The translations under genes and the position numbers were made by a program. Below the pieces are notes generated by a model that saw nothing but the letters and a program-made list of their open reading frames with translations, ran no database searches and was not told the DNA's origin. 43,497 nt of DNA, from assembly GCF_000308715.1 (NCBI RefSeq), contig NZ_BAGH01000055.1, positions 1 to 43,497 on the forward strand, read 5' to 3'. The DNA comes from Nocardia tenerifensis NBRC 101015 (GTDB lineage Bacteria; Actinomycetota; Actinomycetes; Mycobacteriales; Mycobacteriaceae). Positions 1 through 43,497 of this stretch are shown piece after piece. Positions within the stretch are counted from its first letter, which is position 1, and each line of letters starts with the position of its first letter.

Positions 1-2
1 GG

Positions 3-707
3 TCCGAGGGGCACTGCGTGTTCGCCGCGAATCTCGGCCCGACGCCGGGCCTGCGTGACGTCGTGAGCGGCCAGGCCGGCTCCGGATCCATGGGTGTCGG
101 CCCGGTCGGTGCCGCGATGCTCGGCCGCACCATCTACGGCGTCGGCGACATCGACCGCATGGCCACCGAGCTGAGCGATGTCGTGCAGGCCGTGCGCGCC
201 GCGACCGGCGCCCGCCAGGTCGCGCTCGTCGGCCACTCCACCGGCGGCAACGTGATCCGGCAATACCTGCGCGCGCACGGCCCGGAGGCCGTGACGCAGG
301 TGATCACCCTCGGCACCCCGTATCGGGGCTCCACCTGGGCCGGGCTGCGCACGAACTATCCGGACCTCGCCTCGCTCGGTCTGGAGAACGCGCAGATCGC
401 CGCCCAGGTCTTCGGAACTCCGGGTCAGCAGCAGGTGGTTGGGTCACCGTTGCTGAACCGGCTGAACGCGGGAGGCGAGACCGTGCCCGGTGTCCGGTAC
501 ACGGCGCTCGCCTCCCGCGCCGACGAGATCATCACCCCGCAGGAGACCGCGCTGCTGTCCGCGCCCACCGGCGACAATCGCAATATCTGGCTGCAGGACG
601 GCTGCCCGACCGATATCGCCAATCACAGTGGGCTGCTGGGGGATACGCGCGCCGCCGCGGCCGTGCTCAGCGCATTGGCCAACGACAACCGCCCCCTGCC
701 CTGCTGA
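3..707 (+). CDS. Secreted triacylglycerol lipase / esterase, alpha/beta hydrolase (5' truncated by window edge)
   Basis: The reading frame is open to the first base, so the N-terminus, including any signal peptide, lies outside the window. A GTG at 18 is internal, because the upstream codons (S-E-G-H-C) continue the usual lipase sequence. Counting from that GTG, the nucleophile elbow G-H-S-T-G-G puts the catalytic Ser at residue 74. Asp169 (in S-R-A-D-E-I-I-T-P) and His203 (in A-N-H-S-G-L-L-G-D) fit the rest of the triad. The layout matches the Lipase_2 class of secreted actinobacterial lipases, which hydrolyse acylglycerols outside the cell. Cys near the N-terminus, Cys196 and the C-terminal Cys could form disulfides. 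The family call is firm; the substrate is not known. It converges on the minus-strand gene that ends 7 nt downstream. Confidence 0.85.
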   Translation, partial: SEGHCVFAANLGPTPGLRDVVSGQAGSGSMGVGPVGAAMLGRTIYGVGDIDRMATELSDVVQAVRAATGARQVALVGHSTGGNVIRQYLRAHGPEAVTQVITLGTPYRGSTWAGLRTNYPDLASLGLENAQIAAQVFGTPGQQQVVGSPLLNRLNAGGETVPGVRYTALASRADEIITPQETALLSAPTGDNRNIWLQDGCPTDIANHSGLLGDTRAAAAVLSALANDNRPLPC

Positions 708-714
708 ACGGCGG

Positions 715-1191
715 CTACGCCGGGGTGACCCACGTGGTGATGTCGGCGTGCACGACCTCCAGGCCGTGCTTGTCGTAGATCGAGACCGGCACGATGAGGT
801 CCCGGCCCTCGGTGACGGTCGCGAAGTCGGGGATCTCGTCCAGCTTCGCGACCGCCCGCAGGCTGGTCTCGGCCTTGGCCAGGTACTGCACGTTCATCGC
901 CTTGGGGATCCAGCGATGGGTGCTCGGCACGGTCGCCTCGCTGAGCATGCCCATCGCCACCTCGGCCAGGTTGCAGGCCGCGATGGCGTGGTAGGTGCCG
1001 AGATGGTTGTGGATGCCGAACCACTTCGGCGAGGTCACCTCGCACAGGCCCGGCTCGAGGCGCACGACGCTCGGCAGCACCGTGCCGAAGTACGGCACCC
1101 GCGCCACCATGCCAAGGGAGAACAGCGTGTGGCCGAGCCGGTTGTCCGGCAGTTTCTTCCAGCTGCGGAGGGTCGCAGTCTCTTTCGTCAT
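715..1191 (-). CDS. Hotdog-fold DUF4442 protein (thioesterase-like)
   Basis: A 158-residue protein of the size and pattern of DUF4442 hotdog-fold proteins, relatives of acyl-CoA thioesterases of the PaaI type. The segment G-I-H-N-H-L-G-T-Y-H-A-I-A-A-C-N-L-A-E resembles the N-H-x-G/A helix segment of hotdog thioesterases, where an Asn/His and an acidic residue shape the acyl-CoA pocket. No signal peptide or membrane segment is visible, so it should be cytosolic. The ATG at 1191 sits about 6 nt after a TAAGAT hexamer, which predicts a leaderless transcript, and a perfect inverted repeat overlaps that hexamer. The acyl substrate cannot be told from sequence. Confidence 0.7.
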   Translation of the reverse strand: MTKETATLRSWKKLPDNRLGHTLFSLGMVARVPYFGTVLPSVVRLEPGLCEVTSPKWFGIHNHLGTYHAIAACNLAEVAMGMLSEATVPSTHRWIPKAMNVQYLAKAETSLRAVAKLDEIPDFATVTEGRDLIVPVSIYDKHGLEVVHADITTWVTPA

Positions 1192-1197
1192 GCGCTC

Positions 1198-1215
1198 ATC
1201 TTACTGCCGAGTAAG
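1198..1215 (-). promoter_or_regulatory. -10 hexamer (TAAGAT) overlapping a TetR-type inverted repeat
   Basis: CTTACT (1200-1205), a 4-nt centre and AGTAAG (1210-1215) form a perfect inverted repeat. On the minus strand it overlaps TAAGAT (1203-1198), whose predicted start of transcription is the A of the ATG at 1191. A dyad of this size over a -10 element is typical of TetR-family operators. The regulator is not in the window. Confidence 0.5.
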
Positions 1216-1341
1216 TTAGCGTCGCGCGGTGTGTCCCGATTACCTGGTTCTCTGCTATGTTGTTCGGTTGCGCCGAGCTGAGGCGCGGCTGGGGCCGTCC
1301 CCATTTCCATTGGCGGATAAGGGAACTGGGAGTTCTGAAGC

Positions 1342-1752
1342 ATGGGTATTCGTACTGCCGTCGCGGCGTCGGCCATCGCGCTCGGTGGCGCCGCCATCGC
1401 GGCATCGGCCGGTGCGGGCCAAGCCGCCGCCTTCACGCCGGTGATCGCGCCGGAGGACGGCATCTACCTCGGCGTCGACCTCGATCACAACGAGACGGTC
1501 GCGCTGCAGCGCAGCCCGCTCGTCGGGATGCTCAACGGCCCGCTGACCACCGACGGCCTCTTCTACGTCGACGAGAAGTCGGTCTATCAGGGCGGCGTGG
1601 AAATCGACGGCATCCGCTACCAAGAAGACCTGGACTTCGCTGGGGTCACCGGCGAGGCCGCGAGCACGCGGAGCGGGACGATCTCGCTCGCCGTCGTCGA
1701 CCCCGCCGTATTCGCGGGCTCGAGGTACGTGATTCTCCAGGTGCTCGGCTGA
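1342..1752 (+). CDS. Small secreted protein of unknown function
   Basis: 136 residues beginning with an Ala-rich export signal (M-G-I-R-T, a hydrophobic stretch to about residue 26, and a likely cleavage near A-G-Q-A-A-A). The mature part of about 105 residues is acidic and rich in Gly, Val and Asp, with no Cys after the signal and no lipobox, so it is probably released or wall-associated. A GGGAG-like sequence precedes the ATG. I do not recognise a family. Small secreted proteins of this layout are common in Nocardia and Mycobacterium. It is followed by a GC-rich hairpin that separates it from the ribosomal operon. Confidence 0.6.
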   Translation: MGIRTAVAASAIALGGAAIAASAGAGQAAAFTPVIAPEDGIYLGVDLDHNETVALQRSPLVGMLNGPLTTDGLFYVDEKSVYQGGVEIDGIRYQEDLDFAGVTGEAASTRSGTISLAVVDPAVFAGSRYVILQVLG

Positions 1753-1783
1753 TCGGATCGGCCGAGGATCTCGGCTGATAATG

Positions 1784-1838
1784 ACGAGCGGCGGCGGCTG
1801 TCGCGGTTCCCCGGAACCGCTGCTCCGCCGCCGTCGTT
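1784..1838 (+). terminator. Long bulged hairpin, likely terminator
   Basis: ACGA (1784-1787) plus CGGCGGCGG (1789-1797) pairs with CCGCCGCCG plus TCGT (1825-1837), leaving a single bulged G. Inside is a second perfect stem, GCGGTTCC (1803-1810) with GGAACCGC (1813-1820). The 3' side is only modestly T-rich (TGTTCT). It lies between the secreted protein and the ribosomal promoter. Confidence 0.5.
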
Positions 1839-1890
1839 GTTCTCGGTGTCACCGCGATGACCTGCGCTGAGCCGCTCGCGGGGGGCGGAT

Positions 1891-1919
1891 TTGAAGTAGC
1901 CGAGCGCGTCGGGCATACT
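1891..1919 (+). promoter_or_regulatory. Candidate S10 operon promoter (TTGAAG-17-CATACT)
   Basis: TTGAAG (1891-1896) and CATACT (1914-1919) are separated by 17 nt, the best housekeeping-type promoter in the gap before rpsJ. Transcription would start near 1926 and give a leader of about 350 nt. This is inferred from sequence only. Confidence 0.55.
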
Positions 1920-2169
1920 GTTCGGGTTGCCTTGCACCGGGCCGTGCCTGTTTCCGAGTGAAGCGGGATGGCTAGGCGGGGCGAGCAGTGCCAATCGTGT
2001 ACCTCGCTGGTTTGTCCGGCGCGGGTACGTCCGGGACTCGTGTTCCAGGCCTAGATGAAGTTCGATCGGGGCCGAGGAATGAGCGGATGGGCGACACGCC
2101 CGACCGCGTGGACCGGAGAACCATGACAGATGAACAGCGGCGAGGGTCGAGCATGCGTGCTCGGTCGTG

Positions 2170-2183
2170 GTCTCACGTGAGAC
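2170..2183. promoter_or_regulatory. 14-bp perfect palindrome in the S10 leader
   Basis: GTCTCACGTGAGAC is a perfect palindrome about 92 nt upstream of rpsJ. If the promoter at 1891-1919 is correct it lies inside the transcribed leader, so it could act as a DNA operator or as an RNA stem. Confidence 0.6.
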
Positions 2184-2221
2184 GTCTTCGTGTGTTCGGG
2201 CTGTGCAAATAGAGGGTGGTG

Positions 2222-2237
2222 CGGAAGCCAGCTTCCG
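2222..2237 (+). promoter_or_regulatory. Short stem-loop just upstream of rpsJ
   Basis: CGGAAGC (2222-2228) pairs perfectly with GCTTCCG (2231-2237) across a 2-nt centre. It is 37 nt before the GTG start of rpsJ and upstream of the GAGAAAAGGA ribosome-binding region. It could be part of a translational or attenuation control of the operon, which in enterobacteria is exerted by L4; that role here is speculative. Confidence 0.4.
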
Positions 2238-2274
2238 GATCACGAAGGTATAAGCGGAGAAAAGGACACTTAGC

Positions 2275-2580
2275 GTGGCGGGACAGAAGATCCGCATCAG
2301 GCTCAAGGCCTACGACCACGAGGCGATCGACGCGTCAGCGCGCAAGATCGTCGAGACGGTGACCCGCACCGGGGCCCGTGTGGTCGGGCCGGTGCCGTTG
2401 CCGACCGAGAAGAACGTGTACTGCGTCATCCGTTCGCCGCACAAGTACAAGGACTCGCGCGAGCACTTCGAGATGCGTACGCACAAGCGGCTTATCGACA
2501 TCCTCGACCCGACGCCGAAGACCGTCGACGCGCTCATGCGCATCGACCTCCCGGCCAGCGTCGACGTCAACATTCAGTGA
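2275..2580 (+). CDS. rpsJ: 30S ribosomal protein S10
   Basis: 101 residues, the usual length for actinobacterial S10. It shows the N-terminal beta strand [15 protein letters not shown] and the H-K-R-L-I-D-I-L-D segment near the C-terminus. S10 sits in the head of the 30S subunit and also joins NusB in antitermination complexes. The start is a GTG, preceded by AAAAGGA. It is the first gene of the operon, 14 nt before L3, after a long leader. Identity is certain. Confidence 0.98.
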
Positions 2581-2594
2581 CGGGGACTGGAGAT

Positions 2595-3260
2595 ATGACT
2601 GACAACAAGAACAGGCCCGCGGCGGGCATCCTCGGCACCAAGCTCGGGATGACCCAGGTGTTCGACGAGAAGAACCGCGTCGTTCCCGTGACCGTCATCA
2701 AGGCCGGTCCGAACGTGATCACCCAGATCCGCACCGTGGAGCGCGACGGCTACAGCGCCGTCCAGGTCGCCTTCGGCGCCATCGACCCGCGCAAGGTGAA
2801 CAAGCCGGTCTCCGGCCAGTTCGCCAAGGCCGGTGTCACGCCGCGCCGCCACGTCGCCGAGATCCGCGTCGCCGACGCGTCCACCTTCGAGGTCGGCCAG
2901 GAGATCAACGCCGACGTCTTCGAAGAGGGCACCTACGTCGACGTGACGGGCACCAGCAAGGGCAAGGGCTTCGCCGGCACCATGAAGCGCCACGGCTTCG
3001 CCGGTCAGGGCGCCTCGCACGGTGCGCAGGCCGTGCACCGTCGCCCCGGCTCCATCGGTGGCTGCGCCACCCCCGGCCGCGTGTTCAAGGGCATGCGCAT
3101 GTCGGGCCGCATGGGTAACGACCGCGTCACCACGCAGAACCTGTCGGTGCACAAGGTCGACGCCGAAAACGGCCTGCTGCTGATCAAGGGCGCGATCCCG
3201 GGTCGCCGCGGCAACGTCGTGATCGTCAAGAGCGCAGTGAAGGGTGGTGCGCACGCATGA
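2595..3260 (+). CDS. rplC: 50S ribosomal protein L3
   Basis: L3 binds 23S rRNA early in 50S assembly and reaches the peptidyl-transferase centre through a long loop. The [13 protein letters not shown] start and the loop [15 protein letters not shown] are diagnostic. The ATG at 2595 was chosen over an in-frame upstream codon at 2577 because it follows the ribosome-binding sequence CTGGAGAT and gives 221 residues, close to mycobacterial L3. The stop overlaps the L4 start by ATGA, so translation of the two is probably coupled. Confidence 0.97.
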
Positions 3261-3931
3261 CCAGCCTGGAGAAGAAGGCCAACCTGACCCTTCCGGTCAA
3301 GGAGCAGGGCGGCAAGACCAATGGCACCGTCGAGCTCCCCTCGGAGATCTTCGACGTGACCGCGAACATCTCGCTGATGCACCAGGTGGTCATCGCGCAG
3401 CTGGCCGCGGCCCGCCAGGGCACGCACTCCACCAAGACCCGCGGTGAAGTCCGCGGCGGTGGCAAGAAGCCGTACCGGCAGAAGGGCACCGGCCGCGCCC
3501 GTCAGGGCTCGACCCGCGCGCCGCAGTTCACCGGCGGTGGCACCGTGCACGGCCCGCAGCCGCGCGACTACAGCCAGCGCACCCCGAAGAAGATGGTCCG
3601 CGCCGCGCTGCGCGGAGCCCTCTCGGACCGGGCGCGTAACGAGCGCATCCACGTGATCACCGAACTGGTCGCCGGGCAGACCCCGTCGACCAAGACGGCC
3701 AAGAGCTTCCTCGCGGAGCTGTCGGACCGCAAGAAGTTCCTGCTCGTCCTCGGACGTGAGGACATCGCGGCCTGGAAGAGCGTGCAGAACCTCGAGTTCG
3801 TGCACCCGATCGCGCCGGACCAGCTCAACACCTATGACGTGCTGGAAAGCGACGAGGTCGTGTTCAGCGTGGAGGCCCTCAACGCCTTCGTGCACGGCCC
3901 CGCCGAGGCGGCACAGGAGGAGAGCAAGTGA
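3257..3931 (+). CDS. rplD: 50S ribosomal protein L4
   Basis: 224 residues with the internal loop [22 protein letters not shown] that lines the polypeptide exit tunnel, where macrolide resistance changes are known in other bacteria. In E. coli L4 represses its own S10 operon; whether that holds here is unknown, but the long leader leaves room for it. It overlaps L3 by 4 nt and its TGA overlaps the GTG of L23. Confidence 0.97.
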
Positions 3932-4233
3932 CCACCATCGCCGACCCCCGCGACATCCTGCTGGCGCCGGTCATCTCGGAGAAGTCCTACGGACTCATCG
4001 AGGAAGGCACCTACACCTTCATCGTGCACCCGGACTCCAACAAGACGCAGATCAAGATCGCCGTCGAGAAGGTCTTCGGTGTCACGGTTACCAGCGTCAA
4101 CACCGCCAACCGTCAGGGCAAGCGCAAGCGGACCCGCTTCGGTTACGGCAAGCGCAAGAACACCAAGCGCGCGCTCGTGACCATCTCGGCCGACAGCAAG
4201 CCCATCGAGATCTTCGGAGGCCCGGTCGCGTAA
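3928..4233 (+). CDS. rplW: 50S ribosomal protein L23
   Basis: 101 residues. L23 lies at the tunnel exit and docks trigger factor and SRP. The opening [15 protein letters not shown] and the motif [13 protein letters not shown] are typical. It starts with a GTG inside the end of rplD, with a strong AGGAGG about 7 nt upstream, which fixes the start. A 33-nt gap separates it from L2. Confidence 0.97.
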
Positions 4234-4266
4234 GCGCCTGGGACCCCAGAAAGAAGAGAAGAACTC

Positions 4267-5106
4267 ATGGCAATTCGTAAGTACAAGCCGACAACCCCGG
4301 GTCGCCGCGGGTCGTCCGTTTCGGACTTCGCTGAGATCACTCGGTCGACCCCCGAGAAGTCGCTGATCCGCCCGCTGCACAGCAAGGGTGGTCGTAACGC
4401 GCACGGCCGCATCACCACCCGTCACCGCGGCGGCGGCCACAAGCGGGCCTACCGTCTGATCGACTTCCGTCGCCTGGACAAGGACGGCATCCCCGCCAAG
4501 GTCGCGCACATCGAGTACGACCCGAACCGCACCGCGAACATCGCGCTGCTGCACTTCGTGGACGGCGAGAAGCGCTACATCATCGCGCCCAAGGGCGTGG
4601 TGCAGGGCACCCCGATCGAGTCCGGCCCCACGGCCGACATCAAGCCGGGCAACAACCTGCCGCTGCGCAACATCCCCACCGGTACCACCATCCACGCGGT
4701 GGAGCTGCGTCCCGGCGGCGGCGCGAAGATGGCCCGTTCGGCCGGGTCCAGCATCCAGCTGCTCGGTAAGGAAGGCACCTACGCCACGCTGCGTATGCCC
4801 TCCGGCGAGATCCGCCGCGTCGACGTGCGCTGCCGCGCCACCGTCGGCGAGGTCGGCAACGCCGAGCAGTCGAACATCAACTGGGGCAAGGCCGGCCGCA
4901 TGCGCTGGAAGGGCCGTCGCCCCACCGTCCGCGGTGTCGTGATGAACCCCGTCGACCACCCGCACGGTGGTGGTGAGGGCAAGACCTCCGGTGGTCGCCA
5001 CCCGGTCTCGCCGTGGGGTCAGCCGGAAGGCCGCACCCGCAAGCCCAACCGCCCGAGCGACAAGCTCATCGTCCGCCGCCGCAAGTCCGGCAAGAACAAG
5101 CGCTGA
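4267..5106 (+). CDS. rplB: 50S ribosomal protein L2
   Basis: 279 residues, the full family length. L2 joins the two subunits and supports peptidyl-transferase activity. The conserved C-terminal segment [10 protein letters not shown] carries the invariant His, and the tail is strongly basic ([10 protein letters not shown]). The ATG follows AGAAAGAAGAGAAG. It sits 15 nt before rpsS, whose GGAGGAGG site lies in the gap. Confidence 0.98.
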
Positions 5107-5121
5107 AGGAGGAGGTAAGAA

Positions 5122-5403
5122 ATGCCACGCAGCCTCAAGAAAGGCCCGTTCGTCGACGACCACCTCCTCGCGAAGGTGGACGTGCAGAACGAGAAGGGCA
5201 CGAAGCAGGTCATCAAGACCTGGTCGCGTCGTTCGACCATCATCCCCGATTTCATCGGCCACACCTTCGCCGTCCACGACGGTCGCAAGCACGTGCCGGT
5301 GTTCGTCTCGGACAACATGGTCGGGCACAAGCTCGGTGAGTTCGCGCCGACCAGGACGTTCAAGAGCCACGTCAAGGACGACCGGAAGAGCAAGCGGCGA
5401 TGA
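5122..5403 (+). CDS. rpsS: 30S ribosomal protein S19
   Basis: 93 residues. S19 binds 16S rRNA in the 30S head next to S13, near the A-site tRNA. It shows the hallmark [12 protein letters not shown] start and the [12 protein letters not shown] segment. A very strong AAGGAGGAGG ribosome-binding site precedes it. The stop overlaps the ATG of rplV (ATGA), so the pair is probably translationally coupled. Confidence 0.98.
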
Positions 5404-5801
5404 CGACTGACACTCAGAATCCGACTGCACGCGCGACTGCGAAGCATGTTCGCGTGACCCCGATGAAGGCGCGTCGCGTCGTGGACCTGGTCCGCGGCAA
5501 GCGAGTCGAGGACGCCCTGGCGATCCTGAAGTTCGCGCCGCAGGCCGCGAGCGAGCCGGTCGCCAAGGTCGTGGCCAGCGCCGCGGCGAACGCCGAGAAC
5601 AACCTCGGCCTGAACCCGTCCACCCTGGTCATCTCGACGGCCTACGTCGACGAGGGTGCGACCATGAAGCGGTTCCAGCCGCGCGCCCAGGGCCGTGCGT
5701 TCCGAATTCGCAAGCGCACCAGCCACATCACCATCGAGGTCGAGAGCATCCCCACCGCCGGTGGAGCAACTCGCAACCGCCGGAAGGGAGGGGCAAAGTA
5801 A
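5400..5801 (+). CDS. rplV: 50S ribosomal protein L22
   Basis: 133 residues. L22 lines the exit tunnel with L4. The [16 protein letters not shown] segment and the [12 protein letters not shown] beta-hairpin region are characteristic. The ATG overlaps the rpsS stop. The last codons carry the GGAGGGG that serves rpsC, whose ATG follows the TAA directly. Confidence 0.98.
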
Positions 5802-6605
<804 letters not shown>

Positions 6606-6609
6606 CGCA

Positions 6610-7026
6610 ATGCTGATGCCTCGTAAGGTCAAGCACCGCAAGCAGCATCACCCGGGTCGCTCCGGCATGGCCAAGGGCGGCACCTCGGTGGCGTTCGGCG
6701 AGTTCGGCATCCAGGCGCTGGAGCCCGCTTACGTGACCAACCGGCAGATCGAGTCGGCGCGTATCGCGATGACCCGCCACATCAAGCGTGGCGGCAAGAT
6801 CTGGATCAACATCTACCCGGATCGCCCGCTCACCAAGAAGCCGGCCGAGACCCGCATGGGTTCCGGTAAGGGTTCGCCGGAGTGGTGGATCGCGAACGTC
6901 AAGCCCGGCCGCGTGATGTTCGAGATGAGTTACCCCAATGAGGAGATCGCTCGCGAGGCCCTGCGCCGCGCGATGCACAAGCTCCCGATGAAGTGCAGGA
7001 TCGTGACCAGGGAGGAGCAGTTCTGA
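6610..7026 (+). CDS. rplP: 50S ribosomal protein L16
   Basis: 138 residues, the family length. L16 helps position A-site tRNA and completes 50S assembly. [13 protein letters not shown] opens it, and [16 protein letters not shown] is diagnostic. The open frame extends 61 codons upstream inside rpsC, but the ATG at 6610, four bases past the rpsC stop and behind CAGGAGGGC, is the real start. The stop overlaps rpmC by one base. Confidence 0.97.
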
Positions 7027-7265
7027 TGGCTACCGAAACGCCGGCCGCAGAGCTCCGCGAGCTCACCGAAGAAGAGTTGGTGCAGAAGCTGCGCGACTCC
7101 AAGGAAGAGCTGTTCAACCTGCGCTTCCAGATGGCGACGGGTCAGCTGGACAACAACCGTCGGCTGCGCGTGGTCCGTCACGAGATCGCGCGCATCTACA
7201 CGGTCATGCGCGAGCGCGAGCTCGGTCTGGCCTCCGGACCCGCTGACAAGGGAGATGCGGCATGA
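7026..7265 (+). CDS. rpmC: 50S ribosomal protein L29
   Basis: 79 residues, a two-helix protein at the tunnel exit beside L23. The [20 protein letters not shown] segment and the [14 protein letters not shown] segment are typical. The ATG at 7026 shares its A with the TGA of rplP, and GGAGGAG lies 8 nt upstream, so an in-frame codon at 6993 was discarded. It overlaps rpsQ by ATGA. Confidence 0.97.
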
Positions 7266-7534
7266 GCGAACAGAAAGTCGAAGAGCGCAACAGCCGCAAG
7301 GTTCGTACCGGCTACGTTGTCTCGGACAAGATGAACAAGACGATCGTCGTCGAGCTGGAAGACCGTAACCGGCACTCGCTCTACGGCAAGATCATTCGCA
7401 CCACCTCCAAGGTGAAGGCGCATGACGAGAACGAGATCGCCGGCATCGGCGACCGCGTCCAGCTGATGGAGACCCGACCGCTGTCGGCCACCAAGCGCTG
7501 GCGTCTGGTCGAGGTGCTGGAGAAGGCCAAGTAA
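7262..7534 (+). CDS. rpsQ: 30S ribosomal protein S17
   Basis: 90 residues, an OB-fold primary 16S rRNA-binding protein. The core [13 protein letters not shown] and the motif [12 protein letters not shown] are clear. It overlaps rpmC by 4 nt and is the last gene of the operon. The strong terminator 20 nt downstream shows that rplN and the spc genes are not cotranscribed with it here, a break also present in Mycobacterium. Confidence 0.98.
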
Positions 7535-7553
7535 GCCTTTTCGGTTCATGGTC

Positions 7554-7593
7554 GAAGGCCCGCTTCCCACTTGGGAAGCGGGCCTTCGTTTTT
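7554..7593 (+). terminator. Intrinsic terminator of the S10 operon
   Basis: A perfect 15-bp stem (7554-7568 with 7573-7587, GAAGGCCCGCTTCCC on the left arm), a 4-nt ACTT loop and then GTTTTT. This is the clearest terminator in the window. Confidence 0.95.
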
Positions 7594-7610
7594 GCGCTGC
7601 AAACTTCTAT

Positions 7611-7649
7611 TCCACAGTAATTAGCGTGGGCCACGTGATAGTCTGTGGA
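7611..7649. promoter_or_regulatory. Nested inverted repeats and -10 hexamer at the toxin-antitoxin promoter
   Basis: The outer arms are TCCACAG (7611-7617) and CTGTGGA (7643-7649). Inside is CGTGG-G-CCACG (7625-7635). TAGTCT (7639-7644) is a likely -10, placing the transcript start at the ATG at 7651 (leaderless). Dyads of this kind are where ribbon-helix-helix antitoxins usually bind to autoregulate. Confidence 0.6.
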
Positions 7650-7650
7650 C

Positions 7651-7914
7651 ATGTCCAAACGAAATGTGACGTTACAGCTCGATGAGGAGTTGATCACGGA
7701 GGCCAAAGTGGTCGCGGCAAGGCGGGGCACCTCGGTCAGCGCGCTTCTGGCCCAACAGTTGCGCGAGCTCCTCGCTGATGCCGCTCGCTACGAGGCCGCC
7801 AAAGTTCAGGCGTTGGAGTTGATGGCGAAGGCGGCGGGGCGTACAGGCGGCAGCGGTCCCGTCACCTGGAAGCGCGAAGATCTCTACGATCGTGCTGGAG
7901 GACGTTACCAATGA
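7651..7914 (+). CDS. vapB: VapB-like antitoxin (ribbon-helix-helix)
   Basis: 87 residues from the ATG at 7651. A GTG two codons earlier is possible, but the -10 hexamer TAGTCT ends 6 nt before the ATG, which suits a leaderless start there. The N-terminus K-R-N-V-T-L-Q-L-D-E-E-L-I-T-E-A-K is a beta strand followed by helix A of a ribbon-helix-helix DNA-binding domain, and G-T-S-V-S-A-L-L-A-Q-Q-L is the second helix. The C-terminal tail should wrap the toxin. It overlaps the toxin gene by ATGA, the usual coupled arrangement. Confidence 0.8.
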   Translation: MSKRNVTLQLDEELITEAKVVAARRGTSVSALLAQQLRELLADAARYEAAKVQALELMAKAAGRTGGSGPVTWKREDLYDRAGGRYQ

Positions 7915-8360
7915 ACTCCGAAAGAACCTTCGTAGATACCAACATCCTCTTTTACGCCTACGACTCCGGAAGCGACGACCCACGCAACGAGATCGCCCGA
8001 GAAGTCCTCGCGGATCTCTGGGACCGCGAAGTCGGCTTGCTGAGCACGCAGGTCCTTCAGGAGTTCTATTCGGTCGCCACGCGCAAATTCAAGACGAAGT
8101 TGAGTCCGGCCGAACTCCGTCGAATCATCGCGCTCTACAGCGAATGGTGCATCCGCGATACGGATCCGCTGATGGTCCTGAACGCGTCCTTCCTCGCCGA
8201 GCAACACACCGTGTCCTGGTACGACGCGCTGATCATCGAGGCCGCGTCTCGCTCCGGCGCGAAATACCTACTGACGGAAGACCTTCAGCACGGACGTGAC
8301 TTCTGCGGCCTCGAGATCCGAAACCCGTTCCTGGAGTTGGGGGATCGGGCAACCGTCTGA
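7911..8360 (+). CDS. vapC: VapC-type PIN-domain ribonuclease toxin
   Basis: 149 residues. The PIN acidic residues are all present: Asp9 in F-V-D-T-N, Glu51 in L-Q-E-F-Y, Asp105 in W-Y-D-A-L-I and Asp124 in L-T-E-D. They bind the Mg2+/Mn2+ of an endoribonuclease; VapC toxins usually cut tRNA or rRNA. The target here cannot be read from sequence. It overlaps the antitoxin by 4 nt and the full active site argues that it is functional. The pair sits right behind the S10 terminator, a likely insertion point. Confidence 0.88.
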   Translation: MNSERTFVDTNILFYAYDSGSDDPRNEIAREVLADLWDREVGLLSTQVLQEFYSVATRKFKTKLSPAELRRIIALYSEWCIRDTDPLMVLNASFLAEQHTVSWYDALIIEAASRSGAKYLLTEDLQHGRDFCGLEIRNPFLELGDRATV

Positions 8361-8488
8361 ATCCGGCGGCTAGAGCGAATGTTTCGCTGGTGCTGAGCGC
8401 ATGTGGTGGTGAGTGCGCGAGCGGGATGCCGTCACGCGCAGGCTCGTCCTTGTAGTGTCGAGTTGACGGCGAAACGGACACTGCGTCG

Positions 8489-9343
8489 ATGCACCCGGCC
8501 TCGATGGCGGCGTCGGCCGATGCGGAGGTGGGATTGTTGGTGCAGCCATATGATCGGGCGCTGCTACGGAAGCATCTGTTGCAGACGCGGATAGCGGGAG
8601 ACGTCGCGACGCCGCGCGAGGGAAACCTGGCGCACTACCGCAGGATGGTCGCGAAAGATCCCGGCTACCAGTTCGGCTTGGCGCTGAAGGATTGGACCTT
8701 CGAGGAGACGCTGGACATGATGGCCCGGCTGTGCGGCGTCGATCCCGATCCGCGACACCGGCAGGGCGCCGACACCATCGGCGTCGACCTGACCATCGAC
8801 GCGCTGGACGACATGGGCGCGAGAATCGGGCGCGCCGCGCGCGAACAAGAGACTGTGCTGCTGGCGACCGGTCACCCCGCCACGCTCATGGGCGTCTATC
8901 GCGCCGTCGAGGACGCGCTGCACAACGCGGGCTGCACCGTGCTGACCCCCGCCGCAGGCTGGTCGTATCAGGTGATCACGGCCAACGGATCGCGAGTGCG
9001 CGAGATCGTCTACACCTCGGGCGTCGCCGCGCTCAGCACCGGCGGCCGGTTGCAGCACACCCACGACCCGAACCCGATGCAGGCCATGCTCCAGGAACTC
9101 CACGACGCCCCCGAACCGCGATCCTGGCCCGACCTCGTCATCGCCGACCACGGCTGGGCCGGCGCCTCGGGCGAGGCCGGCATCGACACAGTCGGGTTCG
9201 CCGACTGCAACGACCCCGCCCTCTTCGCGGGCCACGCCGAAGGCAAGATCGCCGTCACCGTGCCGCTGGACGACGGTGTCTTCCCCGAGTACTACGAGCC
9301 CATGATCGACTACCTCCTCGACCGCGCGGGCCTCGCCGCCTGA
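8489..9343 (+). CDS. Conserved actinobacterial protein, phosphatase-like annotation (function unproven)
   Basis: 284 residues from the ATG at 8489. Homologs are often annotated simply as phosphatase. Visible features are G-D-V-A-T-P-R-E-G-N near the N-terminus, a central L-L-A-T-G-H-P-A-T-L-M-G-V-Y segment, and P-D-L-V-I-A-D-H-G-W-A-G-A-S-G, a likely ligand-binding Asp/His pair. No signal peptide or transmembrane segment is seen, so it is probably cytosolic. The start is uncertain: GGAGGTGGG around 8525 would serve a TTG or GTG at 8534-8540 and give a protein beginning near V-Q-P-Y-D. It stands alone between the toxin-antitoxin pair and an MFS gene. Confidence 0.6.
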   Translation: MHPASMAASADAEVGLLVQPYDRALLRKHLLQTRIAGDVATPREGNLAHYRRMVAKDPGYQFGLALKDWTFEETLDMMARLCGVDPDPRHRQGADTIGVDLTIDALDDMGARIGRAAREQETVLLATGHPATLMGVYRAVEDALHNAGCTVLTPAAGWSYQVITANGSRVREIVYTSGVAALSTGGRLQHTHDPNPMQAMLQELHDAPEPRSWPDLVIADHGWAGASGEAGIDTVGFADCNDPALFAGHAEGKIAVTVPLDDGVFPEYYEPMIDYLLDRAGLAA

Positions 9344-9445
9344 CCCGTCGCCCGCCTGGGGGCGAAAGGCGTACCAGCCCTTACCCGTTGGGCGGTCGTC
9401 GAGTTTCCTGGACGTGCTGAAAATTCATGGGATAAATCGCTGGCG

Positions 9446-9469
9446 GCTTGTCGGTGAGGCGTGACAAGC
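9446..9469. promoter_or_regulatory. Operator-like inverted repeat before the MFS gene
   Basis: GCTTGTC (9446-9452) and GACAAGC (9463-9469) are perfect 7-bp arms around a 10-nt centre, ending 7 nt before the MFS start codon. The position suits a repressor site or an RNA stem that covers the start. Confidence 0.5.
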
Positions 9470-9476
9470 TCGGTTG

Positions 9477-10688
9477 GTGCGGTCCTATCGGGTGGTGTTG
9501 TCGAGTGCGGCGGTGCGAAATGTATTGCTGCTCGGGGCCCTGGTGCGTATCCCGTTATTCGCGGGGGCCGTGCTGCTCGCACTGCACGTCGTGCAGACGC
9601 TGCACGGGTCGTACGTGCAGGCCGGTGCGCTGAGCACGATCGTCACGGTGTGCATCGCGCTGAGCGGGCCGTGGCGCGGGCGGCTGCTCGATCGGTTCGG
9701 GCTGCGCCGCACCATCGCTCCGTCCATCCTGATCGGCGCGGTGTGCTGGTCGATCGCGCCGTTCGTCGACTACGTCCCGCTGCTCGTCCTGGCCGCCGTC
9801 GCCGGCCTCTTCGACGTCCCCATCTTCACCGTGGTGCGGCAGGCGGTCATCGCCGCGACCACCGAGCAGAACCGGCAGCCCGCGCTGGCCCTGGAGGCCG
9901 TGTCGGTCGAGTGCGCCTTCATGGTCGGGCCGATCGTCGGCGTCGCCGCCGCGGGTATCTGGTCGACGACGATGGTGCTGTTCTTCGTCCAGATGACGCT
10001 GGTGCTCGCGGGCATCCTGCTGTGGGTGCGCAATCCGCCGCTGCGCTCCGCCGAGGACGCCGACCAGGCGAGCTCCGTTGCGGTCCCGCGCCGCAGCTGG
10101 TTCCGGATGGAGTTCGTCGCCCTGTGCGTCGGGGCGAGCGCGGCCATCGCCGTGCTCGCCGCCTCCGAGCTGACCTTCGTCTCGGCGATCCGCGAGTTCG
10201 GGGCGCAGCAGTGGCTCGGTGTGGTCCTGGCGGTCTGGGGTTTCGGCTCGGTGGTCGGCGGCCTCTTCTACGGCGCGCTGCACCGGCCGATCTCGACCTA
10301 CCTCCTGCTCGCGGGCTTGGGTGCGGTCACCCTCCCGATGGCCTTCGCCATCGGCCCGATCTCCCTCGCCATCACCGGCTTGGTCGCCGGATTGTGCTGC
10401 GCCCCAACGATTACCGCCTCCATCGATCAGATGAGCCGAATAGTCCCCGAGGGCGGCCGGGGCGAGGCCATCGGCTGGCACAGCGCCGCCCTGACCCTCG
10501 GCAACGGAATCGGCAGCTCCCTGGCGGGTGTCGCCATCGACGCGGGCGGCTTCCCGGCGGGTTTCGGCGCCGCGGCCGCCCTCGGCGTGGGTGTCGGCCT
10601 CGGTCTGCCCCTGCTGCTCGCTCTGCGTGGGCGTCGCCGTCCCGCGCTCGAGCAGGAACCGGCGGCCAGCGGCCACATCGGCGCCTGA
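9477..10688 (+). CDS. MFS transporter, 12-TM type
   Basis: 403 residues, hydrophobic throughout with the alternating pattern of a 12-helix major facilitator. The loop G-R-L-L-D-R-F-G-L-R-R-T between helices 2 and 3 corresponds to motif A (G-x-L-x-D-R-x-G-x-R-x-x). R-Q-A-V-I-A-A-T-T-E-Q-N-R-Q-P-A-L-A-L is the motif of small-molecule efflux MFS proteins. The start is either TTG at 9474 or GTG at 9477, adjacent codons; neither has a good Shine-Dalgarno, and the GTG is preferred. The likely role is export of a small molecule or drug; the substrate is unknown. The inverted repeat just upstream suggests ligand-responsive control. Confidence 0.8.
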   Translation: MRSYRVVLSSAAVRNVLLLGALVRIPLFAGAVLLALHVVQTLHGSYVQAGALSTIVTVCIALSGPWRGRLLDRFGLRRTIAPSILIGAVCWSIAPFVDYVPLLVLAAVAGLFDVPIFTVVRQAVIAATTEQNRQPALALEAVSVECAFMVGPIVGVAAAGIWSTTMVLFFVQMTLVLAGILLWVRNPPLRSAEDADQASSVAVPRRSWFRMEFVALCVGASAAIAVLAASELTFVSAIREFGAQQWLGVVLAVWGFGSVVGGLFYGALHRPISTYLLLAGLGAVTLPMAFAIGPISLAITGLVAGLCCAPTITASIDQMSRIVPEGGRGEAIGWHSAALTLGNGIGSSLAGVAIDAGGFPAGFGAAAALGVGVGLGLPLLLALRGRRRPALEQEPAASGHIGA

Positions 10689-10741
10689 ACCGCGTACGAA
10701 CCACTGCCGAGTCCCTCGGTGAAAATTTGCGCGCTTCCTCA

Positions 10742-10768
10742 TGTCGAGAATGCGCGGTCGGCTCCGTC
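10742..10768 (+). promoter_or_regulatory. ECF42-type promoter upstream of the PPOX gene
   Basis: TGTCGA (10742-10747) and CGTC (10765-10768) are 17 nt apart, matching the -35 TGTCGA and -10 CG(A/T)C reported for ECF42 sigma factors. The stretch is nearly identical to the one at 11349-11375. Confidence 0.7.
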
Positions 10769-10817
10769 CCAGGTCTGTAAGCCCACGCGACCAGACCATG
10801 ACAACGGAGGTACGACC

Positions 10818-11309
10818 ATGCACGCCACCGAGATCGCCGAGATCCTGAACCGCCCGCTCAGCCAGGAACTGCTGGCCCGCGAGCTGACCCGACTGGCCTA
10901 CGTCGCCAAGGACGGCACACCCCGCAACGTCCCGATCGGATTCACCTGGAACGGCTCGCAGATCGTCCTGTGCACGACGACGAACGCCCCCAAACTGCCT
11001 GCCCTGCGCCATAATCCGGCCGTCGCCCTGACCATCGACACCGAGGCGTTCCCGCCCCAGATCCTGCTCGTCCGCGGCCGCGCCGAGCTGGACGTGGTCG
11101 ACGGCATCCCGGACGAGTACCTGCAGAGCAGCGGCACCTACAAGATGACGCCCGAGCAGCGGGTGCACTGGGAGGCGGAGGTGCGCTCGCTCTACTCCAG
11201 CATGGTCCGGATCGTCGTCACCCCGACCTGGGTGAAGCTGATCGACTTCGAGACGACCCTGCCCAGCGCGGTCGAGGAGCTGATCCAGCAGCGGGACCAG
11301 CGCCCCTGA
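10818..11309 (+). CDS. Split-barrel PPOX-family flavin/F420-dependent oxidoreductase
   Basis: 163 residues of the pyridoxamine 5'-phosphate oxidase-like split barrel. The pattern L-A-Y-V-A-K-D-G-T-P-R-N-V-P-I-G-F-T-W is the first beta hairpin, and T-T-N-A-P-K-L-P-A-L-R-H-N-P-A-V-A-L is the segment that in this family binds the flavin or F420 phosphate. Such proteins reduce or bind FMN, F420 or haem in the cytosol. The ATG at 10818 was chosen because ACGGAGG precedes it by 7 nt; an earlier in-frame codon at 10719 lies before the promoter. Its promoter matches that of the DGPF/ECF42 pair, so it is probably a member of the ECF42 regulon. Confidence 0.8.
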   Translation: MHATEIAEILNRPLSQELLARELTRLAYVAKDGTPRNVPIGFTWNGSQIVLCTTTNAPKLPALRHNPAVALTIDTEAFPPQILLVRGRAELDVVDGIPDEYLQSSGTYKMTPEQRVHWEAEVRSLYSSMVRIVVTPTWVKLIDFETTLPSAVEELIQQRDQRP

Positions 11310-11348
11310 CGGCTCGTCGAAACTCGCCGAAAGAACTTCCCCGAAGGA

Positions 11349-11375
11349 TGTCGAGAACTCGCGCTCGGCTCCGTC
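11349..11375 (+). promoter_or_regulatory. ECF42-type promoter upstream of the DGPF gene
   Basis: TGTCGA (11349-11354) and CGTC (11372-11375), 17 nt apart. Compared with 10742 onward, 26 of 29 bases agree, in the blocks TGTCGAGAA, CGCG and TCGGCTCCGTCCC. This strongly suggests one sigma factor reads both, and that the ECF42 gene downstream is autoregulated. Confidence 0.72.
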
Positions 11376-11424
11376 CCTGAACCGAGTACGGCCACAATGG
11401 GCCGAACCGCACGAGGAGTACACA

Positions 11425-11832
11425 ATGACCAAGTACCTGTTTCTGAAGCACTACCGCGGCGCACCCGCGTCGGTCAACGACGTGCCGATGGATCAGTGGA
11501 CGCCGGAGGAGTTCACGGCGCACATCCAGTACATGGAGGATTTCGCCGCCCGGCTCGAGGAGACCGGCGAGTTCGTCGGGCATCAGGCGATCGCGCCGGA
11601 GGGCACGTTCGTCCGCTACGACGGCGAGGGCCGGCCCCCGGTCACCGACGGACCGTTCGCGGAGACGAAGGACCTCATCGCCGGGTGGATGATCATCGAC
11701 GTCGAGACCTACGAGCGGGCGCTCGAACTGGCCGCCGAACTATCCGCGGCGCCGGGCGCGGGCGGCAAGCCGATTCACGAGTGGCTCGAGGTGCGCCCGC
11801 TCTTGTCCGCGCCGCCGACCATCACGGAGTGA
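11425..11832 (+). CDS. YCII-related DGPF-domain protein
   Basis: 135 residues of the YCII-related fold, a dimeric ferredoxin-like domain. The family signature V-T-D-G-P-F-A-E-T-K-D is present, as is Y-M-E-D-F-A-A-R-L-E-E-T-G-E-F-V. These proteins are the standard genomic partners of ECF42 sigma factors; their biochemical role is unknown, although some YCII proteins are hydrolases. GAGGAG precedes the ATG. The ECF42 gene begins 7 nt after the stop, so the two form an operon. Confidence 0.88.
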   Translation: MTKYLFLKHYRGAPASVNDVPMDQWTPEEFTAHIQYMEDFAARLEETGEFVGHQAIAPEGTFVRYDGEGRPPVTDGPFAETKDLIAGWMIIDVETYERALELAAELSAAPGAGGKPIHEWLEVRPLLSAPPTITE

Positions 11833-11839
11833 GCGAGGC

Positions 11840-12985
11840 GTGGACGAGTCGCTGGTGCGGACCCTCGCCCCGACCGTGATCGGCATCCTCGTCCGCCGCG
11901 GCGCCGACTTCGCGGCGGCCGAGGACGCCGTGCAGGACGCGCTGCTCGAGGCCGTGCGGGTATGGCCCGTCGATCCGCCGCGTGACCCGAAGGGCTGGCT
12001 GGTCGCGGTGGCCTGGCGTAAGTTCCTCGACGCCGTTCGCGCCGACAACTCGCGGCGGGACCGCGAGATTCGCGTCGAGATCGAGCCGCCGCCGGGCCCG
12101 AGCGAGGTCGAGGACGACACACTGCGACTGTATTTCCTCTGCGCTCACCCGTCCCTGACACCGGGTTCGGCCGTCGCGCTCACGTTGCGCGCGGTGGGCG
12201 GTCTGACCACGCGGCAGATCGCCCAGGCCTACCTGGTGCCGGAGGCGACCATGGCCCAGCGGATCAGCCGGGCCAAGCGGACGGTCGCCGACGTCCGGTT
12301 CGATCAGCCCGGCGACGTCGCCACCGTGCTGCGCGTGCTGTACCTGGTTTTCAACGAGGGTTACTCGGGCGACGTCGATTTGGCGGCGGAGGCGATCCGG
12401 CTCACCCGCCAGCTGGCGCGGATGACCAAGCACGAGGAGGTCGCGGGGCTGCTCGCGCTGATGCTGCTGCACCACGCGCGCCGCGCGGCCAGGACCGGCC
12501 CCGACGGCAGCCTCGTGCCGCTCGCCGAGCAGGATCGCGGCCGATGGAACACCCGGCTGATCGCCGAGGGTGTCGACATCCTGCAGGCGGCCCTCGCCCG
12601 CGATCGGCTCGGCGAGTTCCAGGCCCAGGCCGCCATCGCCGCGCTGCACGCCGATGCCCGCACGGCCGAGGAGACCGACTGGGTGCAGATCGTGGAGTGG
12701 TACGACGAACTGGTGCGTCTCACCGACAGCCCGGTGGCCCGGCTCAACCGGGCCGTGGCGGTCGGCGAGGCGGACGGCCCGCGCGCGGGTTTGGCGGCGC
12801 TGGCGCGGCTCGACCCCGCGCTGCCGCGCTACGCCGCGGTCGCCGCCTACCTGCACGAGCGCGACGGTGACCCGGTGACCGCCGCTCGCCTCTATGCCGA
12901 GGCCGCGAACTCGGCGCACAGCCTCCCGGAACGCGATCACCTCACCCGGCAGGCCGCCCGGCTCAACACCCGGCTTCGCGGCTGA
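11840..12985 (+). CDS. ECF42-group RNA polymerase sigma factor with C-terminal TPR-like extension
   Basis: 381 residues. Sigma region 2 (about 15-75, with D-F-A-A-A-E-D-A-V-Q-D-A-L-L-E-A) and region 4 (about 125-160, G-L-T-T-R-Q-I-A-Q-A-Y-L-V-P-E-A-T-M-A-Q-R-I) are followed by about 200 helical residues. This is the long C-terminal extension that defines ECF42, which has no classical anti-sigma factor. The conserved F-N-E-G-Y joins the two parts. The start is a GTG 7 nt after the DGPF stop, with GAGTGAGCGAGG as ribosome-binding region. The downstream 20-21-bp repeats begin in the last codons. Confidence 0.9.
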   Translation: MDESLVRTLAPTVIGILVRRGADFAAAEDAVQDALLEAVRVWPVDPPRDPKGWLVAVAWRKFLDAVRADNSRRDREIRVEIEPPPGPSEVEDDTLRLYFLCAHPSLTPGSAVALTLRAVGGLTTRQIAQAYLVPEATMAQRISRAKRTVADVRFDQPGDVATVLRVLYLVFNEGYSGDVDLAAEAIRLTRQLARMTKHEEVAGLLALMLLHHARRAARTGPDGSLVPLAEQDRGRWNTRLIAEGVDILQAALARDRLGEFQAQAAIAALHADARTAEETDWVQIVEWYDELVRLTDSPVARLNRAVAVGEADGPRAGLAALARLDPALPRYAAVAAYLHERDGDPVTAARLYAEAANSAHSLPERDHLTRQAARLNTRLRG

Positions 12986-13087
12986 CCACTGCACGCCTTG
13001 GCTGACGACCGTCCGTCTCTGCTGATTGAGCGCACGCTTCGGCTGACCGCCGCACGCCGCGGCTGACCGAGCGCACGCCTCGGGCGA
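12980..13087 (+). repeat. Degenerate tandem repeat, about five units of 20-21 bp
   Basis: Units follow the pattern GGCTGACC-n3/4-GCACGCC-n2/3. The first unit contains the stop codon of the ECF42 gene. GGCTGAC recurs at 12980, about 13000, 13040 and 13060, with decayed copies between. No inverted symmetry strong enough for a terminator is seen. Confidence 0.6.
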
Positions 13088-13138
13088 CCTGCCGAATGGC
13101 AAAACACTGCTAGCTGGAGACCAACTTCTCGCCAGGTC

Positions 13139-13168
13139 TTGCGCTATACGTATACATCTACATATAGT
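13139..13168 (+). promoter_or_regulatory. Candidate promoter for EXLDI-MMPL (TTGCGC-18-TATAGT)
   Basis: TTGCGC (13139-13144) and TATAGT (13163-13168) have an 18-nt spacer. The spacer starts with the 10-bp palindrome TATACGTATA (13145-13154), in an otherwise GC-rich stretch; the AT-rich island marks a regulatory region. The rest of the gap to 13302 shows no convincing gene. Confidence 0.5.
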
Positions 13169-13302
13169 TGGCTCGGAATGAGCGCCTGATGCGCATCGGG
13201 GTAAGGGATGAACACAGCTCTGCGGGGGTCGACGGCTGACGAGGGGTTCGTCGCCCACTCGGCCTATGCGCGCATGCGCAACTGAATATGAATGGAGCCA
13301 TC

Positions 13303-13737
13303 ATGGATACGCGGCACGCCGGTACAGGCGACGAGGTTGTCGGTCTCGACAAGGGGGAGGAATTCCGCGAAGTCGTGGTGAAGGTGGGGCCAGGAGGCGG
13401 GCGGGCACAGCGGTTCGTCGGCCGGCTCCTGGGCGAGTCGACCCACTTCACCTCCGCGGGAATCGAACTGATCCGGGTTTACCTGGGGCGCAAGGGAAAG
13501 TACGCGGTGCACAGGCAGGCGACGGACTGGACCGACTTCGCCGTGATGTCCGATTGGGTCAAGGACTTCCGCAAGGACTGGCGCCAAAGCCTCGAACTCG
13601 ACGATCGGCGCTGGAGCGACTCCACCCTGGACGTGGCGAATTCGTTCGAGGAACTCCGAGATCGCTTGCCCGCCAGAGTTTTCCGCACGCTCACCGATCC
13701 CACCGAACATCCGTCCGTCGAGACCCTCGACATCTGA
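13303..13737 (+). CDS. EXLDI family protein
   Basis: 144 residues ending in E-T-L-D-I, the C-terminal tag that names the EXLDI family. The core has basic and acidic amphipathic segments without a signal peptide or membrane helix, so it should be cytosolic. The function is unknown. The ATG at 13303 was chosen over 13288 because GGAG (13292-13295) lies 7 nt before it, while 13288 has no ribosome-binding site. The MMPL gene follows 34 nt later, so the pair probably forms one operon from the promoter at 13139-13168, and the EXLDI protein may regulate or assist that transporter. Confidence 0.75.
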   Translation: MDTRHAGTGDEVVGLDKGEEFREVVVKVGPGGGRAQRFVGRLLGESTHFTSAGIELIRVYLGRKGKYAVHRQATDWTDFAVMSDWVKDFRKDWRQSLELDDRRWSDSTLDVANSFEELRDRLPARVFRTLTDPTEHPSVETLDI

Positions 13738-13771
13738 GCCGCGGCTCGGATACCGAAAGGAATTGTCCCCC

Positions 13772-15960
13772 ATGTTCGCTCGGCTCGGCCGGCTGGTCGT
13801 CCACCACCCGTGGAAGGTGATCGGCCTGTGGCTGCTCATCATCGTCGGTGTGGTGGCGGCGGCGCCGAAACTCACCTCGACCACCGACCAATCCGACTTC
13901 CTGCCTTCGCATTACGAGTCGATTCAGGCTCTCGACATGCAGCAGAAGGCTTTTCCGCAGAGCGCGGCGCCCTCCGCCCTGATCGTCTTCGCGCGGTCGG
14001 ACGGCGCGCAGTTGAGCGAGGGGGACACGGCTTCGGTCGCGTCGATCGGCGCGAAACTCACCGACGCGCACATCAAGGACGTCATCGGTCTACAGGCGAT
14101 CCCACCGTCGGAGAATCGGCTGATCCAGGTCATCGCGGTGCAGCTGACGAAGATCACCAGCGCGAGCGACACCACGCAGAGTGACGCGGTGAAGGCGCTG
14201 CGCGACGCGTTGCAGGCGCAGGTGAAGGACACCGACCTCAAGGCGGGCATCACCGGTCAGGCCGCGCAGATGCTGGACCAGGTGGAGTCGAGCAACAAGG
14301 GCATGGCCATCATCGGCGCCGCGACGATCATCCTGATCCTCGTGCTGCTGCTGATCATCTTCCGCAGTCCGGTGATCGCGCTGCTGCCGATCGTCACCAT
14401 CGGCGCGGTCTCCAGCCTCGTCTCCGGGCTGATCGCCATGGTGGCCAAGGCTTTCGACCTCAAGATCGACAGTTCGGTGAACGCCATTCTGCTGGTGGTG
14501 CTGTTCGGCGTCGGCACCGACTACATCCTGTTCCTGATGTTCCGCTACCGGGAACGGCTGCGGGCGGGGAGGACCCGAAGACGGCCATGGTCAGCGCCGT
14601 GACCAGGGTCGGCGAGGCCATCACCTCCGCGGCGGCCGCGGTGATCATCGCCTTCATGGCACTGACCCTGTCCACGCTCGGCATGTTCCGGGCGCTCGGC
14701 CCCGCGCTGGCGATCGCGGTCGCGGTGGCATTGTTCGCGGGGCTGACGCTGGTGCCCGCCGTCGTCTCGCTGTTGGGCACCAAGGTTTTCTGGCCGTCCA
14801 AGGCCTGGCGGACGGAGCCGAAGGGGGCGCGGTTCGCCGCGCTCGGCACGGCGCTCGGCCGTCGTCCCGCGGTGTTCGCCCTGGTCTCCGGCGGCGTGCT
14901 CGTCGTGCTCGGCATCGTGGCCGTCGGGTTCAACCCGACCTTCGATCTGAGTTCCGGCTCGACCTCGGACGCGTCCGAATCGGTGGTCTACAACAAGGAA
15001 TTGCTCAAGGGCATGCCCGCGGGCGCCACTCAACCCTCGGACGTGCTGCTGCACTCGACGGGCGGTGCGCTGGCCGGCGATCAGCTGACGACGTACCGCG
15101 CGGCGCTGACCGCGGTGCCGGGGGTCGGCCAGGTGGCCGAGCCGCTGCTGTCCGCGGACAAGGCGACCGCCAACTTCCAGGTGACGCTCGCCGCGGCCCC
15201 CGAATCGGACGCCGCGCTCGAGACGGTTCGCGGTGCGCTACGCGATGCCGCGCACGCGGCGGCTCCGGCCGGAACGACCGCGGCCGTCGGCGGCATGACG
15301 GCGGTCTTCGTCGACTTCCAGGACGCGATGAATCACGACTACGCGATCGTGTTCCCGGTGGCCGCCGTCTTGATCATGATCGTGCTCGGGTTGCTGCTGC
15401 GCAGCTTGGTCGCGCCGTGGTACCTGATGGCCTCGGTGTTCCTCGGATTCGCGGCGACGCTCGGCGCGGCGGTGCTGGTGTTCCAGCACATGCAGGGAGA
15501 GACCGGGCTGATCTTCACGCTGCCGGTGATCATGTACCTGTTCGTGGTGGCGCTCGGCACGGACTACAACATCCTGATGGTCGCCCGCCTGCGGGAGGAG
15601 GCCCGCGCGGGGCACGAGCCGAGACAGGCTGCGGCGCTTGCCCTTCGGCACACCGGTCCGACGGTCGCGGCGGCGGGCTTGATCCTCGCGGGCACCTTCG
15701 CGTCGATGATGCTGGCAGGCAACAATGTGCTCTCGCAGATGGGATTCGCCATCTCGGTCGGCATCGGGATCGCCGCCTTCGTGATGGCGATGTTCTTCAC
15801 CCCCGCGCTGACCGCCCTGCTCGGGCACCGCGCGTGGTGGCCGGGGCATGGGGACGAACAGTCCGGCTCGGCGGATCGGGGCGAGACGTTCGACATGCGA
15901 GACGATCGCACGCTGGCCGCGCCCGGTGGTCAGTGGACCAGCAGTGGTGAACGGCGGTAG
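13772..15960 (+). pseudogene. MMPL-family (RND) transporter gene, interrupted by a one-base frameshift
   Basis: Two overlapping frames together encode one MMPL transporter of about 730 residues. The first (13772-14602) has the N-terminal helix, a periplasmic loop and helices ending in G-V-G-T-D-Y-I-L-F-L-M-F-R-Y-R-E-R-L. The second (to 15960) resumes with A-V-T-R-V-G-E-A-I-T-S-A-A and carries the second half including G-T-D-Y-N-I-L-M-V-A-R-L-R-E-E. The break is at the GGGG run 14566-14569: one extra G would restore L-R-A-G-E-D-P-K-T-A. MMPL proteins export lipids or drugs. The ATG at 13772 follows AAAGGA; a TTG at 13763 is too close to it. A sequencing error, a recent mutation or programmed slippage would all look the same. 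Confidence 0.8.
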
Positions 15961-15969
15961 ATAGCACGA

Positions 15970-16009
15970 AAGGCTGCCCTCCCGAGTTACCATGGAGGGC
16001 AGCCTTTTT
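15970..16009. terminator. Bidirectional terminator between convergent genes
   Basis: AAGGCTGCCCTCC (15970-15982) pairs perfectly with GGAGGGCAGCCTT (15994-16006), with an 11-nt loop and TTTTT on the plus side. It serves the MMPL gene and probably the minus-strand gene ending at 16040. Confidence 0.9.
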
Positions 16010-16039
16010 CGTTGTCCGTGTATGAGAGCGGGCTGGTCG

Positions 16040-18754
16040 TCAGCCGCTGATGGCGAAGGGGCGACGGACCTTGATGCCCGCCTCGACCGCTCGGTCTACG
16101 GCGGCGCGGGAGACGCCTACCTCGTTCGCGATACCCGGCGTCAGCCAGGATTCGTCGGCGAGCCGGAAGATCTGCGTGAGCTGCTCGACGGAGAGGTTGG
16201 ACATCCCGCGGCGGGCGATCTCGTGCGCGAGAACGGTGATTTCGTCGTCCTCATCGATCTGCTCCTCGTCCAGGAGGTCCGATTCCAGCTCCTCCTCGAC
16301 CTCGACGGGCGGGCGGGCGACGATGCCGGCGGGTTCGGCACGGACGCGAGGCCGCGGCGGCTCCGGGTCCTCCTCCAAGACAAGCTGTTCGACCTCGGCG
16401 TCGGGAACGCTCGGCGCCGCCTTTCGCCGGCTCGCGGTGGAGCGGGACGCGGATTCACCCGAGATCGCCTGCGCGACAGTGTCGGCGATGGTTGCTGCGG
16501 CCTTCCGTATGGGGTCACCAGGGTGAGGCTCTTCTGGCTCGTCGCCACGAGGGGCGTCCGGGGAGGTGTCCGCGGCGGGCGCTGCGGTGCCGGAGTCGGC
16601 GCGTTCGCGCGGAAGCTCGTTCATCGGAAACAGTTGCATGGCATGGCCGTCGCTGACTCCGTGGCCATTGGTCGCCGTCGGGCGTCCGCCATCGACAGCG
16701 TGGCCGTTGGTGCGCGGCGTATCGCCGTTGAGGGATGTGCGGCTGTTGACCGGCTGTCCGTTCGCTGCTCGGCCGCCGTCAGAGCCGGTGGTGCCGTTGG
16801 TGCCGGCAGGGTTGCTGGACACCGCGTGTCCATCGGTGGCGGTGCCGATCACCTGCTCGTCGGGTGTCGCGTCGCTGTCCGTGACCGCGTATCCGTTGGT
16901 GACCGTGCGCCCGTTAGTGACCGGGTGGCCGCTTGTGACCGCGTGCCCATTGGTTGTTGCACGACCGTCGATATCGGCGTGACCGTTGGTCACCGCGTGT
17001 CCGTCGGCGCCACCGTTGCCGTTCGTCGCTGCTCGACGGTCGGTTACTGCGTGGCCGTTGGTACCAGCGTGGGCGGAGTAATTGTTCGTGCTCGCGTGCT
17101 CATTCGGGGCGGCGTGGCCGTTGGTGACCGGATGCTGGTCGGCGGCATGGCCGTTCGGCTGCCCGTCGGCACCCCCGTGCCCATTGCTGCGCGCGCTGTC
17201 CGCAAGGCCGTTGGCTCCCAGGTGGCCGTTGATGGTGTGGCCGTTCGGGGCGGCGTGGCGATTGGTGACTGGATGCTGCGTGCCAGCGGCGCGGCCGTTC
17301 GGCTCGTTCTGCCTGTGGGCTCCCGCGTGCCCGTTCGTGACGCCGAGTCCACTGGTCCCCGTGGGCCCCTCGAGGACAGCATGGCCGTTCGTCACGGCGT
17401 GCACGTTGGTGGGGAACGAATGACCTTCGTCGGGCGCGGTGAAGTGGGGCGACCGTTGAGTGGGCGTCTCGACGGTGCTCGGTTCGGCCAGTAGCGTGGT
17501 GAACACCGAGTCGACCTGGGCCGCAATCCCATTGCTGACCGACCGACCGTTGCTGATCGGCGGAGCGGAGTACGTGTCGCGCGGCTCGACGGGCAGCGGG
17601 TGGCCGTTGAGTGCCGAGAACGGAATCACCACAGGGCCATTGGTGCGCTCTGCGGTCGAAGCCCCAGCCCCGTACTGGATGTCGGCCGGAACGTGGACCG
17701 CATGTCCGTTGGTCGACGGCCGACTGTGGTCGGTCTCGGCCGAGGGAGGAGTATCGGTCGAGACGGCTTGTACCGTAGCCGCGTTGGCCGCAGGCATAGA
17801 AGCAGGCTGCGAGTGATCCGACTCCGCCGACCCGCCATCACCTTCCCCGCGATCGGCGTCCGCGCCGGCCGCCCGGGCGTCGTTCGTATACGGATCACCA
17901 CCGAGCAACCACCGCCGCTCATCCGGCGCGTCCACGGTCAGCCCCGCGAGCGAATCCCGCTCGCTGACGCGCCGCCGCACGACCGTGGCCGCACGGTCCA
18001 GCACCGGCGCCCCATCGATGAGCAACGCGTATCGCGCGGAGACCCAGGCGTGCAACCAGATCACGACCCCGACCATGACGGGCGCGATGGCGTACTCGGC
18101 GGCGCGACCGAAGGAACCGGTGGCCAGGTGCGGCCCCGCGTTCAATGCGATGGTGGTGCCCAGCAGCGCGGTCTCGAAGAACACCACCTTGCCGCGCGCG
18201 AGTTCGCGCCCCCAGCGGGCGGCGGTGGTCGCGGCGACCATGATGGTGATGATCGGGATCGAGATCATCGCCTCGATGCCGTAGCTCAGCCAGTAGAGCG
18301 GGTCGGACATGTCCCCGCTGGGCACCAGGTTGTGCTGCACGTTCACGCCCGCCCACACCATGCCGAGCACGACGACGGCGATCAACGCCCGCGACGACCA
18401 CTCGGCGCGCCGGTAGAGCTGCGCCAGCCGCGCGTCCTCGCTGGATACCCGCCGCCGCGCGGCCAGCGCCCGCCGGTGCCACCGCTCGTCCGCCTCATCG
18501 GCCCGCCGAATGGCGCCGGCGCTGCGCCGTTCTCGCTTCTCGGCGGCCAGTTCCTCCTCGACCGCCCGTCGCCGCTGCTTGCGCCGCTGTGCCCGAACCC
18601 ACTCCGCGAGTTCGCGTTCCGCCTTGATCTCGCTCTCGGACAACACCTCGAACAGCGCGGAATCGTGCTGCAACGGCAGTTTTCCGCGAGCCGTCTCGAC
18701 CCGCTGCGCCAACGCGGCGATCTCGGAACTACCGGTGGATTGTTCGTCGCGCAT
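16040..18754 (-). CDS. DUF2637-type membrane protein with coiled coil, Asn-Gly-His repeat linker and C-terminal HTH-like domain
   Basis: 904 residues. Residues 15-115 are a highly charged helical region, likely a coiled coil. Four hydrophobic helices follow at about 122-140, 153-176, 190-206 and 221-245, as in the DUF2637/SpdB-like family found on actinobacterial chromosomes and plasmids. Residues 450-704 are a low-complexity repeat built from N-G-H-A-V/T units, with about 20 Asn-Gly pairs. An acidic stretch (785-840) leads to a helical end with L-T-P-G-I-A-N-E-V-G-V-S-R-A-A-V-D-R-A-V, which looks like a helix-turn-helix. The start follows GGGAAGG. A membrane-anchored DNA-binding or scaffold role is possible but unproven. 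Confidence 0.75.
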   Translation of the reverse strand: MRDEQSTGSSEIAALAQRVETARGKLPLQHDSALFEVLSESEIKAERELAEWVRAQRRKQRRRAVEEELAAEKRERRSAGAIRRADEADERWHRRALAARRRVSSEDARLAQLYRRAEWSSRALIAVVVLGMVWAGVNVQHNLVPSGDMSDPLYWLSYGIEAMISIPIITIMVAATTAARWGRELARGKVVFFETALLGTTIALNAGPHLATGSFGRAAEYAIAPVMVGVVIWLHAWVSARYALLIDGAPVLDRAATVVRRRVSERDSLAGLTVDAPDERRWLLGGDPYTNDARAAGADADRGEGDGGSAESDHSQPASMPAANAATVQAVSTDTPPSAETDHSRPSTNGHAVHVPADIQYGAGASTAERTNGPVVIPFSALNGHPLPVEPRDTYSAPPISNGRSVSNGIAAQVDSVFTTLLAEPSTVETPTQRSPHFTAPDEGHSFPTNVHAVTNGHAVLEGPTGTSGLGVTNGHAGAHRQNEPNGRAAGTQHPVTNRHAAPNGHTINGHLGANGLADSARSNGHGGADGQPNGHAADQHPVTNGHAAPNEHASTNNYSAHAGTNGHAVTDRRAATNGNGGADGHAVTNGHADIDGRATTNGHAVTSGHPVTNGRTVTNGYAVTDSDATPDEQVIGTATDGHAVSSNPAGTNGTTGSDGGRAANGQPVNSRTSLNGDTPRTNGHAVDGGRPTATNGHGVSDGHAMQLFPMNELPRERADSGTAAPAADTSPDAPRGDEPEEPHPGDPIRKAAATIADTVAQAISGESASRSTASRRKAAPSVPDAEVEQLVLEEDPEPPRPRVRAEPAGIVARPPVEVEEELESDLLDEEQIDEDDEITVLAHEIARRGMSNLSVEQLTQIFRLADESWLTPGIANEVGVSRAAVDRAVEAGIKVRRPFAISG
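16643..17407 (-). repeat. Coding repeat tract (Asn-Gly-His units) in the DUF2637 gene
   Basis: This tract encodes residues 450-704. On the plus strand the motif GTGNCCGTTGGT recurs at irregular 20-40 nt steps. Units vary in length and sequence, and all keep the reading frame, so the repeat is maintained at protein level. It is not a CRISPR array: there are no constant-length spacers. Confidence 0.75.
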
Positions 18755-18976
18755 CGCGAGCCTTCCCGGAGCAGATCGTCAGCAGACCTACTTGCTCGAA
18801 CGTATGTGTGATCGCAATGAGGCTAAACCGGCCACCGGCCGAGGTCAATGCCGACGCTCGAAAACCAGTGCGAATATTCGGTCTTCGCAGGAACGCTCTG
18901 CCGCCGGTTCAACGGACGACGGAAATGCGCGACACGCAAGCGGAATTGCCCTGCGACACGCCAATTTTCCGCGCAA

Positions 18977-19768
18977 TCAGCTCAATGTCGTATGCCAAAC
19001 AATCGCCGCCGCCAGTGCCCCCGCACCGTTGACCGACCAGTGCAGCGCGATAGGCGCGAGCAAACTACCGCTGCGGCGGCGCAGCCACGTGAACACGACG
19101 CCCGCCGCCGCGGTCGCGAGCACGGCCAGCAGAATCCCGACGAGCTGACCGGCGAGCCCGCCGCCGACGAACCCGGCGAGCCCGCGATTACTACTGGTCA
19201 GCCCGAGCGAGGAGGCGATATGCCACAACCCGAACAGCAGCGACCCCGCCGCGAACACGCCTCGCGCCCCGTACACCCGATCCAGCGTGCCGTGCAGCAC
19301 GCCGCGGAATGCCAACTCCTCGGGGATCACCGTCTGCAAGGGAATCACGATCATGGAGGCGATCAGCGCGCCGGAGATGGTGGCGTAGCGATCGGCCAGG
19401 AAGAACGGCCGGGTGATCGGGAGCGCCGCGCCGATGGCGACCGCCGCGAGGACGACGCCGACCGCCCCGAGCGCGTAGAGCGTCCCGCGCCGCCAGTGTC
19501 GCGGCGAGAGGCCGAGCTCATGCCAGTGCAGGCCGCGACGGCGCATCAGCGCTAACAGCACGAGCGCGGCCACCGGCACGGTGACGATGCTCGCCCAGGC
19601 GGTGGTGAAGTGCGCGATCAGGTTCGTGCCCGCCAAGACGACGACAACCACGGCGACATCGGCATACGCATGCAATTTGTGTCGGGGCGCGGCGGTTTCC
19701 CCTAGGTCCTGTGCGAGCATCCCGCCCAGTGTACGGATGGGCGTGGGAGCCGCCGATCGATTGGTCAT
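18977..19768 (-). CDS. CPBP-family intramembrane metalloprotease (CAAX/bacteriocin-processing type)
   Basis: 263 residues from the ATG at 19768, with about eight hydrophobic segments. All three family motifs are present: E-E-L-A-F-R-G (EExxxR, glutamate catalysis), F-G-L-W-H (FxxxH) and H-W-S-V-N-G (HxxxN/D). CPBP proteases cleave membrane substrates and are related to Rce1; bacterial members act in bacteriocin processing, self-immunity or signalling. The open frame extends to a GTG at 19891 with a Pro/Ser-rich N-terminus lacking a Shine-Dalgarno; starts at 19768 or 19720 are more natural. No substrate is evident among the neighbours. Confidence 0.82.
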   Translation of the reverse strand: MTNRSAAPTPIRTLGGMLAQDLGETAAPRHKLHAYADVAVVVVVLAGTNLIAHFTTAWASIVTVPVAALVLLALMRRRGLHWHELGLSPRHWRRGTLYALGAVGVVLAAVAIGAALPITRPFFLADRYATISGALIASMIVIPLQTVIPEELAFRGVLHGTLDRVYGARGVFAAGSLLFGLWHIASSLGLTSSNRGLAGFVGGGLAGQLVGILLAVLATAAAGVVFTWLRRRSGSLLAPIALHWSVNGAGALAAAIVWHTTLS

Positions 19769-19842
19769 CGGTGGTCCAGCTACCCGAATTCGCCCGATCC
19801 GCCGGTCTCGATGTGGCCGCGCGCCGGAGGGGTTACGCTCAC

Positions 19843-19856
19843 TAGAACTTGTTTCA
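19843..19856. promoter_or_regulatory. KstR-like operator (TnnAACnnGTTnnA)
   Basis: TAGAACTTGTTTCA matches the published KstR consensus TnnAACnnGTTnnA, used by the TetR-family repressor of sterol catabolism in Mycobacterium and Rhodococcus. It lies 75 nt upstream of the proposed CPBP start. A single match of this length can arise by chance. Confidence 0.4.
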
Positions 19857-19928
19857 GTCGCAGGAGCCGCGCTCGGCGTGGCCTGAGCCACCGCGGCGGG
19901 CGCATGGGCCGGTTGACCTCCAGTGCCG

Positions 19929-20858
19929 TCAGCCGGCCCACCCGGCCGGATCCGTCCACGCCTGCAACTCGCGGGTGGTCTCGAAGCGCCGAGTGTCGTG
20001 ACTGATCGGATCGGTGAACTCGAGCGACGCGGCGAGCAATTGCAACGGTCGGGTGAAATCGTCGACCGGCTTGTCGGTGAGCACGGGGTAGAAGTCGTCG
20101 CCGAGAATCGGAATGCCGAGGCTGTTCATGTGCAGCCGCAGCTGATGGGTCCGCCCGGTCAACGGCCGCAGCCGGTAGCGCCCGAGCCCGTCGCGATGCT
20201 CGAGCAGTTCGATCGCGGTCTCGGCATTGGGCTCGCCCTCGACCTCCTGCGCGGCGAGCACGTGCTTCTCCTTCACGATCCGGCTGCGCACCACGCGCGG
20301 CAGTGCCAGCGCCGGATCGAACGGCGCGATCGCCTCGTACTCCTTACGGACGGTTCGCTTGTGGAACATGGTCTGATACGCCCCGCGCCGCGCCGGGTCG
20401 ATGATGAAGAGCACCAGACCCGCCGTCACCCGATCGAGCCGATGCGCCGGAATCAGGTCCGGCAGGTCGAGTTCGCGGCGCAGCCGCACCAGCGCGGTCT
20501 CCAGAATGTGCTGGCCGCGCGGGATCGTCGCGAGGAAGTGCGGCTTGTCCACGACGAGCAGATGCGCGTCGCGGTGCACGACGGTGATCTCGAACGGCAC
20601 CGGCGTCTCGACGGGCAGGTCGCGGTGAAACCACACCGCGCCGCCCGGAACGTACGGCGCGTCCGGCGCGATCGGCCCGGCGAGATCGACGATGCCGCCC
20701 TCGCGCAGCAACTCGTCGATGCGGGCCGGATCCACCCGGGGCAGCCGCTCGACCAGATGGTCGCGAATCGTCGCCCACTCGCCGTCCTCCGGCAGCCGCA
20801 GCCGCGCCGGGTCGAGGCCGTGCCGCTTGGGCAACGGCGCTTTCTGCCGCCTTCTCAT
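19929..20858 (-). CDS. RluA-family RNA pseudouridine synthase
   Basis: 309 residues. The catalytic motif I-P-A-H-R-L-D-R-V-T-A-G-L-V contains the essential Asp of the RluA family, which converts uridine to pseudouridine in rRNA or tRNA. G-R-T-H-Q-L-R-L-H-M and G-I-P-I-L-G-D are the other conserved blocks. The N-terminal 80 residues resemble the S4-like RNA-binding region in a divergent form. It is cytosolic. The substrate position cannot be assigned; the actinobacterial proteins of this length are usually annotated only as pseudouridine synthase. The gene downstream is 160 nt away with its own putative operator. Confidence 0.9.
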   Translation of the reverse strand: MRRRQKAPLPKRHGLDPARLRLPEDGEWATIRDHLVERLPRVDPARIDELLREGGIVDLAGPIAPDAPYVPGGAVWFHRDLPVETPVPFEITVVHRDAHLLVVDKPHFLATIPRGQHILETALVRLRRELDLPDLIPAHRLDRVTAGLVLFIIDPARRGAYQTMFHKRTVRKEYEAIAPFDPALALPRVVRSRIVKEKHVLAAQEVEGEPNAETAIELLEHRDGLGRYRLRPLTGRTHQLRLHMNSLGIPILGDDFYPVLTDKPVDDFTRPLQLLAASLEFTDPISHDTRRFETTRELQAWTDPAGWAG

Positions 20859-20897
20859 ATCGGCATCGACCCTAGTCGGCGGGTGGGGTGCCGCCGG

Positions 20898-21476
20898 TCA
20901 GTGGGCGCGCAGGGCGATGCCGGGGTAGTCGAGGACGAACCCGGACTCGTCGTAGATCAGCGTGCCGGTGAAGTCGAATTGGGGTGCGGTGTAAGCGAAC
21001 CGCTGGTGCGGGCCGTCGTCGTCGATTCGGTGATACACCTGCTCGAGCCGGGTCACCGTCAGTCCGGCGGCGTGCACGTAGACGGCGGGTGCCTCCGCGG
21101 TCGCGTCGAGGTCTAGGCCGAGGCGGTGCACCGGGAACGCGTTGGTCACCGCCGAGGCCTCGAGGTCCACGTCGAGGCAGCCGGCCAGAGCGGTGTCCGG
21201 CACGCCGTCGACGGTCCAGTGGCCCGCGCCGTCGGAGTCCAGTTCGACCGTGTGCCAGCCGCCGCGCCGGCGGGTGGCGACCGTGGCGCGTCTGGTGTGC
21301 CACTGCGGGTCGAGGATGATCTGGTAGTCCACTGCCCAGACCTGACCGTCCTCCACCGCGGTGGTACAGCCGTCGATCTGCACGCCGGCCTCGCTCACCT
21401 TGAAATAGGCGATCTCGAATCCGGTGCGCGCGCCGCGGTGCTGCCACGCGGCCGTGGCGGGTGCCGACTCGAACAT
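20898..21476 (-). CDS. Putative glycolipid-binding family protein
   Basis: 192 residues. The pattern (W-Q-H-R-G-A-R-T-G-F-E near the start, a beta-rich middle with V-D-Y-Q-I-I-L-D-P-Q-W-H-T-R-R-A, and Y-T-A-P-Q-F-D-F-T-G-T-L-I-Y-D-E-S-G-F-V-L-D-Y-P near the end) matches proteins annotated as putative glycolipid-binding; the ligand role is not well established. No signal peptide is visible. The frame stays open far upstream through unrelated sequence, so the start is uncertain; the ATG at 21476 gives the expected length. It begins 14 nt after the preceding F420-type gene and is probably cotranscribed with it. Confidence 0.72.
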   Translation of the reverse strand: MFESAPATAAWQHRGARTGFEIAYFKVSEAGVQIDGCTTAVEDGQVWAVDYQIILDPQWHTRRATVATRRRGGWHTVELDSDGAGHWTVDGVPDTALAGCLDVDLEASAVTNAFPVHRLGLDLDATAEAPAVYVHAAGLTVTRLEQVYHRIDDDGPHQRFAYTAPQFDFTGTLIYDESGFVLDYPGIALRAH

Positions 21477-21490
21477 GGGTGACACCGAAT

Positions 21491-21943
21491 TCAGAAGCCG
21501 CGCAAGCGATCCGGGCGAATCCGGACGGCCGCCGAGTACTCGGCGAAGAATTGTTCGGCGGTCATCTCGATGTCCTTCAGGCCCTGGGTGTATTTCGTTG
21601 TGTACGCGGCGATTTCGTCGGCGGACGGGGCGGTGTCGTCGATGCGTGCCGTACCCGTGAAGATTACAACGTCGCCGCCCCACTCGGTGCTGTTGAAGTT
21701 CAGCGAGACGCGCGGATTGCGGACGAGGTTGCGCAGCTTGGCCTGATCGGGCTTGCTGAACACCAGGAACTCGTCGTCGCGCCACTGGAACCACACCGGG
21801 TTCGGCTGCGGGGTGCCGGTCGGGCCGACGGTGGTCAGCCAGATCACGTGCTCTCGGTTCAGTCGCTCGACGACCTTGGCGCCGAAGGGGCTGCTGGGGT
21901 CGACGACGGGCGCGGCGGAGCGGTCGGATGCCGTTGCGGTCAT
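21491..21943 (-). CDS. PPOX-class F420-dependent enzyme (Rv3369-like)
   Basis: 150 residues of the split-barrel fold. V-I-W-L-T-T-V-G-P-T-G-T-P-Q-P-N-P-V-W-F and K-P-D-Q-A-K-L-R-N-L-V-R-N-P-R-V-S-L-N match the family typified by M. tuberculosis Rv3369, where the K/R cluster contacts the F420 or flavin phosphate. The ATG at 21943 is used; a GTG three codons earlier is also possible. The reaction is probably reduction of a small cytosolic substrate. It is a different subgroup from the other PPOX protein at 10818. The glycolipid-binding gene follows 14 nt downstream. Confidence 0.83.
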   Translation of the reverse strand: MTATASDRSAAPVVDPSSPFGAKVVERLNREHVIWLTTVGPTGTPQPNPVWFQWRDDEFLVFSKPDQAKLRNLVRNPRVSLNFNSTEWGGDVVIFTGTARIDDTAPSADEIAAYTTKYTQGLKDIEMTAEQFFAEYSAAVRIRPDRLRGF

Positions 21944-22024
21944 GTGAGGCACAACACCTCGGCGGGCCAGAGGATTCCGCGCTACGAAGTGGTCCGCGCG
22001 TCGAGCATCCCTCGGCAGGTTCGT

Positions 22025-23437
22025 TCAGTGCACCCGCCCGCCGTGAATATCCCGGTGACGGGCGGCCGCGCCATCCGGATCGCCCGGACCCGCGCCGAGC
22101 GGCTCCTGCAGGAATGCCGCCAGAATGTCGTTGGTGGCCCGCTGCGTGTGGCGTGGCCCGCGCTCGCCGCCGATGAACTGCGCCACCAGGAATCGGGCCG
22201 GATCGGCGAGGAAGCGCGGCGCGTCGGTGAAGCTGTAGTGGTTGGCCTCGGCGATCTCGTAGCGGTAGCCGGGCGCTGTCATCCGATCCAGCAACTCGCC
22301 GTTGCCGTTCAGGAACTGATCGGAGTGCCCGGTCTCCGAATGATCGCTCTCTATAAGAAGGAACGGCTTCGACAGCGATCGCTGCGGCAGTGTGCCGTAT
22401 AGGGTTCCGTCGATATTCGCGGCGGCGCGCAATCGGGGGTCGCCCGCGAGCGCTGCCGCCGCTGCCGCACCGCCGAACGAATGGCCCACCGCGGCAATGT
22501 GTTCGGTGTCGAGGTGGCCGGACAAGCGTGGTCCCAGCACGCCGGGCCGTGCTAGTTGATCGACCACGAAGCGCAGATCCGCCGCTCGCACGTCGAGTTG
22601 CCCGGCCATATAACGGAATTGGTCCGGATCGTCGTCCAGGAAGCGCTGACGCGGGGTCGCGATGGTCCCGTCGGCGAGTTCGGTCACCGCGGCCTCGTAC
22701 GGATGGTCGACGGCGAGCACGACGAATCCGCGGCTGGCCAGATCGGCGATCAGCCCGGTGTAGAAACCGCGGGGCGCACCGTATCCGGGCGAGAACAAGA
22801 CGACGGGCCAGCGTGCGCGTTCCGGACTGACCGGCGCTTCCCGCACGGCATGAGTATCGATGCGGTCGTATCCGTGCATGAGGAATCGGGGCAGCATCGA
22901 GACGCTGCTCGGCAGCCGGTCCAGCCCGTCGAGGTACTCGGAGCTCGGGCCGCGCGCGGCAGGGTCGGCCGGATACCACGCCTGCACAACGACATTGCGG
23001 CGATCCTCGGCGGAATTCGTTGCCTCCTCGGGCCGATCCGGGTCAACCCACCGAAAAACCTCGGTGCCCACCGTATACGGACCCGTCGGGCGCGGTAGAT
23101 GCGGGACGGGAACCACCATCCAGGCGAACACCGCGGGCACCACCAACAGCCCGACGCCACCCCGGGCGAGCGCCATCGCCACCCGGCGCGGACGCCCCAC
23201 CCCCGGCCCACCGGGCCACTTCGCCTGTGCCACAACGAGTCCGCTCGCGGCGGCGATCAGCACGTACGTCGGCACCGACTGCCCGTAGAACCCTTCGAGC
23301 AGCCACTGCGCCCCGCATCCCGCGGGCAGCACCGGCAACGCCACGGGTGCCACACGCCGAGCGATCCGCCCGGACGCGATGACCGACACCGCGAACGCGA
23401 CGCCGCCGAGCGCGAGTAGCGCATCGATGATCGACAT
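22025..23437 (-). CDS. Membrane-anchored PAF-acetylhydrolase-like esterase (alpha/beta hydrolase)
   Basis: 470 residues. The first 115 hold about four hydrophobic helices, so the catalytic part is tethered to the membrane. The hydrolase domain has V-V-L-F-S-P-G-Y-G (oxyanion region), the nucleophile elbow G-H-S-F-G-G, the Asp of N-I-D-G-T-L-Y-G and the His of E-A-N-H-Y-S-F, a complete triad of the platelet-activating-factor acetylhydrolase type. The likely reaction is hydrolysis of short-chain or oxidised acyl esters; the true substrate is unknown. It starts at an ATG at 23437 and is separated by about 80 nt from the F420-type gene downstream. Confidence 0.8.
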   Translation of the reverse strand: MSIIDALLALGGVAFAVSVIASGRIARRVAPVALPVLPAGCGAQWLLEGFYGQSVPTYVLIAAASGLVVAQAKWPGGPGVGRPRRVAMALARGGVGLLVVPAVFAWMVVPVPHLPRPTGPYTVGTEVFRWVDPDRPEEATNSAEDRRNVVVQAWYPADPAARGPSSEYLDGLDRLPSSVSMLPRFLMHGYDRIDTHAVREAPVSPERARWPVVLFSPGYGAPRGFYTGLIADLASRGFVVLAVDHPYEAAVTELADGTIATPRQRFLDDDPDQFRYMAGQLDVRAADLRFVVDQLARPGVLGPRLSGHLDTEHIAAVGHSFGGAAAAAALAGDPRLRAAANIDGTLYGTLPQRSLSKPFLLIESDHSETGHSDQFLNGNGELLDRMTAPGYRYEIAEANHYSFTDAPRFLADPARFLVAQFIGGERGPRHTQRATNDILAAFLQEPLGAGPGDPDGAAARHRDIHGGRVH

Positions 23438-23591
23438 GCCTCGCTGACCTCCACTCCGTCACCGGCGCGCGACCGGCCCCGAACCCGACTACCAGCCTGC
23501 GCCACGGACCATGGCCCGCGCGTCGACAGATGGTCGCGATCGGGGTCATCCTGCGGGATGAGCGGCTACCCCGCCGGGTAGCGCCTGTGAC

Positions 23592-24293
23592 CTACTTCCA
23601 GTAGGCCTGTGACTTGATCGAGGTTTTCGGCAGGCCGTGGGTCGTCTTGAGCGCCTTGACGATCGATCGCGTGGTGTGACCGTCGCAGGCCACCCATGCG
23701 AAGGCGTCCTTCGGGCAGTCCAGCGTCTGCGCCTGTTCGCGCATGAGCCTGCCGTCGTCGACGCGCTGCAGCCAGGTCACCTCGTGGTGGGGTTTGTTCC
23801 GCACCGGCAGGGTGGTGTCGGACTCGTACTGCCACTCCAGCCACACCCGGGCCGGGGTATCGCCGACGGCGTCGAGCAGCGAGTTGATCGCGGGCAGCGA
23901 GGCGGTATCGCCGAATACGACGAACTCGCTCGGCATCGGGTCCGGCAGCTGGAAATCCGAGCCGAGGACCGATACGTCGATCTGCTCCCCGACAACCGCG
24001 TTTCGCGCCCACTCGGCGGCCGGCCCGTGGTGAATCGCGAACTCGATCCAGAACCGGTCGCCGGCCGGATCGGGGTCGACCAGCGTGTAGCCACGCTGAT
24101 GTTCCTTGTCCCCGTTGGGAATCCACAACCGGACCCACTGCGTCGGGTGCACGGGGTGGTCTTTCAGCAGCCCCCCGGCGGAGAAGCCGAGCCGCACGAA
24201 CTTGTCCGTGACGGCCTCGGTCGACGTGACGGTGAGTCGGTAGTCCTCGGCGCGCCACGCCTTCAGCAACAAGCCTTCGAATCCTCTACCCAT
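23592..24293 (-). CDS. Siderophore-interacting protein (ferric-siderophore reductase, ViuB/SIP family)
   Basis: 233 residues. The FAD-binding motif R-G-Y-T-L-V-D-P-D-P (R-x-Y-T) and H-H-G-P-A-A-E-W-A are hallmarks of the SIP family. The C-terminal half (G-D-T-A-S-L-P-A-I, then W-V-A-C-D-G-H-T-T-R-S-I) binds NAD(P)H. It reduces Fe(III) in imported siderophores in the cytosol and frees the iron. An IdeR-like box lies immediately upstream of the start (24299-24317), so it should be induced by iron limitation. It belongs functionally with the ferric-siderophore binding protein at 28043-29020. Confidence 0.93.
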   Translation of the reverse strand: MGRGFEGLLLKAWRAEDYRLTVTSTEAVTDKFVRLGFSAGGLLKDHPVHPTQWVRLWIPNGDKEHQRGYTLVDPDPAGDRFWIEFAIHHGPAAEWARNAVVGEQIDVSVLGSDFQLPDPMPSEFVVFGDTASLPAINSLLDAVGDTPARVWLEWQYESDTTLPVRNKPHHEVTWLQRVDDGRLMREQAQTLDCPKDAFAWVACDGHTTRSIVKALKTTHGLPKTSIKSQAYWK

Positions 24294-24298
24294 GCGAG

Positions 24299-24317
24299 TA
24301 AGGTTAGCCTAAGGATA
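24299..24317. promoter_or_regulatory. IdeR/DtxR iron box upstream of the siderophore-interacting protein
   Basis: TAAGGTTAGCCTAAGGATA; read on the minus strand, 14 of 19 positions match TTAGGTTAGGCTAACCTAA. It starts 6 nt upstream of the ATG, overlapping the likely promoter, as expected for Fe(II)-IdeR repression. Confidence 0.8.
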
Positions 24318-24439
24318 CTTACGTCACCGGTGTGTCCTGCGCCACAGCGACTTTCGGCTGGTCGGGAAGATCGTTGTCGAGAATTCGGTCCCGTAAGATC
24401 GCTGCCGCTGTTTTCGTCGCCGGACACGTGGAGGTACCG

Positions 24440-25519
24440 ATGACGCCGCCGGTGCCCAGCTGGATCGCGGCCCCCGTGCTCGGTTTCGCGTTCGTGGTGG
24501 CGGTCGCTCGCTGGATCCTGGTGCGCGAGTCGGCGATCAACCGGCTGGTCAACCGCATGCTGAGCTGGCAGGTCGCGGCCGGTGCCGTCTTCGAGGCCGG
24601 GCACGGCTCGCAGTTCGCCGACGCGACGTATCGGCTGTTCCTCGGCTGCGGGGTCATCACCGTCGCGTGTGCGTACGGCATCTCCGCGTTGTTCGCCGGC
24701 GCCGATCCCGCGACGGCACGGCGTCGGCAGCGCGGCTACGACGCCATTGCCGCGGTCTGCGCCGTGATCGTCATGATCATCGGCCGCCCGGCGGATCCCG
24801 CGCAGCCGAGCTTCGAGTGGAAGGTCCCGCTGCTCTGGGCGATCTTCAACATTCCGACGACCATCCTGGCCGTCAACATCATTCGAGCGAGTCTGCGTGA
24901 TCTCCGGGTGTCGACGGCGACGCTTCGCGAGCGTTTCGTGTTCTCGGCGCTGTTCCTCGTCGCCGTGTACTGCCTCTACTGCGCTGTCTCCGCCGCGGTG
25001 CACGTGCTGCGCGGGCAGCCGTCGGACAGCCCGCCCACGACCTGGACGCAGGCGTCCTGCTTCAGCTTCTTCGTGATCAGCGCGCTGCTGGCGCTGCCGG
25101 TGGTGAACACCGTGCTGGCCCGCGTCGGCTGGGACCGGACCGGCCGCGACCACCGGAAGTTGTTCCCGCTGTGGCGCGATCTCACCGCCGCGGTCCCCGG
25201 CATCGTGCTGGACCAGGGCACCGCTCGGCTCGGTTCGGAGCCCCGGTTGTATCGCAGACTGATTGAGATCCAGGACGCGGTGCAGCATTTGAAGCAGTAC
25301 ATGCCGCCCGGCGATCAGCGGTCCGTCGACGGCTACGCGGTCCGGCTCGCGCAGGCCGCGGAGAACAAGCTGCGCGGCTGTGCGCCCGTGGTCGCCGCGC
25401 AGGAACGCGGCGAGCCCGTCGTCCGGGACCGGGCCGCCGAGCTCGACGATCTGCTCCGGCTCGCCCGGGCCTGGCCTGCGGCCCGCGCCGCGGCCTCGGC
25501 TGGGGCCCTCGCGCGCTGA
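24440..25519 (+). CDS. DUF6545 / MAB_1171c-family membrane protein (copy 1)
   Basis: 359 residues. Seven hydrophobic segments in the first 235 residues precede a cytosolic domain. That domain contains L-F-P-L-W-R-D-L-T-A-A-V-P-G-I and R-L-Y-R-R-L-I-E-I-Q-D-A, signature blocks of the DUF6545 family, annotated only as putative transporters. The ATG at 24440 follows GGAGGTACCG, an excellent ribosome-binding site, so the longer frame from 24332 was rejected. A second copy follows on the same strand and a decayed third lies at 31024. The 52 bases before the start share blocks with the region before copy 2. The function is unknown. Confidence 0.75.
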   Translation: MTPPVPSWIAAPVLGFAFVVAVARWILVRESAINRLVNRMLSWQVAAGAVFEAGHGSQFADATYRLFLGCGVITVACAYGISALFAGADPATARRRQRGYDAIAAVCAVIVMIIGRPADPAQPSFEWKVPLLWAIFNIPTTILAVNIIRASLRDLRVSTATLRERFVFSALFLVAVYCLYCAVSAAVHVLRGQPSDSPPTTWTQASCFSFFVISALLALPVVNTVLARVGWDRTGRDHRKLFPLWRDLTAAVPGIVLDQGTARLGSEPRLYRRLIEIQDAVQHLKQYMPPGDQRSVDGYAVRLAQAAENKLRGCAPVVAAQERGEPVVRDRAAELDDLLRLARAWPAARAAASAGALAR

Positions 25520-25559
25520 TTCGAGCCCGCATCGGCGAGGTCGAGGCGGTGGATCGATA

Positions 25560-25607
25560 CCGTAAGATCGGCCACCGCCGATCATTCGACCGTGTCTGGA
25601 GGTACCG
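25560..25607 (+). promoter_or_regulatory. Duplicated upstream element of DUF6545 copy 2
   Basis: CCGTAAGATCG (25560-25570) and TGGAGGTACCG (25597-25607) repeat the elements upstream of copy 1 (24391-24401 and 24429-24439). The distance to the ATG that follows is 48 nt here against 49 there. TAAGAT could be the -10 hexamer. Confidence 0.6.
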
Positions 25608-25661
25608 ATGCCCCCGCAGGTGCCGACCGACATCGCGGCCGCGGATCGATCGCGCCGATGA
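25608..25661 (+). CDS. Short leader ORF (17 codons) coupled to DUF6545 copy 2
   Basis: It begins at the ATG that corresponds to the start of copy 1 and has the same strong GGAGGTACCG ribosome-binding site. The frame is different from copy 2 and ends at the TGA at 25659-25661, which overlaps the ATG of copy 2 (ATGA). The predicted peptide starts M-P-P-Q-V-P-T-D-I-A-A. Copy 2 has no Shine-Dalgarno of its own, so termination-reinitiation on this leader is the likely route to its translation. Confidence 0.55.
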   Translation: MPPQVPTDIAAADRSRR

Positions 25662-26752
25662 CGACGCCCGCGCCGATGTGGCTCGACCTCGCGGCGACCG
25701 CGGTGCTGTGCGTGGTCACGCTGACCAGATGGGTGCTGGTCGACTCGACGCCGACCTCCCGGCTGGTCAATCGCGCGGCCTCGTGGGTGGCGGCGGGGGC
25801 GGTCGCGCAGCACGCCGTGCTCGCCGCCGGGCACGAAGCGCTGGGCGTTCGGTTGTTCCTGTTCTGCTCGGTGCTGTCGATCGCCGATATCTACGGGCTG
25901 GCAAGGCTTTTCGCGGGTGCGGATCCGGCGGGCACTTGGGACCGGCAGCGCCGCTACGACATCGCGGCTGCGCCGGCGGGGCTGGTCGCGGTGCTCGCCG
26001 GGCCGCCGGAAGGCGCTGGGGGAGCGGGCTTCTGGGTGCGGGCGGTGATCAGTTGGTCGGTGTTCAACGGTCCGCTCTTGGTGGCCGGGCTGCACATCAC
26101 GCGGGCCTGCCTGCGTGATATCCGAGTGGAAACCTCGCTGCTGAAGCAGGTTCCGTACCTCGGCTTGCTCATGTTGACGACGGGCTGGTACCTCGGCGCG
26201 GGTCTGACCGTGTGGCAGGCATTCGACGGCAAGCCGCCCGGCGCGATCTCGGTCAGGTGGAGTTTGGTGTCGTGCCTGTTCTGTGTGCTGGTCGCGTGCA
26301 TCATCGCGGTACCGCTGGTCAATGTGCTGATGGCGCGCGCGGGGTTGGACCGGACCGGACGACAGCTGCGCCGGCTGGAGCCGCTGTGGCGCGATCTCAC
26401 CACGGCCGTCCCCGAGGTCGTGCTGCCCGCGGGCGTCGGCCGCGGACGCGATCCCGAGTCACGCCTCTACCGGATGACCGTGGAGATCAGAGACGCGCTG
26501 TTGCAACTGCGACCACATCTGTCCGACGACCACCGGCCCGGGGCGTCCGTCGAGCTCTACGCGACGCAGATCGCCCGGGCGGCGCGCGCCAGGGCGGCCG
26601 GGGTCGCTCCCGTCGGCGCGCCGCCGCCGCGCTTTCACCAGACGTCGGCGCGGGACATGACCTCCGAACTCGGGCACCTGCTCGACCTGGCGCGCCACTG
26701 GCCGAAGGCCCGCGCGCTGGTCAGCGGTCGCGCGCGGGCGAGCCGACGATGA
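25658..26752 (+). CDS. DUF6545 / MAB_1171c-family membrane protein (copy 2)
   Basis: 364 residues from the ATG at 25658. It has the same plan as copy 1: hydrophobic helices to about residue 230, then L-W-R-D-L-T-T-A-V-P-E-V-V-L and R-L-Y-R-M-T-V-E-I-R-D-A-L-L. Identity to copy 1 is clear, though the proteins have diverged. An in-frame GTG at 25592 exists, but the ribosome-binding site there serves the leader ORF. The last 32 nt overlap the 3' end of the convergent SagB-type gene. The function is unknown; proximity to the iron locus is the only hint. Confidence 0.75.
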   Translation: MTTPAPMWLDLAATAVLCVVTLTRWVLVDSTPTSRLVNRAASWVAAGAVAQHAVLAAGHEALGVRLFLFCSVLSIADIYGLARLFAGADPAGTWDRQRRYDIAAAPAGLVAVLAGPPEGAGGAGFWVRAVISWSVFNGPLLVAGLHITRACLRDIRVETSLLKQVPYLGLLMLTTGWYLGAGLTVWQAFDGKPPGAISVRWSLVSCLFCVLVACIIAVPLVNVLMARAGLDRTGRQLRRLEPLWRDLTTAVPEVVLPAGVGRGRDPESRLYRMTVEIRDALLQLRPHLSDDHRPGASVELYATQIARAARARAAGVAPVGAPPPRFHQTSARDMTSELGHLLDLARHWPKARALVSGRARASRR

Positions 26753-27998
26753 CGGCGCCGACGGCGCATTCGGTCAGCTCGTCCACGCCCGTCGCCGCGG
26801 CGAAGGCGGCGGTATCGATGCGGCCCTGGGCGTGGGCGCCGAGTCCCATCGCGGTCGCGGTCAGGCAGACGGTGTGCGTGACGGCGCCGACGTGCTGCAA
26901 GATGCCGGCGTAGTCCGTCGGCTCGGTCCGCGGCCGCGCGGAGAGCACGAGCGCCAGCTGAGGTTCGCCGCCTGCACGGCTCGCCGAGGTGCGCAGAAGC
27001 CCTTGCACCGCAAGCGAATTCAGCCCCGCTATCGGGCGCAGCGCATGGTCGGACGAGTCGTAGTGGTACATGCCCGGCGTAAGCCCCTCGACGTGCCGCA
27101 CGATCGGATAGAACTCGAGCTCGTGCGCGCCGCCGTCGGCCAGTTTTCTACCCGAGACGAATTCCGCACTGGCACTTCGGGAACGAGCCGCCCGGTACAG
27201 CAGCTCTGCCAGTTGGTCCTGGCTGATCGGGGTAGCGCCGTCGAAGGTGGAGACCCGATCCGTCGCGTCGGTGGTGCGCAGGGCGGCGAGGTCGAGGGCC
27301 GGGAGCGGCACCGGTTCGCCGGGGTAGCTCGACGACTGCCGGTCGAAACGATCCGAGGCGGGCCCGCTGCGGGTGCTGCGGCGATGGAACCACAGGTCGG
27401 CCGCGTGCCAGTCGCGGCCCGCGAGGTTCTGTTCCTCCTCGTCCGGGTCCGTGACGAGAAACCCGCACCAGTGCAGATCGGCCGCGAACTGCGACTTCAT
27501 CGAGGCAGGCAACGGCGACTCGGCCGCGCCGAAGCCGTCGAGCAGCGAGAGCAGCCTCGGATCGTGGATGCGCACCTCGCACCACGACAGCGGGTGCTCG
27601 AGCACGAAGCCGTCCGAGTCCCGGTGCAGCACCGCGAATTTCGACAGCGTAGCCCGCCACGGCAGCCTGGTGGCCGGGCGTGCGGGCGGCTGCCCGAAGG
27701 GCCGGATGCTGTAGAGATTGCGGCCGCCGTCGCGCACGGTCACCGACAGCCAGCCGCCGTCGGTCAGCCGCTCCATCAACCCGGCCACCTCACCGCCGCC
27801 GCCTCCGTCGGACAGCTGCGACACCGTCGCAGGGCCCTCGTTCAGCGTCCGCAGCGCCTGTAGCAGGCCGCTGCCGAGTCCGGAGAGCTGCTCGTTGCGC
27901 GCCGGATCGAGCAGCAGTGCGCCCGCGGGCGTGGTCAGGCAGGTGACGCCCTCCCGCAGCGCGTACCTCGTCTGGTCTGGATATGTGACGGCGGACAA
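26721..27998 (-). CDS. SagB/ThcOx-type FMN oxidoreductase
   Basis: 425 residues. The C-terminal half has the nitroreductase-fold pattern of SagB-type dehydrogenases: L-A-E-L-L-Y-R-A-A-R-S-R then Y-P-I-V-R-H-V-E-G-L-T-P-G-M-Y-H-Y, and T-A-M-G-L-G-A-H-A-Q-G-R near the end. In azole-forming RiPP clusters such enzymes oxidise azolines to azoles with FMN; here no YcaO cyclodehydratase is present, so the substrate is open. The start is a TTG at 27998 behind GGAGG (8-nt spacing). The frame is open much further upstream, but only as antisense to nothing coding in that frame. The SBP gene ends 44 nt upstream, so the two form an operon under the same IdeR box. Confidence 0.78.
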   Translation of the reverse strand: MSAVTYPDQTRYALREGVTCLTTPAGALLLDPARNEQLSGLGSGLLQALRTLNEGPATVSQLSDGGGGGEVAGLMERLTDGGWLSVTVRDGGRNLYSIRPFGQPPARPATRLPWRATLSKFAVLHRDSDGFVLEHPLSWCEVRIHDPRLLSLLDGFGAAESPLPASMKSQFAADLHWCGFLVTDPDEEEQNLAGRDWHAADLWFHRRSTRSGPASDRFDRQSSSYPGEPVPLPALDLAALRTTDATDRVSTFDGATPISQDQLAELLYRAARSRSASAEFVSGRKLADGGAHELEFYPIVRHVEGLTPGMYHYDSSDHALRPIAGLNSLAVQGLLRTSASRAGGEPQLALVLSARPRTEPTDYAGILQHVGAVTHTVCLTATAMGLGAHAQGRIDTAAFAAATGVDELTECAVGAVIVGSPARDR

Positions 27999-28042
27999 AC
28001 CGCTGACCTCCGCTGATCGATCCGATGTGGTTGTGGTGCAGG

Positions 28043-29020
28043 CTATTTCGCCGCGGCGGCGAAGGCCGGCGCCAACTTGTCGAGAATGTAGGGCAGCGAC
28101 AGCGGGGTCGGGGCGTTGATCGCGCTGATCTCCTGGGTGGTGAGGAACGCCACCGAGCCCTTGCGCACCGCGAGCAGATCGCCGTAACCGGGCAGCTGGC
28201 GGTACTTCTCGTCCATACCGGGGGAGTAGCCGGCGAGCAGCAGGTCCGCGGTCAGCTTGTCCACCCGCTCCGGCGAGAGCGCGACTCGGCCCTGGCTGGC
28301 GGGCAGGTCGGTGAGCTGCTTCGGAATCCCCATGCCCAGCTCGGTGAACAGCCTGGCGGAGCCGTCGCCGGAATCGGTGACCACCATCAGCTGCGTGGCG
28401 CTCGCCAGCCAGGTGGTCGCGAAGGTCTTGCCCTTCAGCCCCGGGTTGGCGTGGCCGATCGCCTCGATCTTCTGGTCGACGTCGGCGATGACCTTCGCGG
28501 CGGCGTCCTGCTTGTGCAGCACCTTGCCCAGCGTGGTGACCTGATCCTGCCAGGGCGCCACCACGTCTTTGCTGAGCGCGGGCAGGGTCGGGGCCACCTT
28601 GGACAGCTCGTCGTAGGTCTTCTGGTCGGCGATGAACGGATCGGCGAGGATGAGGTCCGGCTCCAGCGCCGCCACCTGCTCGGCGATGTTGCCGGTCTGG
28701 TTCAGCGCCTTTCCGCCGTCGAGCGTCTTCGGCTCCCACGGCGGCGTGCTCTTGGACAGCGTCGCGACGTTGTCGACGTACCCGACCGGCGTCACGCCGA
28801 GCGCCAGTGTGGTGTCGAGCCACTGATTGCCGAGGGTGACGATCTTCTTGGGGATGCCGGGCACTGTGGTCGAGCCGCGCGCGTGCGTGATGGTGATCGG
28901 CTCGCCCCCGGAGTCCGCGTCGTCGCTCGACGAACCGCAGGCGGCCAGGCCGAGCGTCAGCGCCGCCGCGACGGCCAGCACCGTGGCTCTCGCCCAGCGC
29001 GATGTGCGATCAGACTCCAT
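28043..29020 (-). CDS. Ferric-siderophore ABC transporter substrate-binding lipoprotein
   Basis: 325 residues. The N-terminus has a signal peptide ending in the lipobox L-A-A-C, so the protein is anchored to the outer face of the membrane. The fold follows the FepB/FecB type of iron-siderophore binding proteins: V-P-G-I-P-K-K-I-V-T-L-G, L-A-L-G-V-T-P-V-G-Y and L-E-P-D-L-I-L-A-D. The permease and ATPase genes are not nearby, so it must work with a transporter encoded elsewhere. The ATG follows AAAGGGG. An IdeR-like box lies 60-78 nt upstream between this gene and the divergent MFS gene. Confidence 0.92.
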   Translation of the reverse strand: MESDRTSRWARATVLAVAAALTLGLAACGSSSDDADSGGEPITITHARGSTTVPGIPKKIVTLGNQWLDTTLALGVTPVGYVDNVATLSKSTPPWEPKTLDGGKALNQTGNIAEQVAALEPDLILADPFIADQKTYDELSKVAPTLPALSKDVVAPWQDQVTTLGKVLHKQDAAAKVIADVDQKIEAIGHANPGLKGKTFATTWLASATQLMVVTDSGDGSARLFTELGMGIPKQLTDLPASQGRVALSPERVDKLTADLLLAGYSPGMDEKYRQLPGYGDLLAVRKGSVAFLTTQEISAINAPTPLSLPYILDKLAPAFAAAAK

Positions 29021-29079
29021 CAGGTGGGCCCCTTTCGAGGACGTGCTTCGCCGGTAGGTCCGGAGACCGCCGATAAAAT

Positions 29080-29098
29080 TCAGCTAAGGCTAACCTAT
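29080..29098. promoter_or_regulatory. IdeR/DtxR iron box between SBP and MFS genes
   Basis: TCAGCTAAGGCTAACCTAT matches TTAGGTTAGGCTAACCTAA at 14 to 15 of 19 positions, including the full core GGCTAACCTA. Its place in the divergent gap suggests it controls the SBP-SagB operon and perhaps the MFS gene. Confidence 0.78.
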
Positions 29099-29142
29099 GT
29101 CTCCCTCTTGATGGCAGGGCCTCATTTATGATTAGATCGGCT

Positions 29143-29154
29143 AACTATATAGTT
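29143..29154. promoter_or_regulatory. 12-bp AT-rich palindrome upstream of the MFS gene
   Basis: AACTATATAGTT is a perfect palindrome 31 nt before the GTG start. It sits in an AT-rich promoter region with GATAAT at 29161-29166. It is a candidate operator separate from the IdeR box. Confidence 0.5.
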
Positions 29155-29184
29155 TGCGGAGATAATCATTCGCGAGGGGCTGCC

Positions 29185-30969
29185 GTGACGATTCCATCCA
29201 CCGATCTCGATCTTGGCGAGGTCAGCACCATCCGCCGCAGGCTGCGGTACGACCGCGATCACCCGCACTACAAGTGGATCGTGCTGACCAACACCACGCT
29301 CGGCGTGCTGCTCACCGCGATCAACTCCTCCATCGTGCTGATCTCGCTGCCCGCGATCTTCCGCGGTGTCGGACTGAACCCGCTCGACGCGGGCAACGTC
29401 GGCTACCTGCTGTGGATGCTGATGGGCTACCTGCTCGCCACGGCGGTGCTCGTCGTGATGTTCGGCAGGCTCGGCGACCTCTTCGGCCGAGTTCGCGTGT
29501 ACAACTTGGGTTTCGCGGCCTTCGCGTTCTGCGCGCTCGCGCTGTCCTTCGACCCGTTCCACGGCGGGGCGGGCGCCATGTGGATCATCGTCTGGCGCGT
29601 GCTGCAGGGCGTCGGCGGCGCGATGCTGACCGCGAACTCCGCCGCGATCCTCACCGACGCTTTCCCTGCCAAGCAGCGCGGGACCGCGCTCGGCATCAAC
29701 ATGGTCGCGGCGGTCGCGGGATCCTTCCTCGGCCTGCTCATCGGCGGCGTGCTGTCGGAGTGGGATTGGCGTGCGGTGTTCTGGGTGAGCGTTCCGATCG
29801 GCGTCCTCGGCGCGTTCTGGTCGTACCGTTCGCTGCACGAGGTGGGCATCAGGTCGGCGGGCAAGGTCGACTGGGCCGGCACGATCACCTTCGGCCTCGG
29901 GCTCACCGCGCTGCTCACCGGCATCACCTACGGCATTCAGCCCTACGGCGGCCACGCCACCGGCTGGTCGAGCCCGTGGGTGCTCGGGTCGGTGATCGGC
30001 GGCATCGCGCTGCTCGGCGTGTTCTGCGTGGTGGAGAACCGGGTCGCGGACCCGATGTTCCATCTGGCGCTGTTCCGCAACCGCGCATTCGGGCTCGGCA
30101 ACTTCAGCAACCTCATGGTCTCCATCGGCCGCGGCGGCATGCAGTTCATGCTGATCATCTGGCTGCAGGGCATCTGGCTTCCATTGCACGGCTACAGTTT
30201 CGAGTCCACGCCGCTGTGGGCGGGCATCTACCTGCTGCCGCTCACCGTGGGATTCCTTGCGGCGGGGCCCATTTCGGGCTGGCTGTCGGATCGCTACGGT
30301 TCGCGCCTGTTCACCACCGGCGGCGCGTTGGTCGCCGGGCTCACATTTCTGCTGCTGCTGATCATTCCCGTCGACTTCAACTACTGGGTGTTCGCGGCGA
30401 TCGTCCTGCTCAACGGTATCGGCAGCGGACTGTTCTTCTCGCCCAACACCGCGGCCATCATGTCCAGCGTCCCCGCCGCCCAGCGCGGCGCGGCCTCCGG
30501 CATGCGCGGCACGCTGTTCAACGGCGGCAACGCGCTGTCCATGGGAATCTTCTTCTCCCTCATGGTCGTCGGCCTCGCCGCCAGCCTGCCCTCGGCGCTG
30601 GACGCCGGGCTGCGCGCCCAGGGGGTCTCCGCGGGCGCCGCCGCCGACGTGGCCAACCTGCCGCCGGTGGCGAGCATGTTCGCGGCGTTCCTCGGCTACA
30701 ACCCGATCCAGGAATTGCTCGGCCCCACCGGCGAATTGGCCAAGCCGGGCGTGCACGCCGATACCCTCACCGGCCAGGAGTTCTTCCCCCACCTGCTCAC
30801 CGGCCCGTTCCACACCGGTCTCGTCGTCGTGTTCGTCTCCGCCGCGATCATGATGTTCCTGGCCGCCGCGGCCTCCTTCTTCGCCGGCGACAAATACGTG
30901 CACGACGAGCAGGCCGAACTCGCCGAGGCCGCCGAACTCGCGCACACCGGACCCGTTCCCGCGCGCTGA
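29185..30969 (+). CDS. DHA2-type MFS exporter (14 TM), possible siderophore exporter
   Basis: 594 residues with about 14 hydrophobic segments. G-R-L-G-D-L-F-G-R-V-R-V is motif A, and V-W-R-V-L-Q-G-V-G-G-A-M-L-T-A-N-S-A-A-I is the DHA2 motif in helix 5. The GTG at 29185 follows GAGGGG; the longer frame from 29128 would put coding sequence over the palindrome. It is divergent to the SBP-SagB operon across the iron box, and the DHA2 family includes siderophore exporters, so that is the best guess. Multidrug export remains possible. Confidence 0.82.
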   Translation: MTIPSTDLDLGEVSTIRRRLRYDRDHPHYKWIVLTNTTLGVLLTAINSSIVLISLPAIFRGVGLNPLDAGNVGYLLWMLMGYLLATAVLVVMFGRLGDLFGRVRVYNLGFAAFAFCALALSFDPFHGGAGAMWIIVWRVLQGVGGAMLTANSAAILTDAFPAKQRGTALGINMVAAVAGSFLGLLIGGVLSEWDWRAVFWVSVPIGVLGAFWSYRSLHEVGIRSAGKVDWAGTITFGLGLTALLTGITYGIQPYGGHATGWSSPWVLGSVIGGIALLGVFCVVENRVADPMFHLALFRNRAFGLGNFSNLMVSIGRGGMQFMLIIWLQGIWLPLHGYSFESTPLWAGIYLLPLTVGFLAAGPISGWLSDRYGSRLFTTGGALVAGLTFLLLLIIPVDFNYWVFAAIVLLNGIGSGLFFSPNTAAIMSSVPAAQRGAASGMRGTLFNGGNALSMGIFFSLMVVGLAASLPSALDAGLRAQGVSAGAAADVANLPPVASMFAAFLGYNPIQELLGPTGELAKPGVHADTLTGQEFFPHLLTGPFHTGLVVVFVSAAIMMFLAAAASFFAGDKYVHDEQAELAEAAELAHTGPVPAR

Positions 30970-31023
30970 CCGACCGGGCTGACGCCGAGCGACCAAGGGC
31001 GGCGGCATTTATTCTCGACGACG

Positions 31024-31838
31024 ATGAACTCCGCGCCACCCTTGCTGACCGGCCTCGTCGTGCTCTTCGCCAGTCTCGTCGTCGGTGGCCGATGGTTGCT
31101 CGTCAACGAGACGAGCACCGACCATCTGATAAACCGAGCGTTGAGCTGGGATATCGGGTCGGTCATCGGGTACGCGGCCGCCGCGAGCCTCGGCCACCCG
31201 GATCTCGGGCAGCGGGTGTTCCTCGCGATAGGCGCACTGTCGCTGTCCAATTCGTTCGGGTTCGCCGCGCTGCTGGGCGGCGCCGATCCGCGGTCGGTGC
31301 GCGGCCGGCAGCGCCGGTACGACGCGTTCGCCGCGTCCTTCGGCGGCGCCGTACTGATCTGTGCCGCGGCCGAGGAGATCGGTCTGCCACTGCATCGCTT
31401 CGTGGACTGGGAGCGGATGGCCTGGGTGGTGGTCTATGTGTTCCTCGCGTGGACCGGGCTGCTGCTCGTCCGTGCCTGCGTTCGTGAACTGCGTTGGGCC
31501 GCAACGACGATGCGGCCCGGGTGGTCCTGCACTCGCGGGACTCCGCGCGCGCCGGATCCGCCTCCCGTCTGTACCGCATGACCGTCGAGATCGGCGACGC
31601 GCTACTACATCTGCGGCAATTCGCTCCCGACACCGTGTCGTCCCGGGCCGAAACCATCGGCGACTACGCCCTGCGCATCGCTCAGGCCGCCGAGCTGAAG
31701 CGGCGGGGCATCCCGGCGCCAGGCCGAACAGAGCACTCACACAGCGTGATTCGTCCGCCCGCCGAAGATCGCACGGCCGAGCTGAGGAACTTGCTCGCGT
31801 TGTCGCGTGTCTGGCCGCCTGCCCAGGCCGCGGTGTGA
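31024..31838 (+). pseudogene. Decayed third DUF6545 / MAB_1171c copy (internal deletion and frameshift)
   Basis: The N-terminal frame (31024 to about 31490) has the family pattern (W-L-L-V-N-E-T-S-T-D-H-L-I-N-R-A-L-S-W, then G-G-A-D-P-R-S-V-R-G-R-Q-R-R-Y-D-A-F). It then stops at 31581 in a different context. A second frame, ending at 31838, resumes with S-A-S-R-L-Y-R-M-T-V-E-I-G-D-A-L-L-H-L and the C-terminal L-L-A-L-S-R-V-W-P-P-A-Q-A. About 90 to 100 residues, including the later membrane helices and the L-W-R-D-L-T block, are missing near 31490-31525. Both halves align with copies 1 and 2. Confidence 0.78.
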
Positions 31839-31860
31839 GTACGGAAGGCGTTGCGGACGG

Positions 31861-32310
31861 CTAAGTTTGGTGGACCGGTGCCGGGCCGCACGCCGCGGCG
31901 ATGGCCGCGGTGTCCCAATAGAACGGGTGTACCTCGGAGATTCGGTCGTCCGTGATCGTAATCGTCTGCAGGATGGGGAAAGTCAGCTCGTTGCCGGTCG
32001 CGCGGGAGCGGGCGTGGACGCGGGTGTGCACGACGGCGGTCTCGCCGGTCGCCAGAAAACGCTGCTCCAAAAGGTCGAAGGCCGACCAGGTGCGGGCCAT
32101 CGCGAGGAAGAACTGTTCCATGCCATCGTGACCGTGCCAGGTGCCGCCGTAGGGCAGGCCGGCCGCCTGGTGCAGCACCACGTCGGGCGCGAAGAAGGGT
32201 GCGAGCAGGTCGAACGAGGCGCTGCCCGGCCCACCCGCCGCCAGGTATTCGCCCTCGGCCGCGTACATCCCGGTCAGCACGGCCATCGAATCGGTGGTTG
32301 ATCGCGTCAT
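31861..32310 (-). CDS. NTF2/SnoaL-like domain protein
   Basis: 149 residues with the plan of the NTF2-like alpha+beta barrel. A helical start (M-A-V-L-T-G-M-Y-A-A-E-G-E-Y-L-A) is followed by L-L-A-P-F-F-A-P-D-V-V-L-H, G-T-W-H-G-H-D-G-M-E-Q-F-F and the strands up to E-V-H-P-F-Y-W-D. Proteins of this fold are isomerases, hydrolases or small-ligand binders; which one cannot be told. The ATG at 32310 is preferred over the frame start at 32412, whose extra 34 residues look like non-coding sequence. It is cytosolic and stands alone, convergent with the decayed DUF6545 copy. Confidence 0.7.
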   Translation of the reverse strand: MTRSTTDSMAVLTGMYAAEGEYLAAGGPGSASFDLLAPFFAPDVVLHQAAGLPYGGTWHGHDGMEQFFLAMARTWSAFDLLEQRFLATGETAVVHTRVHARSRATGNELTFPILQTITITDDRISEVHPFYWDTAAIAAACGPAPVHQT

Positions 32311-32559
32311 GCGCTCAGTCTGCCCAGGACGCCCCGGCTCGGACCGGCGCTTATCGGACGTCGCGATCCACACGTCCGCGACGAAGCTGAGCGGCGTAAG
32401 AAAACTTCGCAACGCAGGGAACCGATCGGCATGTCATTGCGTCAGAAGAGGTATAGGCCAGAGCTCGGGGCCTCGAGAGCCGCTCACGCGTCTCCCGAGA
32501 TACCCGGTCTCGCGTCATATCGATTGGTAGCGGATAAGGATCCGCTGGGAGGGGGCTCC

Positions 32560-33294
32560 ATGGGAACCAATGTCGCTGTTGCCGAGGACCTCGTGCGAGG
32601 GGAACGCATGCATGTCAACCGAGGCGCCGACGAATCGAAGCTGTGGGTACACGCGGGCCTGCGCAAGAATTTCGACGCCATCCGCCCGAGGCTGTCGGGG
32701 ATCGTGCCGAACGCCGACGCCGTCGAGTTCATCGACTACGACGAGATCAACACCCGGGTCGGCCGCGCCGACGGCCCGGTCATGCTTCCGGTCAACACCG
32801 AGTACCAGGCCGACGAGCTGCGCTTCATCCGCGCACACCACCCCACCGTCTTCCTCGTCGCGGTCACCCACGACCTGACCGGGCACTCCACCTACTACGC
32901 CATGCGGGCGGGCGCGAATTTCGTCATCAACCTGGCGATACCGTGCGATCGGGCAACGGATCTCGGCGCCGCCGACCTTCGACTACGGGCAACGGCCCAC
33001 GAGCGACCGACCGCCGACACATCGGCAGGCCCGGAATCCGACGCCACCCCGAACCGCGGCAGCGTCCGATACCTCACCCAGCGAAGCAGACCTCCGGTCG
33101 CCCCCGCCGAACTCGACCAAGCCGACAAGCAATTGATCCAGATGCTACGAACCTCGCTGACGGTGGCCGACATCGCGCGACGAAGCTACATGTCCGAACG
33201 CTCCATGTACCGCCGCATCAGAAAGCTGTACAACGCCCTCGGCGTCACCGGCCGCACCGAACTCATCCAGGCAGTGGATCGACTAGAAGCATAG
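32560..33294 (+). CDS. Atypical response-regulator-like protein with LuxR-type HTH
   Basis: 244 residues. The first 130 resemble a receiver domain in secondary structure (V-M-L-P-V-N-T-E, F-L-V-A-V-T-H-D, A-M-R-A-G-A-N-F-V-I-N), but I find no convincing phosphoacceptor Asp or acidic pair, so it is probably an atypical receiver. After a Thr/Pro-rich linker the end has L-T-V-A-D-I-A-R-R-S-Y-M-S-E-R-S-M-Y-R-R-I-R-K-L-Y-N-A-L, a LuxR/GerE-like helix-turn-helix. The ATG at 32560 follows GGGAGGGGG; an earlier in-frame ATG at 32431 lacks a ribosome-binding site. No kinase is adjacent. It is the only regulator close to the lanthipeptide cluster. Confidence 0.65.
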   Translation: MGTNVAVAEDLVRGERMHVNRGADESKLWVHAGLRKNFDAIRPRLSGIVPNADAVEFIDYDEINTRVGRADGPVMLPVNTEYQADELRFIRAHHPTVFLVAVTHDLTGHSTYYAMRAGANFVINLAIPCDRATDLGAADLRLRATAHERPTADTSAGPESDATPNRGSVRYLTQRSRPPVAPAELDQADKQLIQMLRTSLTVADIARRSYMSERSMYRRIRKLYNALGVTGRTELIQAVDRLEA

Positions 33295-33328
33295 GCCTCT
33301 CGATCGTGCACATGAACGCGGATGCGGG

Positions 33329-35386
33329 TCAGAGCCGCACCCGCATATCGGCGGGCAGGAACATCTTGTCGTCCTCTTCGACGTCGAAGGCCGCATGGAA
33401 CTCATCGATGTTGCGCACCACTTGGTTGCATCGAAACTCGTTGGGCGCATGCGGGTCTGCGGCCAACTGACGGATCTGCTGTTCGGGTCGAAGCTTCGCG
33501 CGTCTGGCCCGGGCGTACGCCAGGAAGACTGGGGCGTAGTCCGGGTTCTCGTTGCCTTCGGCACGGCGAAATGCCGCCAGCGCCATCGTGAGGCCGCGGA
33601 GATCGGCGAGGTTCTCGCCGACGGTCAGCGCGCCGTCGACATGGTTTTCCGGCGCGAGTCCGCTCGGTACCAGCGAGTCGTATTGCGCGATCAGAGCTCT
33701 GGTGCGCTGGTCGAACGCACTGCGGTCCGCAGGCGTCCACCAATCGCGCAGGTTGCCCTCACCGTCGAACCTCGATCCCTGATCGTCGAAGCCGTGGCCG
33801 ATCTCGTGCCCGATCGTCGCGCCGATACCGCCGAAGTTCACCGCGGGCTCCGCATCGGGATCGAAATACGGTGGTTGAAGAATGCCCGCGGGGATCAGGA
33901 TCGCATTGTTGTTCCAGTCGTAGGAGGCGTTCACCTCCTGCGGTGCCATGTTCCACTCGTACCGGTCCACCGGAGTACCGAGTTTGCCGAACATTCGTTT
34001 CCACTCGTGTCGCATCGTTGCTCGGATATTGGCGATGCGTTGCCCTTTGACGATGGTCAGCTCGGTGTAGTCCCGCCAGGTATCGGGATACCCCGTCTTG
34101 ACGGTGAGTTTCTCCAGCTTGGCCAAAGCAGCGTCGCGGGTGGCCTGCGACATCCAGCCGCTCTGCTCGAAACTCTCTCGATAGGCCGCCAGGATGTTCG
34201 CCACCAGCTCATCCGCACTCGCCTTGGACTCCGGCGGAAAGTGCTGTGCCACGTACAGTTTGCCCAGCATCTGGTCCAGATACGTGGTGACCGAATCCAT
34301 CGCCGCCTTCTCGATCGGCAGCCGCTGCGCCTGACCGCCGCGGGTCCGTTCGAAGAACTCGAAACTCGCGTCGGAGAACTCCCGACCCAATTGCGCGGCG
34401 AACTCCCGGACGACCCCCAGACGCAGGTATTCGCGCCACTCCGCGATATCGACCTCCGACCACAGGCGCGCCGCGGCGACCACATAGGACGGCTGCGCGA
34501 GCACGATCGTGTCGAAGAGGGCCGGTTTGTCCGAGTAAGCGCCGAGCCAGGCGTCCCACTCGAATCCTGGTGCCATATCGAGGAGTTCATGCCAGCGCCG
34601 GGGGTTGTAGGTGGCAGACGCGTCGCGATTGCGCACCTCGTCCCAGTGCGCCGCGGCGATGCGGTGCTCCAGTTCGAAAACCCGTCCTGCCATGCCCGCC
34701 GGCTCGGTGAACCCGGCCGTGCGCGCGATCCGCTCGAGAAAACCTCGATAGGCGGTCCGCTGGTCGGCCATGGCGGGGGATTGGAAGAACGAGGCCTTGA
34801 ACCGCAATCCGGCCTGGCCGAGTTGCGGACGGTACGTGGCCGAGTCCTTCCCGTCGGGGAACACCACCATGGCGAACAGGCTGCACGCGGCAAGCGCGTT
34901 GTTGTGCGGCAGTTCCAGCGCGATCGATCCCATCACACGCGCCAGATCCCCCTTGGTCACGGCTCCGTCTATACGCTGGAGGAGGTCCGCGATGGGTGCG
35001 ATGCCGAGCCGGTCCGCGGCGCTCTCGTCCAGGCAGGCGTCGTAGAAGTCGCGGATCCGCTGCTCGTCGGATCCGGGTGCCGGGTCGTGGATCGCCTCGA
35101 TGATCGTCCTGAGCTGGTCCTGGACGCGGTCGGTGACCTCGAAGCCGGTGCCGTAGGCGGTCTTGTCCGGCGGCAATTGGTAGTCGCGCAACCACTTGCC
35201 GTTGGTATGCCGATAGAGATCATCTTGCGGGCGGATCATCGTGTCTGCATCCCTCAGATCTGGTCCGGAACCGACATGTGGTCCCTCGTAACACCCCGTC
35301 GCCAGGGTGAGAGTCGCGGGGATGGTCGCCACAGCGAGCAGAAATGCGCGCCGATCGAGCCCCCTCGGTATGCCTCGACTGCTCAT
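33329..35386 (-). CDS. M13-family (neprilysin-like) zinc metallopeptidase, Tat lipoprotein (copy A)
   Basis: 685 residues. The start follows GGAGGT. D-R-R-A-F-L-L-A-V is a twin-arginine signal and T-G-C a lipobox, so the enzyme is exported folded and tethered outside. The zinc site H-E-I-G-H is at residues 527-531, and the third ligand Glu lies in G-E-N-L-A-D-L-R-G; N-A-S-Y-D is the M13 N-A-x-Y block for substrate binding. M13 enzymes cut peptides of limited length before hydrophobic residues. It is a paralog of the gene at 40707 with higher GC content. It is encoded just upstream of, and divergent from, the lanthipeptide genes. Confidence 0.92.
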   Translation of the reverse strand: MSSRGIPRGLDRRAFLLAVATIPATLTLATGCYEGPHVGSGPDLRDADTMIRPQDDLYRHTNGKWLRDYQLPPDKTAYGTGFEVTDRVQDQLRTIIEAIHDPAPGSDEQRIRDFYDACLDESAADRLGIAPIADLLQRIDGAVTKGDLARVMGSIALELPHNNALAACSLFAMVVFPDGKDSATYRPQLGQAGLRFKASFFQSPAMADQRTAYRGFLERIARTAGFTEPAGMAGRVFELEHRIAAAHWDEVRNRDASATYNPRRWHELLDMAPGFEWDAWLGAYSDKPALFDTIVLAQPSYVVAAARLWSEVDIAEWREYLRLGVVREFAAQLGREFSDASFEFFERTRGGQAQRLPIEKAAMDSVTTYLDQMLGKLYVAQHFPPESKASADELVANILAAYRESFEQSGWMSQATRDAALAKLEKLTVKTGYPDTWRDYTELTIVKGQRIANIRATMRHEWKRMFGKLGTPVDRYEWNMAPQEVNASYDWNNNAILIPAGILQPPYFDPDAEPAVNFGGIGATIGHEIGHGFDDQGSRFDGEGNLRDWWTPADRSAFDQRTRALIAQYDSLVPSGLAPENHVDGALTVGENLADLRGLTMALAAFRRAEGNENPDYAPVFLAYARARRAKLRPEQQIRQLAADPHAPNEFRCNQVVRNIDEFHAAFDVEEDDKMFLPADMRVRL

Positions 35387-35567
35387 CGATACCTCCACGT
35401 CGTCGGATCGGTGCTTCGAAGCCTCGACAGCACGAGACGTAGCCAAGACACACCGGCTTCTCGCGAGTAGTTTCTCCCTATTGAGGCGACATTATGGGAA
35501 GCTAACGCGGGCGGTAGCATCTTCGTACTAAATCTAACCGCCGGGCGCATCGACCGGTAATTCATTC

Positions 35568-35807
35568 ATGATCCCACCGTGCGTCACCAGCGACATCGCT
35601 ACACTGGTGCAGTGTCCCGGGCGGCTCATCGATGGCGTGGAAACGGTTGAAATAAAGGAACGTCTCGACGTGAAGTAAGAACTACTACATGCACTGACTG
35701 CGCGCAAGGTGCTCGGGTTGGATGGCAGCATTCCGGCAGTGGGCTTCTGGCAGGCATTGGCAGACTCATGGCAGGTTCCGATATTGACGTTCGAACCGAA
35801 TCGGTGA
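35568..35807 (+). pseudogene. Gene remnant with an internal stop, upstream of LanKC
   Basis: One frame reads from an ATG at 35568 to a TGA at 35805 with a single TAA at 35676-35678. The peptide parts look protein-like: G-R-L-I-D-G-V-E-T-V-E-I-K-E-R-L-D-V-K before the stop, and R-K-V-L-G-L-D-G-S-I-P-A-V-G-F-W-Q-A-L-A after it. CAA to TAA would explain the stop. I do not recognise the family. The antisense frame looks less like protein. Confidence 0.4.
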
Positions 35808-35810
35808 AAA

Positions 35811-35840
35811 GTTGACACAGCGTACAGCAGTGGTCAACAT
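35811..35840 (+). promoter_or_regulatory. Promoter of the lanthipeptide operon with inverted-repeat operator
   Basis: A consensus -35 TTGACA (35812-35817), a 17-nt spacer and CAACAT (35835-35840) as -10. GTTGAC (35811-35816) and GTCAAC (35833-35838) form a perfect inverted repeat over both elements, a natural repressor site. Transcription would start within about 6 nt of the TTG start codon. Confidence 0.6.
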
Positions 35841-35852
35841 TAGGGTGAGCGT

Positions 35853-38369
35853 TTGAGATTCGAACAGTACTGCATAAGTGATCGCGAGTTCTATACGGAC
35901 CCGGGCTCTAGGGGGGCTTATGAACTGATTGTGCTTGACGCGGATTTGACTGGATACGAGGTCGTCTCAGAGGGCTACTGGACCAATCTGATTCCAAAAT
36001 TGGGTCCGCAGATCGATATCCAAGGATGGAAGATTCATCTGAGCGCTGCGTTCGGTCGTGAGCAAGAAGTCATTAAAGCGGCGGTAGATATTTGCAGCAC
36101 ACAGTCAATGCCCTTCAAGTATGTATCATCCATTCCGCAGTACCGTTTGTATAATTCCAAGCATGCGAATCGTAGTACTGCAGGAAAGCTGGTTACGATA
36201 TATCCGAGAATTGATCTTCTGGAGCAGACACTCAGGAGACTCGATGACCATCTTAGGCATATTGAGGGTCCACATATCCTCTCCGATGTACGCTGGAGTA
36301 ATGGGCCGGTATTCGTCCGCTTCGGGGCATTTAAGCGTATGGAACATGATGGCAAGTTCTGCGTGTTGCGACCTGATGGTTCATGGGATGAAGATCGACG
36401 CCAGCCCTGGTTCATCCTGCCGGACTGGGTCACCGTACCGGATTTCTTGAAGCCTGCCGTCGATCGTAAAGAACTATATGACGTTCCGTTCAATGTCGAA
36501 TCGGTCATCCGACAATCCAACGCAGGCGGCGTGTATTCAGCTTACATGATCGCCACCGGCGAAGAGGTGGTTGTCAAGGAAGGCAGAAGGCATGCCGGTT
36601 ATACGAGGGATGCTGCTGATGGGCACGCCCGCATAAGGCACGAGGCAGAGGTACTCCGCCGTTTGGCCGGAGCCGAAGCGACCCCTCGTGTCGTATGGGA
36701 AGGGGATGTAGGTGGCCACTACATGGTCGCGTTGTCCAAGATGGTGGGTATGACTCTGGAACGATGGATTGTGCTGAACATGCCGCTGTACAGTTCGTTG
36801 CCAAAGGATTGGCAAGAATACGCAAGTAGATGCAATCAGATAGTGAACCGACTGATCGATGCTGTCGCCGGAATTAATGCCGCTGACGTTGTTCATGGTG
36901 ACATTCATCCGCAGAACATTCTAGTCGACCCTAGCAATTTAAGTATTGCTATAATCGACTTTGAGACAGCGACGTCGCTTGTCGGAATGTTGACGCGAGC
37001 AATCAATGCTCCTGGATACACCGTGCCGGATGAGATTGAAACTTCGCACGCCGATCGATACGCAATAACGAAGTTGATTACTGATATGCTGACCGCAAGG
37101 GTTGAGCATGAAGATATCACCGATGAACGATACAATTGGGCCCTTCCTGTGCTGCTGGAGCAAATATCAGCTAAGAATGGCTCAGCGCCGGCCGCGATGC
37201 TTCAAATGATCGAAACGCGCCGCCGTATATTAGTAGATATCGGTTTACATGAAAAATCGGACATCGAGCCACCGGTGGCAAATTTCATTGCTAAGTTGCG
37301 CGCCGATATGCCCGCCGTGATGGCGGCATCGCAAAGTAGATTCGGTCACCTGCCCGTACATTACAGTGTGTTTGAGGATGAACTCAGCGGTGTCGGATTG
37401 GGCTTTGCGGGTCATGCGATTGCGCTCTACCCTGAACGTGATGAGTCATTGATTATCGGCATCACCAACGAAGCGCAGCGGTCCACCCGAGTAGGGATGT
37501 TCGACGGGCTATGTGGCTCCGTGTACGGCCTGCTTCGCCTCGGTGCCGAAACAGATGCTGTAGCCTTAATCGACGGTGTTGACCTGCTCGGTAGTGCACC
37601 CAGCATGCGAGTATTCGACGGAGCGGCGGGCATCTTAATTGCAGCGCTGAAGGCGGAGGCGTATGGCGCTGTCGTTAAAAAGATTTCAAGTAACCTCCAA
37701 CGGGACATTGGCGAAGTTGCGCGTCAATATCTTGCCGCCACGGGCATGGATCATAAAGTACGCAGCATCAGGACGAACAGGTTCGTGTTGCAGAATTCGG
37801 GTCTTATGTACGGGGACCTTGGGCTGGCGTGGTTATTCGCCGAAGCGTATATCCGCTTCGGAAGCACCCTTTTCATCGATGCGATGAATCATGCATTGAT
37901 GAGCGAGCTGCGCAGTTACGAGTTCACACCGGGAGGTGGGTTGCAATTTGAAGACAACGGACGGCTGCTGCCATATCTAGCCACTGGATCGGCAGGATTT
38001 GGTGTCGTCTTACACGATATCCCCGCTGACCTCGTTAATCCCGCGGTGAGCGCTGTCATTCCCGACCTAATTACCGCCTGTGCCCCTACGTTCAGCGCAA
38101 GTTGCGGTTTGTTCAACGGGTACTCCGGGTTGTTCTATGGCAGAAACGGGCTGAAGAAGTTCATGGGAGCCGATCTGGCGCCGCTTGCAGATCTGGATAC
38201 CTCGGTCCGCGCCATGGCCGTTTATACCTCATTCGAAGCCTGGGCGGTGCCGAGTGATGAAAACTTTCGGGTTACCACGGATTTCGCGACTGGCGCTAGC
38301 GGCATAATTCATGTGGCAAATATGGTCAGATCTGGGTACTACGGGCTGCTTCAGCCTCTACAAACGTGA
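35853..38369 (+). CDS. lanKC: Class III lanthipeptide synthetase (LanKC)
   Basis: 838 residues in three domains: an N-terminal phosphoSer/Thr lyase (about 1-200), a Ser/Thr kinase (about 215-470, with Lys242 in V-V-V-K-E, catalytic loop H-G-D-I-H-P-Q-N at 348-355 and metal-binding D-F-E at 369-371) and a LanC-like cyclase (about 500-838). It phosphorylates core Ser residues with NTP, eliminates phosphate and cyclises Cys onto dehydroalanine in the cytosol. The cyclase lacks the Cys-Cys-His zinc ligands: Cys-Gly-Leu-Phe-Asn-Gly-Tyr-Ser-Gly at 751-759 replaces the C-H-G-x-x-G block, as in class III, not class IV. The TTG start follows AGGGTGAG and gives a typical LanKC N-terminus. The gene is AT-richer than its surroundings. 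Its substrate is the precursor at 38439. Confidence 0.93.
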   Translation: MRFEQYCISDREFYTDPGSRGAYELIVLDADLTGYEVVSEGYWTNLIPKLGPQIDIQGWKIHLSAAFGREQEVIKAAVDICSTQSMPFKYVSSIPQYRLYNSKHANRSTAGKLVTIYPRIDLLEQTLRRLDDHLRHIEGPHILSDVRWSNGPVFVRFGAFKRMEHDGKFCVLRPDGSWDEDRRQPWFILPDWVTVPDFLKPAVDRKELYDVPFNVESVIRQSNAGGVYSAYMIATGEEVVVKEGRRHAGYTRDAADGHARIRHEAEVLRRLAGAEATPRVVWEGDVGGHYMVALSKMVGMTLERWIVLNMPLYSSLPKDWQEYASRCNQIVNRLIDAVAGINAADVVHGDIHPQNILVDPSNLSIAIIDFETATSLVGMLTRAINAPGYTVPDEIETSHADRYAITKLITDMLTARVEHEDITDERYNWALPVLLEQISAKNGSAPAAMLQMIETRRRILVDIGLHEKSDIEPPVANFIAKLRADMPAVMAASQSRFGHLPVHYSVFEDELSGVGLGFAGHAIALYPERDESLIIGITNEAQRSTRVGMFDGLCGSVYGLLRLGAETDAVALIDGVDLLGSAPSMRVFDGAAGILIAALKAEAYGAVVKKISSNLQRDIGEVARQYLAATGMDHKVRSIRTNRFVLQNSGLMYGDLGLAWLFAEAYIRFGSTLFIDAMNHALMSELRSYEFTPGGGLQFEDNGRLLPYLATGSAGFGVVLHDIPADLVNPAVSAVIPDLITACAPTFSASCGLFNGYSGLFYGRNGLKKFMGADLAPLADLDTSVRAMAVYTSFEAWAVPSDENFRVTTDFATGASGIIHVANMVRSGYYGLLQPLQT

Positions 38370-38409
38370 CGCCATGGAACGGCGTTATGAGTCTCGGTAA
38401 TCACCGAGA
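38369..38409 (+). promoter_or_regulatory. Two intercistronic hairpins between lanKC and lanA
   Basis: ACGCC (38369-38373) pairs with GGCGT (38381-38385). TCTCGGT (38392-38398) pairs perfectly with ACCGAGA (38403-38409) around AATC, followed by TGTAGTTT. Such stems between a synthetase and its precursor gene can block 3' exonucleases or act as a leaky terminator, adjusting precursor to enzyme ratios. Confidence 0.55.
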
Positions 38410-38438
38410 TGTAGTTTCACGAGAAAGTCAGGAATCGG

Positions 38439-38585
38439 ATGACGCAAATCAATGTCCTCGACCTCCAAAAGATGACAGAGGACCCGGGCTACCCAGGCGA
38501 ATATCAGACGGCCTGGAGTGGGGTCAGCTGGTCTAAATGCAAGGGCCCGAGTGTGCTTAGTCATAACAACTGCGGTTGGGACTAA
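38439..38585 (+). CDS. lanA: Class III lanthipeptide precursor peptide (two labionin motifs)
   Basis: 48 residues, too short for ordinary gene calling. AGGA (38430-38433) lies 5 nt before the ATG. The leader carries V6-L7-D8-L9-Q10, the helical L-x-L-Q-type motif recognised by LanKC enzymes. The core, from about Ser27, has two perfect Ser-x2-Ser-x3-Cys motifs: S27-G-V-S30-W-S-K-C34 and S38-V-L-S41-H-N-N-C45, ending C-G-W-D. That spacing is the labionin pattern of labyrinthopeptin. Both Cys lie only in these motifs. One extra Ser (32) and three Trp (26, 31, 47) are present. It is preceded by LanKC and followed by an ABC transporter, the labyrinthopeptin order. The leader/core border is not fixed by sequence. 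Confidence 0.92.
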   Translation: MTQINVLDLQKMTEDPGYPGEYQTAWSGVSWSKCKGPSVLSHNNCGWD

Positions 38586-38587
38586 GT

Positions 38588-38600
38588 AGCCTAATAGGCT
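38588..38600 (+). promoter_or_regulatory. Small hairpin directly after lanA
   Basis: AGCCT-AAT-AGGCT, two bases after the precursor stop, is a 5-bp stem with a 3-nt loop and no T-run. It could mark the 3' end of a processed lanA transcript. The stretch 38601-38707 holds no convincing gene. Confidence 0.35.
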
Positions 38601-38707
38601 GTAGTGGCAGCGCTGTTGCACTCGATGTTAAGCATACTAGTGTAACGGCGTTGCCGTGCGGCTACATGAGTCGACGATTAAGCGGGATAATTATATGGGG
38701 TGGGACA

Positions 38708-40642
38708 GTGAGAAAAGTTCGACTTCCCAAGGCGAATGGACCGCAAGCGAGATCACTGCTTTTTGCCCTGGAGAATATCGCTGAGCCCGGGTGGGTGAAG
38801 GATCGACACAGTGTCGCATCGGTGAGCACCGTCGACAGCTTCCGCAACCTTCCTAAGACCTTGCGGCTGACGATCGCTACAGGTTGGGGTGCTGCGCCGC
38901 TGCTGGTAATTGCTGCCGGAGTAATTAGCGTAGTCAGTGGAATTCTGACAGCGTTCGGCCTATTGGCGACAGCTGATGCGCTTTCTGTGCTTCTGCGAAC
39001 TACCATTACTCCTGAGCGGATCTCTGAATCAATCCCTGAAGTCTCGCTCGTGCTCGTCATCTACTCGGCGCGCGCCCTGATCGAAAGCCTAGAACGAACA
39101 GTCGAAGCGAGCGTGCGTCCCCATGTAGCATGTGCAGCCGAGAATAATCTCGCGCGGGTGGTGTCAGGTATCGATGTAATCGCGTTTGAGGACGCGAGTT
39201 TTCGTGAATTGGCGGCACAGGGTGGACAAGCGGGAGTTCGTGCGTTGGCGAACAGTGTGACGCCACTGTTGGGACTGCTGTCATCTATCGCGACGGTAAC
39301 TGCATCTGTCGTTGCAACATCGTTATTTCATCCATTACTCGCCATAGGCGTTGTCGTGGCATGCGTTCCGTCGGCGTGGGCCGCTTCTCGTAGCAGTAGA
39401 CTAAACAACTTGCATATGCTTGGGACGGTATCCGATCATTTGCAGAAGTCGATTCTTGCTGAGATATCTACCGACAGTAGATTTGCGATGGAAAGAGCGG
39501 TATTTGGGCTTCGAGATCGACTTATTGTCGAGTATGAGCTGGTTTCTAAAAGGTTGTGTCAAAAGGAAATAACGTCAGGGCTGAAGCGAGCTCGTATACA
39601 GCTGGCTGGGCGCGCACTATCAGGTTTATCCGGCGCAGTAGCCTTTGGTGTGCTCGCCATTCTCTTGTATACGCGGTGGATAGACGTGGCAGTGGCGGGT
39701 GCTGCGGCAGTAGCGATGCGTGTGTCTATAACTTCGGTGACTGGTGCGGCCGGCCGTTTGTACAACCTATTCGAACTGGGCTTCAGCATTGAGCTTTATA
39801 AGGATCTACTACGAGGGGCTGCTGAGCGTCGCAGGTCGGTCGGCTCGGTCGCGTTCCTCGAAACGGGTCCTGACATTATCACGATGAGCGCCGTCGGTTT
39901 CTGCTATCCGGGCCACTCCCGGCCGTCACTGTGCGATATTAATTTAACAATAGGTCGAGGTGAAGTCGTCGCGATTGTCGGCCGGAACGGCTCAGGGAAG
40001 TCGACGCTGGCTAAGATCATCGGCGGGTTATATGTGCCCTCGATCGGGAAGGTCTTTTGGAATAGTGTCGATCTGGCGTATGTGAGAGAGAATGATATTC
40101 GAAAGAACGTGTCGTTTGTCGCGCAGACCCCCATGGCCTGGCCCACTACGGCTGGTAACAATGTGGAAATCGGTTGCCATGCAGATCTTCCCATCAAGGA
40201 GTGGTGGGATCGGTCGCTTAAGGTTTCCGGCGCTGGTGATGTTATCGACTCGTTGCCACACAAGATGGAAACACTGTTATCGACTAGGTTTGTCGACGGT
40301 CGTGATCTCTCTGTAGGCCAATGGCAACGGTTGGCCATCGCCCGCGCACTGGTACGCAATGGTTCCATCTTGATAGCGGATGAAGCGACTTCCGCATTAG
40401 ATCCGCACGCCGAGAGCCAGGTTCTCGAATTCTTGACCAGCAGCAAAGAGTCGATGAACCAAGTGACGACGATCTTTGTCACCCACCGCATACTCAACGC
40501 GCGAAAGGCTGATCGAATTGTCGTCATGGAAGGTGGACGGATCGTGGAGACTGGGTCGCACAATGAGTTGATGCAGAACCCTGAAGGTCACTACCGCCTC
40601 ATGTACGAGGTTCAGGTCCCGCCGATCAATACTCGCGGCTAA
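38708..40642 (+). CDS. lanT: ABC transporter, fused permease and ATPase (lanthipeptide exporter)
   Basis: 644 residues. About six hydrophobic helices (roughly 45-330) precede the ATPase: Walker A G-R-N-G-S-G-K-S-T near residue 425, signature L-S-V-G-Q near 534, Walker B I-L-I-A-D-E-A-T-S-A-L-D near 560 and the H-loop T-H-R. The N-terminal 40 residues are too short for the C39 peptidase found in class I/II LanT, so the leader must be removed by something else. The GTG at 38708 follows GGGGTGGG; the open frame from 38576 is the 3' end of lanA in another frame and was rejected. It most likely exports the modified peptide, or protects the producer. Confidence 0.9.
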   Translation: MRKVRLPKANGPQARSLLFALENIAEPGWVKDRHSVASVSTVDSFRNLPKTLRLTIATGWGAAPLLVIAAGVISVVSGILTAFGLLATADALSVLLRTTITPERISESIPEVSLVLVIYSARALIESLERTVEASVRPHVACAAENNLARVVSGIDVIAFEDASFRELAAQGGQAGVRALANSVTPLLGLLSSIATVTASVVATSLFHPLLAIGVVVACVPSAWAASRSSRLNNLHMLGTVSDHLQKSILAEISTDSRFAMERAVFGLRDRLIVEYELVSKRLCQKEITSGLKRARIQLAGRALSGLSGAVAFGVLAILLYTRWIDVAVAGAAAVAMRVSITSVTGAAGRLYNLFELGFSIELYKDLLRGAAERRRSVGSVAFLETGPDIITMSAVGFCYPGHSRPSLCDINLTIGRGEVVAIVGRNGSGKSTLAKIIGGLYVPSIGKVFWNSVDLAYVRENDIRKNVSFVAQTPMAWPTTAGNNVEIGCHADLPIKEWWDRSLKVSGAGDVIDSLPHKMETLLSTRFVDGRDLSVGQWQRLAIARALVRNGSILIADEATSALDPHAESQVLEFLTSSKESMNQVTTIFVTHRILNARKADRIVVMEGGRIVETGSHNELMQNPEGHYRLMYEVQVPPINTRG

Positions 40643-40671
40643 TTGTGACTACTTCGAAACTGGGCGAGGAG

Positions 40672-40703
40672 GGTCGGGCCGTCGATACATGCACGGCCCG
40701 ACC
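40672..40703. terminator. Bidirectional terminator between lanT and M13 copy B
   Basis: GGTCGGGCCGT (40672-40682) and ACGGCCCGACC (40693-40703) form a perfect 11-bp stem with a 10-nt loop, followed by TTGTT on the plus strand. It closes the lan operon and the convergent peptidase gene. Confidence 0.88.
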
Positions 40704-40706
40704 TTG

Positions 40707-42740
40707 TTACAGTGCGACGCGCTGGTCCGGGGGAAGGTACAGCCGATCAGATTCTTTGACGTCGAAAGCTGTGTAGAATTCCGGCAGATTGCGAACCACT
40801 TGGTTGCAGCGGAACTCTGCAGGCGAGTGGGTGTCGATGGCGAGAAGTCGCTCTGTGTACTCCTTCGTTTGTTTTTCTCGCCAACTGCGGGCCCAGGACA
40901 AGAACATCGTCCGGAGATCCGGTTCTTCACCCCTCCGCTGCGCTGCGCGCAGGTAGGCGGCCAGCGCGATCTGCAGTCCCCGGAGGTCCGCCAGGTTCTC
41001 TCCGACGGTGAACTCACCGTTGACATGTTTACCTGGATCGACGCCCTCGGGCACGAGCACGTCATATTGGGCGATCAGTTGATTGGTTTTGGCGTCGAAT
41101 GCAGTCCGGTCAGTCGCTGTCCACCAGTCTCGGCGGTTCCCGTCGCCATCGTACTTGGATCCCTGGTCATCGAATCCATGTCCAATCTCGTGTCCGATGG
41201 TGGCGCCGACCGCGCCATAATTGACCGCAGTCTTTGCGTCCTTGTCGAAGAACGGTGGCTGGAGATACGCCGCCGGAAAAACGATCTGATTGAAGGTTGC
41301 CTGGTAGTACGCGTTGACGGTTTGTGGGGTCATGCTCCATTCGGCCTTATCAACTGGCTTGCCGAGCTGGTCGAACGAACGCTTCGCTTCGAAATCATTG
41401 ATGGCACGCAAGGAATGGATTAGCCGGCCTCTCGTGACCTGAAGTTTAGAATAGTCGACCCATTTATCTGGATAGCCGATCTTCGTATCGAATTTTTCCA
41501 ACTTTGCTATCGCCGCTGCACGGGTCTCCGGTGACATCCATGAGGACTTCGTGAAACTTTCCTTGTATGCAGCCATCAGATCGCCGACCATCTCTATGGC
41601 GCGGTCTTTGGCTTTCGGTGGAAAGTATTCCGCCACATACAGCTTACCTAGCTGCTCACCCAGATATTCGTCTATCGTCGCGACTGCAGACTTCCAACGC
41701 TCTGGACGCTCGTCCTGGCCGTTGATGATCCGGCCAAAGAAGTCGAAGTTCGCGTCGTTGATTGCCTTGGGCAGAAATTTGGCGTATGTACGAACGAGGT
41801 ACAACTTCAAATAGTCGCGCCAGAGAGCAATGTCTACGTCAGCCCACAACTTGCCGGCCTCGACGATGTACGAAGGCTGACCTACCACCAACGTTTCGAA
41901 CAGTCGTTTCGGTTGATCGGTGGTACCGGCCAACCAAGCATCCCAATCGAATTGAGGTGCGCTGGAGATCAGTTCGTTCCAACTGCGGACGTTGTATGTC
42001 GCGTCCGCATTTCGATTGCGGACGCTGTCCCAATGCCCAGCCGCGATCCGCTTCTCCAGGTCGAATACCCGTTGTGCCATAGCTGTCGGCTCTGGGAATC
42101 CGGCTCCAATGGCGATTCGTTCCAGAAACGTACGGTATCCATCGAGCTGTACAGAGAACTCAGGCTTGCGGTAGTACTGCTCGTTGAGGCCGGTGCCTGA
42201 CTGAGTCAGCGTCGGAATGTGCTTGGTCGAGTCTTTCCGATCGATGCCGACGCTCAACCCGATGAGGCCTGCGATAGGCAACTCGGCCATGACCTTGGCC
42301 AGATCCTGCTTAGCGGTCGCCGTATCGATCTTGGCGAACAGATCCTCCAGCGGTGACATACCCTGTCGTTCGATTTCGTCGAGATCGAGCCGGGCGTCGT
42401 ACAGATCGCGAATCTGCTGCGCTTCAGAGCCGGCCTTGGGATCTTTGATGCCTTCTATGATGGCGCGGAGTTGCATCTCCGTTCGGTCCGACGCTTCGCT
42501 CGATGCCCCCACCGACACCTTGTCCGGCGTCAGTTGAAACTCGCGGAGCCATTTGCCGTTGACGTAGCGATACAGATCGTCCTGTGGACGGATGGTCTCG
42601 TCGGCGCCGCTCAAGTCCACCGCGGTGAGTGGTTTGCTCTCGTCGTCCGAGCATCCGACCAGTGCTGCTGCAGCGGGCACGAGCCCGAGCGCGAGCAGGA
42701 ATGCACGCCGATCAAGGCGCACCGAGTCCGACGCTGCCAC
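40707..42740 (-). CDS. M13-family (neprilysin-like) zinc metallopeptidase, Tat lipoprotein (copy B)
   Basis: 677 residues from a GTG at 42740 behind GGGGAG. An ATG at 42824 would add a long extension before the signal. D-R-R-A-F-L-L-A-L-G is the twin-arginine motif and V-G-C-S the lipobox. H-E-I-G-H is at about 517-521, with the third ligand in G-E-N-L-A-D-L-R-G, and N-A-Y-Y is the substrate-binding block. It clearly aligns with copy A along its length but is AT-richer, like the lan genes. It shares the lanT terminator region. A role in cleaving the exported precursor's leader, or in self-protection, is the natural hypothesis; general peptide turnover is the alternative. Confidence 0.92.
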   Translation of the reverse strand: MAASDSVRLDRRAFLLALGLVPAAAALVGCSDDESKPLTAVDLSGADETIRPQDDLYRYVNGKWLREFQLTPDKVSVGASSEASDRTEMQLRAIIEGIKDPKAGSEAQQIRDLYDARLDLDEIERQGMSPLEDLFAKIDTATAKQDLAKVMAELPIAGLIGLSVGIDRKDSTKHIPTLTQSGTGLNEQYYRKPEFSVQLDGYRTFLERIAIGAGFPEPTAMAQRVFDLEKRIAAGHWDSVRNRNADATYNVRSWNELISSAPQFDWDAWLAGTTDQPKRLFETLVVGQPSYIVEAGKLWADVDIALWRDYLKLYLVRTYAKFLPKAINDANFDFFGRIINGQDERPERWKSAVATIDEYLGEQLGKLYVAEYFPPKAKDRAIEMVGDLMAAYKESFTKSSWMSPETRAAAIAKLEKFDTKIGYPDKWVDYSKLQVTRGRLIHSLRAINDFEAKRSFDQLGKPVDKAEWSMTPQTVNAYYQATFNQIVFPAAYLQPPFFDKDAKTAVNYGAVGATIGHEIGHGFDDQGSKYDGDGNRRDWWTATDRTAFDAKTNQLIAQYDVLVPEGVDPGKHVNGEFTVGENLADLRGLQIALAAYLRAAQRRGEEPDLRTMFLSWARSWREKQTKEYTERLLAIDTHSPAEFRCNQVVRNLPEFYTAFDVKESDRLYLPPDQRVAL

Positions 42741-42930
42741 CAAAACCCGCTCCCCGGCGCGGGGCTGTTCCCGCACCATCTCTAGTAGTGAGTGTGCTGC
42801 GGACGAGGCTACAGGGATTGCCATCTCAGAGAAGCGGTCAGAGGTCGATGCGTCGGGCTGGTGAGTGGAAGATGCTGTAGCGATCCTTGATGTCGCAGCA
42901 GGATAGAGCAAAGCCCGACCACGCACTATC

Positions 42931-43304
42931 TGGTTGCAGCGGAACTCCGGGGGTGCGCGAGTTCGTGTCCGTTAGTCTCGGCGCACTTGCGCTTGCTTGT
43001 ATCGCCAGTCGTGCGCTTGCGACGGGACATCGATTGGCGGCCGAGATCGCCAGCGCTCCTGCAACTTTCGACGATGCGGAACACGGTTGACGAGTTCATC
43101 AGCTAGTGCGGTGCGGCGAGGCCGTCATCGGTGGCGGGTACCGGGTCGCGTCCTCATTCTGGCGCAAGCCATCGATGTTCACGATATGCACTGGGCGATT
43201 GAGCTTTCGGCCCTGGTTCGGGCGCGGTTTCACCTGCTGCGTTCCACCAGTCATGCAGGTATCCGTCGCCATCTTGCGCAGGCCTGATCATTGAAGCCGT
43301 ACTG
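42931..43304 (-). pseudogene. Remnant of a third M13 peptidase
   Basis: TGGTTGCAGCGGAACTC at 42931-42947 is identical to 40801-40817 of copy B, which encodes the E-F-R-C-N-Q block near the C-terminus. At 43284-43304 the minus strand reads Q-Y-G-F-N-D-Q, the counterpart of H-G-F-D-D-Q in the zinc region, with H-E-I-G-H lost. Between them only scattered similarity remains and the frame is broken. The order and spacing agree with an M13 3' half on the minus strand. Confidence 0.72.
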
Positions 43305-43497
43305 ATCTAAGCTGTGACGACTGGGCCGCCTCCACCGTGGCCCTGTCTCTATTGTCGCCGGGCGGGCCGAGTCAATCGGAGCCACGCCGTTCCTTCGTTG
43401 GTCCCAAACGGAACGACCCGAGTGCTGTAGGCCACGGAGGACGGGTTGACCTACCTCCACCGTGTGGAGCAACTCATTCGAACAGGACATCTCGCTG
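43305..43497. other. Window end, no recognisable gene
   Basis: No M13 similarity could be followed beyond the F-N-D-Q block. A 6-bp stem CTCCAC-CGT-GTGGAG (43455-43469) is the only structure noted. Confidence 0.4.

Follow-up and report, generated by a model that had tools for sequence, protein, structure and literature searches.

The SapB/AmfS (Ram/Amf) systems combine a LanKC-type enzyme with a precursor that carries an LDLQ leader and two Sx2Sx3C motifs, and the same features are found in the LanA system of Nocardia tenerifensis NBRC 101015 described here. Labyrinthopeptins also possess two labionin-type motifs, with a Trp in the first ring, and an additional Cys that forms a disulfide, whereas the two ring Cys are the only cysteines of the LanA core. 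Within the genus, the class III peptides of Nocardia brasiliensis contain a single cysteine and carry SxxSxHHC (PMC11251773). Judged by their published description, in the text available to us, they resemble LanA in their Nocardia host, their labionin motif and their His-bearing ring, but differ in having one Cys, hence one ring. They are the nearest peptides that we found in the open-licence literature consulted, which contains no description of the LanA family.

The window, i.e., the whole stretch of DNA that was analyzed (43,497 nucleotides), contains an operon of three genes that is flanked on both sides by M13 peptidase genes on the opposite strand:

32431-33294, + strand: 287-aa protein with a weak C-terminal helix-turn-helix (HTH scores below cut-off)
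33329-35446, - strand: M13_L, second predicted M13 zinc metallopeptidase, HEIGH, a divergent copy (PF05649/PF01431)
35853-38369, + strand: LanKC, predicted class III lanthipeptide synthetase, 838 aa, TTG start (Pfam, NF038151, active-site residues)
38430-38438, + strand: Shine-Dalgarno region of LanA, AGGAATCGG before the ATG (sequence)
38439-38585, + strand: LanA, predicted precursor, 48 aa (translation; six-row alignment with homologous precursors)
38708-40642, + strand: predicted ABC exporter (fused permease and ATPase), 644 aa, likely GTG start (PF00005, 3e-28)
40707-42926, - strand: M13_R, predicted M13 zinc metallopeptidase, HEIGH (PF05649/PF01431)

Positions 38439-38585 (+) translate to MTQINVLDLQKMTEDPGYPGEYQTAWSGVSWSKCKGPSVLSHNNCGWD, followed by a stop codon. 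The translation bears out the gene as the initial annotation had described it, with its own Shine-Dalgarno, LanKC and ABC genes on its two sides, an LDLQ leader, two rings, the Trp, Lys and His residues of the core and the GWD end. Gaps of 69 nt and 122 nt separate it from the stop of LanKC and from the likely GTG start of the ABC gene, respectively. Its ATG is closely preceded by AGGAA, and AGGA is similarly placed in all four homologous precursors inspected. The leader, which spans about residues 1-19 to 1-26 (predicted cleavage range), contains L7-D8-L9-Q10 within VLDLQK, and the core holds the rings S27-x2-S30-x3-C34 and S38-x2-S41-x3-C45 together with W26, W31, W47, K33, K35, H42 and the C-terminal GWD. 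Both Sx2Sx3C motifs, which conform to the class III core pattern S-x2-S-x(2-5)-C, as well as V6, L7, L9, Q10 and K11, are invariant in the six aligned precursor rows. Of the 274 small ORFs (30-110 aa) in the window, LanA alone combines LxLQ with two Sx2Sx3C motifs. The pattern recurs in 59 of the 11,497 small ORFs of the other loci compared (80 of these loci were chosen by their LanKC, and some loci overlap), and none of 200,000 shuffles of the LanA peptide retained both rings. The NCBIfam class III precursor model gives LanA 20.3 bits and its homologues in N. wallacei, N. asiatica and N. araoensis 24.6, 22.5 and 21.5 bits (cut-off 22), while the N. abscessus homologue reaches 28.7 bits with a curated precursor model (cut-off 30).

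The TTG start of LanKC is supported by homologues that begin at the same residue. Two of its Pfam matches exceed the cut-off (RamC_N, 3.4e-52, 177 bits; Pkinase, 3.6e-10), LANC_like falls just below it (22.4 bits, cut-off 23.2), and NF038151 matches residues 4-820 with 569.4 bits (1.5e-170, cut-off 575). Scores just below the curated cut-offs, for LanKC as for LanA, are as expected of a divergent branch. Among its relatives of solved structure are 8sao, 8sap and 8sam, chains entered as class III LanKC (residues 3-413 of LanKC), and 8wgo, entered under the name protein kinase domain protein, which matches in two stretches (33-423 and 534-819). The stretches LATGSAG (709-715) and LFNGYSG (753-759), which we take to be the places of the zinc ligands (Cys, Cys, His) of LanC enzymes, contain neither Cys nor His, and the cysteines of the whole protein are at positions 7, 81, 170, 327, 554, 743 and 751. 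According to the text available for ThurKC, its lyase residues K65, H67, K94, K108, K117, D152, R163 and R191 are closely conserved in labionin-making enzymes (PMC10604976). By order and local motif, their counterparts in LanKC are K60, H62, K89, K103, K112, D145, R156 and R183, all eight of which are invariant in the seven aligned clade members. The kinase residues are H348, D350, N355 and D369-F370-E371 (DFE), and ThurKC is described as likewise having a Glu in its DF(G/E) motif (PMC10604976). N755 stands at the position of ThurKC Asp771, the loss of which is stated to stop cyclization (PMC10604976); in the solved structure 8wgo, too, this position is Asn. By its domains and residues, LanKC is thus predicted to be a class III synthetase, composed of a lyase, a kinase and a LanC-like domain devoid of zinc ligands.

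Precursor homologues lie just 3' of LanKC in N. araoensis, N. asiatica, a N. wallacei-like genome (G208) and two N. abscessus strains, the G208 precursor being identical to that named for N. wallacei. The class III reading put forward earlier is thus supported both by the adjoining LanKC and by homologues that occupy this position in four further lineages of Nocardia, and the contrary case that had been raised, a segment unconserved in homologous clusters, was examined and does not apply. The precursors of N. araoensis and N. asiatica differ silently at 16 codons and by amino acid at three (dN 0.028, dS 1.01, dN/dS about 0.03), those of N. asiatica and G208 at 20 and four, respectively; between LanA and its homologues dN is 0.27-0.33, with dS of 1.1, 2.1 and one value not computable. 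The precursor family is under strong purifying selection, and 38439-38585 very likely represents a real class III lanthipeptide precursor gene. The precursors of N. wallacei (P0045, 49 aa), N. araoensis and N. asiatica share with LanA the leader pattern, the ring order and the place after LanKC and before the ABC gene, but LanA has two extra residues before GEYQT, its rings are joined by K-G-P instead of G-G-V, and the window operon sits between two M13 genes. The N. abscessus precursor (P0048, 50 aa) is like LanA in its leader (VLDVLxLQK), in having both ring modules, in its LanKC, which is 46-47% identical to that of the window, and in an M13 gene nearby. However, its rings come in the opposite order, and its locus has no match to the window ABC protein at E 1e-3.

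The family was found in few of the genomes searched. Close relatives of LanKC (E reported as 0) were found in 6 of 150 Nocardia genomes, including that of the window, and two further genomes matched the profile more weakly (E 1e-61 to 1e-67). The precursor profile matched 9 of 148 Nocardia genomes, six of them strongly (E 1e-25 or better), which are the very genomes with a close LanKC; the three others (E 0.001-0.01) were taken as chance matches. Nor did a survey of 397 genomes from the whole order point to a spread beyond Nocardia: the precursor profile matched just one of them at E 1e-4, that of the window itself, a weak test, since 17 candidates were scored per listed genome and the sample may omit the five other carriers. 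In the LanKC tree, which carries long-branch warnings, the window protein groups with the N. araoensis group (100/99), apart from N. abscessus and N. barduliensis (100/100), and Nocardia sp. CS682 forms its own branch. Searched against 5.8 billion proteins, the LanA peptide alone matched only itself, and the precursor alignment retrieved four more proteins, all of the same family: one of N. wallacei named "class III lanthipeptide", "hypothetical proteins" of N. araoensis and N. abscessus, and one without a name. Part of the family is therefore already annotated by name. The first impression of a product unlike any other of class III holds for the peptide searched alone, but gives way to the existence of homologues 56-60% identical to LanA, the named one among them. 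That LanA itself lacks an annotation is ordinary, as 55% of class III precursors are unannotated according to the available text of PMC7268733.

To place the core among other class III peptides, we used 72 precursor candidates near the 80 LanKC genes, collected with a simple pattern that allows Thr for Ser, misses the known precursor of locus L029 and would miss LanA. Two rings of spacing 3 are present in 60 of the 72 (inner motif taken where two overlap; a first reading of the same set gave 51 with spacings 3 and 3), so the identical double spacing that the initial annotation had singled out is the usual layout. The composition of the rings sets the family apart more clearly. The variable ring positions of LanA have a mean hydropathy of -0.40, compared with -0.74 to -0.84 for the other Nocardia precursors, and among the 60 precursors of usual layout, the three Nocardia rows are negative while all other 57 reach +1.45 or more. 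Outside that layout, polar rings occur in Crossiella (L099, one ring) and Streptomyces (L079, one ring; L073, two rings), and L071, L075 and L086 have one polar ring out of two. Polar rings are thus rare in class III, though not unknown, and of the unusual core composition claimed earlier the rarity stands, whereas uniqueness among the 72 precursors does not. Compared with the Leu/Val-rich SapB and AmfS, the LanA rings are polar and aromatic; rows with the rings SRASLLLC and SSLSVTTC, found among the LanKC-near precursors and presumably SapB-like, have a hydropathy of +1.45. A SapB-type morphogen label was rejected for LanA, given these polar rings and a score with the SapB/AmfS model NF033212 (16.6 bits) below its cut-off of 25.

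We consider it highly probable that LanA is a class III precursor, conserved beside a related LanKC in four other Nocardia lineages, that would be made into a two-ring secreted peptide by LanKC and the predicted ABC exporter. In the route that we propose, the LDLQ helix of the leader would dock on LanKC, the kinase domain would phosphorylate Ser27, Ser30, Ser38 and Ser41, and the lyase domain would remove the phosphates to yield dehydroalanines, to which the zinc-free cyclase domain would add Cys34 and Cys45. This would produce two labionin (or lanthionine) rings joined by K-G-P, in a peptide that the ABC protein would then export. The leader would be trimmed by a zinc metallopeptidase, which could be a flanking M13 lipoprotein, working on the outer side of the membrane, or an M1 enzyme from another locus. 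Given its polar and aromatic rings, the peptide would more likely act as a signal or a narrow-spectrum antagonist than as a SapB-type surfactant.

The longest ORF of the ABC gene starts at 38576, the likely start being the GTG at 38708. Its product is 56% identical to the ABC proteins encoded at the corresponding position in N. araoensis and N. asiatica, and the alignment with them begins at residues 57-61 of the longer ORF. In these two species, we also observed a small protein just 3' of the ABC gene (L030:14909-15178 in N. asiatica, L029:14774-15133 in N. araoensis) whose start is signal-like and whose tail is conserved (PGPPKTPCNQRNDGQTTVGSDG...WECSFEGGYFHWIQ), possibly a further member of the cluster. 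The three operon genes have a G+C content of 53-54%, below the 68% of the window left of 33300, and the operon was thus probably acquired by transfer. A plasmid-borne cluster was considered and rejected: region 35400-41000 has no DNA match in 72,556 plasmid records, 81 of which contain protein matches to LanKC, all less than 60% identical. The 287-aa protein at 32431-33294 is a possible regulator, judged by its weak helix-turn-helix; it is matched in 6 of 10 chosen genomes, with homologues near LanKC in N. asiatica and the N. wallacei-like genome and elsewhere in three others. Farther upstream, the window encodes a SagB/ThcOx-like peptide dehydrogenase of 700 aa (26721-28823, - strand), adjoined by MFS, DUF6545-like and SnoaL-like genes (29128-30969, 31024-31581, 31861-32412) and by two adjacent MAB_1171c/DUF6545 family proteins (24332-25519 and 25592-26752, + strand). 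Much of the SagB/MFS/DUF6545/SnoaL set is also found near resident M13 genes of other Nocardia, which suggests that it forms a separate conserved peptide-maturation locus.

As to the removal of the leader, we lean towards the view that the flanking M13 genes are bystanders, the operon having entered next to the resident Nocardia M13 locus, and that the leader is cut by an M1 (AplP-like) enzyme or another protease whose gene lies outside the cluster. M13 matches are present in 146 of 148 Nocardia genomes, and four in that of the window, which also encodes six Peptidase_M1 matches over the cut-off. M13_R shares up to 72% identity with M13 genes from other Nocardia and 53% with M13_L, it groups with the resident gene in two trees (support 97/84 and 87/90), and the SagB-like, MFS, DUF6545 and SnoaL-like neighbors are common to the window and the resident M13 loci. 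Based on this resident type and these shared neighbors, the operon most likely entered beside a resident M13 gene. Moreover, M13 matches are lacking in the 10-kb flanks of LanKC in N. araoensis and N. asiatica, and among the 80 LanKC loci (flanks up to 10 kb, some shorter) only the two of N. abscessus have one in their flank. This last exception speaks against mere bystanders, since the extra, divergent M13 gene of N. abscessus is about 1.2 kb away from LanKC and does not share a contig with the resident copy, so that M13 and LanKC are paired at two different sites. M13_L, too, is not of the resident type: it sits on a long branch in the trees, and its placement as sister of M13_R was rejected (p-AU 0.011). 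The window contig ends (at 43497) about 570 bases past M13_R, and a second resident-type M13 gene (L153:1735-3774) is found on the same strand near the start of another contig of this genome; the two contigs may be neighbors.

As for the product itself, the enzyme may form simple lanthionines, leaving some dehydroalanines unreacted, or mixed rings that involve Ser32, in place of two labionins, although this is not the outcome we expect. The available text of PMC7268733 reports that, depending on the class III peptide, Sx2Sx3C yields either lanthionine or labionin. S32, inside ring A, could compete, and the cyclase has N755 in place of Asp771. On the other hand, both Ser of each motif are invariant in all six precursors, including those with swapped rings, as expected if both are used. 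Since dehydration could extend to S32 and T24, the loss of four waters predicted at first is best taken as a minimum guess. For a loss of four, the calculated monoisotopic mass of the core is 3110.355 if it begins at G20, 2924.291 at Y22, 2532.122 at A25 and 2275.005 at S27, each lowered by 18.011 if Ser32 or Thr24 is dehydrated as well.

The converse idea about the M13 proteins, that one of the flanking lipoproteins is a dedicated leader peptidase acting extracellularly after ABC export, we regard as rather unlikely. In its favor, all three LanKC-linked M13 proteins (the two here and that of N. abscessus NBRC 100374) have HExxH and Tat-lipoprotein-like N-termini (read by eye as RRAFLLALG...LVGC in M13_R and RRAFLLAVA...ATGC in M13_L), and two lineages, at different sites, have an M13 gene next to LanKC. 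According to the available text of a RiPP protease review (PMC10885120), class III and IV leaders are cut by zinc metallopeptidases belonging to the families M1, M16 and M61. Yet the word M13 is absent from the text available of that review and of a class III protease paper (PMC8960859), N. araoensis and N. asiatica lack an M13 gene close to LanKC, and a clade of M13_L with the N. abscessus protein is neither supported nor rejected (p-AU 0.081).

The order of the rings in N. abscessus deserves separate consideration. In the window, N. araoensis, N. asiatica and G208, ring 1 reads S-x-[IV]-S-W-S-[KR]-C and ring 2 S-x-L-S-H-N-[NK]-C-G, whereas both N. abscessus genomes have STLSHNEC-G as ring 1 and SYISWHGC as ring 2. 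Their precursors (L031:12607-12759 and L032:12608-12760) belong to a sister clade. BLOSUM62 scores over the variable positions between N. abscessus and the others are 26-29 with the rings swapped and -1 to 3 unswapped. When the N. abscessus residues were permuted (200,000 draws), the swapped score was reached in either order in 0.19% of draws for the window, 0.025% for G208 and 0.008% for N. araoensis and N. asiatica; the order difference was matched in 3, 1.3 and 0.2%, respectively. Convergence between short motifs with no rearrangement seems quite unlikely to us. In its favor, there are only five variable positions per ring, and for the window pair alone a random permutation matches the order difference in 3% of draws. 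The rings of L082 and L085 (Nocardiopsis suaedae and Streptomyces rimosus) also align better exchanged, with a difference of 23, nearly as large as the 26-30 seen here, and order exchange or chance likeness may therefore occur elsewhere in class III. Against convergence stand the 0.008% for N. araoensis and N. asiatica, the flanks that travel with the rings in the N. araoensis group (TS-x-ISW and LSHN-x-CG, only the second being kept in the window), and the fact that the top three order differences of 595 pairs (26-30) are all between N. abscessus and other Nocardia. The more ambitious combined proposal, in which S-x-[IV]-S-W-x-x-C and S-x-L-S-H-N-x-C-G would be autonomous modules exchanged in order by rearrangement of the core and the peptide would in addition be matured extracellularly by M13 neprilysin-type lipoproteins, appears improbable as a whole. 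A chance ORF or decayed gene at 38439-38585 was rejected in view of the shuffles, the conservation and the dN/dS.

The family bears on several questions. If an M13 protein removes the leader, this would add a peptidase family to a maturation step that the available text of PMC8960859 calls barely understood. A natural pair of synthetases whose precursors carry the same rings in opposite order could be used to test whether LanKC acts ring by ring, independently of their order, as well as what determines labionin formation, an open question according to the available text of PMC10604976. As the non-Nocardia rings of the usual layout that we compared are all hydrophobic (57 of 60 precursors), the Nocardia family would be a good place to seek non-surfactant activities.
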